NCBI RefSeq assembly: GCF_009650095.1 | Contig: NZ_CP045915.1 | Span: 3,100,001 to 3,164,000, forward strand | DNA from: Gracilibacillus salitolerans | GTDB lineage: Bacteria; Bacillota; Bacilli; Bacillales; Amphibacillaceae | Reading direction: 5' to 3' | Length of the DNA: 64,000 nucleotides | Shown: positions 1 to 64,000 of the stretch, one piece after another | Position numbering within the stretch: position 1 is the stretch's first letter | Layout: each line of letters opens with the position of its first letter | Notes under the pieces: generated by a model | Seen by the model: the letters and a program-made list of their open reading frames with translations, nothing else | Told to the model about the DNA's origin: nothing | The model's database searches: none | Position numbers and translations under genes: made by a program

Positions 1-144
1 TTAGTTACTAAAAGCGTTCCTTAGTAGAGCTCCGAGGTGGTAATAGAATGTGGTCATACAGGAAACTTTCAGCCAAGGATTCCCTCTCTAATAGTACACC
101 TTACACACTATCATGTCCTCATCAACGCAAGTTTTGTTGTTATG
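1..144 (-). ncRNA. Probable T-box leader (5' part), likely for thrS beyond the left edge
   Basis: Read on the minus strand, the region downstream of ytxC has features of a T-box stem I: a GAGAGGGAATCC segment, a GCTGAAAG segment, and a putative specifier loop ATTACCACCTCGGAGC in which ACC (Thr) can be read. In B. subtilis the gene after ytxC is thrS, which is controlled by a T-box, so position and the possible Thr specifier agree. The antiterminator and the conserved T-box sequence would lie outside the window, so this call rests on stem I and synteny only. Confidence 0.55.
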
Positions 145-150
145 CGGTTT

Positions 151-179
151 ATTATAACGATTGTCAACGAAAAAATCAA
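151..179 (-). promoter_or_regulatory. Sigma-A promoter for the T-box leader
   Basis: On the minus strand TTGATT (179-174) is followed by a 17-bp spacer and a perfect TATAAT (156-151). The -35 box overlaps the last codons and stop of ytxC. Transcription would start near 144 and run off the left edge into the T-box-like leader, so the downstream gene (probably thrS) has its own promoter. Confidence 0.7.
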
Positions 180-1024
180 GATTCTTTTTCATCAGCTAGA
201 TAAAAAGGAAAGTAATCAGTCGGATAAAAAGAACATCTTTCTTGAAAAATAGTCATAATCGTATGAGTCCTCGATTCTGTTTGATCCTCTCCATACATAT
301 AAATATGGTCTGGTGCCAACATAATGAGTGGTGAAATATCCCATTCTTCTTGTTCTAAACCGAAAATAAATAACGGAAAACGTGATTTTACTTGTTGTAA
401 ATCTTCCATTGTGTAGACTTCCCCATTATCCCTGAAGATCTGAAATCTTTCTCCTTGCAATACATGAAGAACTTCTTCTTCTGGTGACTTACGCCTGACA
501 AACTCCCTAATCGAGTGAATAAAATTTTGATACTCTTCTTCTCTTTTAAATTCATCTATTGCCAGACCGATCATTTCCGTTAATTGATCAATATAGTGAT
601 GCAACCTGAAATGAACAATCGAATCAAATTGGATAAAAGAAGTGTCTATTTGTAAGGAGAAAATCGTCGTTAATGTGTCACGCAATTCATGTTGATGGAT
701 TCGATCCTCATAAACAGATTCATCTTTTTCTAGTAATGATCTAGCAATGGCTGTTATTCGCTCTATCTCCTCTGCACTTGAAAAATAATACTTCTTCATT
801 AGTATATGTTGAATCATAGGTAGTTCCCGACACTGAATAAATACCATGCTTAACAATGGAGCAAGATGTTTCTTCCTTTCATCCTTGTTCAAGTCTTCCA
901 ACAGATGGAGTTGCACAAGATTTTTTTTGGTTCTTTTACGTGTAACTTTCCAATTGTCATCTTGTTTTGCTAATTGATAAAACACCTCTGCTTCATTGTC
1001 TTGCTCAAAATATACTTCTAACAC
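176..1024 (-). CDS. ytxC: Sporulation-associated protein YtxC
   Basis: The 282-residue protein matches YtxC, a Bacillales protein of unknown biochemical role found in spore formers. It is soluble, rich in acidic and aromatic residues, and has no signal peptide or obvious catalytic motif. The start is GTG at 1024-1022, preceded by a GGTGAGGGTGAT stretch that can act as ribosome binding site. It is the last gene of a minus-strand group with dnaI, dnaB and nrdR, as in B. subtilis; ytxB, which separates ytxC from dnaI there, is absent. Family assignment rests on overall sequence and synteny. Confidence 0.8.
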   Translation of the reverse strand: MLEVYFEQDNEAEVFYQLAKQDDNWKVTRKRTKKNLVQLHLLEDLNKDERKKHLAPLLSMVFIQCRELPMIQHILMKKYYFSSAEEIERITAIARSLLEKDESVYEDRIHQHELRDTLTTIFSLQIDTSFIQFDSIVHFRLHHYIDQLTEMIGLAIDEFKREEEYQNFIHSIREFVRRKSPEEEVLHVLQGERFQIFRDNGEVYTMEDLQQVKSRFPLFIFGLEQEEWDISPLIMLAPDHIYMYGEDQTESRTHTIMTIFQERCSFYPTDYFPFYLADEKES

Positions 1025-1117
1025 ATATCATCACCCTCACCACCATCGAACTGGTATATTATATGGGTGATAATGAAAAAAAATAACCTCTGTCCAAGGA
1101 TTAGACAGAAGTCATGG

Positions 1118-2053
1118 TTATTCATTCGTTCGGTAACGATTAGTTAATTCGATTGGTTTACTGAGCTGGCTAATCCGTTCAATAATCCTGCCCGCTTTAA
1201 TGGTTTCTACGTCCCCTCTGTTGGACGTTGATAAATGATTCTCTAATTGTTCAAAATTATAATTTGAAGTAAAGAAAATAGGCAACTCTTCCATCATCCG
1301 ATATTGCAGAATAGCGCCAAGTACTTCATCGCGGAACCAAGGAGAGATGGACTCAGCACCAATATCATCAAACATTAAAACCTGTACCTTTTTAAAACTT
1401 TCGATCTTCGATTGAAAACTGTCATTTCCAATGGACGCCTTTATCTCTCTTACAAACTCTGGCATGTAAATGATGTTTGATTGGATGTATTGTTTCTTAA
1501 GTTCGTTCGCAATAACTCCAAGAATATAAGATTTTCCCGTTCCAAAAGGTCCATGAATATATAAACCTCGATGGAACTTTCCTTTGGAATAGTTTTGCAC
1601 AAACTCAATAATCTCTCTTACTACTTCCTTACGCTCATAGGAATTACGATCCATTTTTGCTAAGTCTGCTTCTTTAATTTGTTTCGGTATATATAAACTT
1701 CGAACTAATGATTCTTTTTCGAGCTGGGCTTCTTCATGGACTTTATTTTTACATTTCTCGTACCGTAGAGAAATGTCTTTTCCATCAATATCCAAATGAG
1801 GCGTATAACCTTTTAGAATATTTTTACAACCGTCTAAGTTCGGACAATCAGCACAATTTTTTGATGCTTGTTGATATTCATAAAGTTTCATTAAATTGCG
1901 ATTAATATCCTGTTCATCTATTTCAACATGCTCACTTAATTTTTGTTTAATTTCTGGGTCGTTGATAACTTTATTCCGTTGCTGGGTAAAATTATCTTTT
2001 ATTTTTTTATTATTATTCATCCATTTTTTCATGGCAGATTGAATTGGTTCCAT
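1118..2053 (-). CDS. dnaI: Primosomal protein DnaI, helicase loader
   Basis: DnaI is the AAA+ ATPase that loads the replicative helicase during initiation and restart, working with DnaB and DnaD. The protein has an N-terminal zinc-binding domain (Cys67, Cys70, Cys76, Cys101) followed by an AAA+ core with Walker A GPFGTGKS (about 168-175) and Walker B LMFDD (226-230). The ATG at 2053 is chosen over an upstream one because AGGGTGAT lies at good spacing before it and the product is then 311 residues, the B. subtilis length. It overlaps the dnaB stop region, so the two are translationally coupled. Confidence 0.93.
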   Translation of the reverse strand: MEPIQSAMKKWMNNNKKIKDNFTQQRNKVINDPEIKQKLSEHVEIDEQDINRNLMKLYEYQQASKNCADCPNLDGCKNILKGYTPHLDIDGKDISLRYEKCKNKVHEEAQLEKESLVRSLYIPKQIKEADLAKMDRNSYERKEVVREIIEFVQNYSKGKFHRGLYIHGPFGTGKSYILGVIANELKKQYIQSNIIYMPEFVREIKASIGNDSFQSKIESFKKVQVLMFDDIGAESISPWFRDEVLGAILQYRMMEELPIFFTSNYNFEQLENHLSTSNRGDVETIKAGRIIERISQLSKPIELTNRYRTNE

Positions 2054-2063
2054 GATTATCACC

Positions 2064-3431
2064 CTATTCCTCATTCGCTTGCTGCGCTAAATATTGGGCA
2101 AGCATTTCATCCGCTTCTTTTGCTATTCGTTCTTTTTCTTCTGAAGATGTGTCTCTCTTTGTCTGTTGTTTGGTTTGTTGTTTTTGCTTTTTATACCAAT
2201 CCGGAACAATGTCTTTCTTGGTATTTTTATATTGGAATCGTTGATTACTTTGCGAATTATTTGTCCATTGCTGATATTTCTTATTTTCAGACTTCGCAAG
2301 CGTCATAGCTTGTCTTACTGTTTTTACATTCTTTCGAGCCCAGTGACTAGCGATTTTCTCCAAATAGCTTTTAGAAAGTTTCATATCTGTTTTTAATAGA
2401 ACATAATGGAGTAATACATTCATGACACCTGGATTTAAGCCCTGGCTTGTCATAACCTCACTGACCACTTTCAAATCTTGTTGTGACGCCTGGTTTCCAT
2501 CTGCAAGATCCACTAATAATTGTCTTGGCGATATGTGTTCAAGCATCTCAATAAATTGTTCTTCTTTCGATTTCGTTGTTGCTTGTGATGATTTGTCAGG
2601 TAATTTTTGTTTATCAGAACTAACTTGTATAGAAACTTGCTTATTTGATCCACTAATAAGATCCATACAAGCATTTTTGAACTCTTCTGTTTGCAATTGA
2701 TTTTCGTCATTTATCGACCAAATCAATGCTTTTTCTATATCTTGATTGTGCAAATCATATGCTACATACATCTGATTGATTAACTTCCTTGTAGCAGGAG
2801 TTAAGATGGATTGAACCGGCAACATCCGCTGCTTTAACATTTGCTCTAACCAAGCAAAGTCAACTTTTTCCTGTATTGGCACTTCCACTACATACTCTTC
2901 TGCCTGTAATTGCGATGCATTTGGTTGTTGATCAACAAGTTGAAATACTTCCTCAAACCTTGCAGTTGTTTCTTTTTGTTCTTTCTTTTCGCTGTCTTGT
3001 TTAACAAAAGCCTGTTTTACTTTTCTATACTTGTCACTTCCAAGTTGATGATACAATAAGTGACTCAAAAAATCATTCTCAAAAAAACGAGCTGGTGATT
3101 GAGGCGGATGTAAAAGGTAATAATAACCCTTATGTTCTTCATGTTCTTGTTCAAAAGTTTGCAATAGACCGATTGCTTCAAGTTTTCTTCTCGCTCTGTA
3201 AATACGATCTAAAGGCAACCCAATATAATTCATCAACATATGATGTGTTTGATAGCTCGAAGAAAACGTCGACTCCGTGTATAGTGTTTGATAAAGTGAT
3301 AGCGCATCAATACCGATAAGAGGTTGATAAAGGTGTGTCAATGCGTTCGTGTAGGAAAGTGGAAGTGCCTGAGACATTTCGACTATATATAATTCTGATG
3401 GGAGTATTTTTCCGATATCGCCGAGTTCCAT
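2064..3431 (-). CDS. dnaB: Replication initiation and membrane attachment protein DnaB
   Basis: This is the Gram-positive DnaB (helicase co-loader, DnaB/DnaD superfamily), not the replicative helicase. It acts with DnaD and DnaI at oriC and at restart forks. The N-terminal half contains the winged-helix DDBH1-like region; the C-terminal part (about 300-400) is the DDBH2 region, followed by a Gln/Lys-rich tail. The second ATG (3431) is preferred because AGGAAGGGG is too close to the first ATG (3437). Length is about 455 residues. It sits between nrdR and dnaI in one operon. Confidence 0.92.
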   Translation of the reverse strand: MELGDIGKILPSELYIVEMSQALPLSYTNALTHLYQPLIGIDALSLYQTLYTESTFSSSYQTHHMLMNYIGLPLDRIYRARRKLEAIGLLQTFEQEHEEHKGYYYLLHPPQSPARFFENDFLSHLLYHQLGSDKYRKVKQAFVKQDSEKKEQKETTARFEEVFQLVDQQPNASQLQAEEYVVEVPIQEKVDFAWLEQMLKQRMLPVQSILTPATRKLINQMYVAYDLHNQDIEKALIWSINDENQLQTEEFKNACMDLISGSNKQVSIQVSSDKQKLPDKSSQATTKSKEEQFIEMLEHISPRQLLVDLADGNQASQQDLKVVSEVMTSQGLNPGVMNVLLHYVLLKTDMKLSKSYLEKIASHWARKNVKTVRQAMTLAKSENKKYQQWTNNSQSNQRFQYKNTKKDIVPDWYKKQKQQTKQQTKRDTSSEEKERIAKEADEMLAQYLAQQANEE

Positions 3432-3453
3432 ATACATAGCCCCTTCCTATCCA

Positions 3454-3927
3454 TTACTCGTTCTTATCATTGTTATCATGCCGTATTAAGTCTTTCAATT
3501 CATCTAAGAACACACTGATATCCTTAAATTGTCGGTAAACAGAAGCAAACCTTACATACGCTACTTCATCGACATTTGCTAATCGATCCATCACCATTTC
3601 ACCGATTTCATCACTTTTCACTTCTGATGTTCCTCGATTACGTAATTCTTTTTCAATTTCCACTGCGATATTTTCTAACTGTTCAAGCGCTACTGGACGT
3701 TTTTCACATGCGCGAATTAAGCCGCGCATTAATTTATCACGACTATACTCTTCTCTTGTACCTTCTTTTTTAACTACAATTAATGGTACTTCTTCGATCC
3801 TTTCAAAAGTAGTAAAACGAAAATCACAAGATTCACACTCTCTTCTTCTTCGAATCGAACGGCCTTCTTCTATTGGTCTTGAGTCTAAAACTTTTGTATT
3901 TTTATAGTGACAATGTGGACATCGCAA
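3454..3927 (-). CDS. nrdR: Transcriptional repressor NrdR
   Basis: NrdR represses ribonucleotide reductase genes in response to ATP/dATP. The zinc ribbon has Cys3, Cys6, Cys31 and Cys34, followed by an ATP-cone domain (about residues 45-135). A TTG start at 3927 gives the canonical MRCPHC beginning and places AAGGATGA at about 9 nt; another TTG at 3933 is possible. It heads the nrdR-dnaB-dnaI-ytxC group, a conserved Bacillales arrangement. Confidence 0.93.
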
Positions 3928-3948
3928 TCTCAATCATCCTTCGTTACA

Positions 3949-4338
3949 TTATTCGTTCGTACCAATAAAGTCTAGTTCTTTCTTTATTTTATCATAAAGT
4001 TTAGGAATTAATTTATGGCTGTATCCAAAATCAAAAGGTACCGCAGATTCTGTTGTGGCAGAAATATCTATTGCCGTACGATAAGGTCTTACCATAATAA
4101 TAGTCATAATAACAAACACTTTTCTACCTGCTTTATAATTAAAGCTGATTTCCCCATGTTCCTTGGAAATACCTACGATTTGACATTCTTTCATATTGCT
4201 AAAAAGTGGTTCTAATTTATCAAATGCTTTATCCTTTGTTGTTTTAAAATAATGTGTTTTTAGTGCAGGGTCCCAGTGCTTGTCTCTCGTTTCGGAGTGA
4301 TTATTAAAATTCTTATTTAATGTGTTACGAAATGACAT
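3949..4338 (-). CDS. Conserved hypothetical cytosolic protein, 129 aa
   Basis: The protein has no signal peptide or membrane span. After a basic, Asn-rich N-terminus there is a segment resembling small proteins that measure short beta-strand folds (ECQIVGISKEHGEISFNY, then a run of hydrophobic beta-like residues). I do not recognise the family firmly; a DUF1499-like fold is only a guess. The ATG at 4338 is preferred over 4353 because GAGGTG lies 7 nt before it. It is directly upstream of nrdR on the same strand and may be cotranscribed with it. Confidence 0.6.
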   Translation of the reverse strand: MSFRNTLNKNFNNHSETRDKHWDPALKTHYFKTTKDKAFDKLEPLFSNMKECQIVGISKEHGEISFNYKAGRKVFVIMTIIMVRPYRTAIDISATTESAVPFDFGYSHKLIPKLYDKIKKELDFIGTNE

Positions 4339-4422
4339 AAACTTACACCTCATTATGTATTTTTGTTTACTTTTTATTGTAACATGTTTTTGTAAAGAAA
4401 ACGATTAATCTTTATTAGAAAC

Positions 4423-4541
4423 AGCGAGTTACTAGACAAAAGAACACCCAAACTAAATGGACAAAAAAATAAGTTAGCCCTTCTTAGCCGTTCACCCCCG
4501 AATGGGGAAAGAACCTTTTAATGGGTAATTACTTCGTAGTT
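4423..4541. repeat. Possible short member of a MITE-like intergenic family
   Basis: The segment starts with CAGCGAGTTACTAGACAAAAG and ends with ATTACTTCGTAGTTTATC, which resemble the ends of larger elements at 10327-10622 and 34661-35085 (CTGCGAA...TTCGCAGTTTATG). It contains a small CCCC-GAAT-GGGG hairpin. Assignment is by eye and weak. Confidence 0.3.
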
Positions 4542-4576
4542 TATCTATTTTGTGTACTAGTTCTTATTACAGAAAT

Positions 4577-4612
4577 GTAAAAACCCGTTTCATTAGTTCT
4601 CGAAACGGGTTC
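4577..4612 (-). terminator. Rho-independent terminator of speD
   Basis: Minus-strand reading gives AACCCGTTTC, a loop of about 10 nt, GAAACGGGTT and then TTTTA. It begins about 20 nt after the speD stop. Confidence 0.85.
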
Positions 4613-4631
4613 TCACGTTTTCAGTTTCTAG

Positions 4632-5009
4632 TTATTGTACTTTTGTATTTTTAATTTGGACAGCACCCATACCTCTAGGCACTTCCACTTTTTCTGTCGA
4701 TTTGGCTTCTAATTGCTCTTCAATATATGCAACCGCAACGTTAGGATCAATAATATCTCCACAAGTATAGACATCAATACTTGCATAACCATGCTCAGGA
4801 AAACTATGAATGGTTAAATGGGACTCAGAAATAATGACTACTCCGCTTACACCAAAAGGTGCAAATTTATGAAAAGCAACTTCTCTTACCTCAGCACCTG
4901 CTTTTAGAGCGGCATTTACAAATGTTTTTTCGAGACGATCCATATCATTTAACATATCAATATTACATTCCCATAATTCCGCTATTACATGTCTTCCCAT
5001 TGTATCCAT
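4632..5009 (-). CDS. speD: S-adenosylmethionine decarboxylase proenzyme
   Basis: SpeD decarboxylates S-adenosylmethionine to supply the aminopropyl group for spermidine synthesis. It is the short bacterial class 1B form (125 residues). The autocleavage site is visible as [15 protein letters not shown], with Ser63 the expected pyruvoyl precursor. A strong AAGGGGGAG binding site lies 6 nt before the ATG. The gene is monocistronic, with its own promoter, a long leader and a terminator. A putative aminopropyltransferase is encoded elsewhere in the window (46162-47712), but no classical soluble speE is seen. Confidence 0.95.
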
Positions 5010-5186
5010 GTATTACTCCCCCTTTTCCACAAATTCTTTCGAATAATAATGCCTGATATGCCACGGGGGAAAGTTAGTCCAAGGAGGTCCTAACCCTTTA
5101 AGCATTCATTCGACGGTTGCCATTATTCAAAAGTTTCTCGTACAAGCTTATCATAAGATTACATGACTTAGCTGCAAAATATGTGC
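5010..5186 (-). promoter_or_regulatory. Long structured 5' leader of speD with possible SD sequestration
   Basis: From the predicted start near 5186 to the ATG the leader is about 177 nt. A GTTAG/CTAAC hairpin (minus strand, 5094-5073) displays GGACCTCCTT in its loop, an anti-Shine-Dalgarno sequence; it is followed by TTTCCCCC (5072-5065). Either CCTCCTT or TTTCCCCC can pair with the speD ribosome binding site AAGGGGGAG (5025-5016). The pairing is seen in the sequence; regulation by a polyamine, SAM or anything else is inference. Confidence 0.5.
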
Positions 5187-5192
5187 AAAAAG

Positions 5193-5221
5193 ATTATATC
5201 TATTTTTGTCGAATTTGACAA
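5193..5221 (-). promoter_or_regulatory. Sigma-A promoter of speD
   Basis: Minus strand: TTGTCA (5221-5216), 17-bp spacer, perfect TATAAT (5198-5193). Confidence 0.75.
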
Positions 5222-5255
5222 GGCAAAAATAGATTCTTTCGTATTTTTTACATAT

Positions 5256-5855
5256 CTATTGGATTAATTCCCATTTTTGGAGGATATTTTTCAATTGCTT
5301 TTCTGACTGTTCAATGGAGCCACTATTATCGATAACGGCATCAGCCAATTCCCGTTTTTTATCGATATCCATTTGACTGTTCATTCGTTCTATGGCTTCT
5401 TTTTCAGACAACTGATTTCGTTCCTTAAGCCGTTGTAATTGAATCTGGTGCGATGTATAAACTACAATCGTTTTCTCCACTAGATATGTAAGATTATTCT
5501 CAAACAAAAGCGGAATATCCATCACAATCGTTTGATTTCCTTGTTGAAGTAGTTCTTCTTTTGTAGAGAGCATTTTTTTTCGAACGGCCGGATGAACAAT
5601 CGCATTTAATTTTTCTCTTTTCGTTTCATCCTGAAATATAATCGATCCTAGTTTTTTTCTGTTTAACGTTCCATCTTCCAATAATATATCTTCACCAAAT
5701 GTTGCAGCAATCTCTTCCAGTGCTTGTTCTCCTGGTTCTACTACCTCACGCGAAACAATGTCTGCATCAATTACAGGGATCTGAAATTTAGCTTGAAACA
5801 TGTTACTAATCGTTGATTTGCCTGTTGCTATATTGCCTGTTAATCCAATAATCAA
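5256..5855 (-). CDS. coaE: Dephospho-CoA kinase
   Basis: CoaE phosphorylates the 3' hydroxyl of dephospho-CoA, the last step of coenzyme A synthesis. The P-loop GLTGNIATGKS is at residues 4-14, and DADIVSREVVEPG follows as the conserved acceptor-side motif. At 199 residues it has normal length. It is followed on the same strand by nothing closer than speD's promoter; upstream are ytaF, mutM and polA, as in B. subtilis, where polA-mutM-ytaF-coaE are also contiguous. Confidence 0.93.
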   Translation of the reverse strand: MIIGLTGNIATGKSTISNMFQAKFQIPVIDADIVSREVVEPGEQALEEIAATFGEDILLEDGTLNRKKLGSIIFQDETKREKLNAIVHPAVRKKMLSTKEELLQQGNQTIVMDIPLLFENNLTYLVEKTIVVYTSHQIQLQRLKERNQLSEKEAIERMNSQMDIDKKRELADAVIDNSGSIEQSEKQLKNILQKWELIQ

Positions 5856-5877
5856 TTTTTATCATCCTTTTTACTGA

Positions 5878-5966
5878 CGGCTTGTCCAACCAAAAGAAGC
5901 CGCAGTATTCATAAATATAACGGCACAACTGGGATACTTCTATCGCTTTAGAGTTATTCCCAGTTG
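5878..5966. other. Two inverted repeats between ytaF and coaE
   Basis: CGGCTT...AAGCCG (about 5879-5902) and CAACTGGGA...TCCCAGTTG (5926-5934 / 5958-5966) form hairpins in the 124-bp gap. Neither is followed by a convincing T-tract on the minus strand, so a terminator is not certain. Confidence 0.35.
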
Positions 5967-5979
5967 CGAAAAGCCCGTT

Positions 5980-6567
5980 TTATACTACTACCATTTTCCA
6001 GATCCCAATAATAATAAGTAGGCACCCGGGGATAAAAGACATTTTCTTTAATCCTTTAATATTTGCACAATATTTACCAACATTCACGCCTAATAACAGA
6101 AATACGACGGTTATGACAAAGACATATATCGGAGTAAAAATCGGGGAAGCTCCCAACATATAAATCCCGATCCCAGCACCAAAAGAATCTAAGGATAAGG
6201 CGATCCCAATCAAAAATGGTTCCACACCATTAATTCTTCCAGAGCGGTCAATATCAGCTGCCATTGGCTTCTTTAGGATTTTAATAAGAAAAGGTATTTC
6301 TTTCTTCTTTTTTTCCTGAAATAGGGAAGATAATAAGATGACACCTACTAACGCCAAAATAAATCCCCCCACTATTTCCGTGGAACGAATTGAGATGACA
6401 GAAGATAAAAACGAACCTGATAGCATTGATATTGCAAAGGCTATCCCAACCGTCACCGAAATTTTCAGCAATTCTCTAACTGGTAACGTCAATCCTCTTA
6501 ATCCGTACGTAAATGCCACTAAAAAACTATCAATGCTAATTGCTATGATAAGTAAGGTTAACATCAT
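5980..6567 (-). CDS. ytaF: Sporulation membrane protein YtaF (MntP-like)
   Basis: A 195-residue integral membrane protein with about six hydrophobic segments and a duplicated architecture: the SIDSFLVAFTYGLRG element near the N-terminus is echoed by LSLDSFGAGIGIYMLG in the second half. This is the DUF204/MntP-like fold, and YtaF is annotated as a sporulation membrane protein. Substrate is unknown; acidic residues in the repeats would suit cation transport. The gene lies between mutM and coaE on the same strand. ATG at 6567 or the adjacent ATG could be the start. Confidence 0.85.
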   Translation of the reverse strand: MMLTLLIIAISIDSFLVAFTYGLRGLTLPVRELLKISVTVGIAFAISMLSGSFLSSVISIRSTEIVGGFILALVGVILLSSLFQEKKKKEIPFLIKILKKPMAADIDRSGRINGVEPFLIGIALSLDSFGAGIGIYMLGASPIFTPIYVFVITVVFLLLGVNVGKYCANIKGLKKMSFIPGCLLIIIGIWKMVVV

Positions 6568-6635
6568 CTTCTTTCATTACTCCTTCATACGTCATTTCTG
6601 TATTATATGGTGTAATGAAAAAAGTTGTGAGAATG

Positions 6636-7463
6636 TTAAATCGGTTGGCATGTCGGACAATAGTGTGTCCCTCGGCCATTTACTTTTATTTTCATAATGG
6701 TATCTTCACAATTACTGCAAGGTTTATCATTTTGGGCATACACATTTAACTGCTGTTGAAACATTCCGATTTGCCCTTGGGAGTTGACATACGATCGAAT
6801 CGTTGTCCCACCTTGTTGTACCGCATCCTGTAACGTAATAACAGCTGCTTGTTTAATTTGTATCACTTGCTCATCTGTTACACTTATACCTTTTGTTAAT
6901 GGGTGAATTCTTGCCAAAAACAGTGTCTCATCCACATAAATATTACCTAACCCTGCTACCACCGATTGATCTAGTAAAATGTTTTTAATATTACGTTCAC
7001 TTTTTTGAATTTTTTCTTTAAAGTCTTGCAGCGAAAAATCAGCTTCTAATGGGTCTTTTGCTAACAAAACAAGTGGTTTCTTCGTTGTTTCCGTTCCCTT
7101 TTCCTGTAAATGCATTGTTCCAAATTTACGAACGTCCTGATAACGTAAATCTGTTCCATCCGTAAAATGGAATATTACGTGTGTATGTGGCACAACCTCT
7201 TCTTTGTAATCATACACACCATATTTCCCTTCCATTCTCAAATGAGATACTAAGACATGCTTGTCCAAATCAAACAACAAAAATTTGCCTTTCCTGCGAA
7301 TATCATGAATGGTTTGTTTTTGTAGAAATGTAATAAATTGTTTGACATCATCTGGCTCTTGAATGATCTTTGGCCAATATACATCGACTGATTCAATTGT
7401 TTTTCCAATTACTAACTGTATTAACGTTTGTCTAATCGTTTCTACTTCAGGTAATTCTGGCAT
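6636..7463 (-). CDS. mutM: Formamidopyrimidine-DNA glycosylase
   Basis: MutM/Fpg removes 8-oxoguanine and formamidopyrimidines and nicks the abasic site. The N-terminal MPELPE supplies the catalytic proline and glutamate, and the C-terminus carries the zinc finger (CSNC and CPTC, 16 residues apart). The helix-two-turn-helix region contains GLGNIYVDE. Length 275 is typical. It starts 13 nt after the polA stop and probably shares its transcript, coupling a base-excision glycosylase to the repair polymerase. Confidence 0.95.
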   Translation of the reverse strand: MPELPEVETIRQTLIQLVIGKTIESVDVYWPKIIQEPDDVKQFITFLQKQTIHDIRRKGKFLLFDLDKHVLVSHLRMEGKYGVYDYKEEVVPHTHVIFHFTDGTDLRYQDVRKFGTMHLQEKGTETTKKPLVLLAKDPLEADFSLQDFKEKIQKSERNIKNILLDQSVVAGLGNIYVDETLFLARIHPLTKGISVTDEQVIQIKQAAVITLQDAVQQGGTTIRSYVNSQGQIGMFQQQLNVYAQNDKPCSNCEDTIMKIKVNGRGTHYCPTCQPI

Positions 7464-7476
7464 TTTCTATAACTCC

Positions 7477-10116
7477 TTATTTCGCATCATACCATGTGTA
7501 TCCTTGCTCGACATCGACTTTTAAAGGAACACTTAGTTCTATTGCATTTTCCATCACTTCGACAACAAGCTTAGCGATGGCTTCTATTTCTTCTTCCGGT
7601 ACTTCCAGAATCAATTCATCGTGTACTTGTAGTAACAATTTTGCTTGATAATTTCCTTCTTTCAACTGTTGATCCAGGTCAATCATTGCAAGTTTGATGA
7701 CATCAGCAGCGCTACCCTGAATAGGTGTGTTCATTGCTGTTCGTTCTGCAAAACTACGCTGATTAAAGTTTCTGCTTGTAATATCAGGTAAATATCTTCT
7801 TCTATTCATAATCGTTGTGACATAGCCATGTTGCTTCGCTTCCTGTACGATTTCATCCATATATTCTTTCACACCCGGATAGCTTTCTAAATAACGGTTT
7901 ATAAACGATTTCGCTTCTTTTCTTGTAATCCCTAGACTTTGTGACAGACCATAATCGCTAATACCATATACAATACCGAAGTTTACTGCCTTGGCCTGTC
8001 GTCGCATATTTGAAGTGACTTCTTCTTCCGCCACATGGAATACATCCATAGCGGTTTGGGTATGGATATCCTTATCCTGTTTAAAAGCAGTCTGTAATTT
8101 TTCGTCCTTGGCAATATGGGCTAACACGCGTAATTCAATTTGCGAGTAATCTGCCGCAATCAGCTTCCAACCTTCAGTTGATGGAATGAATGCTTGGCGG
8201 ATCTTTCGTCCTTCTTCAATTCTTATCGGGATATTTTGCAAGTTAGGATCAATCGAACTTAATCTTCCAGTTTGCGTTAATGCTTGATTAAAGCGGGTAT
8301 GGATTTTACTTGTATCTTCATGAATTACTTTCAATAATCCTGCAATATAAGTCGAATCTATTTTTTTCAATTGGCGGTATAATAATAGCTTATCAATAAT
8401 CGCGTGCTTCCCTTGTAATTGCTCTAATACATCAGCGGCAGTAGAATATCCCGTTTTAGTTTTCTTAATTACAGGTAACTCTAATTTCTCAAAAAGGATT
8501 GGTCCTAACTGTTTTGGTGAGTTAATATTAAATTTTTCATCTGCTAACTCATAGATTTCTTTTTCTAAAGTGGTAAGACTAGCCTTTAATTCTTCACCCA
8601 TGTCAATCAGACGTTGTTTATCCACCTTCACACCGGTTGCTTCCATTTCACCTAAAACAAGCGCAAGTGGCAACTCAAGATCCATGAGCAGTGCCAATTG
8701 CTTATTCTCTTTTAATGCTTGTTCCATCTGTTCTTTCAGTAGATAAATCATATTGGTTTTTCGGACAATATGCTCTTCCCATTGCTTATTCTCTTCTGGT
8801 ATGCCTTTTTTCGCTCCTTTACCATAGACTTCTTCATCGAATCGGACATTTTTCTCTCCAAATCGGTGGCTAATCGCTGGAATGTCATGGTTATTCTCAG
8901 ATGGATTAATCAGATAAGATGCTAATAGAATGTCAAAGGCAATCCCTTTTATTGAAATCGATAAACGATTTAAGAGGACAGTTATTTTCTTTGCATCAAA
9001 TACATATTTCTTCTGACTTTGATCTTCTGCCCATTCTTTGAACTCTTTTGAGTTTTCGAGAACGGATAGCGGAATGAAATATTTCCCATTAGCATTCACA
9101 ATAGAAGCACCGATCATTTTCTCTGTATGGTAATTTTCATCGAGTATTTCGATATCAAACGCATCATGTCCTGTAAATATATCCTTAGAAATTTCTGTAA
9201 TATTATCGTATGTAATATCTTCTAATGATACCGCTTGACCATCTTCCTCCACATCTCCGTCAATACGATTTAATAAAGACTTAAAGCCTAAATCAAGAAA
9301 GACATCCTTCAGTTTTTGATCGGTATACCCTTCATATACCGTATCATCAACTACTATTTCAATCGGTGACTGCTGATTTATCGTCACAAGTTCTTTGCTC
9401 ATAAAAGCTTCCTCTTTATTTGCTTCTAGCTTCTCTTTTAACTTTTTCCCCGAGACTTCATCTAAATGTTCATACAAATTTTCTACAGTTTCAAACTGCT
9501 TTATAAGTTTGACAGCTGTTTTTTGACCAACACCTGGGACACCTGGAATATTATCAGATTTATCTCCCATCAATCCTTTCAGGTCGATGATTTGATCTGG
9601 TGTGACCTCCATATCTTCCATTAATGTTTCAGGTGTATAGGTCATGACATCACTAATACCTTTTTTGGTAAGGCGGACGTCGACTTTGTCTGAAACAAGC
9701 TGTAGTAAGTCCTTGTCACCCGAAATTACTTTTACCTGCCAATCTTGTTCTTTTGCTTGATTAGCAATTGTACCAATTATATCGTCCGCTTCATAGTTTT
9801 CCAGCTGATAATGTTTAATGTTAAACGCATCTAACAGTTCTCGTAAAACGGGAAACTGTTCACTTAGCTCAGACGGAGTTTTTTCACGTCCACCTTTATA
9901 TTCTTGATACGTCTTGTGGCGGAATGTTGTTTTTCCGGCGTCGAATGCTACGAGTACATGTGTCGGTTGTTCTTCTTCCAAAATTCGTAATAACATGGTT
10001 GTGAAGCCATACACTGCATTCGTGTATACGCCTTTATCATTATTTAATAGTGGTAACGCAAAAAATGCACGGTAGGCGATACTGTTTCCATCAATTAAAA
10101 TCAGTTTATTCGTCAT
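7477..10116 (-). CDS. polA: DNA polymerase I
   Basis: PolA fills gaps in repair and removes primers. The domains are 5' nuclease (1-290), 3'-5' exonuclease-like (about 300-460) and family A polymerase (470-880), with the motifs DYSQIELR and QVHDEL. In the exonuclease-like domain the first DxE is kept (FDIE), but residues aligned with the E. coli exo II and III aspartates appear replaced, so proofreading is probably lost, as in other Bacillus PolA. The ATG at 10116 is chosen because AAGGAGA precedes it at about 9 nt; the upstream ATG (10146) lacks this. Confidence 0.95.
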   Translation of the reverse strand: MTNKLILIDGNSIAYRAFFALPLLNNDKGVYTNAVYGFTTMLLRILEEEQPTHVLVAFDAGKTTFRHKTYQEYKGGREKTPSELSEQFPVLRELLDAFNIKHYQLENYEADDIIGTIANQAKEQDWQVKVISGDKDLLQLVSDKVDVRLTKKGISDVMTYTPETLMEDMEVTPDQIIDLKGLMGDKSDNIPGVPGVGQKTAVKLIKQFETVENLYEHLDEVSGKKLKEKLEANKEEAFMSKELVTINQQSPIEIVVDDTVYEGYTDQKLKDVFLDLGFKSLLNRIDGDVEEDGQAVSLEDITYDNITEISKDIFTGHDAFDIEILDENYHTEKMIGASIVNANGKYFIPLSVLENSKEFKEWAEDQSQKKYVFDAKKITVLLNRLSISIKGIAFDILLASYLINPSENNHDIPAISHRFGEKNVRFDEEVYGKGAKKGIPEENKQWEEHIVRKTNMIYLLKEQMEQALKENKQLALLMDLELPLALVLGEMEATGVKVDKQRLIDMGEELKASLTTLEKEIYELADEKFNINSPKQLGPILFEKLELPVIKKTKTGYSTAADVLEQLQGKHAIIDKLLLYRQLKKIDSTYIAGLLKVIHEDTSKIHTRFNQALTQTGRLSSIDPNLQNIPIRIEEGRKIRQAFIPSTEGWKLIAADYSQIELRVLAHIAKDEKLQTAFKQDKDIHTQTAMDVFHVAEEEVTSNMRRQAKAVNFGIVYGISDYGLSQSLGITRKEAKSFINRYLESYPGVKEYMDEIVQEAKQHGYVTTIMNRRRYLPDITSRNFNQRSFAERTAMNTPIQGSAADVIKLAMIDLDQQLKEGNYQAKLLLQVHDELILEVPEEEIEAIAKLVVEVMENAIELSVPLKVDVEQGYTWYDAK

Positions 10117-10326
10117 TTTGCCGGTCTCCTTTTTGATTCTATACATTGTTTTTATTTTACCATGATTGCGAGTGATTATAAAAACTTTCGTTACTCTAGT
10201 TTCCAGTTATCCCAATATAAACTTTCTAGCATAGAAATTAAATCATCCATGTCTTTAGTATATAATCATTCTAGATTACATAACATCCGCCCATTCTTTA
10301 AATAATTGATGCGAATTAGATAACTA

Positions 10327-10622
10327 CTGCGAAGTAATGAAAATTCACTTTGGATCGGGTGGTCTCCCTTCCTTCTGGAGGTAATTGCGAAAATGTGATT
10401 CGTGTGCTGCTGCTTGGATAAATGCTCGTTTTCCTTGGATACCTTCTTCTGCTCCTTGGATAAACGCTGCTCTTCCTTGGATATCTTCTTCTATTCCTTG
10501 GATATCATCATTTATCCAAGGAAGGGAGATGTTTATCCAAGGAACAGACTCCAGTGTGTCGGACATCACTCCTCAACATGTAGAATGGAATAAAGCTTAC
10601 CCACGCCAAAGTTATTTCGCAG
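10327..10622. repeat. MITE-like intergenic element carrying a 21-bp repeat array
   Basis: The gap between hflC and polA contains a segment bounded by CTGCGAAGTAATGAAAA (from 10327) and TTCGCAGTTTATG (from 10616), i.e. inverted CTGCGAA/TTCGCAG tips. A GAATGGAATAAAG block lies just inside the right end. Similar ends bound the elements near 34.7-35.1 kb and 43.5-43.8 kb. No transposase is encoded, so any mobility would be in trans. Confidence 0.5.
10412..10542. repeat. 21-bp-period CCTTGGATA array with inverted right-hand units
   Basis: CCTTGGATA (first copy GCTTGGATA) starts at 10412, 10433, 10454, 10475 and 10496, exactly 21 bp apart. Two copies of the complement TATCCAAGG follow at 10513 and 10534, again 21 bp apart. 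The 12 bases between cores vary but stay pyrimidine-rich (TTCTTCT, GCTCT). Because 21 is a multiple of three, both strands read as heptapeptide repeats (PWI... on plus, IQG... on minus). Direct units can pair with the inverted units to form hairpins. Confidence 0.9.
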
Positions 10623-10666
10623 TTTATGTATAATGTGAATTATTATATAATTTACTCTAAAAAAAT

Positions 10667-10703
10667 GACCAACCCGTTTCAATTAAGAAGAAACGGGTTG
10701 GTC
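10667..10703 (-). terminator. Terminator of hflKC (bidirectional in form)
   Basis: GACCAACCCGTTTC and GAAACGGGTTGGTC form a 14-bp stem with a 9-nt loop. Minus-strand reading continues into CATTTTTTTAG; T-rich sequence also follows on the plus strand. Confidence 0.9.
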
Positions 10704-10714
10704 TATTTTTCTAA

Positions 10715-11647
10715 TTATTCGATATATCCTAACAATATATCAGCATATGGGGATCCTTGTGGGATAATGATGGTTGTTTCACCGTCGATTGTTTCTTTGT
10801 AAGATTCAAGTGTTCTATACAGTTGATAGAATTCTGGATCTTGGGAGAATGCTTCGTTATACATCTCTGCTGCTTCTAATTCCCCTTCTGCCCTGATTTC
10901 TTCTGCCTCCGCATTTGCTTTCGATAACATTTCTGTTACATCACGGTCAGCATTTGCTGTAATTCTGCTTTTTTCCGCTTCCCCCTGGGATAGGTATTGT
11001 TGAGCTTTTGTTTCACGTTCAGAGATCATACGATTAAAAACAGATTGTTCGTTTTCTTCTGGTAAATCCGTTCGTTTGATTCGAACATCGTCTACCTCTA
11101 TTCCATAGTTATCTCGTTCTAATAGCGTATTAACACGATCTTTGACTCTTTCGTTAAGGTCACCTCTAGTGCTTCCTTCATCATTAATAATTTCATCGTA
11201 ATCCATAGCACCTAGTTCTGAGCGAATAACAGAAAATATAAATTCACCCATTCTTGCTTCTGCACCCATTTCAGTTCGGGCATTTGCAATCATTAATGCC
11301 GGATTCGTAATTTCCCAAATCGCATAATTATCGATAATCATACGTTTCTTATCTAATGTATTGATTTCACGTTCCATTACGTCATACACTAACTTCTTCT
11401 TAGGGAGCGTTGTAATCGATTGTAATATCGGTATCCTAAACTTTAGACCAGGTTCGTCTTTAATAGCAACCACTTCTCCAAACTGGCGAACCACTTTATA
11501 TTCTCCCTCTTTGACAACAAACATACTACTGGCAAAAACGATTAGAACGACTACAGTAAGTAAAATTGCAAGACCAATTTTTATTAATCTTCTAATCTCT
11601 TTCGGTGTCATTTTCTTCATTTCATGAACGTTATTATTATCTGTCAT
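10715..11647 (-). CDS. hflC: Protease modulator HflC (SPFH family)
   Basis: HflC is a membrane-anchored SPFH/prohibitin protein that assembles with HflK around the FtsH protease. After a short cytoplasmic N-terminus there is one transmembrane segment (GLAILLTVVVLIVFASSMFVV), then the SPFH domain and an Ala/Glu-rich coiled coil. The ATG at 11647 is preferred over the longer reading frame because GAGGAGG lies 9 nt before it; the product is then 310 residues. It overlaps the end of hflK by 11 nt, so the two are translationally coupled. Confidence 0.9.
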   Translation of the reverse strand: MTDNNNVHEMKKMTPKEIRRLIKIGLAILLTVVVLIVFASSMFVVKEGEYKVVRQFGEVVAIKDEPGLKFRIPILQSITTLPKKKLVYDVMEREINTLDKKRMIIDNYAIWEITNPALMIANARTEMGAEARMGEFIFSVIRSELGAMDYDEIINDEGSTRGDLNERVKDRVNTLLERDNYGIEVDDVRIKRTDLPEENEQSVFNRMISERETKAQQYLSQGEAEKSRITANADRDVTEMLSKANAEAEEIRAEGELEAAEMYNEAFSQDPEFYQLYRTLESYKETIDGETTIIIPQGSPYADILLGYIE

Positions 11648-12641
11648 TATTATTTTCCTCCTCACTATCCTCAGTATTATTCTCTGATTGATTACTATCG
11701 GAGGATTCAGTTGCTGGTGGTAATGTAGTTGATGTATTTTCACCTAAAGGTAAGTATTTCAACGTATTTCCATCATCGTTCATAATATAAATGTTTGCAT
11801 CTGGCAAGACTTCGTCAAGTGTTTCTAAAACCAGTCGCTGTCTTGTGATATCTGGATTACTATCATAAGCATCGTATAATGCGTTAAATTCTGCTACATT
11901 CCCTCTAGCAATTTCAATTCTTTCAATTTTATTTCCTTCAGCTCTTGAGATAATTGCGTCTTTTTCCCCTTGGGCTTCCTCATAAATCTCATTACGATAT
12001 TTATCTGCTTCATTTTTCTTTGTATTCATTGTTTCACGTGCATCTGTTACTTTCATAAAGGCTTGACGTACTTCTTCATTCGGTAAATCTACTTCTTGCA
12101 GTTTAACATCCTGAATAGCAATACCTACTTCATAATCTTCCATAAGAGATACTAATAAGTCCAATACTTCATTCTCTATTTCTGCCTTTCCATCTGTTAA
12201 TGCATCGTCAATTGTTGACGATCCGATAATACTTCTTAAGGAAGCGGATGTAGCATTATAAAGAACTTGTTGTGGATCATCTGAATTAAATAAGTATTTA
12301 CTTGGCTCAATTATTTTCCATTGAACAACTAAATCTGCTTGAAGTATATTTTCATCACCGGTAATCATCCGCACTACATCTGCGTTTTCTGCTTGTTCCG
12401 GATCATAACCAAAGTTCAAACTGAATGTTTCCTTTGATAATGTTTCTACTGTTTGAATTGGCCAAGGCAATTTAAAATGAAGACCTGGTTCTGTCGTTCC
12501 TTCTTCTGCTTTACCAAAAGTAATTAAAACAGCTTGCTCTGATTCATCTACTGTATACCAGCTTGTTGCTGCAAATAAACCTAAGACAACTACAGCTACG
12601 ACAATCCCAATCCAGCTGTAAATTTGCTTTAATGTCATCAT
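11637..12641 (-). CDS. hflK: FtsH protease activity modulator HflK
   Basis: HflK is the partner of HflC in the FtsH-regulating SPFH complex. One transmembrane helix near the N-terminus (about 9-28) is followed by the SPFH domain, a coiled coil (about 200-250), and a Ser/Asn/Glu-rich C-terminal tail that is typical of HflK. AAGGGGGAAAT precedes the ATG ATG start. B. subtilis has no hflKC in this interval; here the pair lies between polA and phoPR. FtsH is not encoded in the window. Confidence 0.9.
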   Translation of the reverse strand: MMTLKQIYSWIGIVVAVVVLGLFAATSWYTVDESEQAVLITFGKAEEGTTEPGLHFKLPWPIQTVETLSKETFSLNFGYDPEQAENADVVRMITGDENILQADLVVQWKIIEPSKYLFNSDDPQQVLYNATSASLRSIIGSSTIDDALTDGKAEIENEVLDLLVSLMEDYEVGIAIQDVKLQEVDLPNEEVRQAFMKVTDARETMNTKKNEADKYRNEIYEEAQGEKDAIISRAEGNKIERIEIARGNVAEFNALYDAYDSNPDITRQRLVLETLDEVLPDANIYIMNDDGNTLKYLPLGENTSTTLPPATESSDSNQSENNTEDSEEENNNDR

Positions 12642-12759
12642 ATTTCCCCCTTCTTTACTTCCTCTGCAACTTTACCATACATTCACTACATACGTAAGAT
12701 GTTACAGAAAAGTTTCATTTTCTTTACAAAAAAATGATGAAAGAATCTTATCCATTCTC

Positions 12760-14139
12760 TCACCACTTTTTCGGTATTTTCACGGTAAAGCACGAGCCTT
12801 TTCCTATTTTACTGGAAACTGCTATCGTTCCTTGATGTGCTTCTACAATATGTTTTACTATTGCTAATCCTAAGCCAGTTCCCCCCGTGTTGCGACTTCT
12901 TGCTCTGTCCACACGATAAAACCTTTCGAAGATACGTTGTCTTGCTTCTTCTGGTATGCCAATCCCAGTGTCTTCTACTTCTATTATCACTTCATGATCG
13001 CTTTCATTAACACGGAGAAAAATACTCCCTTGTTCAGGCGTATAATTAATGGCATTATACATTAAATTCAGTACCACTTGCTGTAATCGATCAGGATCAC
13101 CATGAAACGAAATATCTGGTTTTATTTCTTTTGTAAATTGAAGTGATTTTTTACCTGCTTGTTGCTCCATTAACGTCAAGCTGCTTTGCAACCATTCGTC
13201 CACTTCTATAAGTTTGGTTGAAAGCTTCAATTCTTCTTTTTCTATTTTGGACAATTCAAGTAAATCATGTACTAAAGATTGTAATCGAGTACTTTCTTTT
13301 AAAATGATCGTTAGAAATTGTTCTTTAATTTCGTCATCTGCTGCTTCATCTTCTAAAAGAGTTTCAGCAAAGCCTCGAATCGATGTTATCGGAGTTTTTA
13401 ATTCATGAGATACGTTAGCTACAAAATCTTTCCGCATTTCTTCGACGCGTTTCAAATCTGTTATATCATGGAATACAAGTACTGCTCCTTTTAAATCTTT
13501 TACATCATTAATAACAGGTGCACCTACTACTTCAATATAGTGTTTCTCATCCTTTATGGTTTTGGTAAAATTACCTGTCATTTTTTCTTCGTATAAAAAT
13601 GTTTCCTGCACCACATTGTGTATCGTCTCATCCTTTAACACGTCGTAATACAGAAAGCCTATAAAGTCAACAGATTTATTTCCAAACATTTGCATGAATT
13701 TTCGGTTGATCAAATGAACGTATCCTCTTTCATCAATTAACATCAGTCCGCTTTCCATGTTATTCATAACTGTCTTCCATTGACTTCCTTGCATTTTTTC
13801 CTGGATAGTCATTTCTTGTAAATTTCGTGCTAACACATTAATTGCATTACTCAGCTGTTGTGCTTCACCATGTGGTTTCACATATGTTCTAGCATTATAG
13901 TTACCTTTTACAAGTTCGTTTGTAACATTAATCGAAGCTCGTATCGGACGAACATAGTTTTCAAACATATGATAAATTAACACTAATAATATAATGAAAC
14001 CAATAATTAAAGAAAATAATACAAAAAATTGCTCCTCTTCAGAGGTAAGGGGTAAAACAACAATACCAATTAAAATAAATACAGAAGCCATCATTAAAAT
14101 GTAGCGATAAAACAGATTTATTCGTTTTTTGGCGTCCAT
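12760..14139 (-). CDS. phoR: Phosphate-type sensor histidine kinase PhoR/PnpS, short ectodomain
   Basis: A sensor kinase paired with PhoP. Two transmembrane segments (about 12-30 and 38-58) are separated by fewer than 10 residues, then HAMP (about 60-115), PAS (120-230), HisKA with the phospho-acceptor His245 (NVSHELKTPITS) and HATPase (NAINYTPEQG, DTGIGIP, GTGLGL). At 459 residues it is about 120 shorter than B. subtilis PhoR because the extracytoplasmic sensor domain is missing. Its ATG overlaps the phoP stop (TAATG). Phosphate control is inferred from the pair and its location. Confidence 0.9.
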   Translation of the reverse strand: MDAKKRINLFYRYILMMASVFILIGIVVLPLTSEEEQFFVLFSLIIGFIILLVLIYHMFENYVRPIRASINVTNELVKGNYNARTYVKPHGEAQQLSNAINVLARNLQEMTIQEKMQGSQWKTVMNNMESGLMLIDERGYVHLINRKFMQMFGNKSVDFIGFLYYDVLKDETIHNVVQETFLYEEKMTGNFTKTIKDEKHYIEVVGAPVINDVKDLKGAVLVFHDITDLKRVEEMRKDFVANVSHELKTPITSIRGFAETLLEDEAADDEIKEQFLTIILKESTRLQSLVHDLLELSKIEKEELKLSTKLIEVDEWLQSSLTLMEQQAGKKSLQFTKEIKPDISFHGDPDRLQQVVLNLMYNAINYTPEQGSIFLRVNESDHEVIIEVEDTGIGIPEEARQRIFERFYRVDRARSRNTGGTGLGLAIVKHIVEAHQGTIAVSSKIGKGSCFTVKIPKKW

Positions 14140-14834
14140 TAAAATGGCTCCTCCATTTTATAACCAAGTCCTCTGATTGTTTTGATATAAACTGGATGTT
14201 TCGTGTCCGGTTCGATTTTTTCACGTAAATGACTAACATGCACATCTACGATTCTTGTATCACCGACAAAGTCATAATTCCAGACTGCACTCAGTAATTG
14301 ATCACGTGAAAGCACTTTACCTTTATGTTTAGAGAGATAGTGCAATAGTTCAAATTCTTTACGGGTAAAGCTGAGAGGTTCACCTTTGATCGTAGCTTCA
14401 TATTGTTGCGGATAAATAAGCAAGTCTGAAATTTTAATAAATGGTTGATCTGCCGCTCCCTCTTGTTTTCTAGATCTACGCAAGATTGCTTTAATTCTTG
14501 CAACTACTTCCTTCGGGCTAAATGGTTTTGTTAAATAGTCGTCAGCTCCCAGTTCCAGTCCTAACACTTTATCAAATTCGTCATCTTTTGCTGTTAACAT
14601 TAGAATAGGTGTATCTATTTGCTTCTGTCTTAAAGCTTTACATACTTCTGTGCCTTCCATACCCGGTAACATTAAATCTAATATAATTAAGTCAAATTCT
14701 CCGGTAGCTGCTTTATGTAATCCTTCTATTCCATCGGAAGCAGTATCCGTTTTAAATCCAGACTTTTCAACATTATATTGTAATAAGGTTACAATAGATT
14801 GTTCATCATCAACGATTAATACTTTCTCTTCCAT
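14139..14834 (-). CDS. phoP: Response regulator PhoP (OmpR family)
   Basis: The receiver domain has Asp9/Asp10, phospho-acceptor Asp53 (LDLMLPG) and the conserved TAKDD lysine; the OmpR-type winged helix covers about 130-230 (FTRKEFELLHYL, TRIVDVHVSHLREKIEP). PhoP controls the phosphate-starvation regulon in Bacillus. It is the first gene of phoPR. GGGGTG precedes the ATG, and a sigma-A-like promoter lies about 40 bp upstream. The accessory island begins immediately upstream of its promoter. Confidence 0.94.
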   Translation of the reverse strand: MEEKVLIVDDEQSIVTLLQYNVEKSGFKTDTASDGIEGLHKAATGEFDLIILDLMLPGMEGTEVCKALRQKQIDTPILMLTAKDDEFDKVLGLELGADDYLTKPFSPKEVVARIKAILRRSRKQEGAADQPFIKISDLLIYPQQYEATIKGEPLSFTRKEFELLHYLSKHKGKVLSRDQLLSAVWNYDFVGDTRIVDVHVSHLREKIEPDTKHPVYIKTIRGLGYKMEEPF

Positions 14835-14873
14835 AAAAAAAGCACCCCATCTTATTTTATCTATATTACCTTA

Positions 14874-14902
14874 ATCATACATGTACGTGCATCTATTGTG
14901 AA
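14874..14902 (-). promoter_or_regulatory. Probable promoter of phoPR
   Basis: Minus strand: TTCACA (14902-14897), 17-bp spacer, TATGAT (14879-14874). TTTACA/TTGTTA-like hexamers further upstream could be PhoP-box parts, but their spacing was not convincing. Confidence 0.55.
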
Positions 14903-15199
14903 TAGCTTTATACAACAAAAATTCCAATAACATGTAAATTTTTCTTTACATTATTAATTGTATCTTAACAATAACACAGCAAAATGGAAAATTTTTTAAA
15001 TCGACCACCATCATCAATAAATACACGAAGTAATGATCCTGATTCTGTTTACTCTCATCCCTATCGGCTGAATCGGTTCTTTAAATCGTTGCTTGTTATA
15101 AAATCACTAAAAATACGAGCATCTAATTTCATTCCGTTTCGATATTTTGTTACTTTAAAATAAGTTAAAAAAATTTTCAAAGGAATTGGAGAGATCACA

Positions 15200-16219
15200 A
15201 TGGATAACAAAAAGAAACAAATTCTTTTAGCGGAGCGTCCGATAGGAACACCAGATAACAATACATTTCAATTTGTAGAGACAGGTATAGGTCAACCAGA
15301 AAACGGTGAAGTTCTTTTACGCACATTATACGTTTCTGTTGATCCGTATATGCGTGGAAGAATGATTGATACACCTTCTTATGTGGCTCCATATGAACTG
15401 AATAAAGTTATTGAAGGTGGAGTAATTGGAGAAGTGATTGAATCTAAATCTGATCATTTTACTCAAGGTGATGTTGTCATTGGTGGATATGGGTGGCAGA
15501 CGTATTACACTGCAAAAGAAACGGAAGTTAGAAAAATAGACAAGGATATTGCACCTATTTCAACTCACTTAGGCATTTTAGGTATGACTGGATTAACAGC
15601 ATACTTTGGATTGCTTGAGATTGGTAAGCCAAAAGAAGGTGAAACTGTTGTTATTTCTGGTGCTGCAGGTGCAGTCGGATCAGTAGTTGGCCAAATTGCC
15701 AAAATAAAAGGCGCACGAGTTATTGGAATTGCTGGTTCAGATGAGAAGATTCAATATTTAACAGAAGAATTACATTTCGATGAGGCAATCAATTACAAAA
15801 CTACATCAAGTCTTAAGAAAGATTTGACAAAAGCTTGTCCAAACGGCGTAGATGTTTACTTTGATAATGTCGGCGGAGAAATCAGCGATGCAGTACTCGC
15901 GCATATAAATAAATTTGCACGTATCCCAATTTGTGGTGCTATATCTAGTTATAATCTGGAAGGTCACGATCTTGGTCCTCGTGTGCAATCAACACTTATT
16001 AAGAAAAGCGCCCTAATGCAAGGCTTTACGGTAGGTGATTTTGCAAATCAATTCCCTGAAGGTTCAGTATCACTGGCAAAATGGTTACAAGAAGGAAAAT
16101 TACAATATCAAGAAACAATCAAAGAAGGTTTTGAAAATATCCCAGATGCTTTTCTTGATTTATTTAAAGGAAACAATATCGGAAAACTGTTAGTAAAGGT
16201 TGCAGATCAATCTAGTTAA
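15200..16219 (+). CDS. NADP-dependent oxidoreductase, zinc-free MDR family
   Basis: A 339-residue medium-chain dehydrogenase/reductase of the leukotriene B4 dehydrogenase / YfmJ type that reduces the double bond of alpha,beta-unsaturated carbonyls with NADPH. The nucleotide-binding motif is AGAAGAVGSVVGQ (about 155), and VDPYMRGRM near residue 50 is characteristic. The zinc ligands of classical alcohol dehydrogenases are absent. GGAGAG precedes the ATG. It is the only plus-strand cargo gene of the island besides the IS110 transposases and lies next to phoP. Confidence 0.9.
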   Translation: MDNKKKQILLAERPIGTPDNNTFQFVETGIGQPENGEVLLRTLYVSVDPYMRGRMIDTPSYVAPYELNKVIEGGVIGEVIESKSDHFTQGDVVIGGYGWQTYYTAKETEVRKIDKDIAPISTHLGILGMTGLTAYFGLLEIGKPKEGETVVISGAAGAVGSVVGQIAKIKGARVIGIAGSDEKIQYLTEELHFDEAINYKTTSSLKKDLTKACPNGVDVYFDNVGGEISDAVLAHINKFARIPICGAISSYNLEGHDLGPRVQSTLIKKSALMQGFTVGDFANQFPEGSVSLAKWLQEGKLQYQETIKEGFENIPDAFLDLFKGNNIGKLLVKVADQSS

Positions 16220-16348
16220 TAACTTAAACAGGAGAATAAATACTTTAAAATAGTATTTAACACAAACTTATATTGCTATCAGATTTAACTTTGTCCACTA
16301 CTTTTAAACCAAGTGCAGCTTTAATTTTGAGTGTTATTTATAAAAAAC

Positions 16349-16386
16349 GGTTGATACATTTTATTCATATATAATATGTATCAACC
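16349..16386 (+). terminator. Terminator between convergent oxidoreductase and VanZ genes
   Basis: GGTTGATACAT and ATGTATCAACC form an 11-bp stem followed by TTTTAATTCTTTTT on the plus strand; the minus strand also continues into T-rich sequence, so it may serve both genes. Confidence 0.75.
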
Positions 16387-16407
16387 TTTTAATTCTTTTT
16401 CAACAAT

Positions 16408-16420
16408 CGCTACCCGTTAA
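16408..16420 (-). repeat. Island junction motif after the vanZ stop
   Basis: Plus strand CGCTACCCGTTAA. The same CCCGTTA core occurs after other minus-strand genes of the island and at the left end of both IS110 copies. Confidence 0.45.
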
Positions 16421-16893
16421 TTGAATGACTTTTTCCAATTTTTAAATAAAATAAAAATCAAAAACCCTATAAATCCACCTAATATATTTAATGTGATATC
16501 ATCTACATCAAATACCCCTAATTTAGAAGCATATTGAACCGTTTCGACAGTAAGGCTAAAAAACACTATGATAGTAACTGTTGGGAAGAAGAACTTCTTT
16601 ATTTTTGTTAAAAGGATGGGAAGTAAAGCTCCCATTGGGATGAATAATAATATGTTGCCTACTGTATTATAAAACCAAATATCAAAGTTATAGCTATGAA
16701 AATTAAATAAATAGGTTTTAATAGTTGTAAGTGGTATTAGATTATGGGATACATCAATTAATGGTTGAAAAATAATAAGTCCGCCAGAAAAAAGAAGTTC
16801 AATATCAACACAACTTAAAAATAATACGGTCATAATATATAAGCCAAACAGTAAGATAACGTACTGTCTAGATTTAATATTAACAACTAACAT
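16417..16893 (-). CDS. VanZ family membrane protein
   Basis: A 158-residue protein with four to five membrane spans. The family signatures are visible: NTVGNILLFIPMGALLP, a conserved Glu in TVETVQY, and GVFDVDDITLNILGGFIG near the C-terminus. VanZ was first described in teicoplanin resistance, but most family members have unknown roles and this one shows no link to vancomycin genes. It is the first minus-strand cargo gene from the left in the island, and its stop codon overlaps a copy of the island motif. Confidence 0.88.
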   Translation of the reverse strand: MLVVNIKSRQYVILLFGLYIMTVLFLSCVDIELLFSGGLIIFQPLIDVSHNLIPLTTIKTYLFNFHSYNFDIWFYNTVGNILLFIPMGALLPILLTKIKKFFFPTVTIIVFFSLTVETVQYASKLGVFDVDDITLNILGGFIGFLIFILFKNWKKSFN

Positions 16894-16976
16894 TTCAATA
16901 AACTCACCTCCTTAATATAGGAAGTTATGTCCAAGCAATATTAATTATTCACTGTTTCACTATTAAAACAGTACTG

Positions 16977-17114
16977 CTACCTTACTTCAATTGGAAATTG
17001 TACTTCTCTTTCATATGTTGAGCCAAATGCTTCAGCATTGATCTTTAAAGCATTCAATCGTAATTCTTGATAGATAGAAGCATCAGTTTCATTTAAAACA
17101 CGAATATTCATCAT
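16977..17114 (-). pseudogene. GNAT acetyltransferase fragment (N-terminal 44 residues)
   Basis: Starting at ATG 17114 or 17111, translation gives NIRVLNETDASIYQELRLNA and then AEAFGSTYERE, the typical opening of GNAT N-acetyltransferases of Bacillaceae (motif C/D region). It stops at TAG 16979-16977, far short of the acetyl-CoA binding motif A, so only about a quarter of the gene remains. GAGGAATAAGA upstream could be its original binding site. Confidence 0.75.
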
Positions 17115-17164
17115 TCTTATTCCTCATTTCAAATTGTTATTAAAGTTCACCTGCCCTTTACTTA

Positions 17165-17201
17165 AACAAAATAAGGCGAATATTCTTGTTAAGCATTCGC
17201 C
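17165..17201 (-). terminator. Probable terminator of the 17223-17552 gene
   Basis: GGCGAAT (17175-17181) and ATTCGCC (17195-17201) form a stem; minus-strand reading continues into TTATTTTGTTT. Confidence 0.6.
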
Positions 17202-17222
17202 CTCAATAGTTGAAGAATATAT

Positions 17223-17552
17223 TCAGTAATGACTTTTATCTTTATCTACTGAAACAGCTGAAATATTTGGCTCTTCTTCATTGTTATGTGGATGTTGTGT
17301 ATTTATAAGATAATGGATTATAGAAATTAAGTAACACAGCAATAATATGATGACCGTACCAATAGATAACAATACTGTTTCTATATGGTTTCCACCATCA
17401 AAGAAGCTGCTAAAAATAAATAATAGAATAATACTGATTACAAAGGAGTTGAAAAAATTCCAACATACTTTCTCATCAAATCCCCTTCCTATTACTACAA
17501 ATAAATCATTTGTTATTAAGTAAATCTGCCCATAAGTGAAAAAGCTTTCCAA
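17223..17552 (-). CDS. Hypothetical membrane protein, 109 aa, possibly 5'-truncated
   Basis: Two strong hydrophobic segments (FVISIILLFIFSSFF and VLLSIGTVIILLLCYLISII) flank a short loop, followed by a polar tail rich in Asn and Glu. I do not recognise the family. The frame opens with TTG at 17552 without a clear ribosome binding site, and a copy of the island motif lies only about 15 bp upstream, so the N-terminus may have been lost at the junction. Confidence 0.45.
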   Translation of the reverse strand: MESFFTYGQIYLITNDLFVVIGRGFDEKVCWNFFNSFVISIILLFIFSSFFDGGNHIETVLLSIGTVIILLLCYLISIIHYLINTQHPHNNEEEPNISAVSVDKDKSHY

Positions 17553-17566
17553 CTACTGTTTGGAAA

Positions 17567-17585
17567 CGCCACCCGTTAGTGAAAA
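17567..17585 (-). repeat. Island junction motif between NUDIX and hypothetical gene
   Basis: Plus strand CGCCACCCGTTAGTGAAAA. It follows the NUDIX stop by about a dozen bases and is close to the reconstructed empty insertion site of the IS110 elements. Confidence 0.6.
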
Positions 17586-17597
17586 AAGAAAATCATT

Positions 17598-18131
17598 TTA
17601 AATGCGACCTATTCTTTGGTTGTGCGCTCCCATGCTGTATCTCATATCAAATAATAATGCAATCAATGGGCCATGATAAGGAATAAATAAACCTTCTGAG
17701 ATCATATTAATGAGGTCATCTTTCGACGCCCATTTTACCTTTTTCACTTCTTCAGTCGGTAGAGAAAGGTTTGAGATAGTTAAATCAGTTTCAATAAGAT
17801 AATAATCATCAAATCCATTTTCAAAGTTAACAGTTAGAGAAGGGCGCCTATTTCGAAGGTTAAGTGTATAACCAATTTCTTCTTTTACTTCTCTTTGTGC
17901 AGCTTGTTGACTGGTTTCACCTGCTATAGCACTACCTCCTACGGTAATGTCCCACATGTTCTTCCAATCTTCCTTATCTGGTTGTCGCTGTTGAATCAGC
18001 ATTTCTCCAAGTTGATTAAATAGACAGACGTGAATCACTAAATGATAAGCACCTTGTTCGAACGTATCCCCACGATTCATTTGTTTGTCCGTCAGTTTTC
18101 TGTCCTTGTCGTAAATATCCCACGTCTCCAT
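17598..18131 (-). CDS. NUDIX hydrolase
   Basis: A 177-residue NUDIX protein. The NUDIX box is complete: GGSAIAGE, then QQAAQREVKEEIGY, matching GX5EX7REUXEEXGU at about 85-108. The N-terminal part (ETWDIYDKDRKLT) is like the Bacillus subgroup related to isopentenyl-diphosphate isomerase-like and nucleoside-diphosphate hydrolases; the substrate cannot be told. It is flanked on its 3' side by the island motif and on its 5' side by a gene remnant, which suits a mobile cassette. Confidence 0.9.
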   Translation of the reverse strand: METWDIYDKDRKLTDKQMNRGDTFEQGAYHLVIHVCLFNQLGEMLIQQRQPDKEDWKNMWDITVGGSAIAGETSQQAAQREVKEEIGYTLNLRNRRPSLTVNFENGFDDYYLIETDLTISNLSLPTEEVKKVKWASKDDLINMISEGLFIPYHGPLIALLFDMRYSMGAHNQRIGRI

Positions 18132-18184
18132 ACCCCCACTCCTTAATGCTATCTTGTCTTATCATTTCAACAACAAGTATTACT

Positions 18185-18300
18185 CTAGTCAAAATATTTA
18201 CCATACCAATTTCCAAGTTTCCCTTCTGCAATAGCCAAAACTCTTCTTAAAATATTTGTCGTATTGTCTAAAATGAAAGTAGCTTTGTTTATTAAAAAAA
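18185..18300 (-). pseudogene. Unidentified C-terminal gene remnant
   Basis: A minus-strand frame with no start and ending at TAG (18187-18185) reads ATFILDNTTNILRRVLAIAE and then GKLGNWYGKYFD. The composition is protein-like, but the family is unknown to me and there is no start codon or binding site. Possibly the tail of a lost gene. Confidence 0.3.
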
Positions 18301-18324
18301 TGTTTTTTTCACGTACTATATCAA

Positions 18325-18498
18325 TTAATTAGGTCTTTCCATTTCACTCATGAATAACCAGGAACTAAGGAACAATACAATAATGATTACGTATAATAGA
18401 ACGGTTTTCCATTTTGGCATGCTTCCACTTTTCAAAACTTGAACTCCTAGGGGAAGAAAAGCGATGCAGAGTCCAGCTAAAGAGATTATCGTCGTCAT
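18325..18498 (-). CDS. Small hypothetical membrane protein, 57 aa
   Basis: From ATG 18498, preceded by AAAGGAAC, the product has two hydrophobic segments (IISLAGLCIAFLPLGV and VLLYVIIIVLFLSSWLFM) and a short polar end. The family is not recognised. The upstream part of the same frame (to 18567) continues the frame of the adjacent prenyltransferase-like gene after its frameshift, so the longer 80-residue reading is probably not the native protein. Confidence 0.5.
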   Translation of the reverse strand: MTTIISLAGLCIAFLPLGVQVLKSGSMPKWKTVLLYVIIIVLFLSSWLFMSEMERPN

Positions 18499-18532
18499 AT
18501 TTGTTCCTTTTAATACACCAAATTGTTGTGGT

Positions 18533-19015
18533 TCATCTGAAGTTCGAATGGTAGTCAGAGAAGCCATAGCTTGTTGGGTAACATTTTTTTAAAGTCACTT
18601 GCACTAATTCTCGATATTCATATAAATAACCGACTAGCTCAGCGCAAAGATTATCTAGCCAGTACTGACTTGTTTCATTAGGTCTTGCATGCCAACAATT
18701 TAGTTCATAGTCATAAGTTCCAATTATGTATTGAATACCTTTCTGTACGATTTCGTCGTTTGATGTAGCACCTACTTCACTAAGATATTGAAAAGCCATA
18801 CTAGTATCCATTCCATTTGTAATAATGGAATGTCCCTCTCCCATATTTCTAAAACCACCATCTTTTCCTTGATACTCTTGTAATTTAGAAATTACTTCTT
18901 GAGGAGAACCATTTTCAAAATGGAAACGAAACAAATCTTGTTCTATGTTCTTACCGTTAATCATTAAATACTTACGTTCTCTTTGGAAATTTTCCAAAGA
19001 TAATATTTTGTTCAT
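18533..19015 (-). pseudogene. Prenyltransferase/terpene-cyclase-like protein, frameshifted
   Basis: The intact part has a squalene-cyclase-type repeat (LQEYQGKDGGFRN) and an alpha/alpha-toroid-like pattern (IITNGMDTSMAFQYL), as in uncharacterised Bacillaceae proteins of about 250-300 residues. Within an A7 run near 18585-18591 the frame changes: removing one A continues as TLKNVTQQAMASLTTIRT, whereas the present frame ends in an unrelated tail. The C-terminal third is missing and a membrane-protein gene follows directly, so both a frameshift and a deletion are likely. Confidence 0.6.
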
Positions 19016-19075
19016 AACTCACATCCCTTATGCATACGTCTATTATTTATTACAAGAAATATCCAGTAATCTCCT

Positions 19076-19183
19076 TTAAAAGCTCTTATTTTTCTTAGGA
19101 ATTTTTTCACCATTATTTGAATATGTTTTATCACTCAAATGAAAGAGATCGCCAATTTTACGATTATCTTGTTTAACTCTTGC
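19076..19183 (-). pseudogene. Unidentified C-terminal gene remnant next to junction motif
   Basis: A minus-strand frame without start reads ARVKQDNRKIGDLFHLSDKT and then YSNNGEKIPKKNKSF before TAA (19078-19076). The frame is closed upstream right at the island motif (19184-19200), as if a gene had been cut there. The family is unknown. Confidence 0.3.
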
Positions 19184-19200
19184 TAGCGGTTAGCTTAATG
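19184..19200 (-). repeat. Island junction motif
   Basis: Plus strand TAGCGGTTAGCTTAATG, sharing GTTAGCTTAA with the right flank of the first IS110 copy (TTTAGCTTAAG). Confidence 0.5.
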
Positions 19201-19224
19201 TTTTACTCCATTTTTCTAATAGAC

Positions 19225-19821
19225 TCACCTTAGGTCTTTTTCATAAATAACTTCACCATCGCTATTCAACCCTCGTAAAGCAATACTGAGATAGTTATTT
19301 TCCACTTCGTTCCAATGGAATAAAAACATGCGATGATCTTTTAACTGATAAGCTAACGTCACAATATCTTCTGCAGGGACTTCTTCATCCCAACCATACC
19401 CTTCTGCAACATCTAGTTCCACCTTATTTATTTCTGGGTCAGTAACAATACCATAATATCGCATCAACATGTAATCCTCTTTAATGGAGGTACCACCCCA
19501 AGAATGTGTAATATCTTGGTCGTCTTTAATTTCCATTCCACCAACACCACTACCTGGTCCCCAAAAAATACCAGCATGTTTGTTAACTAAAGTAGCTGAA
19601 AACCAGTTCTTATATTTTGATAGGAAAATTTGGACATCATCTAAATCTACCTTCTCTAATACCTCTGATGGACCATAATAATAAGTTCGTTCAGATTTTT
19701 CAAATGCTGCTTCTGGCGAAAGTTCGTAATAACTAAAATAAGGGGAGTCTTTAATAACAATAAAAATTAATAGAAATGCAATAGTCCATTCTATTATCGC
19801 TTTTATTTTTTCTCTATTCAT
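19225..19821 (-). CDS. Hypothetical membrane-anchored protein, 198 aa
   Basis: One N-terminal hydrophobic helix (IIEWTIAFLLIFIVI) suggests membrane anchoring with the bulk outside. The soluble part is acidic and aromatic with a Gly-rich stretch (FWGPGSGVGGMEIKDD) and no motif I recognise. It overlaps the preceding gene by 8 nt, so the two are translationally coupled and probably act together. No family can be assigned from sequence. Confidence 0.7.
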   Translation of the reverse strand: MNREKIKAIIEWTIAFLLIFIVIKDSPYFSYYELSPEAAFEKSERTYYYGPSEVLEKVDLDDVQIFLSKYKNWFSATLVNKHAGIFWGPGSGVGGMEIKDDQDITHSWGGTSIKEDYMLMRYYGIVTDPEINKVELDVAEGYGWDEEVPAEDIVTLAYQLKDHRMFLFHWNEVENNYLSIALRGLNSDGEVIYEKDLR

Positions 19822-20287
19822 TACCTTCCCCCTGATCTAATGAAAACTCCGTTTGAAACATCCGATCAAACCATTCGAAATCTACTACTATTGTTTCTAA
19901 ACCTGCATTCAGAGGTTCATAATTATTAATCGTGTACTGCCCCCATGTACGACCTGAAGAAGAGCCACTTGTTCTTCGATAAGTATTTCCTTGTTTATCC
20001 TTTAATGCAAGTGCAGATCCAGGAAATGACCATCCATTTTCATCGGAGTGTACCTCAAAAATTAATGAGGTGTCATCAGGTCCTAATACAAGATGTTTAA
20101 ACAAAATCTCATCATTTTCAAAGTTTACCTTTTTATCTAAATCAATCAGTACCGCATCCCCGTTATTCACGTTACCTTTAATATCCTCTGGTAACTCATT
20201 AGTTAGCCCTGAAAAAAACGAAATAATATTCGGTATAAGTGCAATCACACAAGCTATTATTATAAAGCGCCGGATCCATATTCCCAT
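19814..20287 (-). CDS. Hypothetical anchored protein, partner of the 19225-19821 gene
   Basis: From ATG 20287 (GGAG 8 nt upstream) the product has a basic start, one transmembrane segment (RFIIIACVIALIPNIISFF) and an extracytoplasmic part rich in beta-strand-like segments (GDAVLIDLDKKVNF, DTSLIFEVHSDENGWSFPG). It resembles DUF4179/DUF5643-type exported domains only loosely. The upstream ATG at 20368 has no binding site. It forms a two-gene operon with the overlapping downstream gene. Confidence 0.65.
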   Translation of the reverse strand: MGIWIRRFIIIACVIALIPNIISFFSGLTNELPEDIKGNVNNGDAVLIDLDKKVNFENDEILFKHLVLGPDDTSLIFEVHSDENGWSFPGSALALKDKQGNTYRRTSGSSSGRTWGQYTINNYEPLNAGLETIVVDFEWFDRMFQTEFSLDQGEGNE

Positions 20288-20417
20288 TACATCAACTCCA
20301 ACTTCTGAAAATGTTCTAATTACTTTCCACCTAATGTAAAAATGAATACTTTGGGATAAGCCATTCATCTTAGTCAGAATTCACACTTCAACCAAAATGA
20401 TTCTTTCTTCAAATCTA

Positions 20418-20474
20418 CTGCCAGTTAGTGGAACAAGGATGCAACTCCTTATTCAAGGAAAGCCCCGTTAATTC
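20418..20474 (-). repeat. Paired island motifs with internal hairpin after DHFR
   Basis: CTGCCAGTTAGTGGAA (20418-20433) and AGCCCCGTTAATTC (20461-20474) bracket a small AAGGA/TCCTT hairpin (20435-20450). This is the only place where both motif types are seen as a pair with a hairpin between them, which suggests the complete form of the intergenic unit. The DHFR stop lies inside the right-hand motif. Confidence 0.6.
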
Positions 20475-20961
20475 AACAAATTTTTTTCATATACATGAAA
20501 ATAGTAGTTATACGGATTATTATCATCCTTGATCCCTTTTTGGACAGATACTTCATTCCATTCCTCATAATTTACTTCTGGGAAAAAAGTACCTCCTTCG
20601 AATTCATGATGTATTTTTGTGATATACATCTTCTCAACATAGGGGAAAAACAAATTATAAATATGTTCTCCTCCGAAAATAAAAATCTCTTCTTCGTTTT
20701 TACATAACTCAAAAACAACTTCTAATGAATGGGCGATTTCACATCCATCAAAGATAAACCCCTTGTCTCTCGTCATAATAATATTCCTTCTGTTGGGTAA
20801 AACCTCCCAATTGATTCCAGGTTCTTCCTACCTAATATAATTGGATATCCCTTTGTTGTATATTTAACATAATCCCAGTCTTTAGGAATTCTCCAAGGAA
20901 TGTCATTCTCTTTACCAATCACTCTATTCTTATCCACCGCAACAATTAAAGAAACTTTCAT
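20468..20961 (-). pseudogene. Dihydrofolate reductase, single-base frameshift
   Basis: DHFR reduces dihydrofolate to tetrahydrofolate. The N-terminal frame (20773-20961) has MKVSLIVAVDKNRVIGKEND, with the catalytic-loop DIPWR; the C-terminal frame (20468-20776) has MTRDKGF, IFIFGGEHIY and the C-terminal beta strands. The frames join in order if one A is restored in the GGAAT stretch near 20785, giving GNIIMTRDK. Together they equal a full-length DHFR of about 163 residues. It is a cargo gene of the island; real decay or a sequencing error are both possible. Confidence 0.85.
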
Positions 20962-21057
20962 TTATCACACAGCCTTTTTTAGCTATTTTACCATGTAATT
21001 TATTATTTCTATTGAAATTCCTTGTTCCACTCTTGCACCCGTTCGTAATATAAGGTT

Positions 21058-21262
21058 AGCCAGATATTTAAAGAGTATCCTTTATTTTCTGGTTGACCTT
21101 TTTTTATATGGTCTTATTATAACGGTAGTCGGGGTAGAACGTCGCACCCGTGGGACTCGATCCCGTTAGCTAAACTGTTCACCCCCTACTTGTATAAACA
21201 TGTTTCAGGCTGGTTGGGACAATAGATCCCGTTTAACAAGCGAACCTATGACATTACAAGAA
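21058..21262 (+). ncRNA. Candidate IS110 bridge RNA, copy 1
   Basis: Two loops have the same build. Target loop: GCACCCGT (21144-21151), hairpin GGGA-CTCGA-TCCC (21152-21164), then AGCTAAAC (21168-21175). Donor loop: GCTGGTT (21209-21215), hairpin GGGA-CAATAGA-TCCC (21216-21230), then CGAAC (21241-21245). GCACCCGT equals the left flank (21035-21042) and AGCTAAAC is the complement of GTTTAGCT at the right junction (22682-22689). GCTGGTT equals the element's right end (22678-22684) and CGAAC complements GTTCG at its left end (21041-21045). Boundaries are approximate. Confidence 0.75.
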
Positions 21263-21310
21263 GCCTTTAGGGGATACCGACTAATTTATTATTCTAGGAG
21301 GAGATATTCT

Positions 21311-22549
21311 ATGAATCCAGTCGTTGGTCTGGATGTTTCAAAAGGGGAAAGTCAGCTCCAAGCTTTTTTAGATAAAGGTAAACCATATCGTAAAAGCTTT
21401 AGTATTAAGCATGATCTTAATGGACTAGGTAACTTACTAGAATTTCTTGAAGAAGTTGAAGACGCAGCTAATGGCAATCCACCTTCGGTAGTTCTAGAGT
21501 CAACTGGTCACTATCATACTCCCGTTATTCAATTTTTGGAGGAACAACAGTATGTTTATATTATAGTAAATCCTCTCATTTCACATCGTGCCAAAAGTTC
21601 AAGTCTGCGTAAGGTTAAAACAGATGCTGTGGATGCCTATCACCTTTGTGAGCTGTTTTATAAAGAAGAATTAGAACCTTATAAAAAGCGAGGCATTCAG
21701 CTATTAAACCTTCGCAATCTTACTAGACAACAGGAAAGCATTGCAGAAATATCCGCAAAAACTAAGTTGCAGCTGCACTCTTTGATGGATCAGGTATTTC
21801 CAGAATATAGAGGTGTATTTGGTAGTTTATATTCTAAGGTTTCGTTGCTTACTTTACTTGAATTCCCAACATCTGAGGCAGTTTTGAAGATGAGTGAAAG
21901 AGAATTAGCAGACAGGATTGGTGCGTTATGTAAGAGTCGTTCCGACCTCTGGGCAATAGAAAAAGCACAGAAACTAAGAGATGCAGCTCTTCGTAATCCA
22001 TTTAAGAAAAACTTATACGAGAGTCATATCTTTAATCTTGAGGTGTTGGTGACGATTGTTCTTCAATACCAAGAGCATCTATCGAAAATTGCGACTGAAA
22101 TAGATGCCCTCGCTAATGAAATTGAAGAATATCATATACTCCAGTCTATCCCTGGTATCGGAGAAAAAATCGCCGGCACGATTATTTCTGAAGTTGGAGA
22201 GATAGATAGGTTCAATGATGCCAAAAAGCTCGTTGCATTTGCTGGAGTAGATCCAAGTGTTTATTCCTCTGGTAAGTTTACGGCATCCGTTAATCGAATT
22301 ACTAAACGAGGATCCAATAGACTTCGCCATGCCTTATATATGGCGGTCCAAAGTGGTATTCGAGATTCTCGTAAAAAGAAGACAACAGATGATATCATGG
22401 CACGCAATAAAAGATTAAGAGAGTTTTACGATAAAAAACGTGAAGAAGGAAAACCCTTTAGAGTAGCAGTTATTGCATGTGTTAACAAGCTCTTACATTG
22501 GATTTACGCTTTACTAAAAAGCAGAACTACTTTCCAAGATATAGCTTAG
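21311..22549 (+). CDS. IS110-family transposase, copy 1
   Basis: A 412-residue IS110 recombinase. The N-terminal RuvC-like DEDD domain shows Asp8 (GLDVSKGE), Glu63 (LESTGHYH), and Asp105/Asp108 (KTDAVDAYH); a coiled-coil linker follows, and the C-terminal Tnp_IS116/IS110/IS902 domain has SIPGIGEKIAGTIISEVG and SSGKF...NRITKRGS with the serine region typical of the family. ATG 21311 is chosen because AGGAGG lies just upstream; the frame is open to 21200, but that part overlaps the donor loop of the RNA. A CCTTCC/GGAAGG hairpin follows the stop (22578-22603). Confidence 0.95.
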   Translation: MNPVVGLDVSKGESQLQAFLDKGKPYRKSFSIKHDLNGLGNLLEFLEEVEDAANGNPPSVVLESTGHYHTPVIQFLEEQQYVYIIVNPLISHRAKSSSLRKVKTDAVDAYHLCELFYKEELEPYKKRGIQLLNLRNLTRQQESIAEISAKTKLQLHSLMDQVFPEYRGVFGSLYSKVSLLTLLEFPTSEAVLKMSERELADRIGALCKSRSDLWAIEKAQKLRDAALRNPFKKNLYESHIFNLEVLVTIVLQYQEHLSKIATEIDALANEIEEYHILQSIPGIGEKIAGTIISEVGEIDRFNDAKKLVAFAGVDPSVYSSGKFTASVNRITKRGSNRLRHALYMAVQSGIRDSRKKKTTDDIMARNKRLREFYDKKREEGKPFRVAVIACVNKLLHWIYALLKSRTTFQDIA

Positions 22550-22751
22550 AAACTATATCTAACTAAATACAACAAATCCTTCCAATTACAACTAATAGGA
22601 AGGTTATTTAGCATGTTCTTTTTTAGTATATCATGGGTATTTTAATTTTTTTATTGAAAAATATTGACAAACTATTAGCTGGTTTAGCTTAAGTGAAACT
22701 CTTCACAAACACCTATCAATCATAAGAGTTAGATAACTTTATATCTTTAAT

Positions 22752-22989
22752 TTATTCAATATGTCTTTGCTCATGTAAGTATAGTAATTCAACCCATTGT
22801 TCTAAATATAATTCACCAAATGCGAGATGTTTCGTTGCTTTTTTAGATAGGACAGACTTATCATCGATTGCATGAAGAATATTTACCAAATTTCCACTTG
22901 ATTTCGTTAATAAATTTAACATATTTTCAACATCAAAAGGCTCTTCAGTTGGTTTAGCAATCCCTGGTGATTCAAATTTTTGGTTCTAT
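22752..22989 (-). pseudogene. DinB-family protein, C-terminal fragment
   Basis: Reading from about 22989 down to TAA (22754-22752) gives NQKFESPGIAKPTEEPFDVE, then NLLTKSSGNLVNILHAID and finally YLEQWVELLYLHEQRHIE. This is the last part of a DinB/YfiT-type metal-dependent four-helix protein, including the final HxxxH-like helix. The frame is closed upstream by TGA-TAG and has no start, so the N-terminal half is gone. It lies between the two IS110 copies. Confidence 0.65.
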
Positions 22990-23058
22990 CAGAAACTAAA
23001 TGTATAGGTTTATGGGCGACACTCTATTGCCCACTATTACTTGAATAACATGACATCA

Positions 23059-23541
23059 CTAGTATTCTTTTCGAATTAACCTTAAATGCCAAGGTAGCCA
23101 AAATCCAAATATAGCAATATATACCGGGATAGACCACCAAGTTTGCCACCACTTTAACTTCATGAATCCAACTTGAACAAGTAGCCACTCAGACAATAAA
23201 GAAATAAGTGTAAAAAGAATAACATACATCCATTTCTTTTCCTGTTTAAAATAATTTAGAAATATTACAGCGAAACAAGGCGCAGCGACTCCATAACTCA
23301 TTAAATCGCCAATACCTTCTTTTTTAGCGTCACCTAAATCGAAAGCATCTAGTATACTCCCCATTATAACTATATCTACTGTTACCGATAGAAAAGCTCC
23401 CACACCAAATGTAAAGTAAATTTCTCTCCAACTCAATCGTTTTGGCATGAAAAGCATATAAGCCAAAGCAATTACTCCTAAAATAATTGGAAGCCATATA
23501 CCTTTAGCTGACAAATCCATGTTTTGGATAAACTTTTCCAT
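23059..23541 (-). CDS. CBO0543-like membrane protein
   Basis: A 160-residue protein with about five hydrophobic helices and the conserved-looking WREIYFTFGVGAFLS and LLSEWLLVQVGFMKLKWW segments found in CBO0543-type membrane proteins of Firmicutes. Function is unknown. It lies in the 1-kb segment bracketed by the two identical IS110 copies and is transcribed opposite to their transposases. Family assignment is tentative. Confidence 0.55.
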   Translation of the reverse strand: MEKFIQNMDLSAKGIWLPIILGVIALAYMLFMPKRLSWREIYFTFGVGAFLSVTVDIVIMGSILDAFDLGDAKKEGIGDLMSYGVAAPCFAVIFLNYFKQEKKWMYVILFTLISLLSEWLLVQVGFMKLKWWQTWWSIPVYIAIFGFWLPWHLRLIRKEY

Positions 23542-23725
23542 TTATTTATCTTCCCCTTTAATTATAATATTTGACGCTTTTTAAATTGTGTATAATGATG
23601 AAGTTTTATACAAGTATTTGGATTTGCTATTTCCTTATTCCACATTACTGCTTCATTACTTCAATAAGACAGTAGACAGAGCACTTGCTTTCTTGAAGAA
23701 ACGCACCCGTTCGTAATATAAGGTT

Positions 23726-23930
23726 AGCCAGATATTTAAAGAGTATCCTTTATTTTCTGGTTGACCTTTTTTTATATGGTCTTATTATAACGGTAGTCGG
23801 GGTAGAACGTCGCACCCGTGGGACTCGATCCCGTTAGCTAAACTGTTCACCCCCTACTTGTATAAACATGTTTCAGGCTGGTTGGGACAATAGATCCCGT
23901 TTAACAAGCGAACCTATGACATTACAAGAA
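23726..23930 (+). ncRNA. Candidate IS110 bridge RNA, copy 2
   Basis: Same sequence as the copy 1 candidate. Target guides are at 23812-23819 (GCACCCGT) and 23836-23843 (AGCTAAAC); donor guides are at 23877-23883 (GCTGGTT) and 23909-23913 (CGAAC). In this copy the left target match extends by one more base, CGCACCCGT. Confidence 0.72.
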
Positions 23931-23978
23931 GCCTTTAGGGGATACCGACTAATTTATTATTCTAGGAGGAGATATTCT

Positions 23979-25217
23979 ATGAATCCAGTCGTTGGTCTGG
24001 ATGTTTCAAAAGGGGAAAGTCAGCTCCAAGCTTTTTTAGATAAAGGTAAACCATATCGTAAAAGCTTTAGTATTAAGCATGATCTTAATGGACTAGGTAA
24101 CTTACTAGAATTTCTTGAAGAAGTTGAAGACGCAGCTAATGGCAATCCACCTTCGGTAGTTCTAGAGTCAACTGGTCACTATCATACTCCCGTTATTCAA
24201 TTTTTGGAGGAACAACAGTATGTTTATATTATAGTAAATCCTCTCATTTCACATCGTGCCAAAAGTTCAAGTCTGCGTAAGGTTAAAACAGATGCTGTGG
24301 ATGCCTATCACCTTTGTGAGCTGTTTTATAAAGAAGAATTAGAACCTTATAAAAAGCGAGGCATTCAGCTATTAAACCTTCGCAATCTTACTAGACAACA
24401 GGAAAGCATTGCAGAAATATCCGCAAAAACTAAGTTGCAGCTGCACTCTTTGATGGATCAGGTATTTCCAGAATATAGAGGTGTATTTGGTAGTTTATAT
24501 TCTAAGGTTTCGTTGCTTACTTTACTTGAATTCCCAACATCTGAGGCAGTTTTGAAGATGAGTGAAAGAGAATTAGCAGACAGGATTGGTGCGTTATGTA
24601 AGAGTCGTTCCGACCTCTGGGCAATAGAAAAAGCACAGAAACTAAGAGATGCAGCTCTTCGTAATCCATTTAAGAAAAACTTATACGAGAGTCATATCTT
24701 TAATCTTGAGGTGTTGGTGACGATTGTTCTTCAATACCAAGAGCATCTATCGAAAATTGCGACTGAAATAGATGCCCTCGCTAATGAAATTGAAGAATAT
24801 CATATACTCCAGTCTATCCCTGGTATCGGAGAAAAAATCGCCGGCACGATTATTTCTGAAGTTGGAGAGATAGATAGGTTCAATGATGCCAAAAAGCTCG
24901 TTGCATTTGCTGGAGTAGATCCAAGTGTTTATTCCTCTGGTAAGTTTACGGCATCCGTTAATCGAATTACTAAACGAGGATCCAATAGACTTCGCCATGC
25001 CTTATATATGGCGGTCCAAAGTGGTATTCGAGATTCTCGTAAAAAGAAGACAACAGATGATATCATGGCACGCAATAAAAGATTAAGAGAGTTTTACGAT
25101 AAAAAACGTGAAGAAGGAAAACCCTTTAGAGTAGCAGTTATTGCATGTGTTAACAAGCTCTTACATTGGATTTACGCTTTACTAAAAAGCAGAACTACTT
25201 TCCAAGATATAGCTTAG
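23979..25217 (+). CDS. IS110-family transposase, copy 2
   Basis: Identical in sequence to the copy 1 transposase, including the Asp8/Glu63/Asp105/Asp108 RuvC-like residues and the C-terminal IS116/IS110/IS902 domain. The start is the ATG at 23979 after AGGAGG. Both copies have open, full-length frames and so could be active. Confidence 0.95.
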   Translation: MNPVVGLDVSKGESQLQAFLDKGKPYRKSFSIKHDLNGLGNLLEFLEEVEDAANGNPPSVVLESTGHYHTPVIQFLEEQQYVYIIVNPLISHRAKSSSLRKVKTDAVDAYHLCELFYKEELEPYKKRGIQLLNLRNLTRQQESIAEISAKTKLQLHSLMDQVFPEYRGVFGSLYSKVSLLTLLEFPTSEAVLKMSERELADRIGALCKSRSDLWAIEKAQKLRDAALRNPFKKNLYESHIFNLEVLVTIVLQYQEHLSKIATEIDALANEIEEYHILQSIPGIGEKIAGTIISEVGEIDRFNDAKKLVAFAGVDPSVYSSGKFTASVNRITKRGSNRLRHALYMAVQSGIRDSRKKKTTDDIMARNKRLREFYDKKREEGKPFRVAVIACVNKLLHWIYALLKSRTTFQDIA

Positions 25218-25427
25218 AAACTATATCTAACTAAATACAACAAATCCTTCCAATTACAACTAATAGGAAGGTTATTTAGCATGTTCTTTTTTAGTATATC
25301 ATGGGTATTTTAATTTTTTTATTGAAAAATATTGACAAACTATTAGCTGGTTTACTTTAAGTACACTACTTCACAATGTTCCTTTATAACCCCAGATTAG
25401 TCAAAATAATGTATGAAATTCGATAAG

Positions 25428-26102
25428 TTAATTGCTTACCTTATTCGTAATGGGTTCAAAAACAAGTCCATCTGTTGTTTGCACCTTTAAAGGTTCTCTT
25501 ATTTCATCTAAGCCTATCATTATGTAAGGAGTTTTACCCTTATCCCCACCTTCAACAATTTTAACAGTGATTTCAGTCGGCCCCCATTTACTTACACTTT
25601 CAACTACAATTTCTTTTCCTAAATATTTTTCGCCTAATCTGAGCGTTACTTGTTTTTTACCTTCCGAAATAGTGGAAGTCCTATAATAACTTTCATCCCT
25701 TCCAGCATCTTCTTTGTATGTTGTTTCTCCTTTATCAATAATCCAGTAACCTTGATCAGAATAGATAACCAACCCAATCGTCGCAAAAAATAGAATTGGC
25801 AGGATGGTAAGAAAGATTTTATCAAATTTCTTAAATTCCTGTGGTTCCCTCCTACGCACTAATAATGGCAAAAGAAGTGTACCAACAATACTAACCATTA
25901 AAAATCCTGCTGCTAAGAAACCGTATGCCATACCTTCAAAACCTCGAATCACAATAAAGCCATATGCTGTAACGAGAATAGAAAAAAGAAATGTCACCAT
26001 TGGTGCTAAATAATACTTACCATTTCTTTTAGATACTATAAAAGTAAACATAAAAATAATCGAACCTAAAACAATACCACCTAACATGATTAAAAATACC
26101 AT
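25428..26102 (-). CDS. YesK-like membrane protein with C-terminal soluble domain
   Basis: The N-terminal half has four hydrophobic helices with the pattern LGGIVLGSIIFMFTFIVSKR and GFEGMAYGFLAAGF, as in YesK-like proteins. After another helix (about 95-112) a soluble domain of roughly 100 residues follows, containing VTLRLGEKYLGKEIVVESVS. The extension makes it longer than typical YesK (about 90-100 residues). Role unknown. It is the last cargo gene of the island before icd, and an island motif lies about 200 bp upstream of it. Confidence 0.6.
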   Translation of the reverse strand: MVFLIMLGGIVLGSIIFMFTFIVSKRNGKYYLAPMVTFLFSILVTAYGFIVIRGFEGMAYGFLAAGFLMVSIVGTLLLPLLVRRREPQEFKKFDKIFLTILPILFFATIGLVIYSDQGYWIIDKGETTYKEDAGRDESYYRTSTISEGKKQVTLRLGEKYLGKEIVVESVSKWGPTEITVKIVEGGDKGKTPYIMIGLDEIREPLKVQTTDGLVFEPITNKVSN

Positions 26103-26296
26103 ATAAACATCTCCAATCTATAATAATTGAAAATATCGTTTAAATATAGAATGACAATAGCGAGTACCTTTATAATTAAATTAAATAGTAATCCGAATTG
26201 ACTAACCCAATCAGTTCCAATATTGAAAGGTCATACAAAAAACAAGGGAATTGGACCTCCAAACTACCTGTTTTATTTTAATCCTTTATTTTCAAG

Positions 26297-26321
26297 TAAC
26301 CTGCCAGTTAGTTTAAGTAAA
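26297..26321 (-). repeat. Island junction motif near the right border
   Basis: Plus strand AACCTGCCAGTTAGTTTAAG (from 26299). It has the full CTGCCAGTTAGTTTAAGT form and marks the right side of the island within the 560-bp gap between the YesK-like gene and icd. The rest of that gap shows only a weak hairpin at 26411-26437 and the icd terminator. Confidence 0.6.
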
Positions 26322-26410
26322 TTTTTTCACAAAGTCATTTGTATTTTAATAAAAATATCCAATACTGGATGTAGAAATTATTCTTCAATCTGGACCGATT
26401 ATGAAACAAA

Positions 26411-26437
26411 AAAACACTGCATGTCAATACAGTATTT
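26411..26437. other. Imperfect hairpin in the island-icd gap
   Basis: AAACACTG and CAGTATTT (one mismatch) flank a 10-nt loop and have A/T runs outside, like a terminator, but no gene on either strand ends close enough to assign it. Confidence 0.3.
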
Positions 26438-26631
26438 TTGATCAAAGTTGTTACAACTTATTGTCAAAAATAATGTTTGACTCCCCTACTATGATTAAAA
26501 CAGCTTTCCTTGCCATTATTCCAAAAAATAAATAATCTAGACTCCTTCATAATGAAAGTGAAAATTCTATAGAAAAATTACTTCACAGATTATCCAATTT
26601 GCGTAGGATTTACTGATAGGACAAAAATACA

Positions 26632-26658
26632 AAAGCACCGGAGTTTATCCGGTGCTTT
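26632..26658 (-). terminator. Terminator of citZ-icd
   Basis: AAAGCACCGGA and TCCGGTGCTTT form an 11-bp stem with a 5-nt loop; minus-strand reading continues into TTTTGTATTTTTG. It lies a few bases after the icd stop, so no mdh is cotranscribed here. Confidence 0.92.
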
Positions 26659-26662
26659 ATCA

Positions 26663-27928
26663 TTAGTCCATATTTTTGATTAATTCATCTGCAAACTCAG
26701 AAGATTTTACTTCTGTAGCACCATCCATTAGACGTGCGAAGTCATATGTTACAACTTTTGAACCGATAGTTTTGTCCATTGACTTAAGGATTAATTCACC
26801 AGCTTCTCTCCATCCAAGATGTTCAAGCATTAATACACCTGAAAGAATTACAGAAGATGGGTTTACTTTATCAAGACCAGCATACTTAGGTGCAGTACCG
26901 TGTGTTGCTTCAAAAATAGCGTGACCTGATTCATAGTTGATGTTTGCACCTGGTGCAATACCAATACCACCAACCTGTGCAGCAAGTGCATCTGATACAT
27001 AGTCACCATTTAAGTTCATTGTCGCAACTACATCAAATTCTTTTGGACGAGTAAGAATTTGTTGTAAGAAAATATCCGCAATTGCATCTTTTACGATGAT
27101 ACGACCAGCTGCTTCCGCATCAGCTTGAGCTTTATCCGCTGCTTCACGGCCTTTTTCTTCAACGATTTTATCATATTCAGCCCATGTAAATACTTTGTCA
27201 CCATATTCTTTTTCTGCTAATTCATAGCCCCAGTTTTTGAAGGCACCTTCTGTAAATTTCATAATGTTACCCTTATGTACTAAAGTAACACTTTTACGTC
27301 CTTCATTAATTGCGTAATCAATTGCAGCACGAACAAGACGAGTAGTACCTTCTTTAGACACTGGTTTTACACCTAGTCCAGAAGTTTCAGGGAAACGAAT
27401 GTTCTCAACGCCCATTTCTTTTTGTAGGAAGTCGATTACTTTTTTCACTTCCTCTGAGCCTTCTTGCCATTCGATACCAGCATAGATGTCCTCTGTGTTT
27501 TCACGGAAGATTACCATATCTGTATCTTCAGGACGCTTAACTGGAGATGGCACACCTTCAAACCAGCGAACTGGACGTAAACAAGTAAATAGATCTAACT
27601 TTTGACGAAGTGCTACGTTTAAGGAACGGATACCTCCACCGATTGGTGTTGTAAGAGGTCCTTTAATCGCAATTTTATATTCACGAATTGCATCAAGCGT
27701 TTCTTCTGGTAGCCATTCACCAGTTTGGTCATATGCTTTTTGACCAGCAAGAACTTCTTTCCATTCAATACCTTTTTCACCATTATAAGCTTTTTCAACA
27801 GCTGCCTCTAGTACACGACTAGATGCTGCCCAAATATCTGGACCAGTTCCGTCCCCTTCAATAAAAGGAATGACTGGTTTATCAGGTGTTTGCACAACAC
27901 CATTTTCTACAGTAATTTTTTGACCCAT
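26663..27928 (-). CDS. icd: NADP-dependent isocitrate dehydrogenase
   Basis: Icd converts isocitrate to 2-oxoglutarate, CO2 and NADPH in the TCA cycle. The substrate-binding segment with the regulatory serine is visible ([18 protein letters not shown], about 105-122), as is the metal-binding region ([17 protein letters not shown]) and HGTAPKYAG. Length 421 is typical. It lies 56 bp after citZ in the same direction. In B. subtilis the order is citZ-icd-mdh; here a terminator and the island follow instead of mdh. Confidence 0.96.
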
Positions 27929-27984
27929 AATTCAAATTCCTCCTAGATTCATTAATATTTATATCATTTTCAAAAAGAAAATGG

Positions 27985-29100
27985 TTAACGTTGATTAATA
28001 TCCACATATACTTGTTTTTGTGGACCTACATATTCTGCACGTGGTCTGATTAAACGGTTGTTCTCATATTGTTCTAAAATATGTGCAATCCAACCTGAGA
28101 AACGACTCATCGCAAAAATTGGAGTGTAAAGATCATGTTTAATCCCTAAACTATGGTACACCGAAGCGGAGTAGAAATCAACATTGGCTGGTAAGCCTTT
28201 TTCCGCTTTAATATATTCTTCTATCTTCACGGACATATCATACCATTTTTCCGTTCCTTGACGTGCTGTTAATTCTTTGGACATTTTCTTCAAATGTTTC
28301 GCACGCGGGTCACCATTTTTGTAAACACGGTGGCCCATCCCCATGATCTTTTCTTTATTAGCCATTCTTTCTTTCACATATGGAATCGCATTATCGACTT
28401 CACCGATTTCAAGCAGCATTTCCATTACACGCTCATTAGCACCACCATGAAGCGGTCCTTTAAGCGCACTGATTGCAGCAGTAATACCTGAATAAATATC
28501 AGACAACGTCGCAACACATACACGTGAAGTGAATGTTGATGCATTTAATTCATGGTCTGCATGAAGTACTAATGCCTTGTTAATCGCTTCTGTTTCTAAG
28601 TCACTTGGCTCTTTTCCATTTAGCATATAAAGGAAGTTTGCTGCATAGCTTAAGCCTTGTTTCGGTTGTATGATATCCTTTCCATCGCGAATACGAGAAA
28701 AAGCAGTTACAACAGAAGCTACCTTTGCTTGCAGGCGGACAGCTTTACGATTATTGGCCTCATCAGTCATCTCATCAGCTTCCGGATCATATAATCCAAG
28801 TAGTGAAACAGCTGTTCTTAGAGCAGCCATTGGATGAACATTATGTATATCATAAGACTTAAAATGTTCTACTACTCCATCTGGTAGTGTCATATTTTCG
28901 AATAAGTCTTTTTCCAGCTCAGCTAACTCTTCCTTGTTTGGAAGCCTTTTATTCCATAATAAAAAGACAACTTCTTCAAAGCTAGCATTCTCTGCCAAGT
29001 CATCAATCGTATAACCGACATATGTAAGCTGGTCATCAATAATGGAACTTACCTTTGACTCTGCTGCTACTATCCCTTCAAGTCCTTTCGTTGTTGACAT
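27985..29100 (-). CDS. citZ: Citrate synthase
   Basis: CitZ condenses oxaloacetate and acetyl-CoA. It is the short Gram-positive type II-related form of 371 residues. The catalytic histidines are in GPLHGGANE and MGMGHRVYK, and the catalytic Asp in ANVDFYSASVY. It is the first gene of citZ-icd. AGGAGAGGGATG-like sequence precedes the ATG. Carbon and CcpC-type control is known for the Bacillus gene, but I did not find convincing operators. Confidence 0.95.
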   Translation of the reverse strand: MSTTKGLEGIVAAESKVSSIIDDQLTYVGYTIDDLAENASFEEVVFLLWNKRLPNKEELAELEKDLFENMTLPDGVVEHFKSYDIHNVHPMAALRTAVSLLGLYDPEADEMTDEANNRKAVRLQAKVASVVTAFSRIRDGKDIIQPKQGLSYAANFLYMLNGKEPSDLETEAINKALVLHADHELNASTFTSRVCVATLSDIYSGITAAISALKGPLHGGANERVMEMLLEIGEVDNAIPYVKERMANKEKIMGMGHRVYKNGDPRAKHLKKMSKELTARQGTEKWYDMSVKIEEYIKAEKGLPANVDFYSASVYHSLGIKHDLYTPIFAMSRFSGWIAHILEQYENNRLIRPRAEYVGPQKQVYVDINQR

Positions 29101-29279
29101 AACATCCCTCTCCTTTTCTTATCCAAATTGCTTTTACTTCTATCGTCAAAGCGATAAAAATAATGGTGCTTTTGAACATCCCCATGCCTATTATAAACAA
29201 ACAAAAAAAGATAGTAAATGAAAACGATTAAAATTTATCATATAATCTTGTTTTCTGTCATAGCTTGTATTACCTTTCC

Positions 29280-29750
29280 TTACTTAATAAATGGAAGTGC
29301 ATCAAGCATTCTGATAATAACATATGCAATTCCTGCACCAATTAGTGGACCTACAGCAACACCTTGGAACACTACAACAGCGATGATAGTTCCTATTACC
29401 AGTGCAGTAGTAATTTCAGGGTCATTCGCCAACAATGAAAGCCCATGTTTTGCAACGACTGCTACGAACATACCAGCAATTAGTGCCACCCAGGCGTGGT
29501 AGGATTTTACACTTTGTACTAAGTCTTTGAAACCTATATCGCCGGTTGCAATCGGAATAAGAACTGCAACCGTTATGATGATAACACCCCAGCCAATCCC
29601 TTTGTCTTGTATGTATGGAAAAAGCTTATCATCGATTTTTAATAATTTCATTCCAAAAAGTATGTATACTGCTACCATAATTGCCTGGTTTTTAGCAATG
29701 TATCCCAATAAAAATAATATGAGTAAGAAAATCGTTGAACTACTTAACAT
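29280..29750 (-). CDS. ytwI: DUF441 family membrane protein YtwI
   Basis: About 156 residues, with four or five hydrophobic segments and conserved GIGWGVIIITVAVLIPIATG and HGLSLLANDPEITTALVIG stretches of the DUF441/UPF0756 family. Function unknown. The start at 29750 has GGAGG at 7 nt; the longer frame from 29777 lacks it. It is divergent from ytvI, with 93 bp between the starts, as in B. subtilis. Confidence 0.85.
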   Translation of the reverse strand: MLSSSTIFLLILFLLGYIAKNQAIMVAVYILFGMKLLKIDDKLFPYIQDKGIGWGVIIITVAVLIPIATGDIGFKDLVQSVKSYHAWVALIAGMFVAVVAKHGLSLLANDPEITTALVIGTIIAVVVFQGVAVGPLIGAGIAYVIIRMLDALPFIK

Positions 29751-29843
29751 AACATGTCCTCCACTGCTTCTAACCAATGTTTATCTTATCACAAAGTGCC
29801 TGATTTTAAAAAAATAACCTCTGATTTTAAAGGAGATTTCAAT

Positions 29844-30968
29844 ATGCTAACCAAGCAAATGTCATTAAGAATTTTTTACCTTATCGCCATTCTTTCCATG
29901 CTATTATTAACTATATATCTAATCATTCAATTTCTATTTCCATTCTTTTTAGCTTGTATATTTGCCATTCTTTTATATCCAGTTATTCAATTGATGCATA
30001 ATCATTTAAAAATCCCTTATGTTCTCAGTTGTCTATTGGGTATATTAATCGCTATCATTAGTACTATATTGTCACTTTTTTATATTGGTTTGGAATTATT
30101 ACAAGGTATTGTTTATTTAACGAAATGGATTCCGGATAATCTCCGCTTTTTGCTGGAACAGTCTATTAACCATTTTAATCAATGGATCCAACCGCTCATT
30201 CAAAAAGCGAATCAATATATCCATAGTCTGCCTGAAGAACAGCATTCTATTATTGAAGAACAATTAGCCGAAATCAGTATAAGTATTGCCGATCAAATCG
30301 CCTATTTATTAGAAATAATATTGAACTGGGTTGGAAACCAAGTATCCAGTCTACCCGGATCTGTTACTATTTTAATATTTTCATTCTTGTGTACTTTTTT
30401 CATCTGTAAAGATTGGGACAAGTTCTATCAATATGTTTCTAAAAAAATCCCGTTATCATACATCCAAATTGCAACAACTGTCTCCAAACAAATAAAATCA
30501 AAGGTTATAAGGTATTTAAAAGCACAGTTATTACTGATATCCATTACTTTCACCATTATCCTTCTCGGATTAAACCTATTTCAAATAAAACACGCTTTTA
30601 CGATAGCTCTTTTTATGGCATTAGTAGATCTGTTACCTATTTTAGGAACTGGAATCATTTTTGTACCATGGAGTTTATATTTATTTATGACAGGAGAAAC
30701 GACCTTGGCAATTTGCTTGTTTTCGCTTTATTTATTCGTTATTCTGCAAAGGCAAATTTTGGAACCTAAAATTGTTTCCAATGCTTTAGGTATTCATCCA
30801 ATCTTAACAATTCTCGCCATCTATTTAGGCTTTCAATTATTTGGTGTGAAAGGAATATGGCTAGGTCCCGCTATCTTATTTGTTGGAAAAGCATGTAGTG
30901 AAGCCAATCTGTTCTACATACTTTGGCAATACATTAAGCATAACCGTTTTAGCGTCGATAAATCGTAA
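29844..30968 (+). CDS. ytvI: Sporulation membrane protein YtvI, AI-2E transporter family
   Basis: About 374 residues with seven to eight membrane spans in the AI-2E/YdiK/PerM arrangement: two N-terminal helices, a long amphipathic soluble stretch (about 80-150), then the C-terminal helices with DLLPILGTGIIFVPW and GIWLGPAILF. YtvI is sporulation-associated in Bacillus; the transported molecule is unknown. ATG 29844 is chosen because AAAGGAG precedes it. Its 3' end overlaps the convergent fxsA by 20 bp. Confidence 0.88.
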   Translation: MLTKQMSLRIFYLIAILSMLLLTIYLIIQFLFPFFLACIFAILLYPVIQLMHNHLKIPYVLSCLLGILIAIISTILSLFYIGLELLQGIVYLTKWIPDNLRFLLEQSINHFNQWIQPLIQKANQYIHSLPEEQHSIIEEQLAEISISIADQIAYLLEIILNWVGNQVSSLPGSVTILIFSFLCTFFICKDWDKFYQYVSKKIPLSYIQIATTVSKQIKSKVIRYLKAQLLLISITFTIILLGLNLFQIKHAFTIALFMALVDLLPILGTGIIFVPWSLYLFMTGETTLAICLFSLYLFVILQRQILEPKIVSNALGIHPILTILAIYLGFQLFGVKGIWLGPAILFVGKACSEANLFYILWQYIKHNRFSVDKS

Positions 30969-31341
30969 ATCTTCCACTATCCATCCATTTACGTGCAATG
31001 TTTTGAAACATATTTTTAAATGGCCTTCTGGTAAAAGGGATTAACAGACAAAAACCGATGGCATCTGTTATAAACCCTGGGGTTAAAAGTACGACTCCAC
31101 CTATTAAAATACAAATTCCGTCAAAAATGGAGTCTTGTGGCGGATATCCCATGCTCATTGATTCTTGTGCCTTTCTTAACGTTTCTAAACCTTGCTGCTT
31201 AGCTAACCAAGCACCAAGTACTCCAGTTAATATAATCAATAGAATAAGCCACCATGGCCCGATATAGCCACCAGCCCAAACAAATATACCAATTTCTAAT
31301 GCCGGAACTACCAAAATAAATAAAAGTAACCATCGAAACAT
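30949..31341 (-). CDS. fxsA: FxsA family membrane protein
   Basis: A 130-residue membrane protein of the FxsA/YtzA type. The family hallmarks are EIGIFVWAGGYIGPWW, GVLGAWLAKQQG and GGVLLLTPGF-like VVLLTPGFITDAIGF. In E. coli FxsA relieves F-plasmid exclusion of phage T7; its role in Bacillus is unknown. ATG 31341 fits AAGGGTGAT better than the upstream GTG. It is convergent with ytvI and overlaps it by 20 bp. Confidence 0.88.
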   Translation of the reverse strand: MFRWLLLFILVVPALEIGIFVWAGGYIGPWWLILLIILTGVLGAWLAKQQGLETLRKAQESMSMGYPPQDSIFDGICILIGGVVLLTPGFITDAIGFCLLIPFTRRPFKNMFQNIARKWMDSGRFTIYRR

Positions 31342-31364
31342 ATATATCACCCTTTTTTAGATAA

Positions 31365-31500
31365 AGTGAGACTTCCATCAATGGGGCTTTTTGACCCCAA
31401 CTAGGCTTGCGAAACTTATCAGGAAGTTGAAGTTAGCGTCCGTTATCCCCCACGCTTCATTGAAATACTCGCTTGATATGCGGGCTTACGGACGGTTTGC
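31365..31500. repeat. Dispersed intergenic repeat, family 2, copy 1
   Basis: Located in the gap between pyk and fxsA. It starts with AGTGAGACTTCCATCAATGG, then a GGGGC-TTTTT-GACCCC hairpin, and contains ACTTATCA...GTTGA...CGTCCGTTA...CCCCC. The same blocks occur at 57557-57692, where AGTGAGACTTCC appears in inverted form at the other end. The remainder of the gap, to 31628, holds no other clear feature. Confidence 0.55.
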
Positions 31501-31628
31501 GCCGTGATAAAGAAAATTTGGCTAATCGCCAAGCACTAGCGAATGCCTTAGTTTTCTCATACTATCTACTTTCTTTTCTATAGTTAAAAAGAGAGAAGAA
31601 GGCAAGCTTCTTCTCTAATTCTCCATTT

Positions 31629-33389
31629 TTATAAAACACTAGCATGACCAGCGTAAATATCACCTTTTTGCGCATCAATAGTGATATCTTGTCCATCACT
31701 AATTAATTCAAGTGCTCTCTCAACACCTACAATAACAGGAATACCTAAACTCAGTCCTACAACTGCCGCATGGGAAGTCAAACCGCCTTCTTCCGTGATG
31801 ATTCCCCCTGCTTTCTCGATAGATGGCATCATATCTTTATCTGTGCCATAAGTAATGATAATGTCATCTTGCTGTACTTTTAGCTTTGCCTCTTCTGCAT
31901 CTTTACAAATAATCGCACGTCCGTAAGTACTGCCTTTACCTACACCTTGTCCTTTAGCTAACACATCACCAATTACATGGACTTTCAGCAGGTTAGTCGT
32001 TCCACTTTCGCCAACAGGAACACCAGCAGTGATAATTACACGGTCACCGCGCTTGAAGTGGTTTGTTTTCAATCCTTGTTCAATCGCTTCTTCTAATACG
32101 TCGTCTGTAGTATGTGCAAGTGTACCAACAATTGTTTCGACACCCCAGACCAGCGCTAATCTTCTACTTACTTGCTCATCAAATGTAACGGCAATAATTG
32201 GTGATTCCGGACGATATTTTGATATCATACGAGCAGTAAAACCACTAACAGTTGGAGTTAAAATAGCATCAACATTTAGGTTCATTGCTGAATGGTTAAC
32301 AGATTGACTAATCGCATCTGTGATCGTCACATCAGATGCTTTCGAGCGAAGGTCAAGCATTGCTTTATGATCAATAGCTGTTTCTGCTTTTTTCGCAATA
32401 TTACTCATTGTATCCACTGCTTCAATTGGATAATCACCAGCAGCTGTCTCACCTGAAAGCATAATCGCGTCTGTTCCATCTAAAATCGCATTCGCAACGT
32501 CTGAAGCTTCTGCTCTTGTTGGTCTTGGGTTACGTTGCATGGAATCAAGCATTTGCGTTGCTGTAATGACTGGCTTACCAGCATTGTTACATTTATAAAT
32601 CATTTCTTTTTGAACAAGTGGTACATCCTCTGGCGGAATTTCAACACCTAAATCACCACGTGCAACCATTAAACCATCACTTACCTGGAGAATGGCATCT
32701 AAATTATCGACACCTTCTTGGTTCTCTATTTTAGGAATGATTTGAATTTGTGTTGCATTATGTTCTTCCAATAATCCTCTAATTTCCAACACATCAGATG
32801 CACGACGAACAAAGGAAGCGGCAATAAAATCAACGCCTTGCTCAATACCAAATTTAATGTCAGCTGCATCTTTATCCGTGATACCTGGAAGATTTACACT
32901 TACGTTCGGAACATTAACACCTTTTTTATTTTTTAATAAACCAGAATTTAGCGCAACAGTTTTTAATTCATTGTTATCTTTAAGAATTTCTGTTACTTCT
33001 AGTGCTATTAAGCCATCATCTAATAATAATTTAGAACCGACTTCAACATCATGAATTAATTGAGGATAGGTTACTGAAATACGCTCAGCATTTCCTTCAA
33101 TTTCATCCATTGTGACATATACGGTATTCCCTTTAACAATATCGGCTTTCCCGTCTTTTAAAGTTCCTGTACGAATTTCAGGACCTTTTGTATCTAATAA
33201 AATAGCAACTGTTTTCCCTAATTTTTTTGCAACATTACGTATGTTATTAATTCTTGCTCCATGCTCATCAAAATCTCCATGAGAAAAGTTTAAACGGGCA
33301 ACATTCATCCCTGCCTTGATTAGTTGTTCTAATTTTTCTTCTGCTTCTGATGCTGGTCCAATCGTACAAACGATTTTAGTTCTTCTCAT
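31629..33389 (-). CDS. pyk: Pyruvate kinase with C-terminal PEP-utilising domain
   Basis: Pyk transfers phosphate from PEP to ADP at the end of glycolysis. The (beta/alpha)8 core shows RLNFSHG, the active-site [10 protein letters not shown] and TATQMLDSM; the C-terminal extra domain of about 110 residues has [11 protein letters not shown], the PEP-utilising motif found in Bacillus and Geobacillus Pyk. From ATG 33389, with AAGGAGG upstream, the protein is 586 residues, matching B. subtilis. It follows pfkA on the same strand. Confidence 0.96.
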
Positions 33390-33450
33390 TTTGCTTCCTC
33401 CTTCGATCATCTCTATCCTATGCGACTAATATATTACGATATTTGCTAAA

Positions 33451-34446
<996 letters not shown>

Positions 34447-34730
34447 TCATTTTTCCCCATCTTTTCTCTCTTTTAAACTATATAGGTATTCCACCTAAGA
34501 TTATACATGAAATAAAAACGAAACTCACCCCTAAACAATATAATTTTAGCGTATTTCTCTCAACATTGAAAGTTTTTTTGTTTTTTTTACCTATCAATGA
34601 TTGTTTATTAAATACAAAAAAATCCCGATTTTGCTTTGTTTAATTCGATAAAGATAACTGCTGCGAACTAGTGAAAAGTCTGTTTAGTATAGCTTTCTTC
34701 CATTCTTTTAAAGTTAAGTGCTAATTCGTC

Positions 34731-34851
34731 GCTGCGGAAAAATACTCCCTTTCCAGGGGCACGGCCTCAGCTAACTTGATGAAGAAATCGCTTCACCAAG
34801 TGGATCTTCGGCTCGCGCTATTCCCTCAGGAGTGTCGCATTTTTCCGCAGC
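34731..34851. repeat. GC-rich palindromic module A
   Basis: GCTGCGGAAAAAT and ATTTTTCCGCAGC are perfect 13-bp inverted ends of a 121-bp module that includes CTCCCTTTCCAGGGGCACGG. Sequences of this kind are common between genes in Bacillaceae genomes. Confidence 0.7.
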
Positions 34852-34945
34852 TTAGTATAGCTTTCTAATAATGCAACAGGAAAGCACATGAATATAGTTC
34901 CATGAATTCTCTCCTTTTCATAATCAGTACACTAAAATAACCGTA

Positions 34946-35025
34946 GGCAGAATGCGGAGACTCCTGTGGGACAGCGAAAGCTGAAGATCCACTTTGCAAA
35001 GTTAGCTGAAGCGGAGCGTTCTGCC
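34946..35025. repeat. GC-rich palindromic module B, partly inverted copy of A
   Basis: GGCAGAATGC and GCGTTCTGCC (one wobble) close an 80-bp module containing GCTGAAGATCCACTTTGCAA, whose complement resembles AAGTGGATCTTCGGCT in module A. Modules A and B are therefore related in opposite orientation. Confidence 0.6.
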
Positions 35026-35127
35026 AGAGCGAATGGTAGCACTCATCAAAATTCGGAATGGAAGAAAGTAAATCTAACTTCGCAGTTTATGTATTTTCTG
35101 CTCCAATTTACACGTGTTATTAGAAAA

Positions 35128-35151
35128 AACCCCTCCTGAGCTGGAGAGGTT
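35128..35151 (-). terminator. Terminator of accDA
   Basis: Minus strand AACCTCTCC, 6-nt loop, GGAGGGGTT (one wobble pair), then TTTTTTC. It overlaps the region just after the accA stop. Confidence 0.8.
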
Positions 35152-35156
35152 TATAT

Positions 35157-36131
35157 TTATACTTCTACTTTATTTATTGATGATTGAACTTCACCGATTT
35201 GTTTGTATTTTTCCCAGCGTTTGTCTAATAGCGATGTTTCATTTTCTACTTCTAATTCTTGTAATGATTCATCTAATACTTTACTGATATTTAATGCTTG
35301 AGTTACCATATCGCGATGTGCACCACCGAGTGGTTCTGGTATGACCTCATCAATAACATTTAATTCTTTTAAATCCGGGGCTGTTATTTTCAACGATTTC
35401 GCAGCTCTTTCTGCTTGTCCTGAATCTTTCCAAAGCAATGCGGCTGCACCTTCTGGCGAGATAACAGAATAAGTAGAGTTCTCTAACATGTGAATTCTGT
35501 CTCCTACCCCTATACCTAACGCACCGCCACTTCCACCTTCACCGATTACCATACAAATTATTGGTACTCTTATTCCAGCCATCTCCATCAAATTTCTTGC
35601 AATGGCTTCACTTTGTCCTCGCTCTTCTGCCGCTTTTCCTGGATAAGCACCTTTCGTATCAATAAATGATATGATTGGTCGGTTAAACTTTTCAGCTTGT
35701 TTCATATGACGTAGCGCTTTACGGTACCCTTCAGGGTGTGGGCTACCAAAGTTACGCTTGATGTTATCTTTCGTATTTTTCCCGCGTTGTTGTCCAATAA
35801 TCGTTACAGGTTTTCCTTTATATTTTGCGATACCTGCAACAATCGCTTCGTCATCCCCAAATAAACGATCCCCATGAAATTCAATAAAATTAGTAAATAA
35901 TTGCTCAATATAGTCTAATGACGTTGGACGTTCTGCATGACGAGCGATTTGTACACGATCCCACGGTTGTAACTTTCCGTAAATATCATTTTCTAAGTTA
36001 GCTAGCCGATCTTCCATTTTGCTAATTTCATCCGATAAATCAATATCACTATTTTCTGTCATAGCTTTTAATTCTTCAATTTTTTCACGTAACTCAATAA
36101 CAGGCTTCTCAAACTCCAGTACTTGTTTCAA
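35157..36131 (-). CDS. accA: Acetyl-CoA carboxylase carboxyltransferase subunit alpha
   Basis: AccA forms the carboxyltransferase with AccD and makes malonyl-CoA for fatty acid synthesis. The crotonase-like fold shows [28 protein letters not shown] and [19 protein letters not shown] start at 36131 has GGAGGTGA just upstream and gives 324 residues (B. subtilis 325); the ATG at 36152 lacks a binding site. It overlaps the accD end by 23 nt, so translation is coupled, which suits equal subunit numbers. Confidence 0.95.
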
Positions 36132-36987
36132 TGGTGTCACCTCCAAATCCATGGATGTCCAATATCGTTCCTAACGTATCTCGCATCTCCCCGCGAGGGA
36201 TTACTTTATCAACTTGTCCGTGTTTCAACTGAAATTCAGCAGTTTGAAAATCTTTCGGTAGTTTTTCCCGAATGGTTTGTTCGATAATTCGTCTTCCAGC
36301 AAAACCGATTAATGCTCCTGGCTCTGCGAAATTGTAATCGCCGATCGAAGCAAAGCTAGCAGATACTCCACCCGTAGTAGGGTTTGTCATCACAGAAATA
36401 AATAAGCCATTTTCCCTATGCAAACGTTCAATGGCAATCGATGTTTTGGCCATCTGCATAAGGCTTAATATCCCTTCCTGCATACGAGCTCCACCTGATG
36501 CTGTAAAAATAATGATCGGCATTTTTTCTTCACGTGCTCGTTCAATTGCTCTAGCGATTTTCTCACCTACAACAGATCCCATACTTCCCATTCTAAAGCG
36601 GGAATCCATGATAGCAACCGCGGTTCTGATCTCGTGTATTTTGCCTTCACCTGTAACAACAGCTTCATTTAAGCCTGTTTTTTCTCTATCTTTTTCTAGT
36701 TTTTCTTCATATTGAGGAAACTGAAGCGGATTATGTGATAATAAACCCTCATCCCATTCCACAAAGCTGTCTTCATCAAATAAACTTTTTATACGGTCAA
36801 ATGAAGAAATTTGATGATGGTGTCCACACTCCGGACAAACATTTAAATTTTTATATAGTTCTTTCTGATAAAATATTTTTTTGCAACCGCCACATTTTTG
36901 CATCAAACCTTCCGGTACGTCTTTTTTGCCATTCTCACCAGGGATGGATGCGTATTTCTTCTTTTTTCCAAACAAATCTTTCAACAA
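36109..36987 (-). CDS. accD: Acetyl-CoA carboxylase carboxyltransferase subunit beta
   Basis: AccD is the zinc-containing carboxyltransferase subunit. The zinc finger is CGGC...CPEC near residues 32-53, followed by the crotonase-like core ([45 protein letters not shown]). A TTG start at 36987 gives an [14 protein letters not shown] opening like B. subtilis AccD, with AAGGAGG 8 nt upstream; the ATG at 37008 overlaps that binding site. It is cotranscribed with accA. Confidence 0.95.
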
Positions 36988-37043
36988 GGAAGATTCCTCC
37001 TTCTTCATTACACTACAATGTATTCGAAACTAAAATTTCTTAT

Positions 37044-37610
37044 TCAATTGTTTTCTTTGTATTTTTTTACCATATCATAATAATATTGATCAGGGTAATC
37101 AGCTTGCTCAACATACTCTGAAAAATCTTGCATCAAACGCCACATTTTAAACAAAAGATGATTACCATTTGCTTTAAAAAAGACAAGAAAAAAGCGATGG
37201 CGTTTTTCCTCTTTTGATAAAGATGGGTCATCTAAAATCTCTATCAATCGTTGTAATTGTTGGTCTGAAATCGAATCAACGGATAAAACGTGCTTTTCCA
37301 ACACTTTTATCGCTTGCTGCAATTCTTCTTGTGTCTGAGAATCTTGTAAGACGAATGAAGCTAACAATTCTACGGCATGGTAGGTTTGATAATCTCGTAA
37401 ATAAGTACCTTCCCCTTGCCTTGTTTCGATAATCCCTAATAATTCAATGGCTCTTAAAGCTTCTCTAACAGAGGATCTAGCCGCATCTAATTGCACGGAT
37501 AACTGTCTTTCTGAAGGCAACTTATCTCCAGGTAAGTACCCAGCTTCTTTGATAAGACGTTGAATTTCGCTTAGCACTTGCTGATACACTTTAATGCGCT
37601 CTGACATCAC
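37044..37610 (-). CDS. GntR/FadR-type transcriptional regulator
   Basis: The N-terminal winged helix (about 10-75) has the GntR signature GDKLPSERQLSVQLDAARSS and VREALRAIELLGII; the C-terminal helical part (about 85-188) is a short FCD-like ligand domain. The effector is unknown. It lies directly upstream of accD on the same strand, in the place where B. subtilis has the malic enzyme gene ytsJ, so control of accDA or of a nearby metabolic step is a fair inference but unproven. Confidence 0.88.
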   Translation of the reverse strand: MMSERIKVYQQVLSEIQRLIKEAGYLPGDKLPSERQLSVQLDAARSSVREALRAIELLGIIETRQGEGTYLRDYQTYHAVELLASFVLQDSQTQEELQQAIKVLEKHVLSVDSISDQQLQRLIEILDDPSLSKEEKRHRFFLVFFKANGNHLLFKMWRLMQDFSEYVEQADYPDQYYYDMVKKYKENN

Positions 37611-37695
37611 TTTCCCCCTGTTACCATCTTTACTGGTCAGACCAATTAACTATTACATTATATCAGATCAATAAATGATGTAAAGAGGCACCCTT

Positions 37696-40600
37696 CTATG
37701 TAGAATGCCTAATCACTACATTGTCCTCTCCAAAGTATTGTTTTAATTCTTTGATGACATTCCATGCACTATCTAGATTATAGTTGCTCGCTAATTTAAA
37801 TAATTGTCGCTGCTTTTCTTGATAAAGAAAGACAGTAGAGGAGCCTGGATATTTCGTTGCCAATTCTTCCAATTTCTCTAATAGCTCCTCATTTTCATCA
37901 GCTACTTTGATATAAACACTGTCTGTTGTTAATTGCTTCTCTTCCAATTGATATGGTTGGATATCATTAACAAGCAGTTGTTTTTTTTCATTTCGTTCTT
38001 CTAATTTTCCTTCTACAAACACAAAACTGTCTTCTTCGAGCCAATGATTAACTTGTCGGAATATTTTTGGAAATAATACCGTGTCGATTTCATCTGATTC
38101 ATCCGAGATCGTTGCAAAAGCCATTGTTTCTCCTTTTTTAGTTCGAATGATTTTTAGAGATTGAACCACCGCAGCCATTTTTATCTTTTTCTGTTTTAAG
38201 TACTGTGCTTGCTGGATCGAAACATATCCATACTTGCGTATTTTATCACGTACCTGGGCTAGTGGATGAGTGGATACAAAGAATCCTACCACTTCTTTCT
38301 CCATCATCAGTTGCTTCATAATCGGATATGGGTCTGTCTCGGTATAAGAAACATCTAATGCCAAATCACCCTCAAAGAAATGAATCTGGTCATCAAACTC
38401 TCTAAATAACTCTCCTTGCTCCATTGCTTCATCAAGACTTGCTAATAGGGTAGCACGATTGTCATGCAGTTCATCGAATGCACCAGCTAAAATCAGCGAT
38501 TCAATAATCGACCGGTTGATTTTTTGCAGTGGTACCCGTAGACAAAAATCAAATAAATTTTTAAAACGTTGATTCTTTCGTGCATCTAATATCGTTTGTA
38601 CAGCTTGAAATCCTATACCTTTTATAATGTTTAAACCAATTCTGATACTGCCTTTTTCAGCTTTGAATTTACCAATACTCTGATTAATGGATGGTGGTAA
38701 AATCGCAATGTTTCTGCTTTTAGCTTCTCGCAAATAAATCTGTATTTTTTCGGAGTTTCCCATATGCATGCTTAACATTTCAATAAAGAATGCCACCGGG
38801 TAATTAGCTTTTAAGTAGGCTAATTGGTAGGCAATGACACTATAGGCAACAGCATGACTTCTGTTAAATCCATAATTAGAGAAACGAACAATCCAATCGA
38901 AAACTTCTTCAGCAGTTCTGCTATTATACCCATTTTCCAGACTTCCATTGATAAATTTTTGTTTATTATCTATTAAAAGTGTTTTATCTTTCTTACTTAC
39001 TGCCCTTCTGAGAATATCTGCTTCACCATATGTAAAACCAGCCATTTCATGAACAATTTGCATAATTTGTTCTTGATAGACGAGCACACCATATGTTTTT
39101 TCCAATATGGAGGCTAAATCAGGATGAAGATGAGGGATCTCCTTCGTCTTATTTTTACGTTCGATATAGGTTGGAATAAACTCCATGGGACCTGGTCGGT
39201 ACAAAGCATTTACTGCTACAATATCTTCAAAATTTGTGGGACGTAATTCTCGTAAAACTTTTTGCATTCCCTGTGACTCGAGTTGAAAAATACCGTTTGT
39301 TTCACCTTTTTGTAATAGTTTATAGGTATTTTCATCATCAAAAGGTATGTTTCTCAAGGAAATAGAATACTTATCATGATATTCAATTTGTTTTAAAATC
39401 TTTTCAATTAAGGTCAAGTTACGTAATCCAAGAAAATCGATTTTTAATAAACCGATTTTCTCCAAATCGTTCATAGGATATTGGGTTAATGCGACATTAT
39501 TTTGAGATGGAATGGTTGCTACATGACGTGTCATCTCTTGATCACTGATAATAACACCAGCCGCGTGTGTCGAAACATGTCGTGGTAGCCCTTCTAGTTG
39601 GTTGGCGATTTTAAATAGTCTTTTCAATTGTTCCGATTGTTTGACATACTCTGTCAATTCTGGTGTTTGCTTTAACATTGCCGCAATGGTACTGTTACTA
39701 TCTTTGGGCAATGATTTTAAAATATAAGCCTGATCATTATCATGAATGTCCAATACTTTAAAAAGCTCCCGTAATAAAGAGCGCGTCGCAAATGTACCAA
39801 AAGTGATGATTTGTGCCACATGATCTGTACCATATTTATCTACAACATAACGAATCACCTGATCTCTCTTCTCGTCTGAAAAGTCAATATCGATATCAGG
39901 CATGGTAACACGATCCGGGTTTAAAAATCGTTCAAATAACAAATCATATTTAATTGGGTCTACATCTGTAATCCCTAAAAGATATGCTACAAGTGAACCA
40001 GCTGCAGATCCACGACCTGGTCCCACCATAATTTGATTTTCTTTCGCATAATGAACAAAGTCCCAAACAATCAGAAAATAATCACTGAATCCCATTGATT
40101 GTATTACGTCAATTTCATAATGGAGACGTTCTGCAATTTCTTCGGTCACTTGTGGATATTTATCAGGTAAACTTTTTTTACATAATTCCTCTAAAAACTG
40201 GTCGGCATGGATACCACTCGGGACCGGATATTTGGGTAATAACCTTTGTTCTAAGGGGAGCTCAATGTAACATTGTTCTGCTAGTTGATTAGCTTCTGTC
40301 AGTAACTCAGGCCATTTCTGGAACGCTATTTCAAGTTCGTCTGGCGTTCTTAAATATGTACCTTCTATTTCCTCAAGCATTTTCTGGTTCCATTTTACAC
40401 CTTGATCAATCGCACGCAAACAACTATAAGCAGCCACTTCTAATTTGTTTAAGTATTTTACATCTGACATTGCCACTATTTTGATATCCAATTGTTCCAG
40501 CATGTCCCGGTAATTGGTCATATTTTCTGATACACCAAGATAAATATTTTCTAAATGATAATCCGTTCTGATTTGTTGTAGATTCGTCTCTATTTGTTCT

Positions 40601-40983
40601 ACCTGCCATTGGTCAGCAGGCAAAATAGTAAAAAGAGATTCATCGTAGTTCTTCAGCATTTCAACGGTTACTTTTTTACCATGCTGCATTGCTGTACTTA
40701 ACTGCAACAAATGCTGATAACCTATTACATTTTTCGCTAAAGCGATGACTTCAACCAAACGTTCATTAATTTCGACTTGATAAGAAAGTCCGATGATCGG
40801 ATTTATTCCTGCCTTCTTACATGCTTGATAAAAAGGGATCGCTCCATGCATGACCCCTTCATCCGTCAACGCAAGGTGCTGATAGCCATAGCTTTTCGCC
40901 TGATTTACCAATGGTGCTATTTGAACCGTGCTATTCATTAATGAGTAGCCACTTTTGATTTGCAGTGCAGAAGAATGCGACAT
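37696..40983 (-). CDS. dnaE: DNA polymerase III subunit alpha DnaE, degenerate PHP domain
   Basis: DnaE is the second replicative polymerase of low-GC Gram-positives, extending RNA primers before PolC takes over. Order: PHP domain (1-210), polymerase core with the catalytic PDIDIDFSDE, helix-hairpin-helix, and an OB fold near 960-1040. At the PHP N-terminus the metal-binding HxH of family members is replaced: ALQIKSGYSL stands where B. subtilis has HLQVHSGYSL, so PHP phosphoesterase activity is unlikely. At 1095 residues it has typical length. Its start is preceded by AGGAGGTGAG. Confidence 0.95.
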   Translation of the reverse strand: MSHSSALQIKSGYSLMNSTVQIAPLVNQAKSYGYQHLALTDEGVMHGAIPFYQACKKAGINPIIGLSYQVEINERLVEVIALAKNVIGYQHLLQLSTAMQHGKKVTVEMLKNYDESLFTILPADQWQVEQIETNLQQIRTDYHLENIYLGVSENMTNYRDMLEQLDIKIVAMSDVKYLNKLEVAAYSCLRAIDQGVKWNQKMLEEIEGTYLRTPDELEIAFQKWPELLTEANQLAEQCYIELPLEQRLLPKYPVPSGIHADQFLEELCKKSLPDKYPQVTEEIAERLHYEIDVIQSMGFSDYFLIVWDFVHYAKENQIMVGPGRGSAAGSLVAYLLGITDVDPIKYDLLFERFLNPDRVTMPDIDIDFSDEKRDQVIRYVVDKYGTDHVAQIITFGTFATRSLLRELFKVLDIHDNDQAYILKSLPKDSNSTIAAMLKQTPELTEYVKQSEQLKRLFKIANQLEGLPRHVSTHAAGVIISDQEMTRHVATIPSQNNVALTQYPMNDLEKIGLLKIDFLGLRNLTLIEKILKQIEYHDKYSISLRNIPFDDENTYKLLQKGETNGIFQLESQGMQKVLRELRPTNFEDIVAVNALYRPGPMEFIPTYIERKNKTKEIPHLHPDLASILEKTYGVLVYQEQIMQIVHEMAGFTYGEADILRRAVSKKDKTLLIDNKQKFINGSLENGYNSRTAEEVFDWIVRFSNYGFNRSHAVAYSVIAYQLAYLKANYPVAFFIEMLSMHMGNSEKIQIYLREAKSRNIAILPPSINQSIGKFKAEKGSIRIGLNIIKGIGFQAVQTILDARKNQRFKNLFDFCLRVPLQKINRSIIESLILAGAFDELHDNRATLLASLDEAMEQGELFREFDDQIHFFEGDLALDVSYTETDPYPIMKQLMMEKEVVGFFVSTHPLAQVRDKIRKYGYVSIQQAQYLKQKKIKMAAVVQSLKIIRTKKGETMAFATISDESDEIDTVLFPKIFRQVNHWLEEDSFVFVEGKLEERNEKKQLLVNDIQPYQLEEKQLTTDSVYIKVADENEELLEKLEELATKYPGSSTVFLYQEKQRQLFKLASNYNLDSAWNVIKELKQYFGEDNVVIRHST

Positions 40984-41062
40984 ATTCTCACCTCCTAGAT
41001 GATGCGATCAAATGTTTTATCCCTTTATTATATCAGACCTTCTACAACTTGTAAGTTAGTAA

Positions 41063-41090
41063 ACATATACTGGACGAGTTCACATATATT
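41063..41090 (+). promoter_or_regulatory. Sigma-E-like promoter of ytrHI
   Basis: ACATATA, 13-bp spacer, CATATATT lies 38 bp before the ytrH ATG and fits the sigma-E pattern (KMATATT, 13-15 bp, CATACANT) with mismatches. B. subtilis ytrHI are in the sigma-E regulon. Confidence 0.4.
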
Positions 41091-41128
41091 TTAATTGAGA
41101 ACAATTTTAAGTGCCAGGAGGGGTGTGA

Positions 41129-41461
41129 ATGGAAGAACGCTTCGTAGCAACGATGATGCAATGTTATTTTATCGCTTTTGGTGTGATGATTGGTGGATCT
41201 ATAATTGGCAGTATAGGTGCATTTGTAGCTGGCGATGCTCCATTCACCCATATCAACCGGATTGCAAAAAATTTACGTATTTGGGCTATTGTTGCTGCAA
41301 TAGGAGGTACTTTTGATGCCATTTATAATTTTGAAAGAGGTATCTATGAAGGATCTACCATTGACTTAGTTAAACAAATCCTACTGATTATTACCGCAAT
41401 GGGTGGTGCACATACTGCATTATTAGTAATCGAATGGATTATACAAGAGGAGATTCAATAA
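41129..41461 (+). CDS. ytrH: Sporulation membrane protein YtrH
   Basis: A 110-residue membrane protein with three hydrophobic segments matching YtrH, a mother-cell sporulation protein needed for normal spores in B. subtilis. GGSIIGSIGAFVAGDAPFTH and GGTFDAIYNFERG are characteristic. AGGAGGGGTGTGA precedes the ATG. Its TAA overlaps the ATG of ytrI (TAATG), so the pair is translationally coupled. Confidence 0.93.
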   Translation: MEERFVATMMQCYFIAFGVMIGGSIIGSIGAFVAGDAPFTHINRIAKNLRIWAIVAAIGGTFDAIYNFERGIYEGSTIDLVKQILLIITAMGGAHTALLVIEWIIQEEIQ

Positions 41462-41970
41462 TGCACATTCCTCCGTATCATAAACGTCCTTCATGGCAAC
41501 GATTTTTGGCCGGTGTCGCTATTGGTACGATTATCGGCTATATTATTTTTATTTATATGTTTGGCGAATTACAAGAAAAGTGGATTGAAGAAAACCTTGC
41601 ATTGCGTGGAGACCTTCAGGACCTTAATCAAAGCTATGAGAATTTACGAAAGAATCATGAAACACTTGACCAGCAAACGAAAGAAGGTTTGCAGGTATCA
41701 GAAATTAATATCGAATTTTTAAATCTGAAAGAATTAAACATAGATACTGATCGGATAATGATTCAACAGTTAGAAGAAGCGGTTCGCACAGAAGCAGCAC
41801 ATGCAGTAGGCAAAAGTATTGATGAAATTGCCGATTCCATTGATTTGCTTATTGCGACCATCGAAAACAAAACAATCAACATCGATGATTTCAGATTTCA
41901 AGCGGAAATCGAAAGAATCATTGTCAGTGAGACATTATATTTGTCGATCCAGTTGAAAATAGCCCCGTAA
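41461..41970 (+). CDS. ytrI: Sporulation membrane protein YtrI
   Basis: About 169 residues: a cytoplasmic basic start (HIPPYHKRPSWQRF), one transmembrane helix (AGVAIGTIIGYIIFIYMFG), then a coiled coil (about 35-75) and an alpha/beta domain. This is the YtrI arrangement. It is made with YtrH in the mother cell. The ATG at 41461 follows GAGGAG and overlaps the ytrH stop. Confidence 0.9.
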   Translation: MHIPPYHKRPSWQRFLAGVAIGTIIGYIIFIYMFGELQEKWIEENLALRGDLQDLNQSYENLRKNHETLDQQTKEGLQVSEINIEFLNLKELNIDTDRIMIQQLEEAVRTEAAHAVGKSIDEIADSIDLLIATIENKTINIDDFRFQAEIERIIVSETLYLSIQLKIAP

Positions 41971-41978
41971 TAAATCTC

Positions 41979-42011
41979 ATTTCTCAAGGTCACCATCAGA
42001 CCTTGAGAAAT
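41979..42011 (+). terminator. Terminator between convergent ytrHI and nrnA
   Basis: ATTTCTCAAGGTC and GACCTTGAGAAAT form a 13-bp stem with a 7-nt loop. T-tracts are weak on both strands, but position between two convergent stops supports the call. Confidence 0.7.
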
Positions 42012-42025
42012 CATCTATATACAGA

Positions 42026-42970
42026 TTATTTTTCTTTACACACTTCTTCTAGATCTGCTAAAACGTTGTCTACTGTTTCCCATTGATGAATCTTAGCACC
42101 TGATGCAAGCGGATGTCCGCCACCTTCATAATTAGCCGCAACTTGATTAATAACAGGACCTTTGGAGCGGAGACGCACACGAATAACATCGTCTTCCTCC
42201 ACAAATATCACCCATATTTTGATATCCTCAATATCTCCTAATACTCCTACAACGGAACTAGTCTCGGATGCTTCTACATTAAACTGCTTCAAAATATCTT
42301 TTGTTAATTTCACATAGCTTACGCCAGCTTCTGATACGGTTATATTTTGGAGAATATAACCTTTCAACCTAGCAATGTTTAAATTTGTTTTATACATTTC
42401 CTCATACATCTCTGTGCGATCAAAGTCATAAGCAACTAACTCTGAAGCATATTGGAAAGTCCTTTCGGTAGTGCTTGGGAATAAAAAGCGACCGGTATCA
42501 CCTACTATTCCACAATACAAAAGAAAAGCAGCTCTATTGGTCATTTTTAATCCATTTTCTTTTTGTTCACTATAAAAGTGATAAATCATTTCGCTTGTGG
42601 AACTCGAATCTACATCAACCCATTGAACATCTCCGTATGCATCTACTCCTGGATGGTGATCAATTTTTATTACTTCCTTTGCTAGCTCGAAGCGTTGATC
42701 TGAGATTCTTTCCTGGTTAGCCGTATCACACACAATAACAAGCGCCTCTGAATAAAGCTCATCTTTGATATCATCCATCGTTGCTAAGAATGATAAAGAG
42801 GCTTCCTCTTCACCAACTACATATACATTTTTATCGGAAAAGCTTGCTTTAATTATCTCTGCTAGTCCACTTTGTGACCCATATGCATCAGGGTCTGGAC
42901 GAACGTGACGATGAATGATAATCGTATCGTATTGTTTCATTTTCTCAAATATTTGCGACATTACTGACAT
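42026..42970 (-). CDS. nrnA: Oligoribonuclease / pAp phosphatase NrnA
   Basis: NrnA (YtqI) degrades nanoRNAs and dephosphorylates pAp. The DHH family motifs are visible: RHVRPDPDAYGS, VCDTAN and KIDHHPG (the DHH motif), and the C-terminal DHHA1 domain ends with NYEGGGHPLASGA. Length 314 is typical. AAGGAGTACACAT precedes the ATG at 42970. It is transcribed away from ytpI and ends opposite ytrI. Confidence 0.94.
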   Translation of the reverse strand: MSVMSQIFEKMKQYDTIIIHRHVRPDPDAYGSQSGLAEIIKASFSDKNVYVVGEEEASLSFLATMDDIKDELYSEALVIVCDTANQERISDQRFELAKEVIKIDHHPGVDAYGDVQWVDVDSSSTSEMIYHFYSEQKENGLKMTNRAAFLLYCGIVGDTGRFLFPSTTERTFQYASELVAYDFDRTEMYEEMYKTNLNIARLKGYILQNITVSEAGVSYVKLTKDILKQFNVEASETSSVVGVLGDIEDIKIWVIFVEEDDVIRVRLRSKGPVINQVAANYEGGGHPLASGAKIHQWETVDNVLADLEEVCKEK

Positions 42971-43090
42971 ATGTGTACTCCTTTTTTTATCACGTATTAT
43001 TTTTCACTAGCAATTCTATACTAGTAACGGTACAATAGAAAGGTATTTTTATCTAGCATATAGCTTGTGATGTTATCGGAGGTTTTATTT

Positions 43091-43390
43091 ATGGTTATTT
43101 TCCCAATTATTATTGTGCTATCGTTTATTATGTATATTTATTATAAAGTCATGATAATGAGGGATCGTGATCCACTGACTCAAGAAATTAAAAATGCTAA
43201 AGCTCGGATAGCGTTAGGTATTTTTATAAGTGTCTTTGGCGTGAATCAATATTTATTTTATCAAACACAGCTTGCATTATTTATAACGCTCGTATTTCTT
43301 TTCTTCGGTATCGCCCAAGGTTATGGCGGTATTAAACGTTTGACGCATTATAGAGGAGAATATCAAAAAAGAGCACAAATGAATCAATAA
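43091..43390 (+). CDS. ytpI: YtpI family membrane protein
   Basis: A 99-residue protein with two or three hydrophobic segments and the YtpI pattern (FPIIIVLSFIMYIYYK, then ALGIFISVFGVNQYLFY and GIAQGYGGIKRLTHY). Function unknown. ATG 43091 is preferred because GGAGG precedes it, and the length then agrees with B. subtilis YtpI (about 100). It is divergent from nrnA. Confidence 0.88.
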   Translation: MVIFPIIIVLSFIMYIYYKVMIMRDRDPLTQEIKNAKARIALGIFISVFGVNQYLFYQTQLALFITLVFLFFGIAQGYGGIKRLTHYRGEYQKRAQMNQ

Positions 43391-43400
43391 CATTTCACCG

Positions 43401-43432
43401 AAAGCAAATTGTCAAAGCGCAATTTGCTTTTC
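43401..43432 (+). terminator. Terminator of ytpI
   Basis: AAAGCAAATTG, 8-nt loop, CAATTTGCTTT followed by TCTATT on the plus strand. Confidence 0.75.
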
Positions 43433-43470
43433 TATTAAGAAAAGATAACCTTTAATCGCTTCAAACATAT

Positions 43471-43798
43471 ACCACGAAGTAACTTTCTCAGAGGTTGCTT
43501 TCTAAATCAATTCAGGAAACTATACGAAGCTGCCGAAAAAATGCGAGACTCCTATGGGTCGACTAAAAGCGGTCACGTCCTGTGGCCAACGTCGACACTT
43601 GATCGTCCTGCTCTTCGTCTGAAACCCCGCAGGAAGCGTTCTCCGACGACATAGGAAACACTACGAAAGCGATCTTTGTTTGAGTAGATGTTGCACTTGT
43701 GCCCCTTGGGTGAAAGCGAGTATTTTTCGCAGCGGCGAATAAGCACTCAACAATAATCAGAATGGAATATAGTAAATCTGAGTTTTCACTAGTTCACA
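43471..43798. repeat. MITE-like intergenic element, third large member
   Basis: In the 485-bp gap between ytpI and ytoI. Ends resemble the other members: CACGAAGTAACTTTC on the left, and AGAATGGAATATAGTAAATC then TTTTCACTAGTTCAC on the right. The interior has GC-rich stretches with GCGAGACTCCTATGGG and GAGTATTTTTCGCAGCGGCG, related to the palindromic modules near 34.7-35.0 kb. No gene is apparent. Confidence 0.5.
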
Positions 43799-43875
43799 AT
43801 TTTTATCAACTGTGCCCATTTTCAAAGAATTATGGGCTAGAAACGGTATGGATAGTGCTTACTTTACTTTTTAAT

Positions 43876-45189
43876 TTAGCGATCGATTAATTGTGCCATC
43901 AGCATCGCTTTTCCGACTACTTTTTTCTCATGAAATACTTCGACGTCTACCTTTGCTGACTTTCTACCAACATCGATAATTTTGGGTTGGAATGTAACTT
44001 TTGTTTCTAATTGGATAGGCTTTATGAAATAAACCGTAATATTCTCAACAACCAAGTCACCTTTCTTCTGATGTCGCAACATTCTGCGAGCCGCTTCAAT
44101 GACAAAAGAAACAAATACCCCATATGATAGAGTTCCTAACTGATTAGTCATTTGTGGAGTGATCTCAGCATGGTAAGTAGAATGATGTGGATCTGTAGGC
44201 GAATGATCAAAATAATTCGAAACAATATCATCAATGGTTTCACCAACTTGAGGTTGTTTTTGAATGTGCTGCAGTGCTTTTAGCACATCTTGACGAGAAA
44301 TAAGTCCTTCAAGGTGATGATGATGATCAACAACAGGCATAATTTCAATACCTTCCCACACCATCATATGTGCAGCATATGCCAGTGATGTTTCTTTCAT
44401 CACGGTTAATGGATTTTTAGTCATAACCTTTTCAATTAATATATCCATCTTTCTTCCAATGACATCTTTGGAAGTAACAATCCCTACAACTTTATTTTTT
44501 TCATCAACTACAGGGTAACGACTGTGAGTTGTTTTTTCTTCCCACTCATACCATTTGGCAACTTGATCTTTTGTCTTTAAGAAATATGTATCTTCTACTT
44601 TGGTATAAATATCACCAACTAACACAATTTCTTTTTTTATTAACTGGTCATAGATAGCTCGGTTAATCATCGCTGCTACGGTGAAAGTATCATAACTAGT
44701 TGATATGATAGGTAACTGTTTCTGATCTGCTAATTGCTTTGTTGTATCGTCCGTATCAAATCCACCAGTTATAAGTACAGCAGCACCTTCTTTTAATGCT
44801 AATTGATGGGCTTCCGTACGGTTACCAACTATCAAAAGGGAATCCTTCTCCGTATAGCGCATCATTGCATCAAGCTTCATCGCACCAATAACAAACTTAT
44901 TTAAAGTTTTGTATAAGCCGTCCCTTCCTCCAAGTACTTGTCCATCTACTATACTTACAATCTCTGCAAAGGTTAGATTTTCAAAGTTTTCTTTTTGTTT
45001 GCGTTCGATTCGAATGGTTCCAACACGTTCAATGGTACTAACCAAGCCTTTGTTTTCTGCTTCTTTAATGGCACGATAAGCTGTTCCTTCACTTACATTA
45101 AGCTCTTTGGCAATTTGCCTTACAGATATTTTATTACCTACTTTTAAGGATTCAATAAAGGATAGAATTTGTTCATGTTTTGTAGCCAA
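43876..45189 (-). CDS. ytoI: YtoI: HTH, DRTGG, CBS and thioesterase-fold protein
   Basis: A 437-residue multidomain protein: N-terminal winged HTH (about 1-60, VRQIAKELNVSEGTAYRAIK), DRTGG domain (about 70-185), a CBS pair (about 190-310, YPVVDEKNKVVGIVTSKDVI and MPVVDHHHHLEGLISRQDVL), and a C-terminal hotdog thioesterase-like domain (about 320-437). The CBS pair probably senses a nucleotide and the HTH suggests DNA binding, but targets are unknown. The start is TTG (MATKHEQ), as in B. subtilis YtoI. Confidence 0.9.
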   Translation of the reverse strand: MATKHEQILSFIESLKVGNKISVRQIAKELNVSEGTAYRAIKEAENKGLVSTIERVGTIRIERKQKENFENLTFAEIVSIVDGQVLGGRDGLYKTLNKFVIGAMKLDAMMRYTEKDSLLIVGNRTEAHQLALKEGAAVLITGGFDTDDTTKQLADQKQLPIISTSYDTFTVAAMINRAIYDQLIKKEIVLVGDIYTKVEDTYFLKTKDQVAKWYEWEEKTTHSRYPVVDEKNKVVGIVTSKDVIGRKMDILIEKVMTKNPLTVMKETSLAYAAHMMVWEGIEIMPVVDHHHHLEGLISRQDVLKALQHIQKQPQVGETIDDIVSNYFDHSPTDPHHSTYHAEITPQMTNQLGTLSYGVFVSFVIEAARRMLRHQKKGDLVVENITVYFIKPIQLETKVTFQPKIIDVGRKSAKVDVEVFHEKKVVGKAMLMAQLIDR

Positions 45190-45377
45190 TCGTTTTTCAC
45201 CATTCTTTCATCTGTACTAGTATTTTTTCATCTGTTTTTATTATACAGTTGTTAGTGGGAATATTCAATTTTTTCTTGAAATAATATGTATTTCTTGTTT
45301 TCATCAAAAAATCAAGACTACACTGTTTTATCCTTTGTTCATTATCTGTATTATATATAATTTCAGATGGTACAACA

Positions 45378-45406
45378 AAAGGTCAAAGCATTTTGCTTTG
45401 ACCTTT
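45378..45406 (-). terminator. Terminator of ytkL
   Basis: AAAGGTCAAAGCA and TGCTTTGACCTTT form a 13-bp stem with a short loop; minus-strand reading continues into TGTTGTA after TTTT. It overlaps the bases right after the ytkL stop. Confidence 0.85.
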
Positions 45407-45408
45407 GC

Positions 45409-46089
45409 TTATAATTCTACGTGTTCTCCGGGTTTTAGATGAATGCCTTTTCCTGTTTTTACTTGGTTGCAGAATACCTCTCCGTCTTGTTCGATTAGCG
45501 GAAATGTGTTGTAGTGCATGGGCACGACTTGCTTTGCTTGTACCCAGTCAGCGGCAATTAATGCGTCCTCTGGTCCCATTGTAAAGTTATCACCAATCGG
45601 TAAAAAGGCTAAGTCAATATCGTTCATGTCGCCTATTAATTTCAGATCGGAAAATAGACCAGTATCACCTGCATGGTAAATCGTTTTTCCTTCTGCAAAG
45701 AATAATATACCACCAGGCATACCACCATAAATTTTGTTTCCTTCCTCATCCTCAAACATGGAACCATGGAAGGCAGGTGTGAATTTTACTTTGCCGAAAT
45801 CAAATGTATGTGCACCACCTATATGCATTGGATGTGTATTCAATCCTCTAGAACCAAAGTATACAGCTAATTCATTTGGTGCCACGATAAGACAGTTAGT
45901 TCGCTGTGCAATGCTTACGGTATCACCAACATGATCATTATGTCCATGTGTTAACAAAATAACATCCGGTTCTTGTGTGTCCGGATCTAAATCACTTGTT
46001 CCGTTCCCTGTGATAAATGGGTCAATTAAAATCGTATGGTCGGATGTTTGAATTTTGACACATGATTGTCCGTGGAAAGATATTTTCAT
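45409..46089 (-). CDS. ytkL: Metal-dependent hydrolase YtkL (UPF0173)
   Basis: A metallo-beta-lactamase-fold hydrolase of the UPF0173/YtkL group. The metal motif is [11 protein letters not shown] (about 50-60), with further ligands in [19 protein letters not shown] and MHYNTFP. The substrate is unknown. ATG 46089 gives the usual [10 protein letters not shown] beginning; an in-frame GTG 12 nt upstream overlaps the ribosome binding site AAAGGAG. Length 226-227 is typical. Confidence 0.92.
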
Positions 46090-46161
46090 GCAAATATGCA
46101 CTCCTTTTCACTATAATACTCTATATCCTTTTTCCCCATTTATTGTTTATTTAAACATGTA

Positions 46162-47712
46162 CTAATAATATTGCCAAGCCTTTTCATAGATTTCTATCAG
46201 TCGTGGGCTAATTAATGTATTCACCTCTAATTCTTTCTGATTTCCGTTCTTGTCCAATATATTTTCGTCTTCATCCTTACCAAAAATGGTTAAGCTTTGC
46301 AAAATCTCATCTGTTATAAAATCCGTGTCCACATTAATGGCTAACGAATCAACGTTAATCTGCTCCCTGCTTGCCATTACAAATCCCCAATTACCAAAAC
46401 TCGGTACGTCCACATGGAAATTTTCCACTTCTAACCCAGTGGCAGCTATCGTATTAGAAATCGTCCAATACACTTCGCGAGCAAATACAGGGCTTGTCGC
46501 TTGTATCATTACTGCGCCACCTGGCTGTAAATGGTTGCGAACAAGTGAATAAAATTCTTTCGTATATAATTTATTGAGACTTTCATTATTGGGATCCGGC
46601 AAATCTACAAAAATGGCATCATACCAATCCTCACTCTGCTCTAAAAATTCAAAGGCATCTTGATTAACAACTGAAACACGTTCTCTTTGTAATGAATGGT
46701 CATTTAATTCCAAAAGATGCGGATTCGTGTTGGCCAATTCTACTACAGCTGGATCTAAATCAACCAATGTTATATTGTTGATACTAGGGTATTTTAATAG
46801 TTCCTTCACGGCTAATCCATCACCGCCACCTAGCACTAACACTTCTTCATGACTCTCAGCATAAGCCATTGCCGGATGGACTAATACTTCATGGTATCGA
46901 TGTTCATCAATCGAACTCAACTGCAGCGCACCATCCAGATATAATCGAATGTCTTCGTTTTGTTTGGTCATGACAATTTTCTGATACTGACTTTCTTCGA
47001 GATGGATAATAGGATCTTTATAAATTTTCTGCTCAAAGGATAAAACCAATGACTCACCAAAAATTAAGCCGGCTATTAACAAGAGAGCGATTATCCCTCC
47101 AATTATTCCATGCAAAGTTTTTTTAATTAACTCCTTACGAAATAAATAAAGAACAACCAATGCAACAGAAAGATTGATTAGTCCTACTAAAAAAGCAGTT
47201 TTTACCATCCCTAATTGTGGTCGTAATAAAAAGACAAATAATAGACCACCAATCAGACCACCGGCATAATCAGAAAATAACACCCTTGCTGTACTTTTTT
47301 GCAAGGTAACACCTATGTCATTAGCTTTTCGAATTAATATTGGTAATTCTACACCGGTTAACGCTCCAATAATTAAGGTAATCGAATAAAGAAATAAGGC
47401 ATCCGATCCATTAGAAAAAAAGGCGGTTGCTGCAAACATGAGAAAGCTGGAGAATCCGCCAATCAAGGCTACAAAAAATTCAATATAAATAAAAGATAAC
47501 AGTAAATGCTTGGTTACTTTTTCACTTAAACTAGCACCAATCCCCATGCCTGTAAGGAATAAAGAAATGGTTAATGTATACTGCTTAACACCATCACCTA
47601 AAATATAAGATCCAAGCGCCCCGAATAGTACTTCGAATATAATACCGCATATCGAAACAATTCCTGATGCCCAATAAATAAAATGACTCTGTTTTAATTT
47701 GATTTCTTCCAT
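46162..47712 (-). CDS. Membrane-fused spermidine-synthase-like aminopropyltransferase
   Basis: The N-terminal half (about 1-215) has seven hydrophobic segments; the C-terminal half is a spermidine-synthase Rossmann fold with VLGGGDGLAVKELLKY, VDLDPAVVELA and AIFVDLPDPNN. Such proteins (often annotated polyamine aminopropyltransferase or SpeE-like) accompany PspA operons in Firmicutes. Whether it makes polyamines or modifies an envelope component is unknown. It is the last gene of the DUF4178-pspA-DUF4247-DUF350 operon. The ATG at 47712 is preferred over GTG 47724. Confidence 0.85.
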   Translation of the reverse strand: MEEIKLKQSHFIYWASGIVSICGIIFEVLFGALGSYILGDGVKQYTLTISLFLTGMGIGASLSEKVTKHLLLSFIYIEFFVALIGGFSSFLMFAATAFFSNGSDALFLYSITLIIGALTGVELPILIRKANDIGVTLQKSTARVLFSDYAGGLIGGLLFVFLLRPQLGMVKTAFLVGLINLSVALVVLYLFRKELIKKTLHGIIGGIIALLLIAGLIFGESLVLSFEQKIYKDPIIHLEESQYQKIVMTKQNEDIRLYLDGALQLSSIDEHRYHEVLVHPAMAYAESHEEVLVLGGGDGLAVKELLKYPSINNITLVDLDPAVVELANTNPHLLELNDHSLQRERVSVVNQDAFEFLEQSEDWYDAIFVDLPDPNNESLNKLYTKEFYSLVRNHLQPGGAVMIQATSPVFAREVYWTISNTIAATGLEVENFHVDVPSFGNWGFVMASREQINVDSLAINVDTDFITDEILQSLTIFGKDEDENILDKNGNQKELEVNTLISPRLIEIYEKAWQYY

Positions 47713-47783
47713 CTCACTCCACACTTCCTATGATAGTCACGATTGGAAAAGCCTGACCTTTAAAAATGGCCAGGCTTCTTGTA

Positions 47784-48179
47784 TTATGTGATTGATGCCC
47801 CGATTACAAATGCCAATCCGACAGAAACAGCAAACGAAATAATTCCAACTGCTATATTATTGGCTTTTAATTGTTCCTCAACGGAAAATTTGCGTGTTAT
47901 CCCTTCAAAAACAAGATACGCTATTAATTGCAATACGACACCATACGCACCCCATATCAGTGTTTCTACTACATTAATACTATGGTAAATAGCGAATGCT
48001 AAGATTATACAAATACCAATAATTTTTCCTGCTATGGATAATGCAATGGCATGATTCCCATCTCTTACTTGATCCCAATCTTTATATTTGGTTGTAAGCC
48101 ACTCAAAAATGGTAAGTCCGATAATGACAATGATAATTGCTGCAACAAAATAAATAAATGTTGAAATAAAAGGTTCCAT
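47784..48179 (-). CDS. DUF350 membrane protein
   Basis: A 131-residue protein with four membrane helices in a two-times-two pattern, matching DUF350 (YjfL-like): STFIYFVAAIIIVIIGLTIFEWLT, with the conserved EW, and a second repeat YLVFEGITRKFSVEEQL. DUF350 proteins recur beside PspA and SpeE-like genes, and are proposed membrane partners of envelope-stress systems. AAGGAGAGCTGAAT precedes the ATG. It is 18 bp from the DUF4247 gene. Confidence 0.85.
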   Translation of the reverse strand: MEPFISTFIYFVAAIIIVIIGLTIFEWLTTKYKDWDQVRDGNHAIALSIAGKIIGICIILAFAIYHSINVVETLIWGAYGVVLQLIAYLVFEGITRKFSVEEQLKANNIAVGIISFAVSVGLAFVIGASIT

Positions 48180-48197
48180 ATTCAGCTCTCCTTCTTA

Positions 48198-48863
48198 TTA
48201 TTTTCCTGTACTAGGTCCTCCTCCACGAAAAGACCCTAAACCTCTATTTTTAGTTACCCCACCCTTATTATAGTTACGAGATGTGGAGTAACCGCCGTAA
48301 CAGTCATTTGAACTACAGTAACTCCTTCTATTAGATACCCAATTATTACCAAAGAAACTATCGAGCATTCGGATAGTAAAATATGTAGTTAAGAAATTAG
48401 GTGAATAATTTTTTTTAACAAATTGTTCGCTTGCGACTTCGATAAATGTTGCATTATCTAGCTCTTCACTTTCTTTCAAGATGACAAACACATCAGAGTA
48501 GGCAAGTATTTGTTGACCATCGATAAAATCACTGATCTCTTCCGGTTGTTTAATCTCCGCAAATAAATCGGCTAATTCTTCTACTTCAAACAGTAATGTA
48601 CCATAAACATTTGCAGTTGTTTCCTCGCCCGTCACAGAATCTACAAACGGAAAATTGTCGGATATAAGTGCTTCCACATCTGAGTTAGTGCTTACTTCTA
48701 GTCGGTTAATAATTTCATCTTTTGATTCTTCAACCTGCAGATCATCCTCTGAAATATCACTGGATTCATCAAAAGCAGATAAATTCGAGAACGAATCTGA
48801 ATTACAACCAACAAGCAAAATAAAAAATAACAAGGTAATACTCATGCCTATCTTTTTATTCAC
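48198..48863 (-). CDS. DUF4247 lipoprotein
   Basis: A lipoprotein signal peptide is clear: basic start, hydrophobic core, lipobox LVGC with Cys at about residue 19. The mature part is acidic near the N-terminus (SSDISEDDLQVEESKDE), then a DUF4247-type domain and a Gly/Ser/Arg-rich tail ending in FRGGGPSTGK. It is anchored outside the membrane and probably works with the DUF350 and PspA products of the operon. Function is not established. Confidence 0.82.
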   Translation of the reverse strand: MNKKIGMSITLLFFILLVGCNSDSFSNLSAFDESSDISEDDLQVEESKDEIINRLEVSTNSDVEALISDNFPFVDSVTGEETTANVYGTLLFEVEELADLFAEIKQPEEISDFIDGQQILAYSDVFVILKESEELDNATFIEVASEQFVKKNYSPNFLTTYFTIRMLDSFFGNNWVSNRRSYCSSNDCYGGYSTSRNYNKGGVTKNRGLGSFRGGGPSTGK

Positions 48864-48982
48864 TCCAAGATCACCTCCTGCTTTACTTCTCTATGTATCC
48901 ATGTAGAAAGAGGGCGTCCCAAAAGCTAGCTCACTTAATTACGTAAACTAACTTATGAAACAACCCATTTTCCAACTGTTTG

Positions 48983-49651
48983 TTACTCTTTTCCTAGCTT
49001 CTTTTTGAGAGCTGCCAATTCGTCATCGACATCGCTTTTTTCAAATTCTTCAAATTCATCATCTAGTGACTTGCTTGCGGAAGATAAATCTTCACTTGTG
49101 TCTGCCTCTGCTTCAAATTGAAGAACTTTTTCCTCCATACGTTCAAATCCTTGTTTTGAAGCATCATTACCAATAGATGACATCGTACGGTTCATTTTCG
49201 TACGAGTTTTTGCAGATTCTGCTCTTGCTTTTAAAGAATCTTTCTTCAGTTGCATTTGTTGATATTCTTTTTTCATTTCATCTAATTTTTGACGTAGCTG
49301 ATCTGCATCTCGTTTAGCACGTTCCCAGGATTCACGCAACGTATTTGCTTGTGTTTCTTGTTCGTTTTTGTCTTCTAATGCACGACGAGCAAGGTCTTCG
49401 TTGCCCGCTCCTATAGCTTTTTCTGCTTGAGCTTGTCGTTTTTCCACTAATGCTTGTGCATCATCTGTCTTTCTTTTTAACATTTTTTCATTGGCAATTT
49501 GTTTGGCTACTGCCGCTTCTACTTCTCTAATATCAGATTCCATATCACGCATAAACTGGTCCAGCATTTTCACCGGATCTTCTGCTTTGTCTAACATAGA
49601 ATTCAACTCTGAACTAACGACTGTTTTTACACGATTAAAAAATTTAAACAT
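48983..49651 (-). CDS. pspA: PspA/IM30 family phage-shock protein
   Basis: PspA/Vipp1-type ESCRT-III-like proteins bind stressed membranes and form oligomers that limit leakage. The 222-residue protein is almost wholly helical coiled coil (about 25-190) with the amphipathic N-terminus MFKFFNRVKTVVSSELNSML that binds membrane. The C-terminal end (SLDDEFEEFEKSDVDDELAA) is the usual acidic tail. TAGGAGGAG precedes the ATG. It is the second gene of the five-gene operon. Confidence 0.94.
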   Translation of the reverse strand: MFKFFNRVKTVVSSELNSMLDKAEDPVKMLDQFMRDMESDIREVEAAVAKQIANEKMLKRKTDDAQALVEKRQAQAEKAIGAGNEDLARRALEDKNEQETQANTLRESWERAKRDADQLRQKLDEMKKEYQQMQLKKDSLKARAESAKTRTKMNRTMSSIGNDASKQGFERMEEKVLQFEAEADTSEDLSSASKSLDDEFEEFEKSDVDDELAALKKKLGKE

Positions 49652-49670
49652 ATTTAACTCCTCCTAATAA

Positions 49671-50180
49671 TTAATGTGATCCTGCAATAATTTTAACTTC
49701 ATAATTTTCAATTGGATAACCAATGCTTGCCTCTACATCACTATTCCACTCCTCCACACTGATAAAGGATTTTTCATCTGTATCACAATACTCTGCATAG
49801 CGAATACGTTGACCTGTTAGAGAACTGCTTCTTCCCTCACCAGTAACTTCAGCCTGACCACTTTCATCTAGTGAGTAGGTTTTATTATTAAATACTAGTC
49901 TGTCTGGGAAATCATTAGCTTCAACAAGTTGGATTTTCTTATAGATCCCTAGCTCTAATTCATCATCCATCTCCGCAGCTAACCAAATTGTCCCCGATTC
50001 CCCTAACAGCTGGTAACTGTACCATGTATAATTGTTTTGCCGGTAAGTGATTTTACCAACTACTTCATAATCAGCTAAATCATATTCAATAATATCCCCC
50101 ACTTCTATGGAAAGCAAATTTCTCTTTCTAACTGTTGCTTTCTTTTCTTTTTTATTAAATAACTTTGAAAAGAAACCCAA
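49671..50180 (-). CDS. DUF4178 protein
   Basis: About 169 residues with a short basic, Phe-rich start (GFFSKLFNKKEKKATVRKRN), then a beta-rich DUF4178 domain with LSIEVGDIIEYDLADYEVVG and WYSYQLLGESGTIWLAAEMDD. DUF4178 genes are regularly found with PspA, DUF350 and SpeE-like genes. It is the first gene of the operon. A TTG start at 50180 (GAGGTG upstream) is likelier than the GTG at 50189, which overlaps the binding site. Confidence 0.82.
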   Translation of the reverse strand: MGFFSKLFNKKEKKATVRKRNLLSIEVGDIIEYDLADYEVVGKITYRQNNYTWYSYQLLGESGTIWLAAEMDDELELGIYKKIQLVEANDFPDRLVFNNKTYSLDESGQAEVTGEGRSSSLTGQRIRYAEYCDTDEKSFISVEEWNSDVEASIGYPIENYEVKIIAGSH

Positions 50181-50221
50181 GTGGTGCACCTCATTTCTTC
50201 CGCTAATTGGGTTGTTATAAA

Positions 50222-50315
50222 TAGTTACGAACTAGTTCAAAAAAAGGTTTCATTTTTTCGAAGAAATTTAAGAAAGTATCTACAGAGCTGTTTAGCGCCC
50301 AGTAACTAGCAACTT
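50222..50315. repeat. Possible short MITE-like remnant
   Basis: TAGTTACGAACTAGTTCAAA on the left and CAGTAACTAGCAAC on the right resemble the ends of the larger intergenic elements. Weak, by eye. Confidence 0.3.
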
Positions 50316-50361
50316 CCCTCACCTGTTTGTACAATGCTGAACGGACGCATTGTGCTTTTCT

Positions 50362-51114
50362 TTAACGATGTTGGTGAATAACATCTAATCCACCTGTTAC
50401 ATCTACAACTGTACCTGTTACCATATCTGCATCCTCTTCACAAAAAAACATGACCGTTCGTGCTATATCTTCACCCGTTCCAGAACGACCAATCGGCGTG
50501 TTGGGATCTTCAGTTTTTCTGCTTGTTACGATCGATGCCTCCTTCATCTCTCCGACAATGTCTCCTGGGCAAACCATGTTCGATGTTATACCATTCTCTG
50601 CTTCTTCATATGCGATAGACTTCGTTAACGACACTAATCCTACTTTCGCAGCTGAAAAGGCGGCTCGATCAATCCATCCAGCTGCAGTATTAGCACTCTG
50701 GAATCCATAATTTACAACCCTTCCAAAATGCTGCTCTCGCATTGCTGGTATCGTTAATTTTAACAGATGAAAAACAGCATCTAAATTGCCACGAATCATT
50801 TGATTCCATTCTTTTTCTGTATGATCCAGTAATTTTTTTCGCTCAAATATAAATGGCCCCGCATTATTAATTAAATAGTCTATGGTACCAAACCTTTCCA
50901 CGGCTTTTTTAACAGCATTCGTTATGTCATCTTTATTACAGACATCAGCTTGAATGATTTCGATCGATGCTTCCGGGAATTTTTCTAACATTTCTTTCGC
51001 TCGCTGACGATCTCTGAAATATGTAATAGAAACAGCATGTCCTTTATTGATAAATGCCTCTGTTACTTTTAACCCTAAGCCTTTTGTTCCAGCCGTAATA
51101 AAGGCGTGTCCCAT
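50362..51114 (-). CDS. ytkK: Short-chain dehydrogenase/reductase, YtkK-like, lacking the catalytic Tyr
   Basis: An SDR of 250 residues. The NAD(P) motif TAGTKGLGLKV (TGxxxGxG-like) is at about 7-17 and NNAG at about 87. Where active SDRs have YxxxK, this one has AAFSAAKVGL, so the catalytic Tyr is a Phe while the Lys is kept. The Ser position also looks altered (NYGFQSANTAAG). It may bind the cofactor but act weakly or not as a dehydrogenase. YtkK is the B. subtilis neighbour of ytkL; orthology is likely but not proven. Confidence 0.85.
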   Translation of the reverse strand: MGHAFITAGTKGLGLKVTEAFINKGHAVSITYFRDRQRAKEMLEKFPEASIEIIQADVCNKDDITNAVKKAVERFGTIDYLINNAGPFIFERKKLLDHTEKEWNQMIRGNLDAVFHLLKLTIPAMREQHFGRVVNYGFQSANTAAGWIDRAAFSAAKVGLVSLTKSIAYEEAENGITSNMVCPGDIVGEMKEASIVTSRKTEDPNTPIGRSGTGEDIARTVMFFCEEDADMVTGTVVDVTGGLDVIHQHR

Positions 51115-51269
51115 GTTTTTTCCTCCTTAATCTTACTACTCTCTCATGTTATATGTTACACGATTGTCATGTTTTTTTCTATTATTGTGTAGGTTAATTC
51201 AGTTAAAGGTACAAGTTTTACTAAGGGTTTATAGTGGTATATGACTAATAAGAAAAATTTATTCGAATT

Positions 51270-51298
51270 TTCACATGTAAGCGGATACATGATATACT
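51270..51298 (+). promoter_or_regulatory. Promoter of the universal stress gene
   Basis: TTCACA (51270-51275), 17-bp spacer, TATACT (51293-51298), followed about 28 bp later by the start codon. Confidence 0.6.
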
Positions 51299-51325
51299 AA
51301 AACTATAGATATGAAGGGAGAGATA

Positions 51326-51772
51326 ATGATGACTTTTGAATATAGTCGTATTTTAGTAGCAGTAGATGGTTCTGACGCATCAGAGTTAGCATTTAAGAAA
51401 GCAGTTGATATTGTCTTAAGAAATAATGCAAAAATGTTTTTAGCACATGTGATTGATACACGAACTATTACAACAGTAGCACCAGAAGTTTATGATCAAA
51501 CGCTTGCTGCCCGCTCAGAAAATTATGCTCAAACTCTACTTGATGAATATAAAGAAAGAGCAAATAAAAAAGGTATAACTGATATTACAACACATGTAGA
51601 AATTGGCTCACCGAAAATTAAAATTCCTAAAGATCTCGCGAAAAAGTTTGACGCAGACTTGATTATTTGTGGGGCAACAGGAATGAATGCGGTAGAAAGG
51701 TTTTTAATTGGAAGCGTTTCAGAAAGTATCACCAGATATGCATCATGTGATGTGTTGGTGGTAAGAAGTTAA
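51326..51772 (+). CDS. Universal stress protein (UspA family)
   Basis: A 148-residue UspA domain protein. RILVAVDGSDASELAF at the N-terminus and the ATP-binding pattern near the C-terminus (CGATGMNAVERFLIGSVSES, then CDVLVV) fit the G-2x-G-9x-G-S/T class, so ATP binding is likely. ATG 51326 follows AAGGGAG. It is monocistronic, with its own promoter and terminator. Confidence 0.93.
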   Translation: MMTFEYSRILVAVDGSDASELAFKKAVDIVLRNNAKMFLAHVIDTRTITTVAPEVYDQTLAARSENYAQTLLDEYKERANKKGITDITTHVEIGSPKIKIPKDLAKKFDADLIICGATGMNAVERFLIGSVSESITRYASCDVLVVRS

Positions 51773-51782
51773 AAGTTTACAG

Positions 51783-51812
51783 AAAACGAGAGGACTTATC
51801 CTCTCGTTTTTA
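51783..51812 (+). terminator. Terminator of the universal stress gene
   Basis: AAAACGAGAGGA, 4-nt loop, TCCTCTCGTTTT then TATC on the plus strand. Confidence 0.9.
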
Positions 51813-51901
51813 TCGCGTCTATTGTACTGTATCTTTTGTCTAGCTTCTTCCACCCACGCCCCATTAATGGAACAATCCCGAACCAATATAGACGATGGCT
51901 A

Positions 51902-52885
51902 TTATATACGAAAATCAGTAATAAATTCCAATGCACTTTGTGAATGGTGATCGGCAAGACCTTGTGCAAATTGTTTATCCGGAAATCCTCGATGTAGTAG
52001 CTTTAAACCACCTGAGATTAACGAGATATGGTGGTGAAATCGATAAAATAACATCCTGTTATAATCAAGAGTATCATTCTTTAGAAATCGGTAAAAATCC
52101 CCAAAGCGAAACTCTAAAAAGCTATGTTCATGTTCAATATCAAAGAACATTGCTCCTTCAATATCAATCAAAAAGGGATTAAGTTCATCATTAACCAAAA
52201 CATGGTCAGGACCTAGTTCTCCGTGTATAAATCCATACTGTGTTCTGGGTTTAATTCTTGATTCAAGCTCATACAAAGTATCGAGTAATTTACTTTGATT
52301 AGCTCTGATGCGTTCAAGATATTGGGAGGAATAAGATAATTGTTCTTTTGCATCCTCCATTTGCAACAGATGACAACTTTCTGTATTAATCCCCTCATAA
52401 TTTAATTTCCCATAAGATTTTTTATTATTGGTGTGCATGTGGGCCAGCATATCGCCCAACTTCTGAAACAAGTTATCTTGAACCTTTGAGTCTGAATGAT
52501 GTAAAAAATCTTCTGCTTTGTGACCAGCCACATATTCTACGAGAGCGTAATCAAAAGGGTAACGGGTTTTTTCTGTATTTAAATCATATAGAGCAGGAGT
52601 TCTAATACCCTGTTGGATTAAATATTGGTTATTTAATTCAAATAAATCACTACCATCAGAACGTTCATTTATATCTAAATTTGTTTGCTCTTCTTGAAAA
52701 TAATTCGAAGCAGGATCCCATATATACAAAATGCAGGAAAATCCATTACTAAAATCAAGTTTATAAACTACCTTTTGTGTACCTCCGTTTATTTTCGATA
52801 TCCTCACAACTAAATAACCAGAACCAAAAACCTTCTTTACATAATCCTGTAAATCAGCATAATCGAGATGACAAGTAACTTCCAT
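51902..52885 (-). CDS. Aminoglycoside-phosphotransferase-fold kinase
   Basis: A 327-residue APH/choline-kinase-like protein. The catalytic loop is HGELGPDHVLVN (about 218-229) and the metal-binding loop is FLIDIEGAMFFD (about 235-246). The N-lobe has a plausible nucleotide-binding start (VVRISKINGGTQKVVYKL). The substrate may be an antibiotic, a sugar or choline-like compound; sequence alone does not tell. It lies alone on the minus strand in the second accessory patch. Confidence 0.85.
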   Translation of the reverse strand: MEVTCHLDYADLQDYVKKVFGSGYLVVRISKINGGTQKVVYKLDFSNGFSCILYIWDPASNYFQEEQTNLDINERSDGSDLFELNNQYLIQQGIRTPALYDLNTEKTRYPFDYALVEYVAGHKAEDFLHHSDSKVQDNLFQKLGDMLAHMHTNNKKSYGKLNYEGINTESCHLLQMEDAKEQLSYSSQYLERIRANQSKLLDTLYELESRIKPRTQYGFIHGELGPDHVLVNDELNPFLIDIEGAMFFDIEHEHSFLEFRFGDFYRFLKNDTLDYNRMLFYRFHHHISLISGGLKLLHRGFPDKQFAQGLADHHSQSALEFITDFRI

Positions 52886-53013
52886 TTACCAACACTCCTT
52901 TTCTCAAATTTGTACTTGAACTCCACTATACAATTTATTTTTCAGAAAATATAGACTATTTGTTTGTAATTTGTTATGATGTTGAATAGGGTCTCGATAA
53001 AAATAGACATAAT

Positions 53014-53048
53014 TAAACGCCATTGGGTATAAAATCCAATGGCGTTTT
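53014..53048 (-). terminator. Terminator between methyltransferase and kinase genes
   Basis: AAACGCCATTGG and CCAATGGCGTTT form a 12-bp stem. The best T-tract (TTTTTTG) is on the plus strand, but the only gene ending here is the minus-strand methyltransferase. Confidence 0.65.
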
Positions 53049-53082
53049 TTGAGCATATTTATTTTATCCATTTTTGCTAATG

Positions 53083-53838
53083 TTAACTTAACATTCTTGA
53101 TTTAATAACAATAAAAGATGGTCTTCTTCTTTCATTTACTAACTTAGGCATTTTCTCTAATCCAGATGGAATGGACTGTGGTTCAATAATCTTCTCTAAT
53201 ATAAATCCATTGCCTATAAGGGTATTTATTAAGGTGGAAATTGTTCGATGATAAACAATCACTCCATCAACATACCAATTATGCTCCCTCTTTCCTTCTT
53301 CCTGATAATTGTCTAAAGCCCAATGTGATTTTTCTCCGTTACTGTCCTTCACCCAGTTGTTCTCCTCATTTCGGGCAGTTACAATAGGGTGTTCAGTTGA
53401 AAATATAAATTCTCCATTCTCATGTAATAAACTTCTTACCTTCACAATCAGTTTTGTGTAATCTTCTATATAGTGTACTGCTAAAGAGCTTATAATTAAG
53501 TCGAATTTTTGATTGTGTAATTCTAAATCTTCTATTGGTGTACATATATATTCTATTTTCTTATCCCCGTTTTCTTTTTTAGCCTGCCCTATCATATTTC
53601 TTGAAATATCTACACCTATAACCTTTGATGCACCGTTCTCGATACAATACTTTGCAAATTGACCAGTCCCACAACCTAAGTCTAATATTGTTTTATCTTT
53701 GAGAGTAGGAATGGCAGATTTTATTGCTGGTTGTTCAACAAAATCATTATATGTTACTCCACTTTCACGCAAAGAAGTATACTCTCTAAAGAAAACAGGA
53801 TTGTCATAAATATTTTGCTTCAATTGTTTTCCCTCCAA
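53083..53838 (-). CDS. Class I SAM-dependent methyltransferase
   Basis: A 251-residue methyltransferase of the UbiE/Methyltransf_11 type. Motif I is LDLGCGTGQFAKY (about 53-65), followed by VIGVDISRNMIGQAKK and FDLIISSLAVHYIEDY (motifs post-I and II). The substrate is unknown; small-molecule methylation is likeliest. It is monocistronic on the minus strand. Confidence 0.88.
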   Translation of the reverse strand: MEGKQLKQNIYDNPVFFREYTSLRESGVTYNDFVEQPAIKSAIPTLKDKTILDLGCGTGQFAKYCIENGASKVIGVDISRNMIGQAKKENGDKKIEYICTPIEDLELHNQKFDLIISSLAVHYIEDYTKLIVKVRSLLHENGEFIFSTEHPIVTARNEENNWVKDSNGEKSHWALDNYQEEGKREHNWYVDGVIVYHRTISTLINTLIGNGFILEKIIEPQSIPSGLEKMPKLVNERRRPSFIVIKSRMLS

Positions 53839-53981
53839 TATTGTTATCTTGCAAAAATTAGTCCCACAAATCAGTAGGTAAATTCTTACTTCTCACAATA
53901 AATAACCTTGCCCCAATAGTTCAATATCTCCGCAACTCTATATTAGCATAATATTCCAAAAAAACATTATCGAAATTTCCA

Positions 53982-54009
53982 GCAAAAAAACGACCAATGT
54001 AAAGGTCGT
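53982..54009 (-). terminator. Terminator of the HAD gene
   Basis: Minus strand ACGACC, 8-nt loop, GGTCGT, TTTTTTT. Confidence 0.75.
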
Positions 54010-54090
54010 CTTGTTGAACTCTAGCTCCCGTTTATATAAGCATTTTAGTCTTTCCTCTGGTTCACATGTGTATATTGGAAATATAAGTAA

Positions 54091-54758
54091 TTATTTTTTC
54101 TCGTTGCTCCCCATCAGAATATCTTTTAACTGATTAACATTATTAACAATATGAGTAGGGTTGGAATGACTCAATTCTTCAAATGAACCATACCCATACG
54201 TAACTCCAATAGAATCAATCCCCATATTTCTTGCCCCAATAATATCGTGCTTTCTGTCTCCAACCATTATAAAGTCACTAAGCTTATGTTCATTATATTT
54301 ATCTAGTATGTATTGAATAATTTCAGTTTTTGACGATCTTGTTCCATCCAGATTACTTCCTACAATAAGTTCAAAATATTGGTCCATATTAAAATACTTT
54401 AGTATTTGCTTAGCAAAAACAGTAGGCTTTGAAGTTGCTACAACTAAAGTAGTCCCTTGTTCTTCTAACGTTTTTAAAAGTAAGGGAATATTTGAATATA
54501 ACTCATTCTCAAACATCCCCACTTCCTTAAACCTCTCCCTATATAAACCTATCGCTTTTTCTGTATACGCCTCATCAAAATTGTAATATTCAGCAATGAC
54601 AGGTGCAAAGGTGGCCCTATAAAACATTCCAGTTTATCAATATCAGGCTCAACGATGTCCATTTGATGTAACGCATATTGAACAGATTTAGTTATTCCTA
54701 CCTTTGGATCTGATAGTGTGCCGTCTAAATCAAATAAAATTACTTTATAACTAGCCAT
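54091..54758 (-). pseudogene. HAD-superfamily phosphatase, single-base frameshift
   Basis: The N-terminal frame (54549-54758) starts MASYKVILFDLDGTLSDP with the HAD motif I DLDGT and ends with a shifted tail after GPPLHLS; the C-terminal frame (54091-54627) has motif II (VVATSKP), motif III and IV (SKTEIIQYILD, VGDRKHDIIGARN). Restoring one T in CATTGCTGAA near 54600 gives HLSFAEYYNFDEAY and a complete 222-residue phosphoglycolate-phosphatase-like protein. Real decay or a homopolymer sequencing error are both possible. Confidence 0.85.
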
Positions 54759-55065
54759 GTAAAACTCCCTTCTAGTACCAACTATTCTACTTAATTTCCC
54801 ATAAACGGTGTAGAACTCAAATTTAGCTGTCTGTGCAATAGAATTAGTGCAAATTATCTATTTTCCATCTTTAACTCATATGCCCAGATTTTTAAGTGAT
54901 TTTTCGCAATCTATCTTCATTTTAACATGACTATTTTAAATAAAAATCCTCTTCAGGGGAAAATTTCTACTTTAATCACTAAGTTTCTAGCATCATCAAT
55001 TGTATAAACTTTCTAATTTGTTTTCTTGCCATACTTTTACTTTTTCTTAATTGTTGTTTTTAGCA

Positions 55066-55122
55066 ATAAAAAAAACCGACCTTCTTCTATACAATTTTTA
55101 ATTACATAGAAAAAAATCGGTT
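55066..55122 (-). terminator. Terminator of ackA
   Basis: Minus strand AACCGA...TCGGTT forms the base of a long A/T-rich stem (including TTCTAT/ATAGAA) and is followed by TTTTTTTTATTG. The rest of the 427-bp gap from 54759 to 55185 shows no gene. Confidence 0.85.
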
Positions 55123-55185
55123 AGTATTTAGTAATGGTTAACAAGTTGTATTTTTACAACTCATAAAATAATATATCACGTTTTA

Positions 55186-56373
55186 TTACGTTAATCGTAT
55201 TGTATCTCTCGCAATCATTACTTCTTCATTTGTTGGGATCACGATTACTTTTACAGGTGAGTGTGGATAGTTTACGAATGATTCTTTTCCGCGAATGTTG
55301 TTTAAACTCTGATCCCAGTAAACACCCATAAATTCTAATCCTTTTAATACACGCTCACGGATGGTTACACTGTTTTCACCTACACCCGCAGTAAAGATGA
55401 TTGCATCCACTCCATGCATTCTTGCTGCGTATGAACCAATGTATTTATGAATTCTTTCCGCAAATACTTGAAGTGCTAATTCAGCACGCTTATCTCCATT
55501 TTCCGCTTTCTCTTGGATATCACGTAAATCACTAGAAAATCCGGACAGAGCTAGCATACCACTTTTCTTATTTAAAATATTCATCACTTCAGAAGCAGAT
55601 TGACCCGTTTTCTCCATGATATATGGAATTAATGCTGGATCAATATTTCCAGATCTTGTCCCCATTGTAACACCAGCTAAAGGTGTAAAACCCATAGAAG
55701 TATCAATGGACTTTCCTTTTTCAATCGCCGCGATACTTGCACCATTTCCTAAGTGACAAGATAACAGGCGCAGTTGTTCCAATGGTACACCCATTAATTC
55801 TGAAGCACGTTCGGAGACGTATTTATGTGAAGTACCATGAAATCCATATTTACGGATCCCGTATTTTTGATAATATTCATATGGTAAACTATATAAATAA
55901 GATTGCTCAGGCATTGTTTGATGAAATGCTGTATCAAATACAGCTACAGAAGGCACTTCAGGTAACACTTCGTGGAAAGCACGAATACCTGTCAAGTTTG
56001 CCGGGTTATGCAACGGCGCCAGATCAGATACCTCTTCAATATCTTCTATAACTTTTTCAGTTATTACTACCGAATCATTAAACTTCTCTCCACCATGCAC
56101 AACACGGTGTCCGATACCATCTATTTCATCCAAACTTTCAATTACACCAAATGATGTTAATTTATCAAGTAATAGCTTAACAGCTACTGCATGATCAGGA
56201 ATATCTCGTGTTTCTTCATCTTCTTTATCCTCAAATTCAATAGAAAAAACGGAATCCGCAATTCCGATCCGTTCAATAAGTCCTTTCGACAACACTTTTT
56301 CTTCCGGCATTTCAATTAGTTGAAACTTTAGTGAAGAACTTCCGGCGTTAACAGCTAAAATTTTACGCAACAT
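55186..56373 (-). CDS. ackA: Acetate kinase
   Basis: AckA interconverts acetyl phosphate plus ADP and acetate plus ATP. The signature [11 protein letters not shown] is at the N-terminus; [31 protein letters not shown] and [11 protein letters not shown] follow. From ATG 56373, with AAAGGA upstream, it is 395 residues, the usual length. It follows ytxK on the same strand, as in B. subtilis. Confidence 0.95.
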
Positions 56374-56538
56374 TTTCAATCCTTTCATTCTTTCATTTAC
56401 TTATCCTGACTAGCGAATCAATGTTTTTACTTCTGTATCAACATTCCCATATCCATTTAAACACCGTCAGAATAAGTTTGCAACCGGAATATCAAATGGT
56501 AACGTTTGCTTCTCAAAATTTTTATTTTCTGATTTTTC

Positions 56539-57516
56539 TTATTTTTCTGTTTTAAACCAGTCGTCGATCTTTTTAAGGATATTGTGTGTAGCATGGACAT
56601 CTTTAAACGATGGCAATTGAGCCATTAATGTTTGCTTTGGTGGTTTTGTCTCTTTTCCGTGTTTTTGTAAGACTAATATACTTTTAGCATGCTGTTCAGA
56701 GGAAAACATCGATAAAGGTAATTGCAGCAATGCTAATATATGGGCATTATTGCGTAAATACTTTTGCAAATTATCACTTTGATCACTAGTAAATAGAAAA
56801 TTAGGAATTAAAAATAATAAGTAACCTGCATCTTTTGTATACATCATACTTTGCTCAATAAATAAATGATGTGAATACGCGTGTCCTTCATCTGCATTCA
56901 ATTCAAATTTAGAAGCTTGTTCATCATTAGGATAATACCCGACTGGTAAGTCCGCTACAATGGTATCGACTGGTTCTAGTAAGAATGGAGTCAAGCTGTC
57001 TTGGTGAAAATATTCCACCTCAACTTTTTGCAAGTTCGCACTCTCTACTGCTAATTGAATCAAAGTCGGATCGATTTCACTTCCATATCCAGTAACGTTC
57101 GCTTCTACCTGATTAATCACAGCCGTTAACAAATTCGCCGCACCGCTTGCTGGATCAAACAAACGAAATTGCTTTGTATCTGGCATTAACTTTTGGATAA
57201 AATAGCCCATAAACATAGCTACACTATCTGGTGTTACAAGATGTTGATGTTGAGTAGACCCCTTCATTCCTTTGATTAAGGATAGCTGAATAACTTTTCT
57301 AATCGATTCACTTGTTGTATCTTCATCAAAAAATGATTTTTTTAGTGATGCTAAATTTTCCGCAGTTTTTTTATTGGGCAAATCCAATGCTTCTTCAGTT
57401 TGGATTGCGCGTAATGCAAATATTAAACTTTCTAAATATGGTTCATTTTCCGTTTCTTCTATAGCTGATGTTAGCTGATCCAATTCTAAAAAAGCTTTTT
57501 CTATATCAAGCGTCAT
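56539..57516 (-). CDS. ytxK: Class I SAM-dependent methyltransferase YtxK
   Basis: A 325-residue methyltransferase of the N6-adenine-type fold. Motif I is FDPASGAANLLTAV (about 120-133), and the catalytic (D/N)PPY position reads VADLPVGYYPN, an unusual variant kept in YtxK proteins. An N-terminal helical part (1-100) precedes it. The substrate is not known. It is upstream of ackA; the tpx gene that lies beside it in B. subtilis is absent. Confidence 0.88.
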   Translation of the reverse strand: MTLDIEKAFLELDQLTSAIEETENEPYLESLIFALRAIQTEEALDLPNKKTAENLASLKKSFFDEDTTSESIRKVIQLSLIKGMKGSTQHQHLVTPDSVAMFMGYFIQKLMPDTKQFRLFDPASGAANLLTAVINQVEANVTGYGSEIDPTLIQLAVESANLQKVEVEYFHQDSLTPFLLEPVDTIVADLPVGYYPNDEQASKFELNADEGHAYSHHLFIEQSMMYTKDAGYLLFLIPNFLFTSDQSDNLQKYLRNNAHILALLQLPLSMFSSEQHAKSILVLQKHGKETKPPKQTLMAQLPSFKDVHATHNILKKIDDWFKTEK

Positions 57517-57556
57517 CTTTTGCTCCCTCCATCAATATACAAAATGATTCACTGCC

Positions 57557-57692
57557 TACTTATCAAGTTGATAAACGTCCGTTAGACCCCCGGCCTCGAA
57601 AAGAAGCTAAATCGGGATCATTAAGACATTAACACCTTGATAAGTATCGCTAACCATCAGCGGGCTAAAACCCCACTGACGGAAGTCTCACT
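57557..57692. repeat. Dispersed intergenic repeat, family 2, copy 2
   Basis: Contains ACTTATCAAGTTGATAAACG, TCCGTTAGACCCCC and, at its right end, GGAAGTCTCACT, matching blocks of the element at 31365-31500 (the last in inverted form). A CGGGCTAAAACCCC hairpin resembles GGGGC-TTTTT-GACCCC of copy 1. Confidence 0.5.
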
Positions 57693-57734
57693 ATATTATG
57701 AAGGCAGTGAAATCAAATTGTCTACTGAGAAGCA

Positions 57735-58220
57735 TTATATATCATTACCTTGCTGCTTATCATCTTTTCTTTGTTTTAACATATCCAAAACTTGATCGAT
57801 CACTTGTGGGCTTTTCTCTAATACTTTCTCATAAGCGCTTGGGGAATCATTTAGTGGCAAGAGTCGGACACCTTCTTTATTAGCAATGACAAACGCTGAA
57901 GGTATAATGGAAACACCTCCACCACTACCACCGCCAAACGGGATAATCGAGTCCGATTGATTATTATTATCGTCTTGTTGACTTTGTTGATCCTGTTGGC
58001 CTTGTTGATCCTGTTGGCCTTGTTGACCTCCTGGTACGAATTCACTCCCGCCAGCTGCAAAGCCGAATTTCACTTTTGATAAAGGAATGATCAAGCTGCC
58101 ATCCGGAACTTCTATTGGTTTCCCAATTGCTGTATCCACTTCGATTAATTGTTTCAAATTTGCCATCGTTAGATTCATAAATCCTTCTAACGGGTGAACA
58201 TTCTGATTATTATCTTCCAT
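57735..58220 (-). CDS. ytfJ: GerW family sporulation protein YtfJ with Gln-rich insert
   Basis: GerW/YtfJ is a spore germination-related protein. The conserved beta-rich core (VDTAIGKPIEVPDGSLIIPL, KVKFGFAAGGSEF and GGGSGGGVSIIPSAFVI) is intact. Between these is a Gln/Asp/Asn-rich insert (about 68-92) encoded by near-perfect 18-bp DNA repeats (GTTGATCCTGTTGGCCTT on the plus strand near 57986-58025). A C-terminal helix with a basic tail follows. It overlaps ytfI by 11 nt. Confidence 0.92.
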   Translation of the reverse strand: MEDNNQNVHPLEGFMNLTMANLKQLIEVDTAIGKPIEVPDGSLIIPLSKVKFGFAAGGSEFVPGGQQGQQDQQGQQDQQSQQDDNNNQSDSIIPFGGGSGGGVSIIPSAFVIANKEGVRLLPLNDSPSAYEKVLEKSPQVIDQVLDMLKQRKDDKQQGNDI

Positions 58221-58746
58221 TATTTTCTGACTCCTTCCGTAATTTCTTGATTTTCTTCATTTCTTTGATAGTTTTACTCAAATTTACCGATATCATGCAC
58301 TCACCTACTGATTGGAAAATTTCTTGTTCAAAATCTGCTGATACATCAAGCTGAACATGTTCATTATTACTGTAATGTGCCCGAATCCATTCAGCTAATG
58401 TTTTTATCGACACATAGAGATAAGCTGTTATAGAAGGATCATATGTAGCAACAATTGTATCTGTATGTATCTTTTCTATTTTGGATCTTTTTAACACCCT
58501 TTTTACAAGTTGATACATCTCTTTCATATCCCCATTATTATCCGTTTCTAACGATGGAAAATCTAACTGGGCGAGATCGATTGTCTCTTGATAAAAAGTG
58601 ATATGCAGTATACTGATTTGAATTTGGACATTTTTATCATCTTCCTCCCATTGCCAGTCCAAAGATATATAAACTCGAGATCTCAAAAATATAAACAGCA
58701 TGATAATGAAAAGAACTATTATAATCATTAATAAGACAATCAGCAT
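58210..58746 (-). CDS. ytfI: DUF2953 protein YtfI
   Basis: One N-terminal transmembrane helix (IVLLMIIIVLFIIMLFIFL) followed by a soluble DUF2953 domain (VYISLDWQWEEDDKNVQIQI, then VSADFEQEIFQSVGECMISV). YtfI is coexpressed with ytfJ during sporulation in Bacillus and may anchor or deliver it. The stop overlaps the ytfJ start, so the pair is coupled. Length 178 is somewhat shorter than some homologues. Confidence 0.85.
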   Translation of the reverse strand: MLIVLLMIIIVLFIIMLFIFLRSRVYISLDWQWEEDDKNVQIQISILHITFYQETIDLAQLDFPSLETDNNGDMKEMYQLVKRVLKRSKIEKIHTDTIVATYDPSITAYLYVSIKTLAEWIRAHYSNNEHVQLDVSADFEQEIFQSVGECMISVNLSKTIKEMKKIKKLRKESENNGR

Positions 58747-58900
58747 ATTCTCACCTCATCATTATTATTTACGAGTAAATACTAGATTAATCATAAAGTA
58801 GTAACAATCAACACAAAATAATCAAAGTTATCAATAGGATAGCTCTGGAAACCATGATAAGATGAGAATATATACATATCAGCTGTTAGGAGGCAATAAA

Positions 58901-59701
58901 GTGGACAACAGAAGTAATTTATATTTTTATTACAAGAAAAATGAGGAACTTATAGAAAAATTGGAACCGTTATTCGAATATGTTAAGAGTCAAGGGTTTC
59001 AAATCGTAGAAGAGTCAAAAGATGCTAATATTGTTATCAGCATCGGAGGAGATGGTGAATTTCTGCAAGCTGTCCGTCACACGAACTTTCGTCAGGATTG
59101 TTTATATGTAGGCATTACGCAAGCAGATGAATCAGGACTGTACTGTGATTTTAATATTGATCAATATGATATGATGGTGGAATCGATGAAAAATGACAGT
59201 ATTGAAGTTCGTCGCTTCCCAGTCATTGATGTAACCATCAATGAAAAATCAACGTTCCATTGTTTAAATGAAGCTGCTATTCGTTCAGCTATTATTAAAA
59301 CAATTGTTATGGACGTATTTATCGATGATAATCATTTCGAACGTTTCCGTGGTGATGGATTAATTGTGGCAACACCTACTGGAAGTACAGGTTATAATAA
59401 GTCTACTTCAGGTGCTGTGATAGATCCGAAAATCCCTTGTTTACAAGTAACGGAGCTTGCTTCCTTAAACAATAACCGCTATCGTACTTTAGGTTCTTCG
59501 TTTGTATTAAATCAAGATCGAACTTTACGTCTAGAAGTGATTCAAGATGGTAATGATTATCCGATTGTAGGGCTTGATAATGAGGCTTACTCGATAAGAA
59601 ACATTCAAACTTTGACCATTCAGCTAAGTGATAAACGAATTAAAACGGTGAAGCTGAAAAACAATTCATTCTGGGACCGTGTTCAACGAACCTTCTTGTA
59701 A
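58901..59701 (+). CDS. nadK: NAD kinase (second type)
   Basis: NadK phosphorylates NAD to NADP. ISIGGDGEFLQAV carries the GGDG motif, and GDGLIVATPTGSTGYNKSTSG is the second conserved block; the C-terminal beta-sandwich (DGNDYPIVGLD) follows. The GTG at 58901 is chosen because TTAGGAGG lies 7 nt before it and gives 266 residues, like B. subtilis NadK2 (YtdI). It is divergent from ytfI and convergent with ytcJ. Confidence 0.92.
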   Translation: MDNRSNLYFYYKKNEELIEKLEPLFEYVKSQGFQIVEESKDANIVISIGGDGEFLQAVRHTNFRQDCLYVGITQADESGLYCDFNIDQYDMMVESMKNDSIEVRRFPVIDVTINEKSTFHCLNEAAIRSAIIKTIVMDVFIDDNHFERFRGDGLIVATPTGSTGYNKSTSGAVIDPKIPCLQVTELASLNNNRYRTLGSSFVLNQDRTLRLEVIQDGNDYPIVGLDNEAYSIRNIQTLTIQLSDKRIKTVKLKNNSFWDRVQRTFL

Positions 59702-59735
59702 GTTGATCCTTACCCACTTATATTTTTCTTCCCAC

Positions 59736-59749
59736 AAAAAAACCAGAGG
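59736..59749. terminator. Left arm of a terminator split by the IS3 element
   Basis: AAAAAAACCAGAGG here is complementary to CCTCTGGTTTTT at 61043-61054, across the IS3 element. Without the insertion they would form a bidirectional hairpin with T-tracts on both sides, between the convergent nadK and ytcJ. Confidence 0.65.
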
Positions 59750-59787
59750 TTTGAACTGACCTAGTAATATGAGACAAGAAAAAGCAC

Positions 59788-60537
59788 CTAGGCTGCCTTT
59801 GCCCTGAATTGAACAGGAGAAAGGCAGTTTAATTTTGAAAATGGTCGTATATAGTTGTAATAATACATGTACAATTCCACTTTTTCTAGTACAATGGAAT
59901 TTGTAAGACGCATCTTTTGATGTGTGTAGAATTCTTCCGACTTTATGGTGGAGTGGAAGGATTCAATGACGGCATTATCAAAGCAATTACCTTTCCGGGA
60001 CATGCTTGTGATAATGCCTTTTTCTTCAGCTAATTCTTGAAAAGCGTAGGATGTGTATTGAGCCCCTTGATCACTATGAAGAATTAATCCCTTTGTTTCA
60101 CGTCCATTACAAGCTGCTTTCAGTGTTTCTAGCACTAATTCTTCTTCTTGGTTATGACTCACTCGATAAGCGACAATTTCGTTATTATACAAATCCATAA
60201 TGGTTGATAAATACATCATTGATTCCCCAAAAGGCAAGTAAGTAATATCAGTAACCCACTTTTGATTTGGTCTATCTGCCTTGAAATTTTGTTCCAATAA
60301 ATTAGGAACGACGCATTTACTTTCACCGGCGATGTTCGATTTTCTCTTTGGTTTTACCCGACATTGGATTTTATATTTTTGCATGATCCTTTGTGCAGTA
60401 AGTCTGTTCACAGAAATGTTGTGTTCCTCTTTAAGTAACTTTTTAACCATTCGGTGTCCTACTCTGTAATGTAGGGATTTACAAATATCAATAATAAGTT
60501 GTTCTAGTTCTGTTGGCTCCACGACTTTTGAGCCCAA
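59788..60537 (-). pseudogene. IS3-family transposase orfB, frameshifted near its N-terminus
   Basis: The rve/DDE integrase core is intact: WVTDITYLPFGE (first Asp), LHSDQGAQYTS (second Asp) and NAVIESFHSTIKSE (Glu). In IS3 elements orfB is read by -1 slippage from orfA; the slip frame here continues as ELVPEIVIELVESLKEVYT and RSTYYRWAQK, but then meets a stop, while the catalytic frame starts again at VVEPTELEQL. One missing A in the CAAAAGTC run near 60522 would reconnect them, so this copy is probably unable to move by itself. Confidence 0.85.
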
Positions 60538-60625
60538 CGATAGTAAGTGGACCTAGGAACTCTGATACAATCACAAATCATCGATACAGTATAAACTTCC
60601 TTTAACGACTCTACTAGTTCTATAA

Positions 60626-60949
60626 CTATCTCTGGTACCAACTCCTTTCGAATTCCTGGTACTTTTTTAAGATTTCATTTTGGATTTCTAGATGTCTGAT
60701 TTGCCTTTTTAACTGATCTACTTCGTTTAGTTCTTCAGGCCCTTTTCCAAAGGAATATTGTTTACCGATGGGTTGTGACAACCGATGTTCTTCTCCATCT
60801 CGAAACCATTTCATCCATCTTTTAATTTGACTTACGCTACGGATTCCAAACTTTTTCATAATCTGTTTATTTGTATATTTTTTAGACAACTTCATTTCAA
60901 TGACTCTACGTTTCACTTCTTCAGAATAAACATTTTTCTTTTCCCCCAT
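60626..60949 (-). CDS. IS3-family transposase orfA (helix-turn-helix)
   Basis: A 107-residue HTH_Tnp_1 protein: helix-turn-helix at about 10-60 (YSEEVKRRVIEMKL, SVSQIKRWMKWFRDG) and a leucine-zipper-like end (LKRQIRHLEIQNEILKK). A classic AAAAAAG slippery heptamer is at 60668-60662 on the minus strand, near its 3' end, the usual place for -1 frameshifting into orfB. Confidence 0.9.
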   Translation of the reverse strand: MGEKKNVYSEEVKRRVIEMKLSKKYTNKQIMKKFGIRSVSQIKRWMKWFRDGEEHRLSQPIGKQYSFGKGPEELNEVDQLKRQIRHLEIQNEILKKYQEFERSWYQR

Positions 60950-61037
60950 GAGAAAAGCACCTCCTAAAAGTCGTTAATTTTTATATACGACTCTGGGGGT
61001 GCTTTTTCCTCTGTCTCATTTAATTAGGTCTCCTCAG

Positions 61038-62633
61038 TTATGCCTCTGGTTTTTCGTACATGATTTGACCGTCTACGATGGTTGCTTTTACTTCTATTTC
61101 GTGGAATAGGTCAGGATCGTGTTTGAACACGTCTTTTTCTAATATGGTGAAATCTGCTACAAATCCTGGCTTGATCATGCCACGGTCGTGAGCATGATTA
61201 ATAACATATGCACTGCCCTTTGTATATAAAGAAATAGCTTCAAATACGGAAAGTCTCTGATGACTGCCATAAATCTGTCCATCCATGTTTGATCTTCTTG
61301 TCACAGCCGCTTGAATTCCTAATAAAGGATTGACCTCTTCAATTGGCGCATCTGATCCAGCAGCACAAGCAATACCGTTATTTAAATACGTTTTCCACGG
61401 GTAGGCTTCCTTTGTTCGTCTGTCACCAAGCCTGTCCTTGACCCACGGAAAATCCGAAGCAACAAAGGAAGGCTGAATATCCAGTACAACCGGGATTTTC
61501 TTTAATCTATCTAATAATTGGGCATTCATAATTTGAGCATGAATGATCCGGTCCTTTAAATCGTTTTTTAATGGATATTTTTCAATACAAGCTACGATTT
61601 CCTCAACTGCCTTATCACCTATTGCATGCACAGCGACCGGATGCTGAAATTTGCGCGCTTTTTGAAACAGAATTTCTAAATTATGTCTCTTATGAATAGG
61701 GATTCCTGCATTATTTGGATCATCATGATACGATTCACTTAACCAAGCAGTCCTTCCACCTAACGCACCATCTGAAAATATTTTCATCGCCCCAAGTGTA
61801 GTAAATTTCCCTCCATCACCATATTGTAGACCTTGATCTAACATTTCATCAAAGACAAGGTGATGTACTAACAAATGCGCTCTGAATTTATATTTTTCAG
61901 GTAAAATCTTGTGATATGCTCTGAATGTTCGTTCAAATCCACCGTAATAGGAAAGATCTTCGCTATGTCCTCCAACTAAACCTAATCGTAGAAGGTCTTC
62001 AATTGAGGCCTTGACTGTTTCCTGCAATTTGGATTCTGATATCGGAGGCATTATTTCCTTCACTAATTCCTGAGCTTGATCTAACAAATATCCAGTCGGC
62101 TCCCCTGATTGGTATCGAATAATTTTTCCACCCTGTGGATCTTCTGTTTGACTCGTTATTCCTGCTAACTCTAATACCTTAGAATTAACGATAATAGCAT
62201 GACGACATATTCGAGATAATATGATAGGGTGGCCATTTGAAATATTATCCAGTTCGTTTTTATCAATAATTCTTGCATCTTCCCACAGATTTTCATTCCA
62301 TCCATCTGCTATTAACCATTCCTCTGGTTCTAATTCATTTACTTTTCTTCCTAATGCTCGCAATACTTCATTCGCAGATTGCATAGATGATAAATCTAGA
62401 TGTAACAGTTTTTCACCGTGACCAATTATATGTAAATGACTATCGACAAATCCTGGGTACATCGTTGCCCCATCCATGTTATATTCTTCGTCTATTCTGT
62501 CCATGAATGTATTTCTTAACACCGACTCTTTACCAATGTCCATAATGGTTCCTTCTTCTACATATACAGCTTCTGCTTTCGATGCTTCATCTTCCATTGT
62601 ATAAATTGTACCACCATAAAAAAGTGTACCCAT
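61038..62633 (-). CDS. ytcJ: Amidohydrolase YtcJ
   Basis: A 531-residue amidohydrolase of the YtcJ/Amidohydro_3 group. The metal motif HxH is in GFVDSHLHIIGHG (about 61-73); further ligands are in AVHAIGDKAVEE and AAGSDAPIEEVNP. The substrate of YtcJ is unknown. It is convergent with nadK, and its last codons are part of the terminator stem broken by the IS3 element. Confidence 0.9.
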   Translation of the reverse strand: MGTLFYGGTIYTMEDEASKAEAVYVEEGTIMDIGKESVLRNTFMDRIDEEYNMDGATMYPGFVDSHLHIIGHGEKLLHLDLSSMQSANEVLRALGRKVNELEPEEWLIADGWNENLWEDARIIDKNELDNISNGHPIILSRICRHAIIVNSKVLELAGITSQTEDPQGGKIIRYQSGEPTGYLLDQAQELVKEIMPPISESKLQETVKASIEDLLRLGLVGGHSEDLSYYGGFERTFRAYHKILPEKYKFRAHLLVHHLVFDEMLDQGLQYGDGGKFTTLGAMKIFSDGALGGRTAWLSESYHDDPNNAGIPIHKRHNLEILFQKARKFQHPVAVHAIGDKAVEEIVACIEKYPLKNDLKDRIIHAQIMNAQLLDRLKKIPVVLDIQPSFVASDFPWVKDRLGDRRTKEAYPWKTYLNNGIACAAGSDAPIEEVNPLLGIQAAVTRRSNMDGQIYGSHQRLSVFEAISLYTKGSAYVINHAHDRGMIKPGFVADFTILEKDVFKHDPDLFHEIEVKATIVDGQIMYEKPEA

Positions 62634-62705
62634 TCTATCACCTAGCCTAGCCTTATAATCTTCTGTTGATATGATATAACGATAGCAAAAAGTTATCCAT
62701 AAGAA

Positions 62706-62731
62706 AAGGATAGTGCACTAGCACTATCCTT
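62706..62731 (-). terminator. Terminator of sspA
   Basis: AAGGATAGTGC, 4-nt loop, GCACTATCCTT, then TTCTT on the minus strand, starting about 9 nt after the sspA stop. Confidence 0.85.
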
Positions 62732-62739
62732 AGTTTTTA

Positions 62740-62946
62740 TTATTGATTTGCTTGTCCACCCATTTGTTGTTCAGCCATTTGTACAAGACGTTTTGTGATT
62801 TCTCCACCAACTGAACCATTTGCACGTGATGTAGTATCAGCACCTAAGTTTACACCAAATTCTTGTGCAATTTCAACTTTCATTTGATCTAAAGCTTGGC
62901 TTACTCCAGGTACTACTAGATTGTTTGAACTGTTGTTGTTCGCCAT
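62740..62946 (-). CDS. sspA: Small acid-soluble spore protein, alpha/beta type
   Basis: Alpha/beta SASPs coat spore DNA and protect it from UV and heat; Gpr protease degrades them at germination. The 68-residue protein has the conserved [17 protein letters not shown] block with the Gpr cleavage site (E-IA within VEIAQE), and [26 protein letters not shown] precedes the ATG, and a sigma-G promoter lies upstream. It is monocistronic, between ytcJ and thiI as in B. subtilis. Confidence 0.96.
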
Positions 62947-62975
62947 CTGCTTTCACCTCCTCTTGACTACATTAC

Positions 62976-63005
62976 TATCATGAACTTTTAGAGGTGAAAT
63001 CATGC
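62976..63005 (-). promoter_or_regulatory. Sigma-G promoter of sspA
   Basis: Minus strand GCATG (63005-63001), 18-bp spacer, CATGATA (62982-62976), an exact fit to the forespore consensus GMATR-N18-CATNMTA. Confidence 0.85.
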
Positions 63006-63044
63006 AAAATATTAACTGGTAGTTGTTGTTAATTAATCCAACTG

Positions 63045-64000
63045 TTAGAGTAAATCTTCCATTTCCTCTTCTTGTTTATCTTTTGCTTGAATTTCAATGG
63101 TTTCAATTGATGACAATATTTCTTGTATATCTTGGTCAAACGTTATATTCGCTTCAAATTGCTCTACCTTTTCCAATTTTGGTTTTGTTTTTGGCTGTTT
63201 CGGTACAAAAACCGTACAACAATCTTCAAACGGCCGAATAGAAATATCATACATATCAATATCTTCTGAAATTCTTATGATCTCGTCTTTGTCCATCGTA
63301 ACTAACGGTCTGATAACCGGATAATTTGTTACGGCATTAATGGCATGCATGCTTTCCATTGTCTGACTCGCTACCTGACCGAGACTTTCACCCGTAACAA
63401 TTGATAAAATGCCTTCTTGTTTTGCAACCTCTTCACTGATACGCATCATCATTCTTCTCATCACTGTCATCGAATAACCATGCGGGATTTCGCGGTGAAT
63501 TTTCTGTTGCAATGCGGTAAAAGGTACAATATGCACTTTTATGGAATGACCGTAGAAAGACAGTTTTTCCGCTAAATCTAATACCTTCTCTTTTGCTCTT
63601 TCACTTGTGTATGGTGGTGAATGAAAGTGGATAGCTTCCAATTGAACCCCACGTTTCATTGTTAAATAACCTGCCACAGGACTATCAATACCTCCAGATA
63701 AAAGAAGTAGTGATTTTCCGGAAGACCCTACTGGCAGACCGGTAGCTCCTGGAACTTTTTTAGATGTTAAATAGGTTGCCTCAGAACGAATGTCAACAGT
63801 AATTTCCAAATCCGGCTGATGGACATCTACTGTGATATTTTCAGTATTTGCTAATAAATAGCCACCCAGAACATGATTAAATTCTTGTGATCCAATAGGA
63901 AACTCTTTATTGGAGCGCTTAGTTGATATTTTAAATGTTCTGACATTCTCTGTTTCCGTTATGAGTTTAAGTGCTTGCTCTTTAATCGCCGTTTCGTCAT
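63045..64000 (-). CDS. thiI: tRNA 4-thiouridylation / thiazole protein ThiI, 5' part outside window
   Basis: ThiI activates tRNA U8 for thiolation and delivers sulfur for thiazole synthesis. The frame is open to the right edge: upstream of 63809 it continues as KEQALKLITETENVRTFKIS and SNKEFPIGSQEFNHVLGGYL, the THUMP/ferredoxin-like domain. The PP-loop is LLSGGIDSPVAGY, followed by GESLGQVASQT and ISIRPFEDCCTVF with the conserved Cys. At least 318 of about 400 residues are in the window. The start lies beyond position 64000. Confidence 0.94.
   Translation of the reverse strand, partial: DETAIKEQALKLITETENVRTFKISTKRSNKEFPIGSQEFNHVLGGYLLANTENITVDVHQPDLEITVDIRSEATYLTSKKVPGATGLPVGSSGKSLLLLSGGIDSPVAGYLTMKRGVQLEAIHFHSPPYTSERAKEKVLDLAEKLSFYGHSIKVHIVPFTALQQKIHREIPHGYSMTVMRRMMMRISEEVAKQEGILSIVTGESLGQVASQTMESMHAINAVTNYPVIRPLVTMDKDEIIRISEDIDMYDISIRPFEDCCTVFVPKQPKTKPKLEKVEQFEANITFDQDIQEILSSIETIEIQAKDKQEEEMEDLL

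Follow-up and report, generated by a model that had tools for sequence, protein, structure and literature searches.

Closest described systems and comparison with this locus

Bridge RNAs have been predicted in 85.7% of the members of the IS110 group (in the part of PMC11208160 used here), and elements of the kind described in this study are already known; it is the target which may be new. The closest counterpart is IS621, and, as far as the available text of the two reports goes (PMC11208160, PMC11208158), our element resembles it in having its RNA ahead of the gene, within the left end, and in the order of 5′ stem-loop, target loop and donor loop. Also common to both are a left target guide (LTG) which equals the left target, a right target guide (RTG) which complements the right target, a core inside the guides, a discontiguous right donor guide (RDG), a transposase with DEDD and serine parts, and element ends which form a promoter when joined (here promoter-like). 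In contrast to IS621, the core is GT or TT instead of CT, although GT, AT and TT cores also supported recombination by IS621 according to the same part of PMC11208158. Further differences from IS621, as it is described in these excerpts, are a helix that connects the 5′ and 3′ parts of the RNA, an additional promoter-like pair that is kept within the left end, and a target which is frequently an intergenic repeat. The transposase comprises 412 amino acids, compared with 328 in the solved IS621 chain.

Two further systems are relevant, both described in the accessible portion of PMC11187229. The seekRNA of ISEc21, an element of IS110 type, shares with our element the upstream noncoding region, the target-matching stretches of a short RNA and the promoter at the circle junction (predicted here), whereas the target of ISEc21 is located within the transposase genes of certain IS3-family elements. 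ISKpn4 and ISPst6 are set, like our element, to a repeat between gene cassettes (cassette-like units here). However, they are of IS1111 type with the RNA downstream of the gene, and their target is a true integron attC; the repeat found here is attC-like in layout only, and no integron integrase was found.

The element and its transposase

The window, i.e. the whole stretch of 64,000 nucleotides of Gracilibacillus salitolerans DNA that was analysed, was compared with itself and contains the same 1,641-bp sequence twice (Table 1): the repeat spans 21035-22686 and recurs 2,668 bases further, on the + strand both times. In the whole genome there are six full-length copies (99-100% identity), a further full copy that is 75% identical, and three fragments. 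The self-comparison also shows that 34798-34994, about 200 nt, forms an inverted repeat with itself at 70% identity.

Element DNA was matched in 71 of 159 genomes of the family, the own genome counted in, and in 35 of 72,556 plasmid records. A phage collection searched with the element gave no match, and in IMG/VR one viral contig encodes a transposase that is 70% identical. Named relatives belong mostly to Bacillus-like genera; those analysed below are the best 80 of 432 confirmed relatives, and 111 left ends were aligned from their loci. An orthologous empty site was not found, the empty repeats seen being paralogous only, and the junctions of the element fit a scarless insertion in which no target sequence other than the core is duplicated.

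As is typical for the IS110 group, the noncoding left end (268 nt, 21043-21310) is longer than the right end (134 nt, 22550-22683). The listed open reading frame of 449 amino acids begins within the RNA region; the true start is likely at 21311, preceded by AGGAGGAG (21296-21303). Both Pfam domains exceed their cut-offs, the N-terminal DEDD family (PF01548) with 105.9 bits against 29 and the C-terminal domain (PF02371) with 87.2 bits against 21.3, as does NCBIfam NF033542 ('IS110 family RNA-guided transposase'). Compared by profile, the transposase can be aligned with the IS621 (8wt6) and ISCro4 (9t56) chains across both domains. D, E, D..D and S are in register with the IS621 positions, and S320, which matches the IS621 serine, is invariant in seven aligned sequences. 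Between the two matched domains our transposase has about 80 residues more than IS621.

Table 1. Positions of element, RNA, guide and target features in the window
Feature	Position	Strand	Evidence or remark
Site A repeat split by copy 1	21020..21045	-	Site model match
Left target flank of copy 1, including 2-nt core	21035..21042	+	GCACCCGT
IS110-group element, copy 1	21043..22683	+	1,641 bp including one GT core; identical repeat and junctions
5′ hairpin followed by T7, terminator-like	21054..21098	+	Arms 21054-21064 and 21088-21098; 3′ arm contains TTGACC
Internal promoter-like pair TTGACC-N16-TATTAT	21093..21120	+	Conserved among left ends
Predicted bridge RNA body	21128..21281	+	Closing helix 21128-21132 with 21277-21281; putative ends
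Left target guide (LTG)	21144..21151	+	Permutation test; flank identity
Target-loop inner hairpin GGGA..TCCC	21152..21164	+	Structure alignment
Right target guide (RTG)	21168..21175	+	Permutation test; complement of flank
Left donor guide (LDG), identical to right end	21208..21215	+	Junction comparison
Donor-loop inner hairpin GGGA..TCCC	21216..21230	+	Structure alignment
Right donor guide (RDG), including base co-varying with left end	21232..21245	+	Covariation rows
IS110 transposase, 412 aa	21311..22549	+	DEDD_Tnp_IS110 and Transposase_20
Right end of copy 1	22664..22683	+	TTGACA at 22664-22669
Repeat split by copy 2	23688..23713	-	Weak site A match, 12 bits; joined flanks 14 bits
IS110-group element, copy 2	23711..25351	+	Same strand as copy 1; RNA region 23796-23949

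Guides of the two copies and their own junctions

A preliminary description of this DNA had claimed that two loops, each built of a guide, a GGGA..TCCC hairpin and a second guide, precede each transposase, and they are indeed present in both copies (in copy 2 at 23812-23913). The guide matches that it had read from the junctions of copy 1 were all recovered at their places. In the target loop, the LTG GCACCCGT is identical to the left flank, and the RTG AGCTAAAC complements GTTTAGCT, which spans the right junction, at every letter. In the donor loop, GCTGGTT (21209-21215) is identical to the right end of the element, and CGAAC (21241-21245) is the complement of the GTTCG found at the left junction. 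Protein family, guide order, pairing strand and the location ahead of the gene all agree with bridge RNAs of the IS110 group (PMC11208160), left guides matching one strand and right guides the other, which the preliminary description had given as the arrangement of IS621-type bridge RNAs. For copy 2 the right target reads GTTTACTT and mismatches the guide at two letters.

All six copies with 99-100% identity share one target loop yet occupy six different sites, at which the left guide matches 8, 8, 6, 7, 6 and 7 of 8 letters, as counted from the flanks; this exceeds chance agreement. The copy with 75% identity (L007) has a different left guide, ACTGCCCGT, and its left flank CCTGCCCGT fits all letters but one.

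We are highly confident that this is an IS110-group insertion sequence whose left end encodes a bridge RNA, with target guides that co-vary with insertion sites among relatives; a circle, a promoter and RNA-guided recombination are proposed for it below. The RNA has two internal loops, of which one pairs with opposite strands of the target and co-varies with it, and the second pairs with the element's own ends. From the sequence we infer that the RNA is expressed and guides the transposase encoded downstream of it.

Conserved structure of the left-end RNA

The preliminary description had made its reading dependent on a conserved structured RNA in the left-end region, and such a structure is kept, with compensatory changes, across 87 aligned left ends. 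These are 87 of the 89 listed left ends, two being left out of the RNAalifold input. RNAalifold predicted the target arm together with the 5′ hairpin, and it recovered some of the donor arm as well as, unaided, the helix which closes both arms; 15 of its 44 pairs showed a two-sided change that was kept. In the drawn structure 98.7% of the cells are paired, two-sided compensatory change occurs in 16 of 41 pairs, and none of 500 shuffles equalled any of five measures; the drawn structure was partly derived from the same sequences, and the shuffle statistics ignore relatedness. Control structures that were slid along the alignment pair in at most 42.7%.

The case for the structure rests on covariation because the single sequence folds no more stably than its shuffles (z -0.26). 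A search of the 9-kb neighbourhood against Rfam gave a best E value of 0.83, far under the gathering score. The 5′ hairpin was not flagged in a plain scan since its loop of 23 nt exceeds the loop limit of the scan. Two further elements were considered: a helix CCCUA/UAGGG was dropped, being without real covariation support, and a GTA/UAC pseudoknot beside the closing helix is not claimed because no pair changed on both sides.

Guides and insertion sites among relatives

For the left side, 103 of the 111 elements had a usable boundary and gave 91 distinct combinations of guide and flank with 41 guides; for the right side, a boundary was present in 90 elements, which yielded 59 distinct rows and 22 guides. 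When an additional target base was permitted beside the core, the left guides matched their own flanks at 6.19 of 8 positions, as against 4.29 after permutation (sd 0.13, maximum 4.88); without the extra base the values were 5.22 and 3.76. The right guides reached 5.15 of 7 compared with 4.32 (sd 0.10, maximum 4.69). On neither side was any of 5,000 permutations as high as the own guides. Relatives sitting at sites unrelated to their loops, which had been named beforehand as an observation that would speak against guidance, are thus not the rule.

The result bears directly on another explanation, namely that the left end is merely a structured leader which controls the transposase, its flank matches being due to chance or hitch-hiking. 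A leader would likewise be structured, and the conserved 5′ hairpin with its T7 and the conserved promoter-like boxes would suit it; however, the own guides exceed all permutations on both sides, the matches were counted at a fixed place next to the junctions, and a base of the donor guide co-varies with the element end, which makes a mere leader extremely improbable; a leader function could hold at most as an additional role.

In 13 of the 91 rows the left fit was poor, with at most 4 of 8 letters matching although an additional target base was allowed. One of these is masked (L061); in two the left flank enters transposase-like sequence with unknown letters (L065, L087), and in L063 it is the right end of an element of this kind. 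L028 is a partial element, L018 has four extra bases and in L109 the match lies one base closer to the core; the others are L023, L036, L038, L083, L085 and L098. L098 combines a GCACCC guide (AAGCACCCGT) with the site CGGGGTGC (CGGGGTGCGT), and its right guide fits. It is possible that the guide changed after insertion, or that the insertion was half-matched. The L098 site seems to be the opposite strand of the same repeat. As a separate observation, the left flank of L063 ends in CTATTAGCTGGT, seemingly a natural junction of right end, core and left end.

In many elements of the CTGCCC class the guide match and the core are separated by an additional base, and two registers seem to be tolerated, even under the same guide (L071/L072). 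Left targets with the extra base include those of L016, L022, L070, L072, L075, L079, L089 and L097. The 41 natural left target guides with their sites show how guides drift with their targets, and the set also suggests tolerance of an additional base next to the core.

The last two bases of the left junction are GT in 51 of the 91 rows, TT in 18, GA in 12, CT in 3 and AT in 3 (4 other or masked), while the right junction is GT in 57 of 59 rows. Since the left junction is variable and the right one nearly fixed, the simplest reading is that the left junction keeps target bases and that the exchange occurs just right of them. Were the core TT or AT instead of GT, its second T would hold in all 93 rows used for donor covariation; in IS621 the second T of the core is near-invariant, as given in the part of PMC11208158 at hand.

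Donor loop and element ends

The LDG GGCTGGTT fits the right end of the element, and the RDG pairs with GTTCG and, past a fixed ACAAG, also with TAW. In all 93 distinct rows, one base of the RDG co-varies with a base of the left end: left ends with TCGTAATA or TTGTAATA go with an RDG in ..TTTAAC in all 39 cases (A with U), and those with TCGTATTA or TCATATTA go with ..ATAAC in all 54 (T with A). A single inherited change is unlikely to account for this because four elements (L007, L086, L089 and L116) mix the end of one class with features of the other.

Promoter-like strings and proposed mechanism

When the two ends of the element are joined, TTGACA-N16/17-TA(A/T)TAT results in 59 of 63 distinct joins (in copy 1, TTGACA 17 nt ahead of TAATAT), and inside the left end, directly before the RNA body, at least five of the six letters of TATAAT lie 15-16 nt past TTGA(C/A)C in 74 of 87 cases; the promoter-like strings are in part imposed by the patterns used to locate the ends. 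A plain promoter scan revealed no excess (2 found, 6.5 in shuffles). The −35 box of the internal pair doubles as the 3′ arm of the 5′ hairpin. This arm is nearly fixed and the 5′ arm variable, as would be expected if the 3′ arm were used twice, for hairpin and −35 box.

We propose that the element would leave its site as a circle, whose joined ends would create a TTGACA-N17-TAATAT promoter, and that the second conserved promoter-like pair in the left end could yield the RNA without a circle. The bridge RNA would bind the transposase, and the complex would most likely join the circle to the target through recombination at a core of two nucleotides, GT or TT.

The target repeat

The joined flanks of one copy (L006) match many short repeats within the genus. 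Since RNAalifold detected no base pair in the alignment of such repeats, the model built from 18 of them (R1) uses sequence only. At E ≤ 0.01 it matched 16 of 17 same-genus genomes; the own genome had 17 matches, one other genome had 21 and another 17. The matches often form rows on one strand, with a spacing of about 1-3 kb. Read on the gene strand, the module consists of a stop codon, site A (CTAACGGGTGCAAGAGTTNAACAAG), a terminator-like hairpin, a promoter string of extended −10-like form, site B (TTGTGCTAACGGGGCAGGTTAGTT) and the next gene. In 202 kb, made up of the window and ten loci most of which were chosen around hits, 55 sites of at least 18 bits were counted, compared with one in shuffled sequence; this count is partly circular because the models came from such loci, whereas orientation and position are not. 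Nearly all sites (54 of 55) lie outside open reading frames of at least 90 amino acids. Of these, 46 come after a same-strand gene and eight do not, site A lying a median of 57 nt past the stop codon in the 46 cases.

Among 75 distinct insertion sites, 46 match site A or site B at 8 bits (shuffles: 2 of 75), 43 of them in one orientation, and 29 match neither. Many guides in this lineage are set to repeats between small accessory genes. The 34 rows with GCACCC-type guides comprise 26 at site A, one at site B and seven at neither; the 23 with CTGCCC-type guides comprise nine at site B, one at site A and 13 at neither. A third type, CGGGTGC, appears to read site A on the opposite strand, and one of its three rows reaches the threshold.

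Many sites belonging to one repeat family, flanks could be alike for reasons other than guides: the element might land in the repeats by some other mechanism, and its loops, once copied from a flank, would resemble them for that reason. We hold this to be very improbable, since the guide classes track the form of the repeat (the CTGC class with site B, the GCACC class with site A) and, around the junction, left and right guide pair with opposite strands, which is also the case in IS621.

Simpler descriptions of the target were less successful. A search of the own genome for the joined target, taken as an 18-mer and allowing as many as three mismatches, gave no match, and short or strictly palindromic patterns were too rare to reveal a repeat (0; 2; 3, the last against 4 for the reversed pattern). 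The 12-mer GCACCCGTTTAG was enriched over its reversed control in the 159 family genomes, with hits that include unrelated sequence; in the window alone, with three mismatches, its frequency was not above that of shuffles. The target as a simple palindrome was replaced by the two-site module. A plasmid match to the flank of L004 contained part of the element and is uninformative on the site.

Cassette-like gene arrays

On the - strand of the window, small genes lie in a row at 16394-26102 (VanZ, NUDIX, DUF5044/DUF5643, DHFR and unknowns), with a HAD hydrolase gene at 53902-54627, and attC-like repeats accompany them on that strand; the arrangement resembles a gene-cassette array, and each of the two IS110 copies lies in such a repeat, the second in a weak match. 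A query from this row (16301-21034) had matches in 77 of the 159 family genomes, the own included, two candidate places being scored per genome here and in the control. Outside the query's own place, all 38 matches of at least 250 nt stay within one gene unit and none joins two; they cover NUDIX (15), the overlapping DUF5643/DUF5044 pair (9), VanZ (6), DHFR (5) and two unnamed genes (3). A control of equal length (45400-50133) matched 144 genomes, and among the matches listed many cross several genes and some the whole query; the control is fair but imperfect because its genes may be under stronger conservation of order. Single-gene units in one orientation, a repeat at the 3′ end of the gene and a lack of linkage between genomes are features of integron-like arrays, and they were found here.

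Genes of the arrays include NUDIX, DHFR, GNAT, HAD, isochorismatase and VanZ, kinds that are common in integron cassettes. Of 20 array proteins scanned, five had no Pfam match and some others match weakly. The integron integrase IntI (TIGR02249) exceeded its cut-off in none of 17 same-genus genomes and in none of 14 controls, so that the search has no positive control. Within the scope of this search, a canonical integron is not supported as an account of the target arrays.

Xer-like tyrosine recombinases, seven in all, were found in three same-genus loci: one within an array (L253:9932-10843, -), one about 1.6 kb from a site module (L252:8626-9462, -) and five in tandem (L254:5392-10128, +). 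Two of the seven pass NF040815 ('site-specific tyrosine recombinase/integron integrase') and one passes the XerS cut-off; these proteins are candidates for the recombinase of the arrays. In 21 A-B modules, including named Oceanobacillus and Neobacillus loci, the spacing is 79-113 nt, with one of 150. The complementarity of their arms is higher than in shuffled letters; however, an attC-type palindrome is unsupported because complementarity is no higher within modules than between them.

Integrons are extremely rare in Firmicutes, with one complete case and a few attC clusters lacking an integrase, as stated in the part of PMC9024848 used here. The guides point at an intergenic repeat which behaves like a cassette boundary in this integron-poor phylum, and they may thus reveal a system of gene exchange missed by standard searches for attC and IntI. 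In searches of open-licence literature on integrons, cassettes, intergenic repeats and IS110 targets in Bacillus and Bacillaceae, we recognised no description of such arrays, and an undescribed cassette-like gene array in Bacillaceae (the family being taken from the named relatives) is possible. A farther-reaching proposal, which we put forward tentatively and regard as somewhat doubtful, is that the guides of this lineage are set to a recombination-site-like repeat delimiting single-gene cassettes, that the arrays represent an undescribed integron-like capture system without IntI, perhaps run by Xer-like recombinases, and that the insertion sequence is its parasite, much like the IS1111 elements that exploit the attC sites of integrons.

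A minor observation concerns a single gene of the window. The DHFR-like gene at 20468-20962 (-) appears to be frameshifted, with the C-terminal 102 amino acids matching PF00186 and the N-terminal part lying in another frame.
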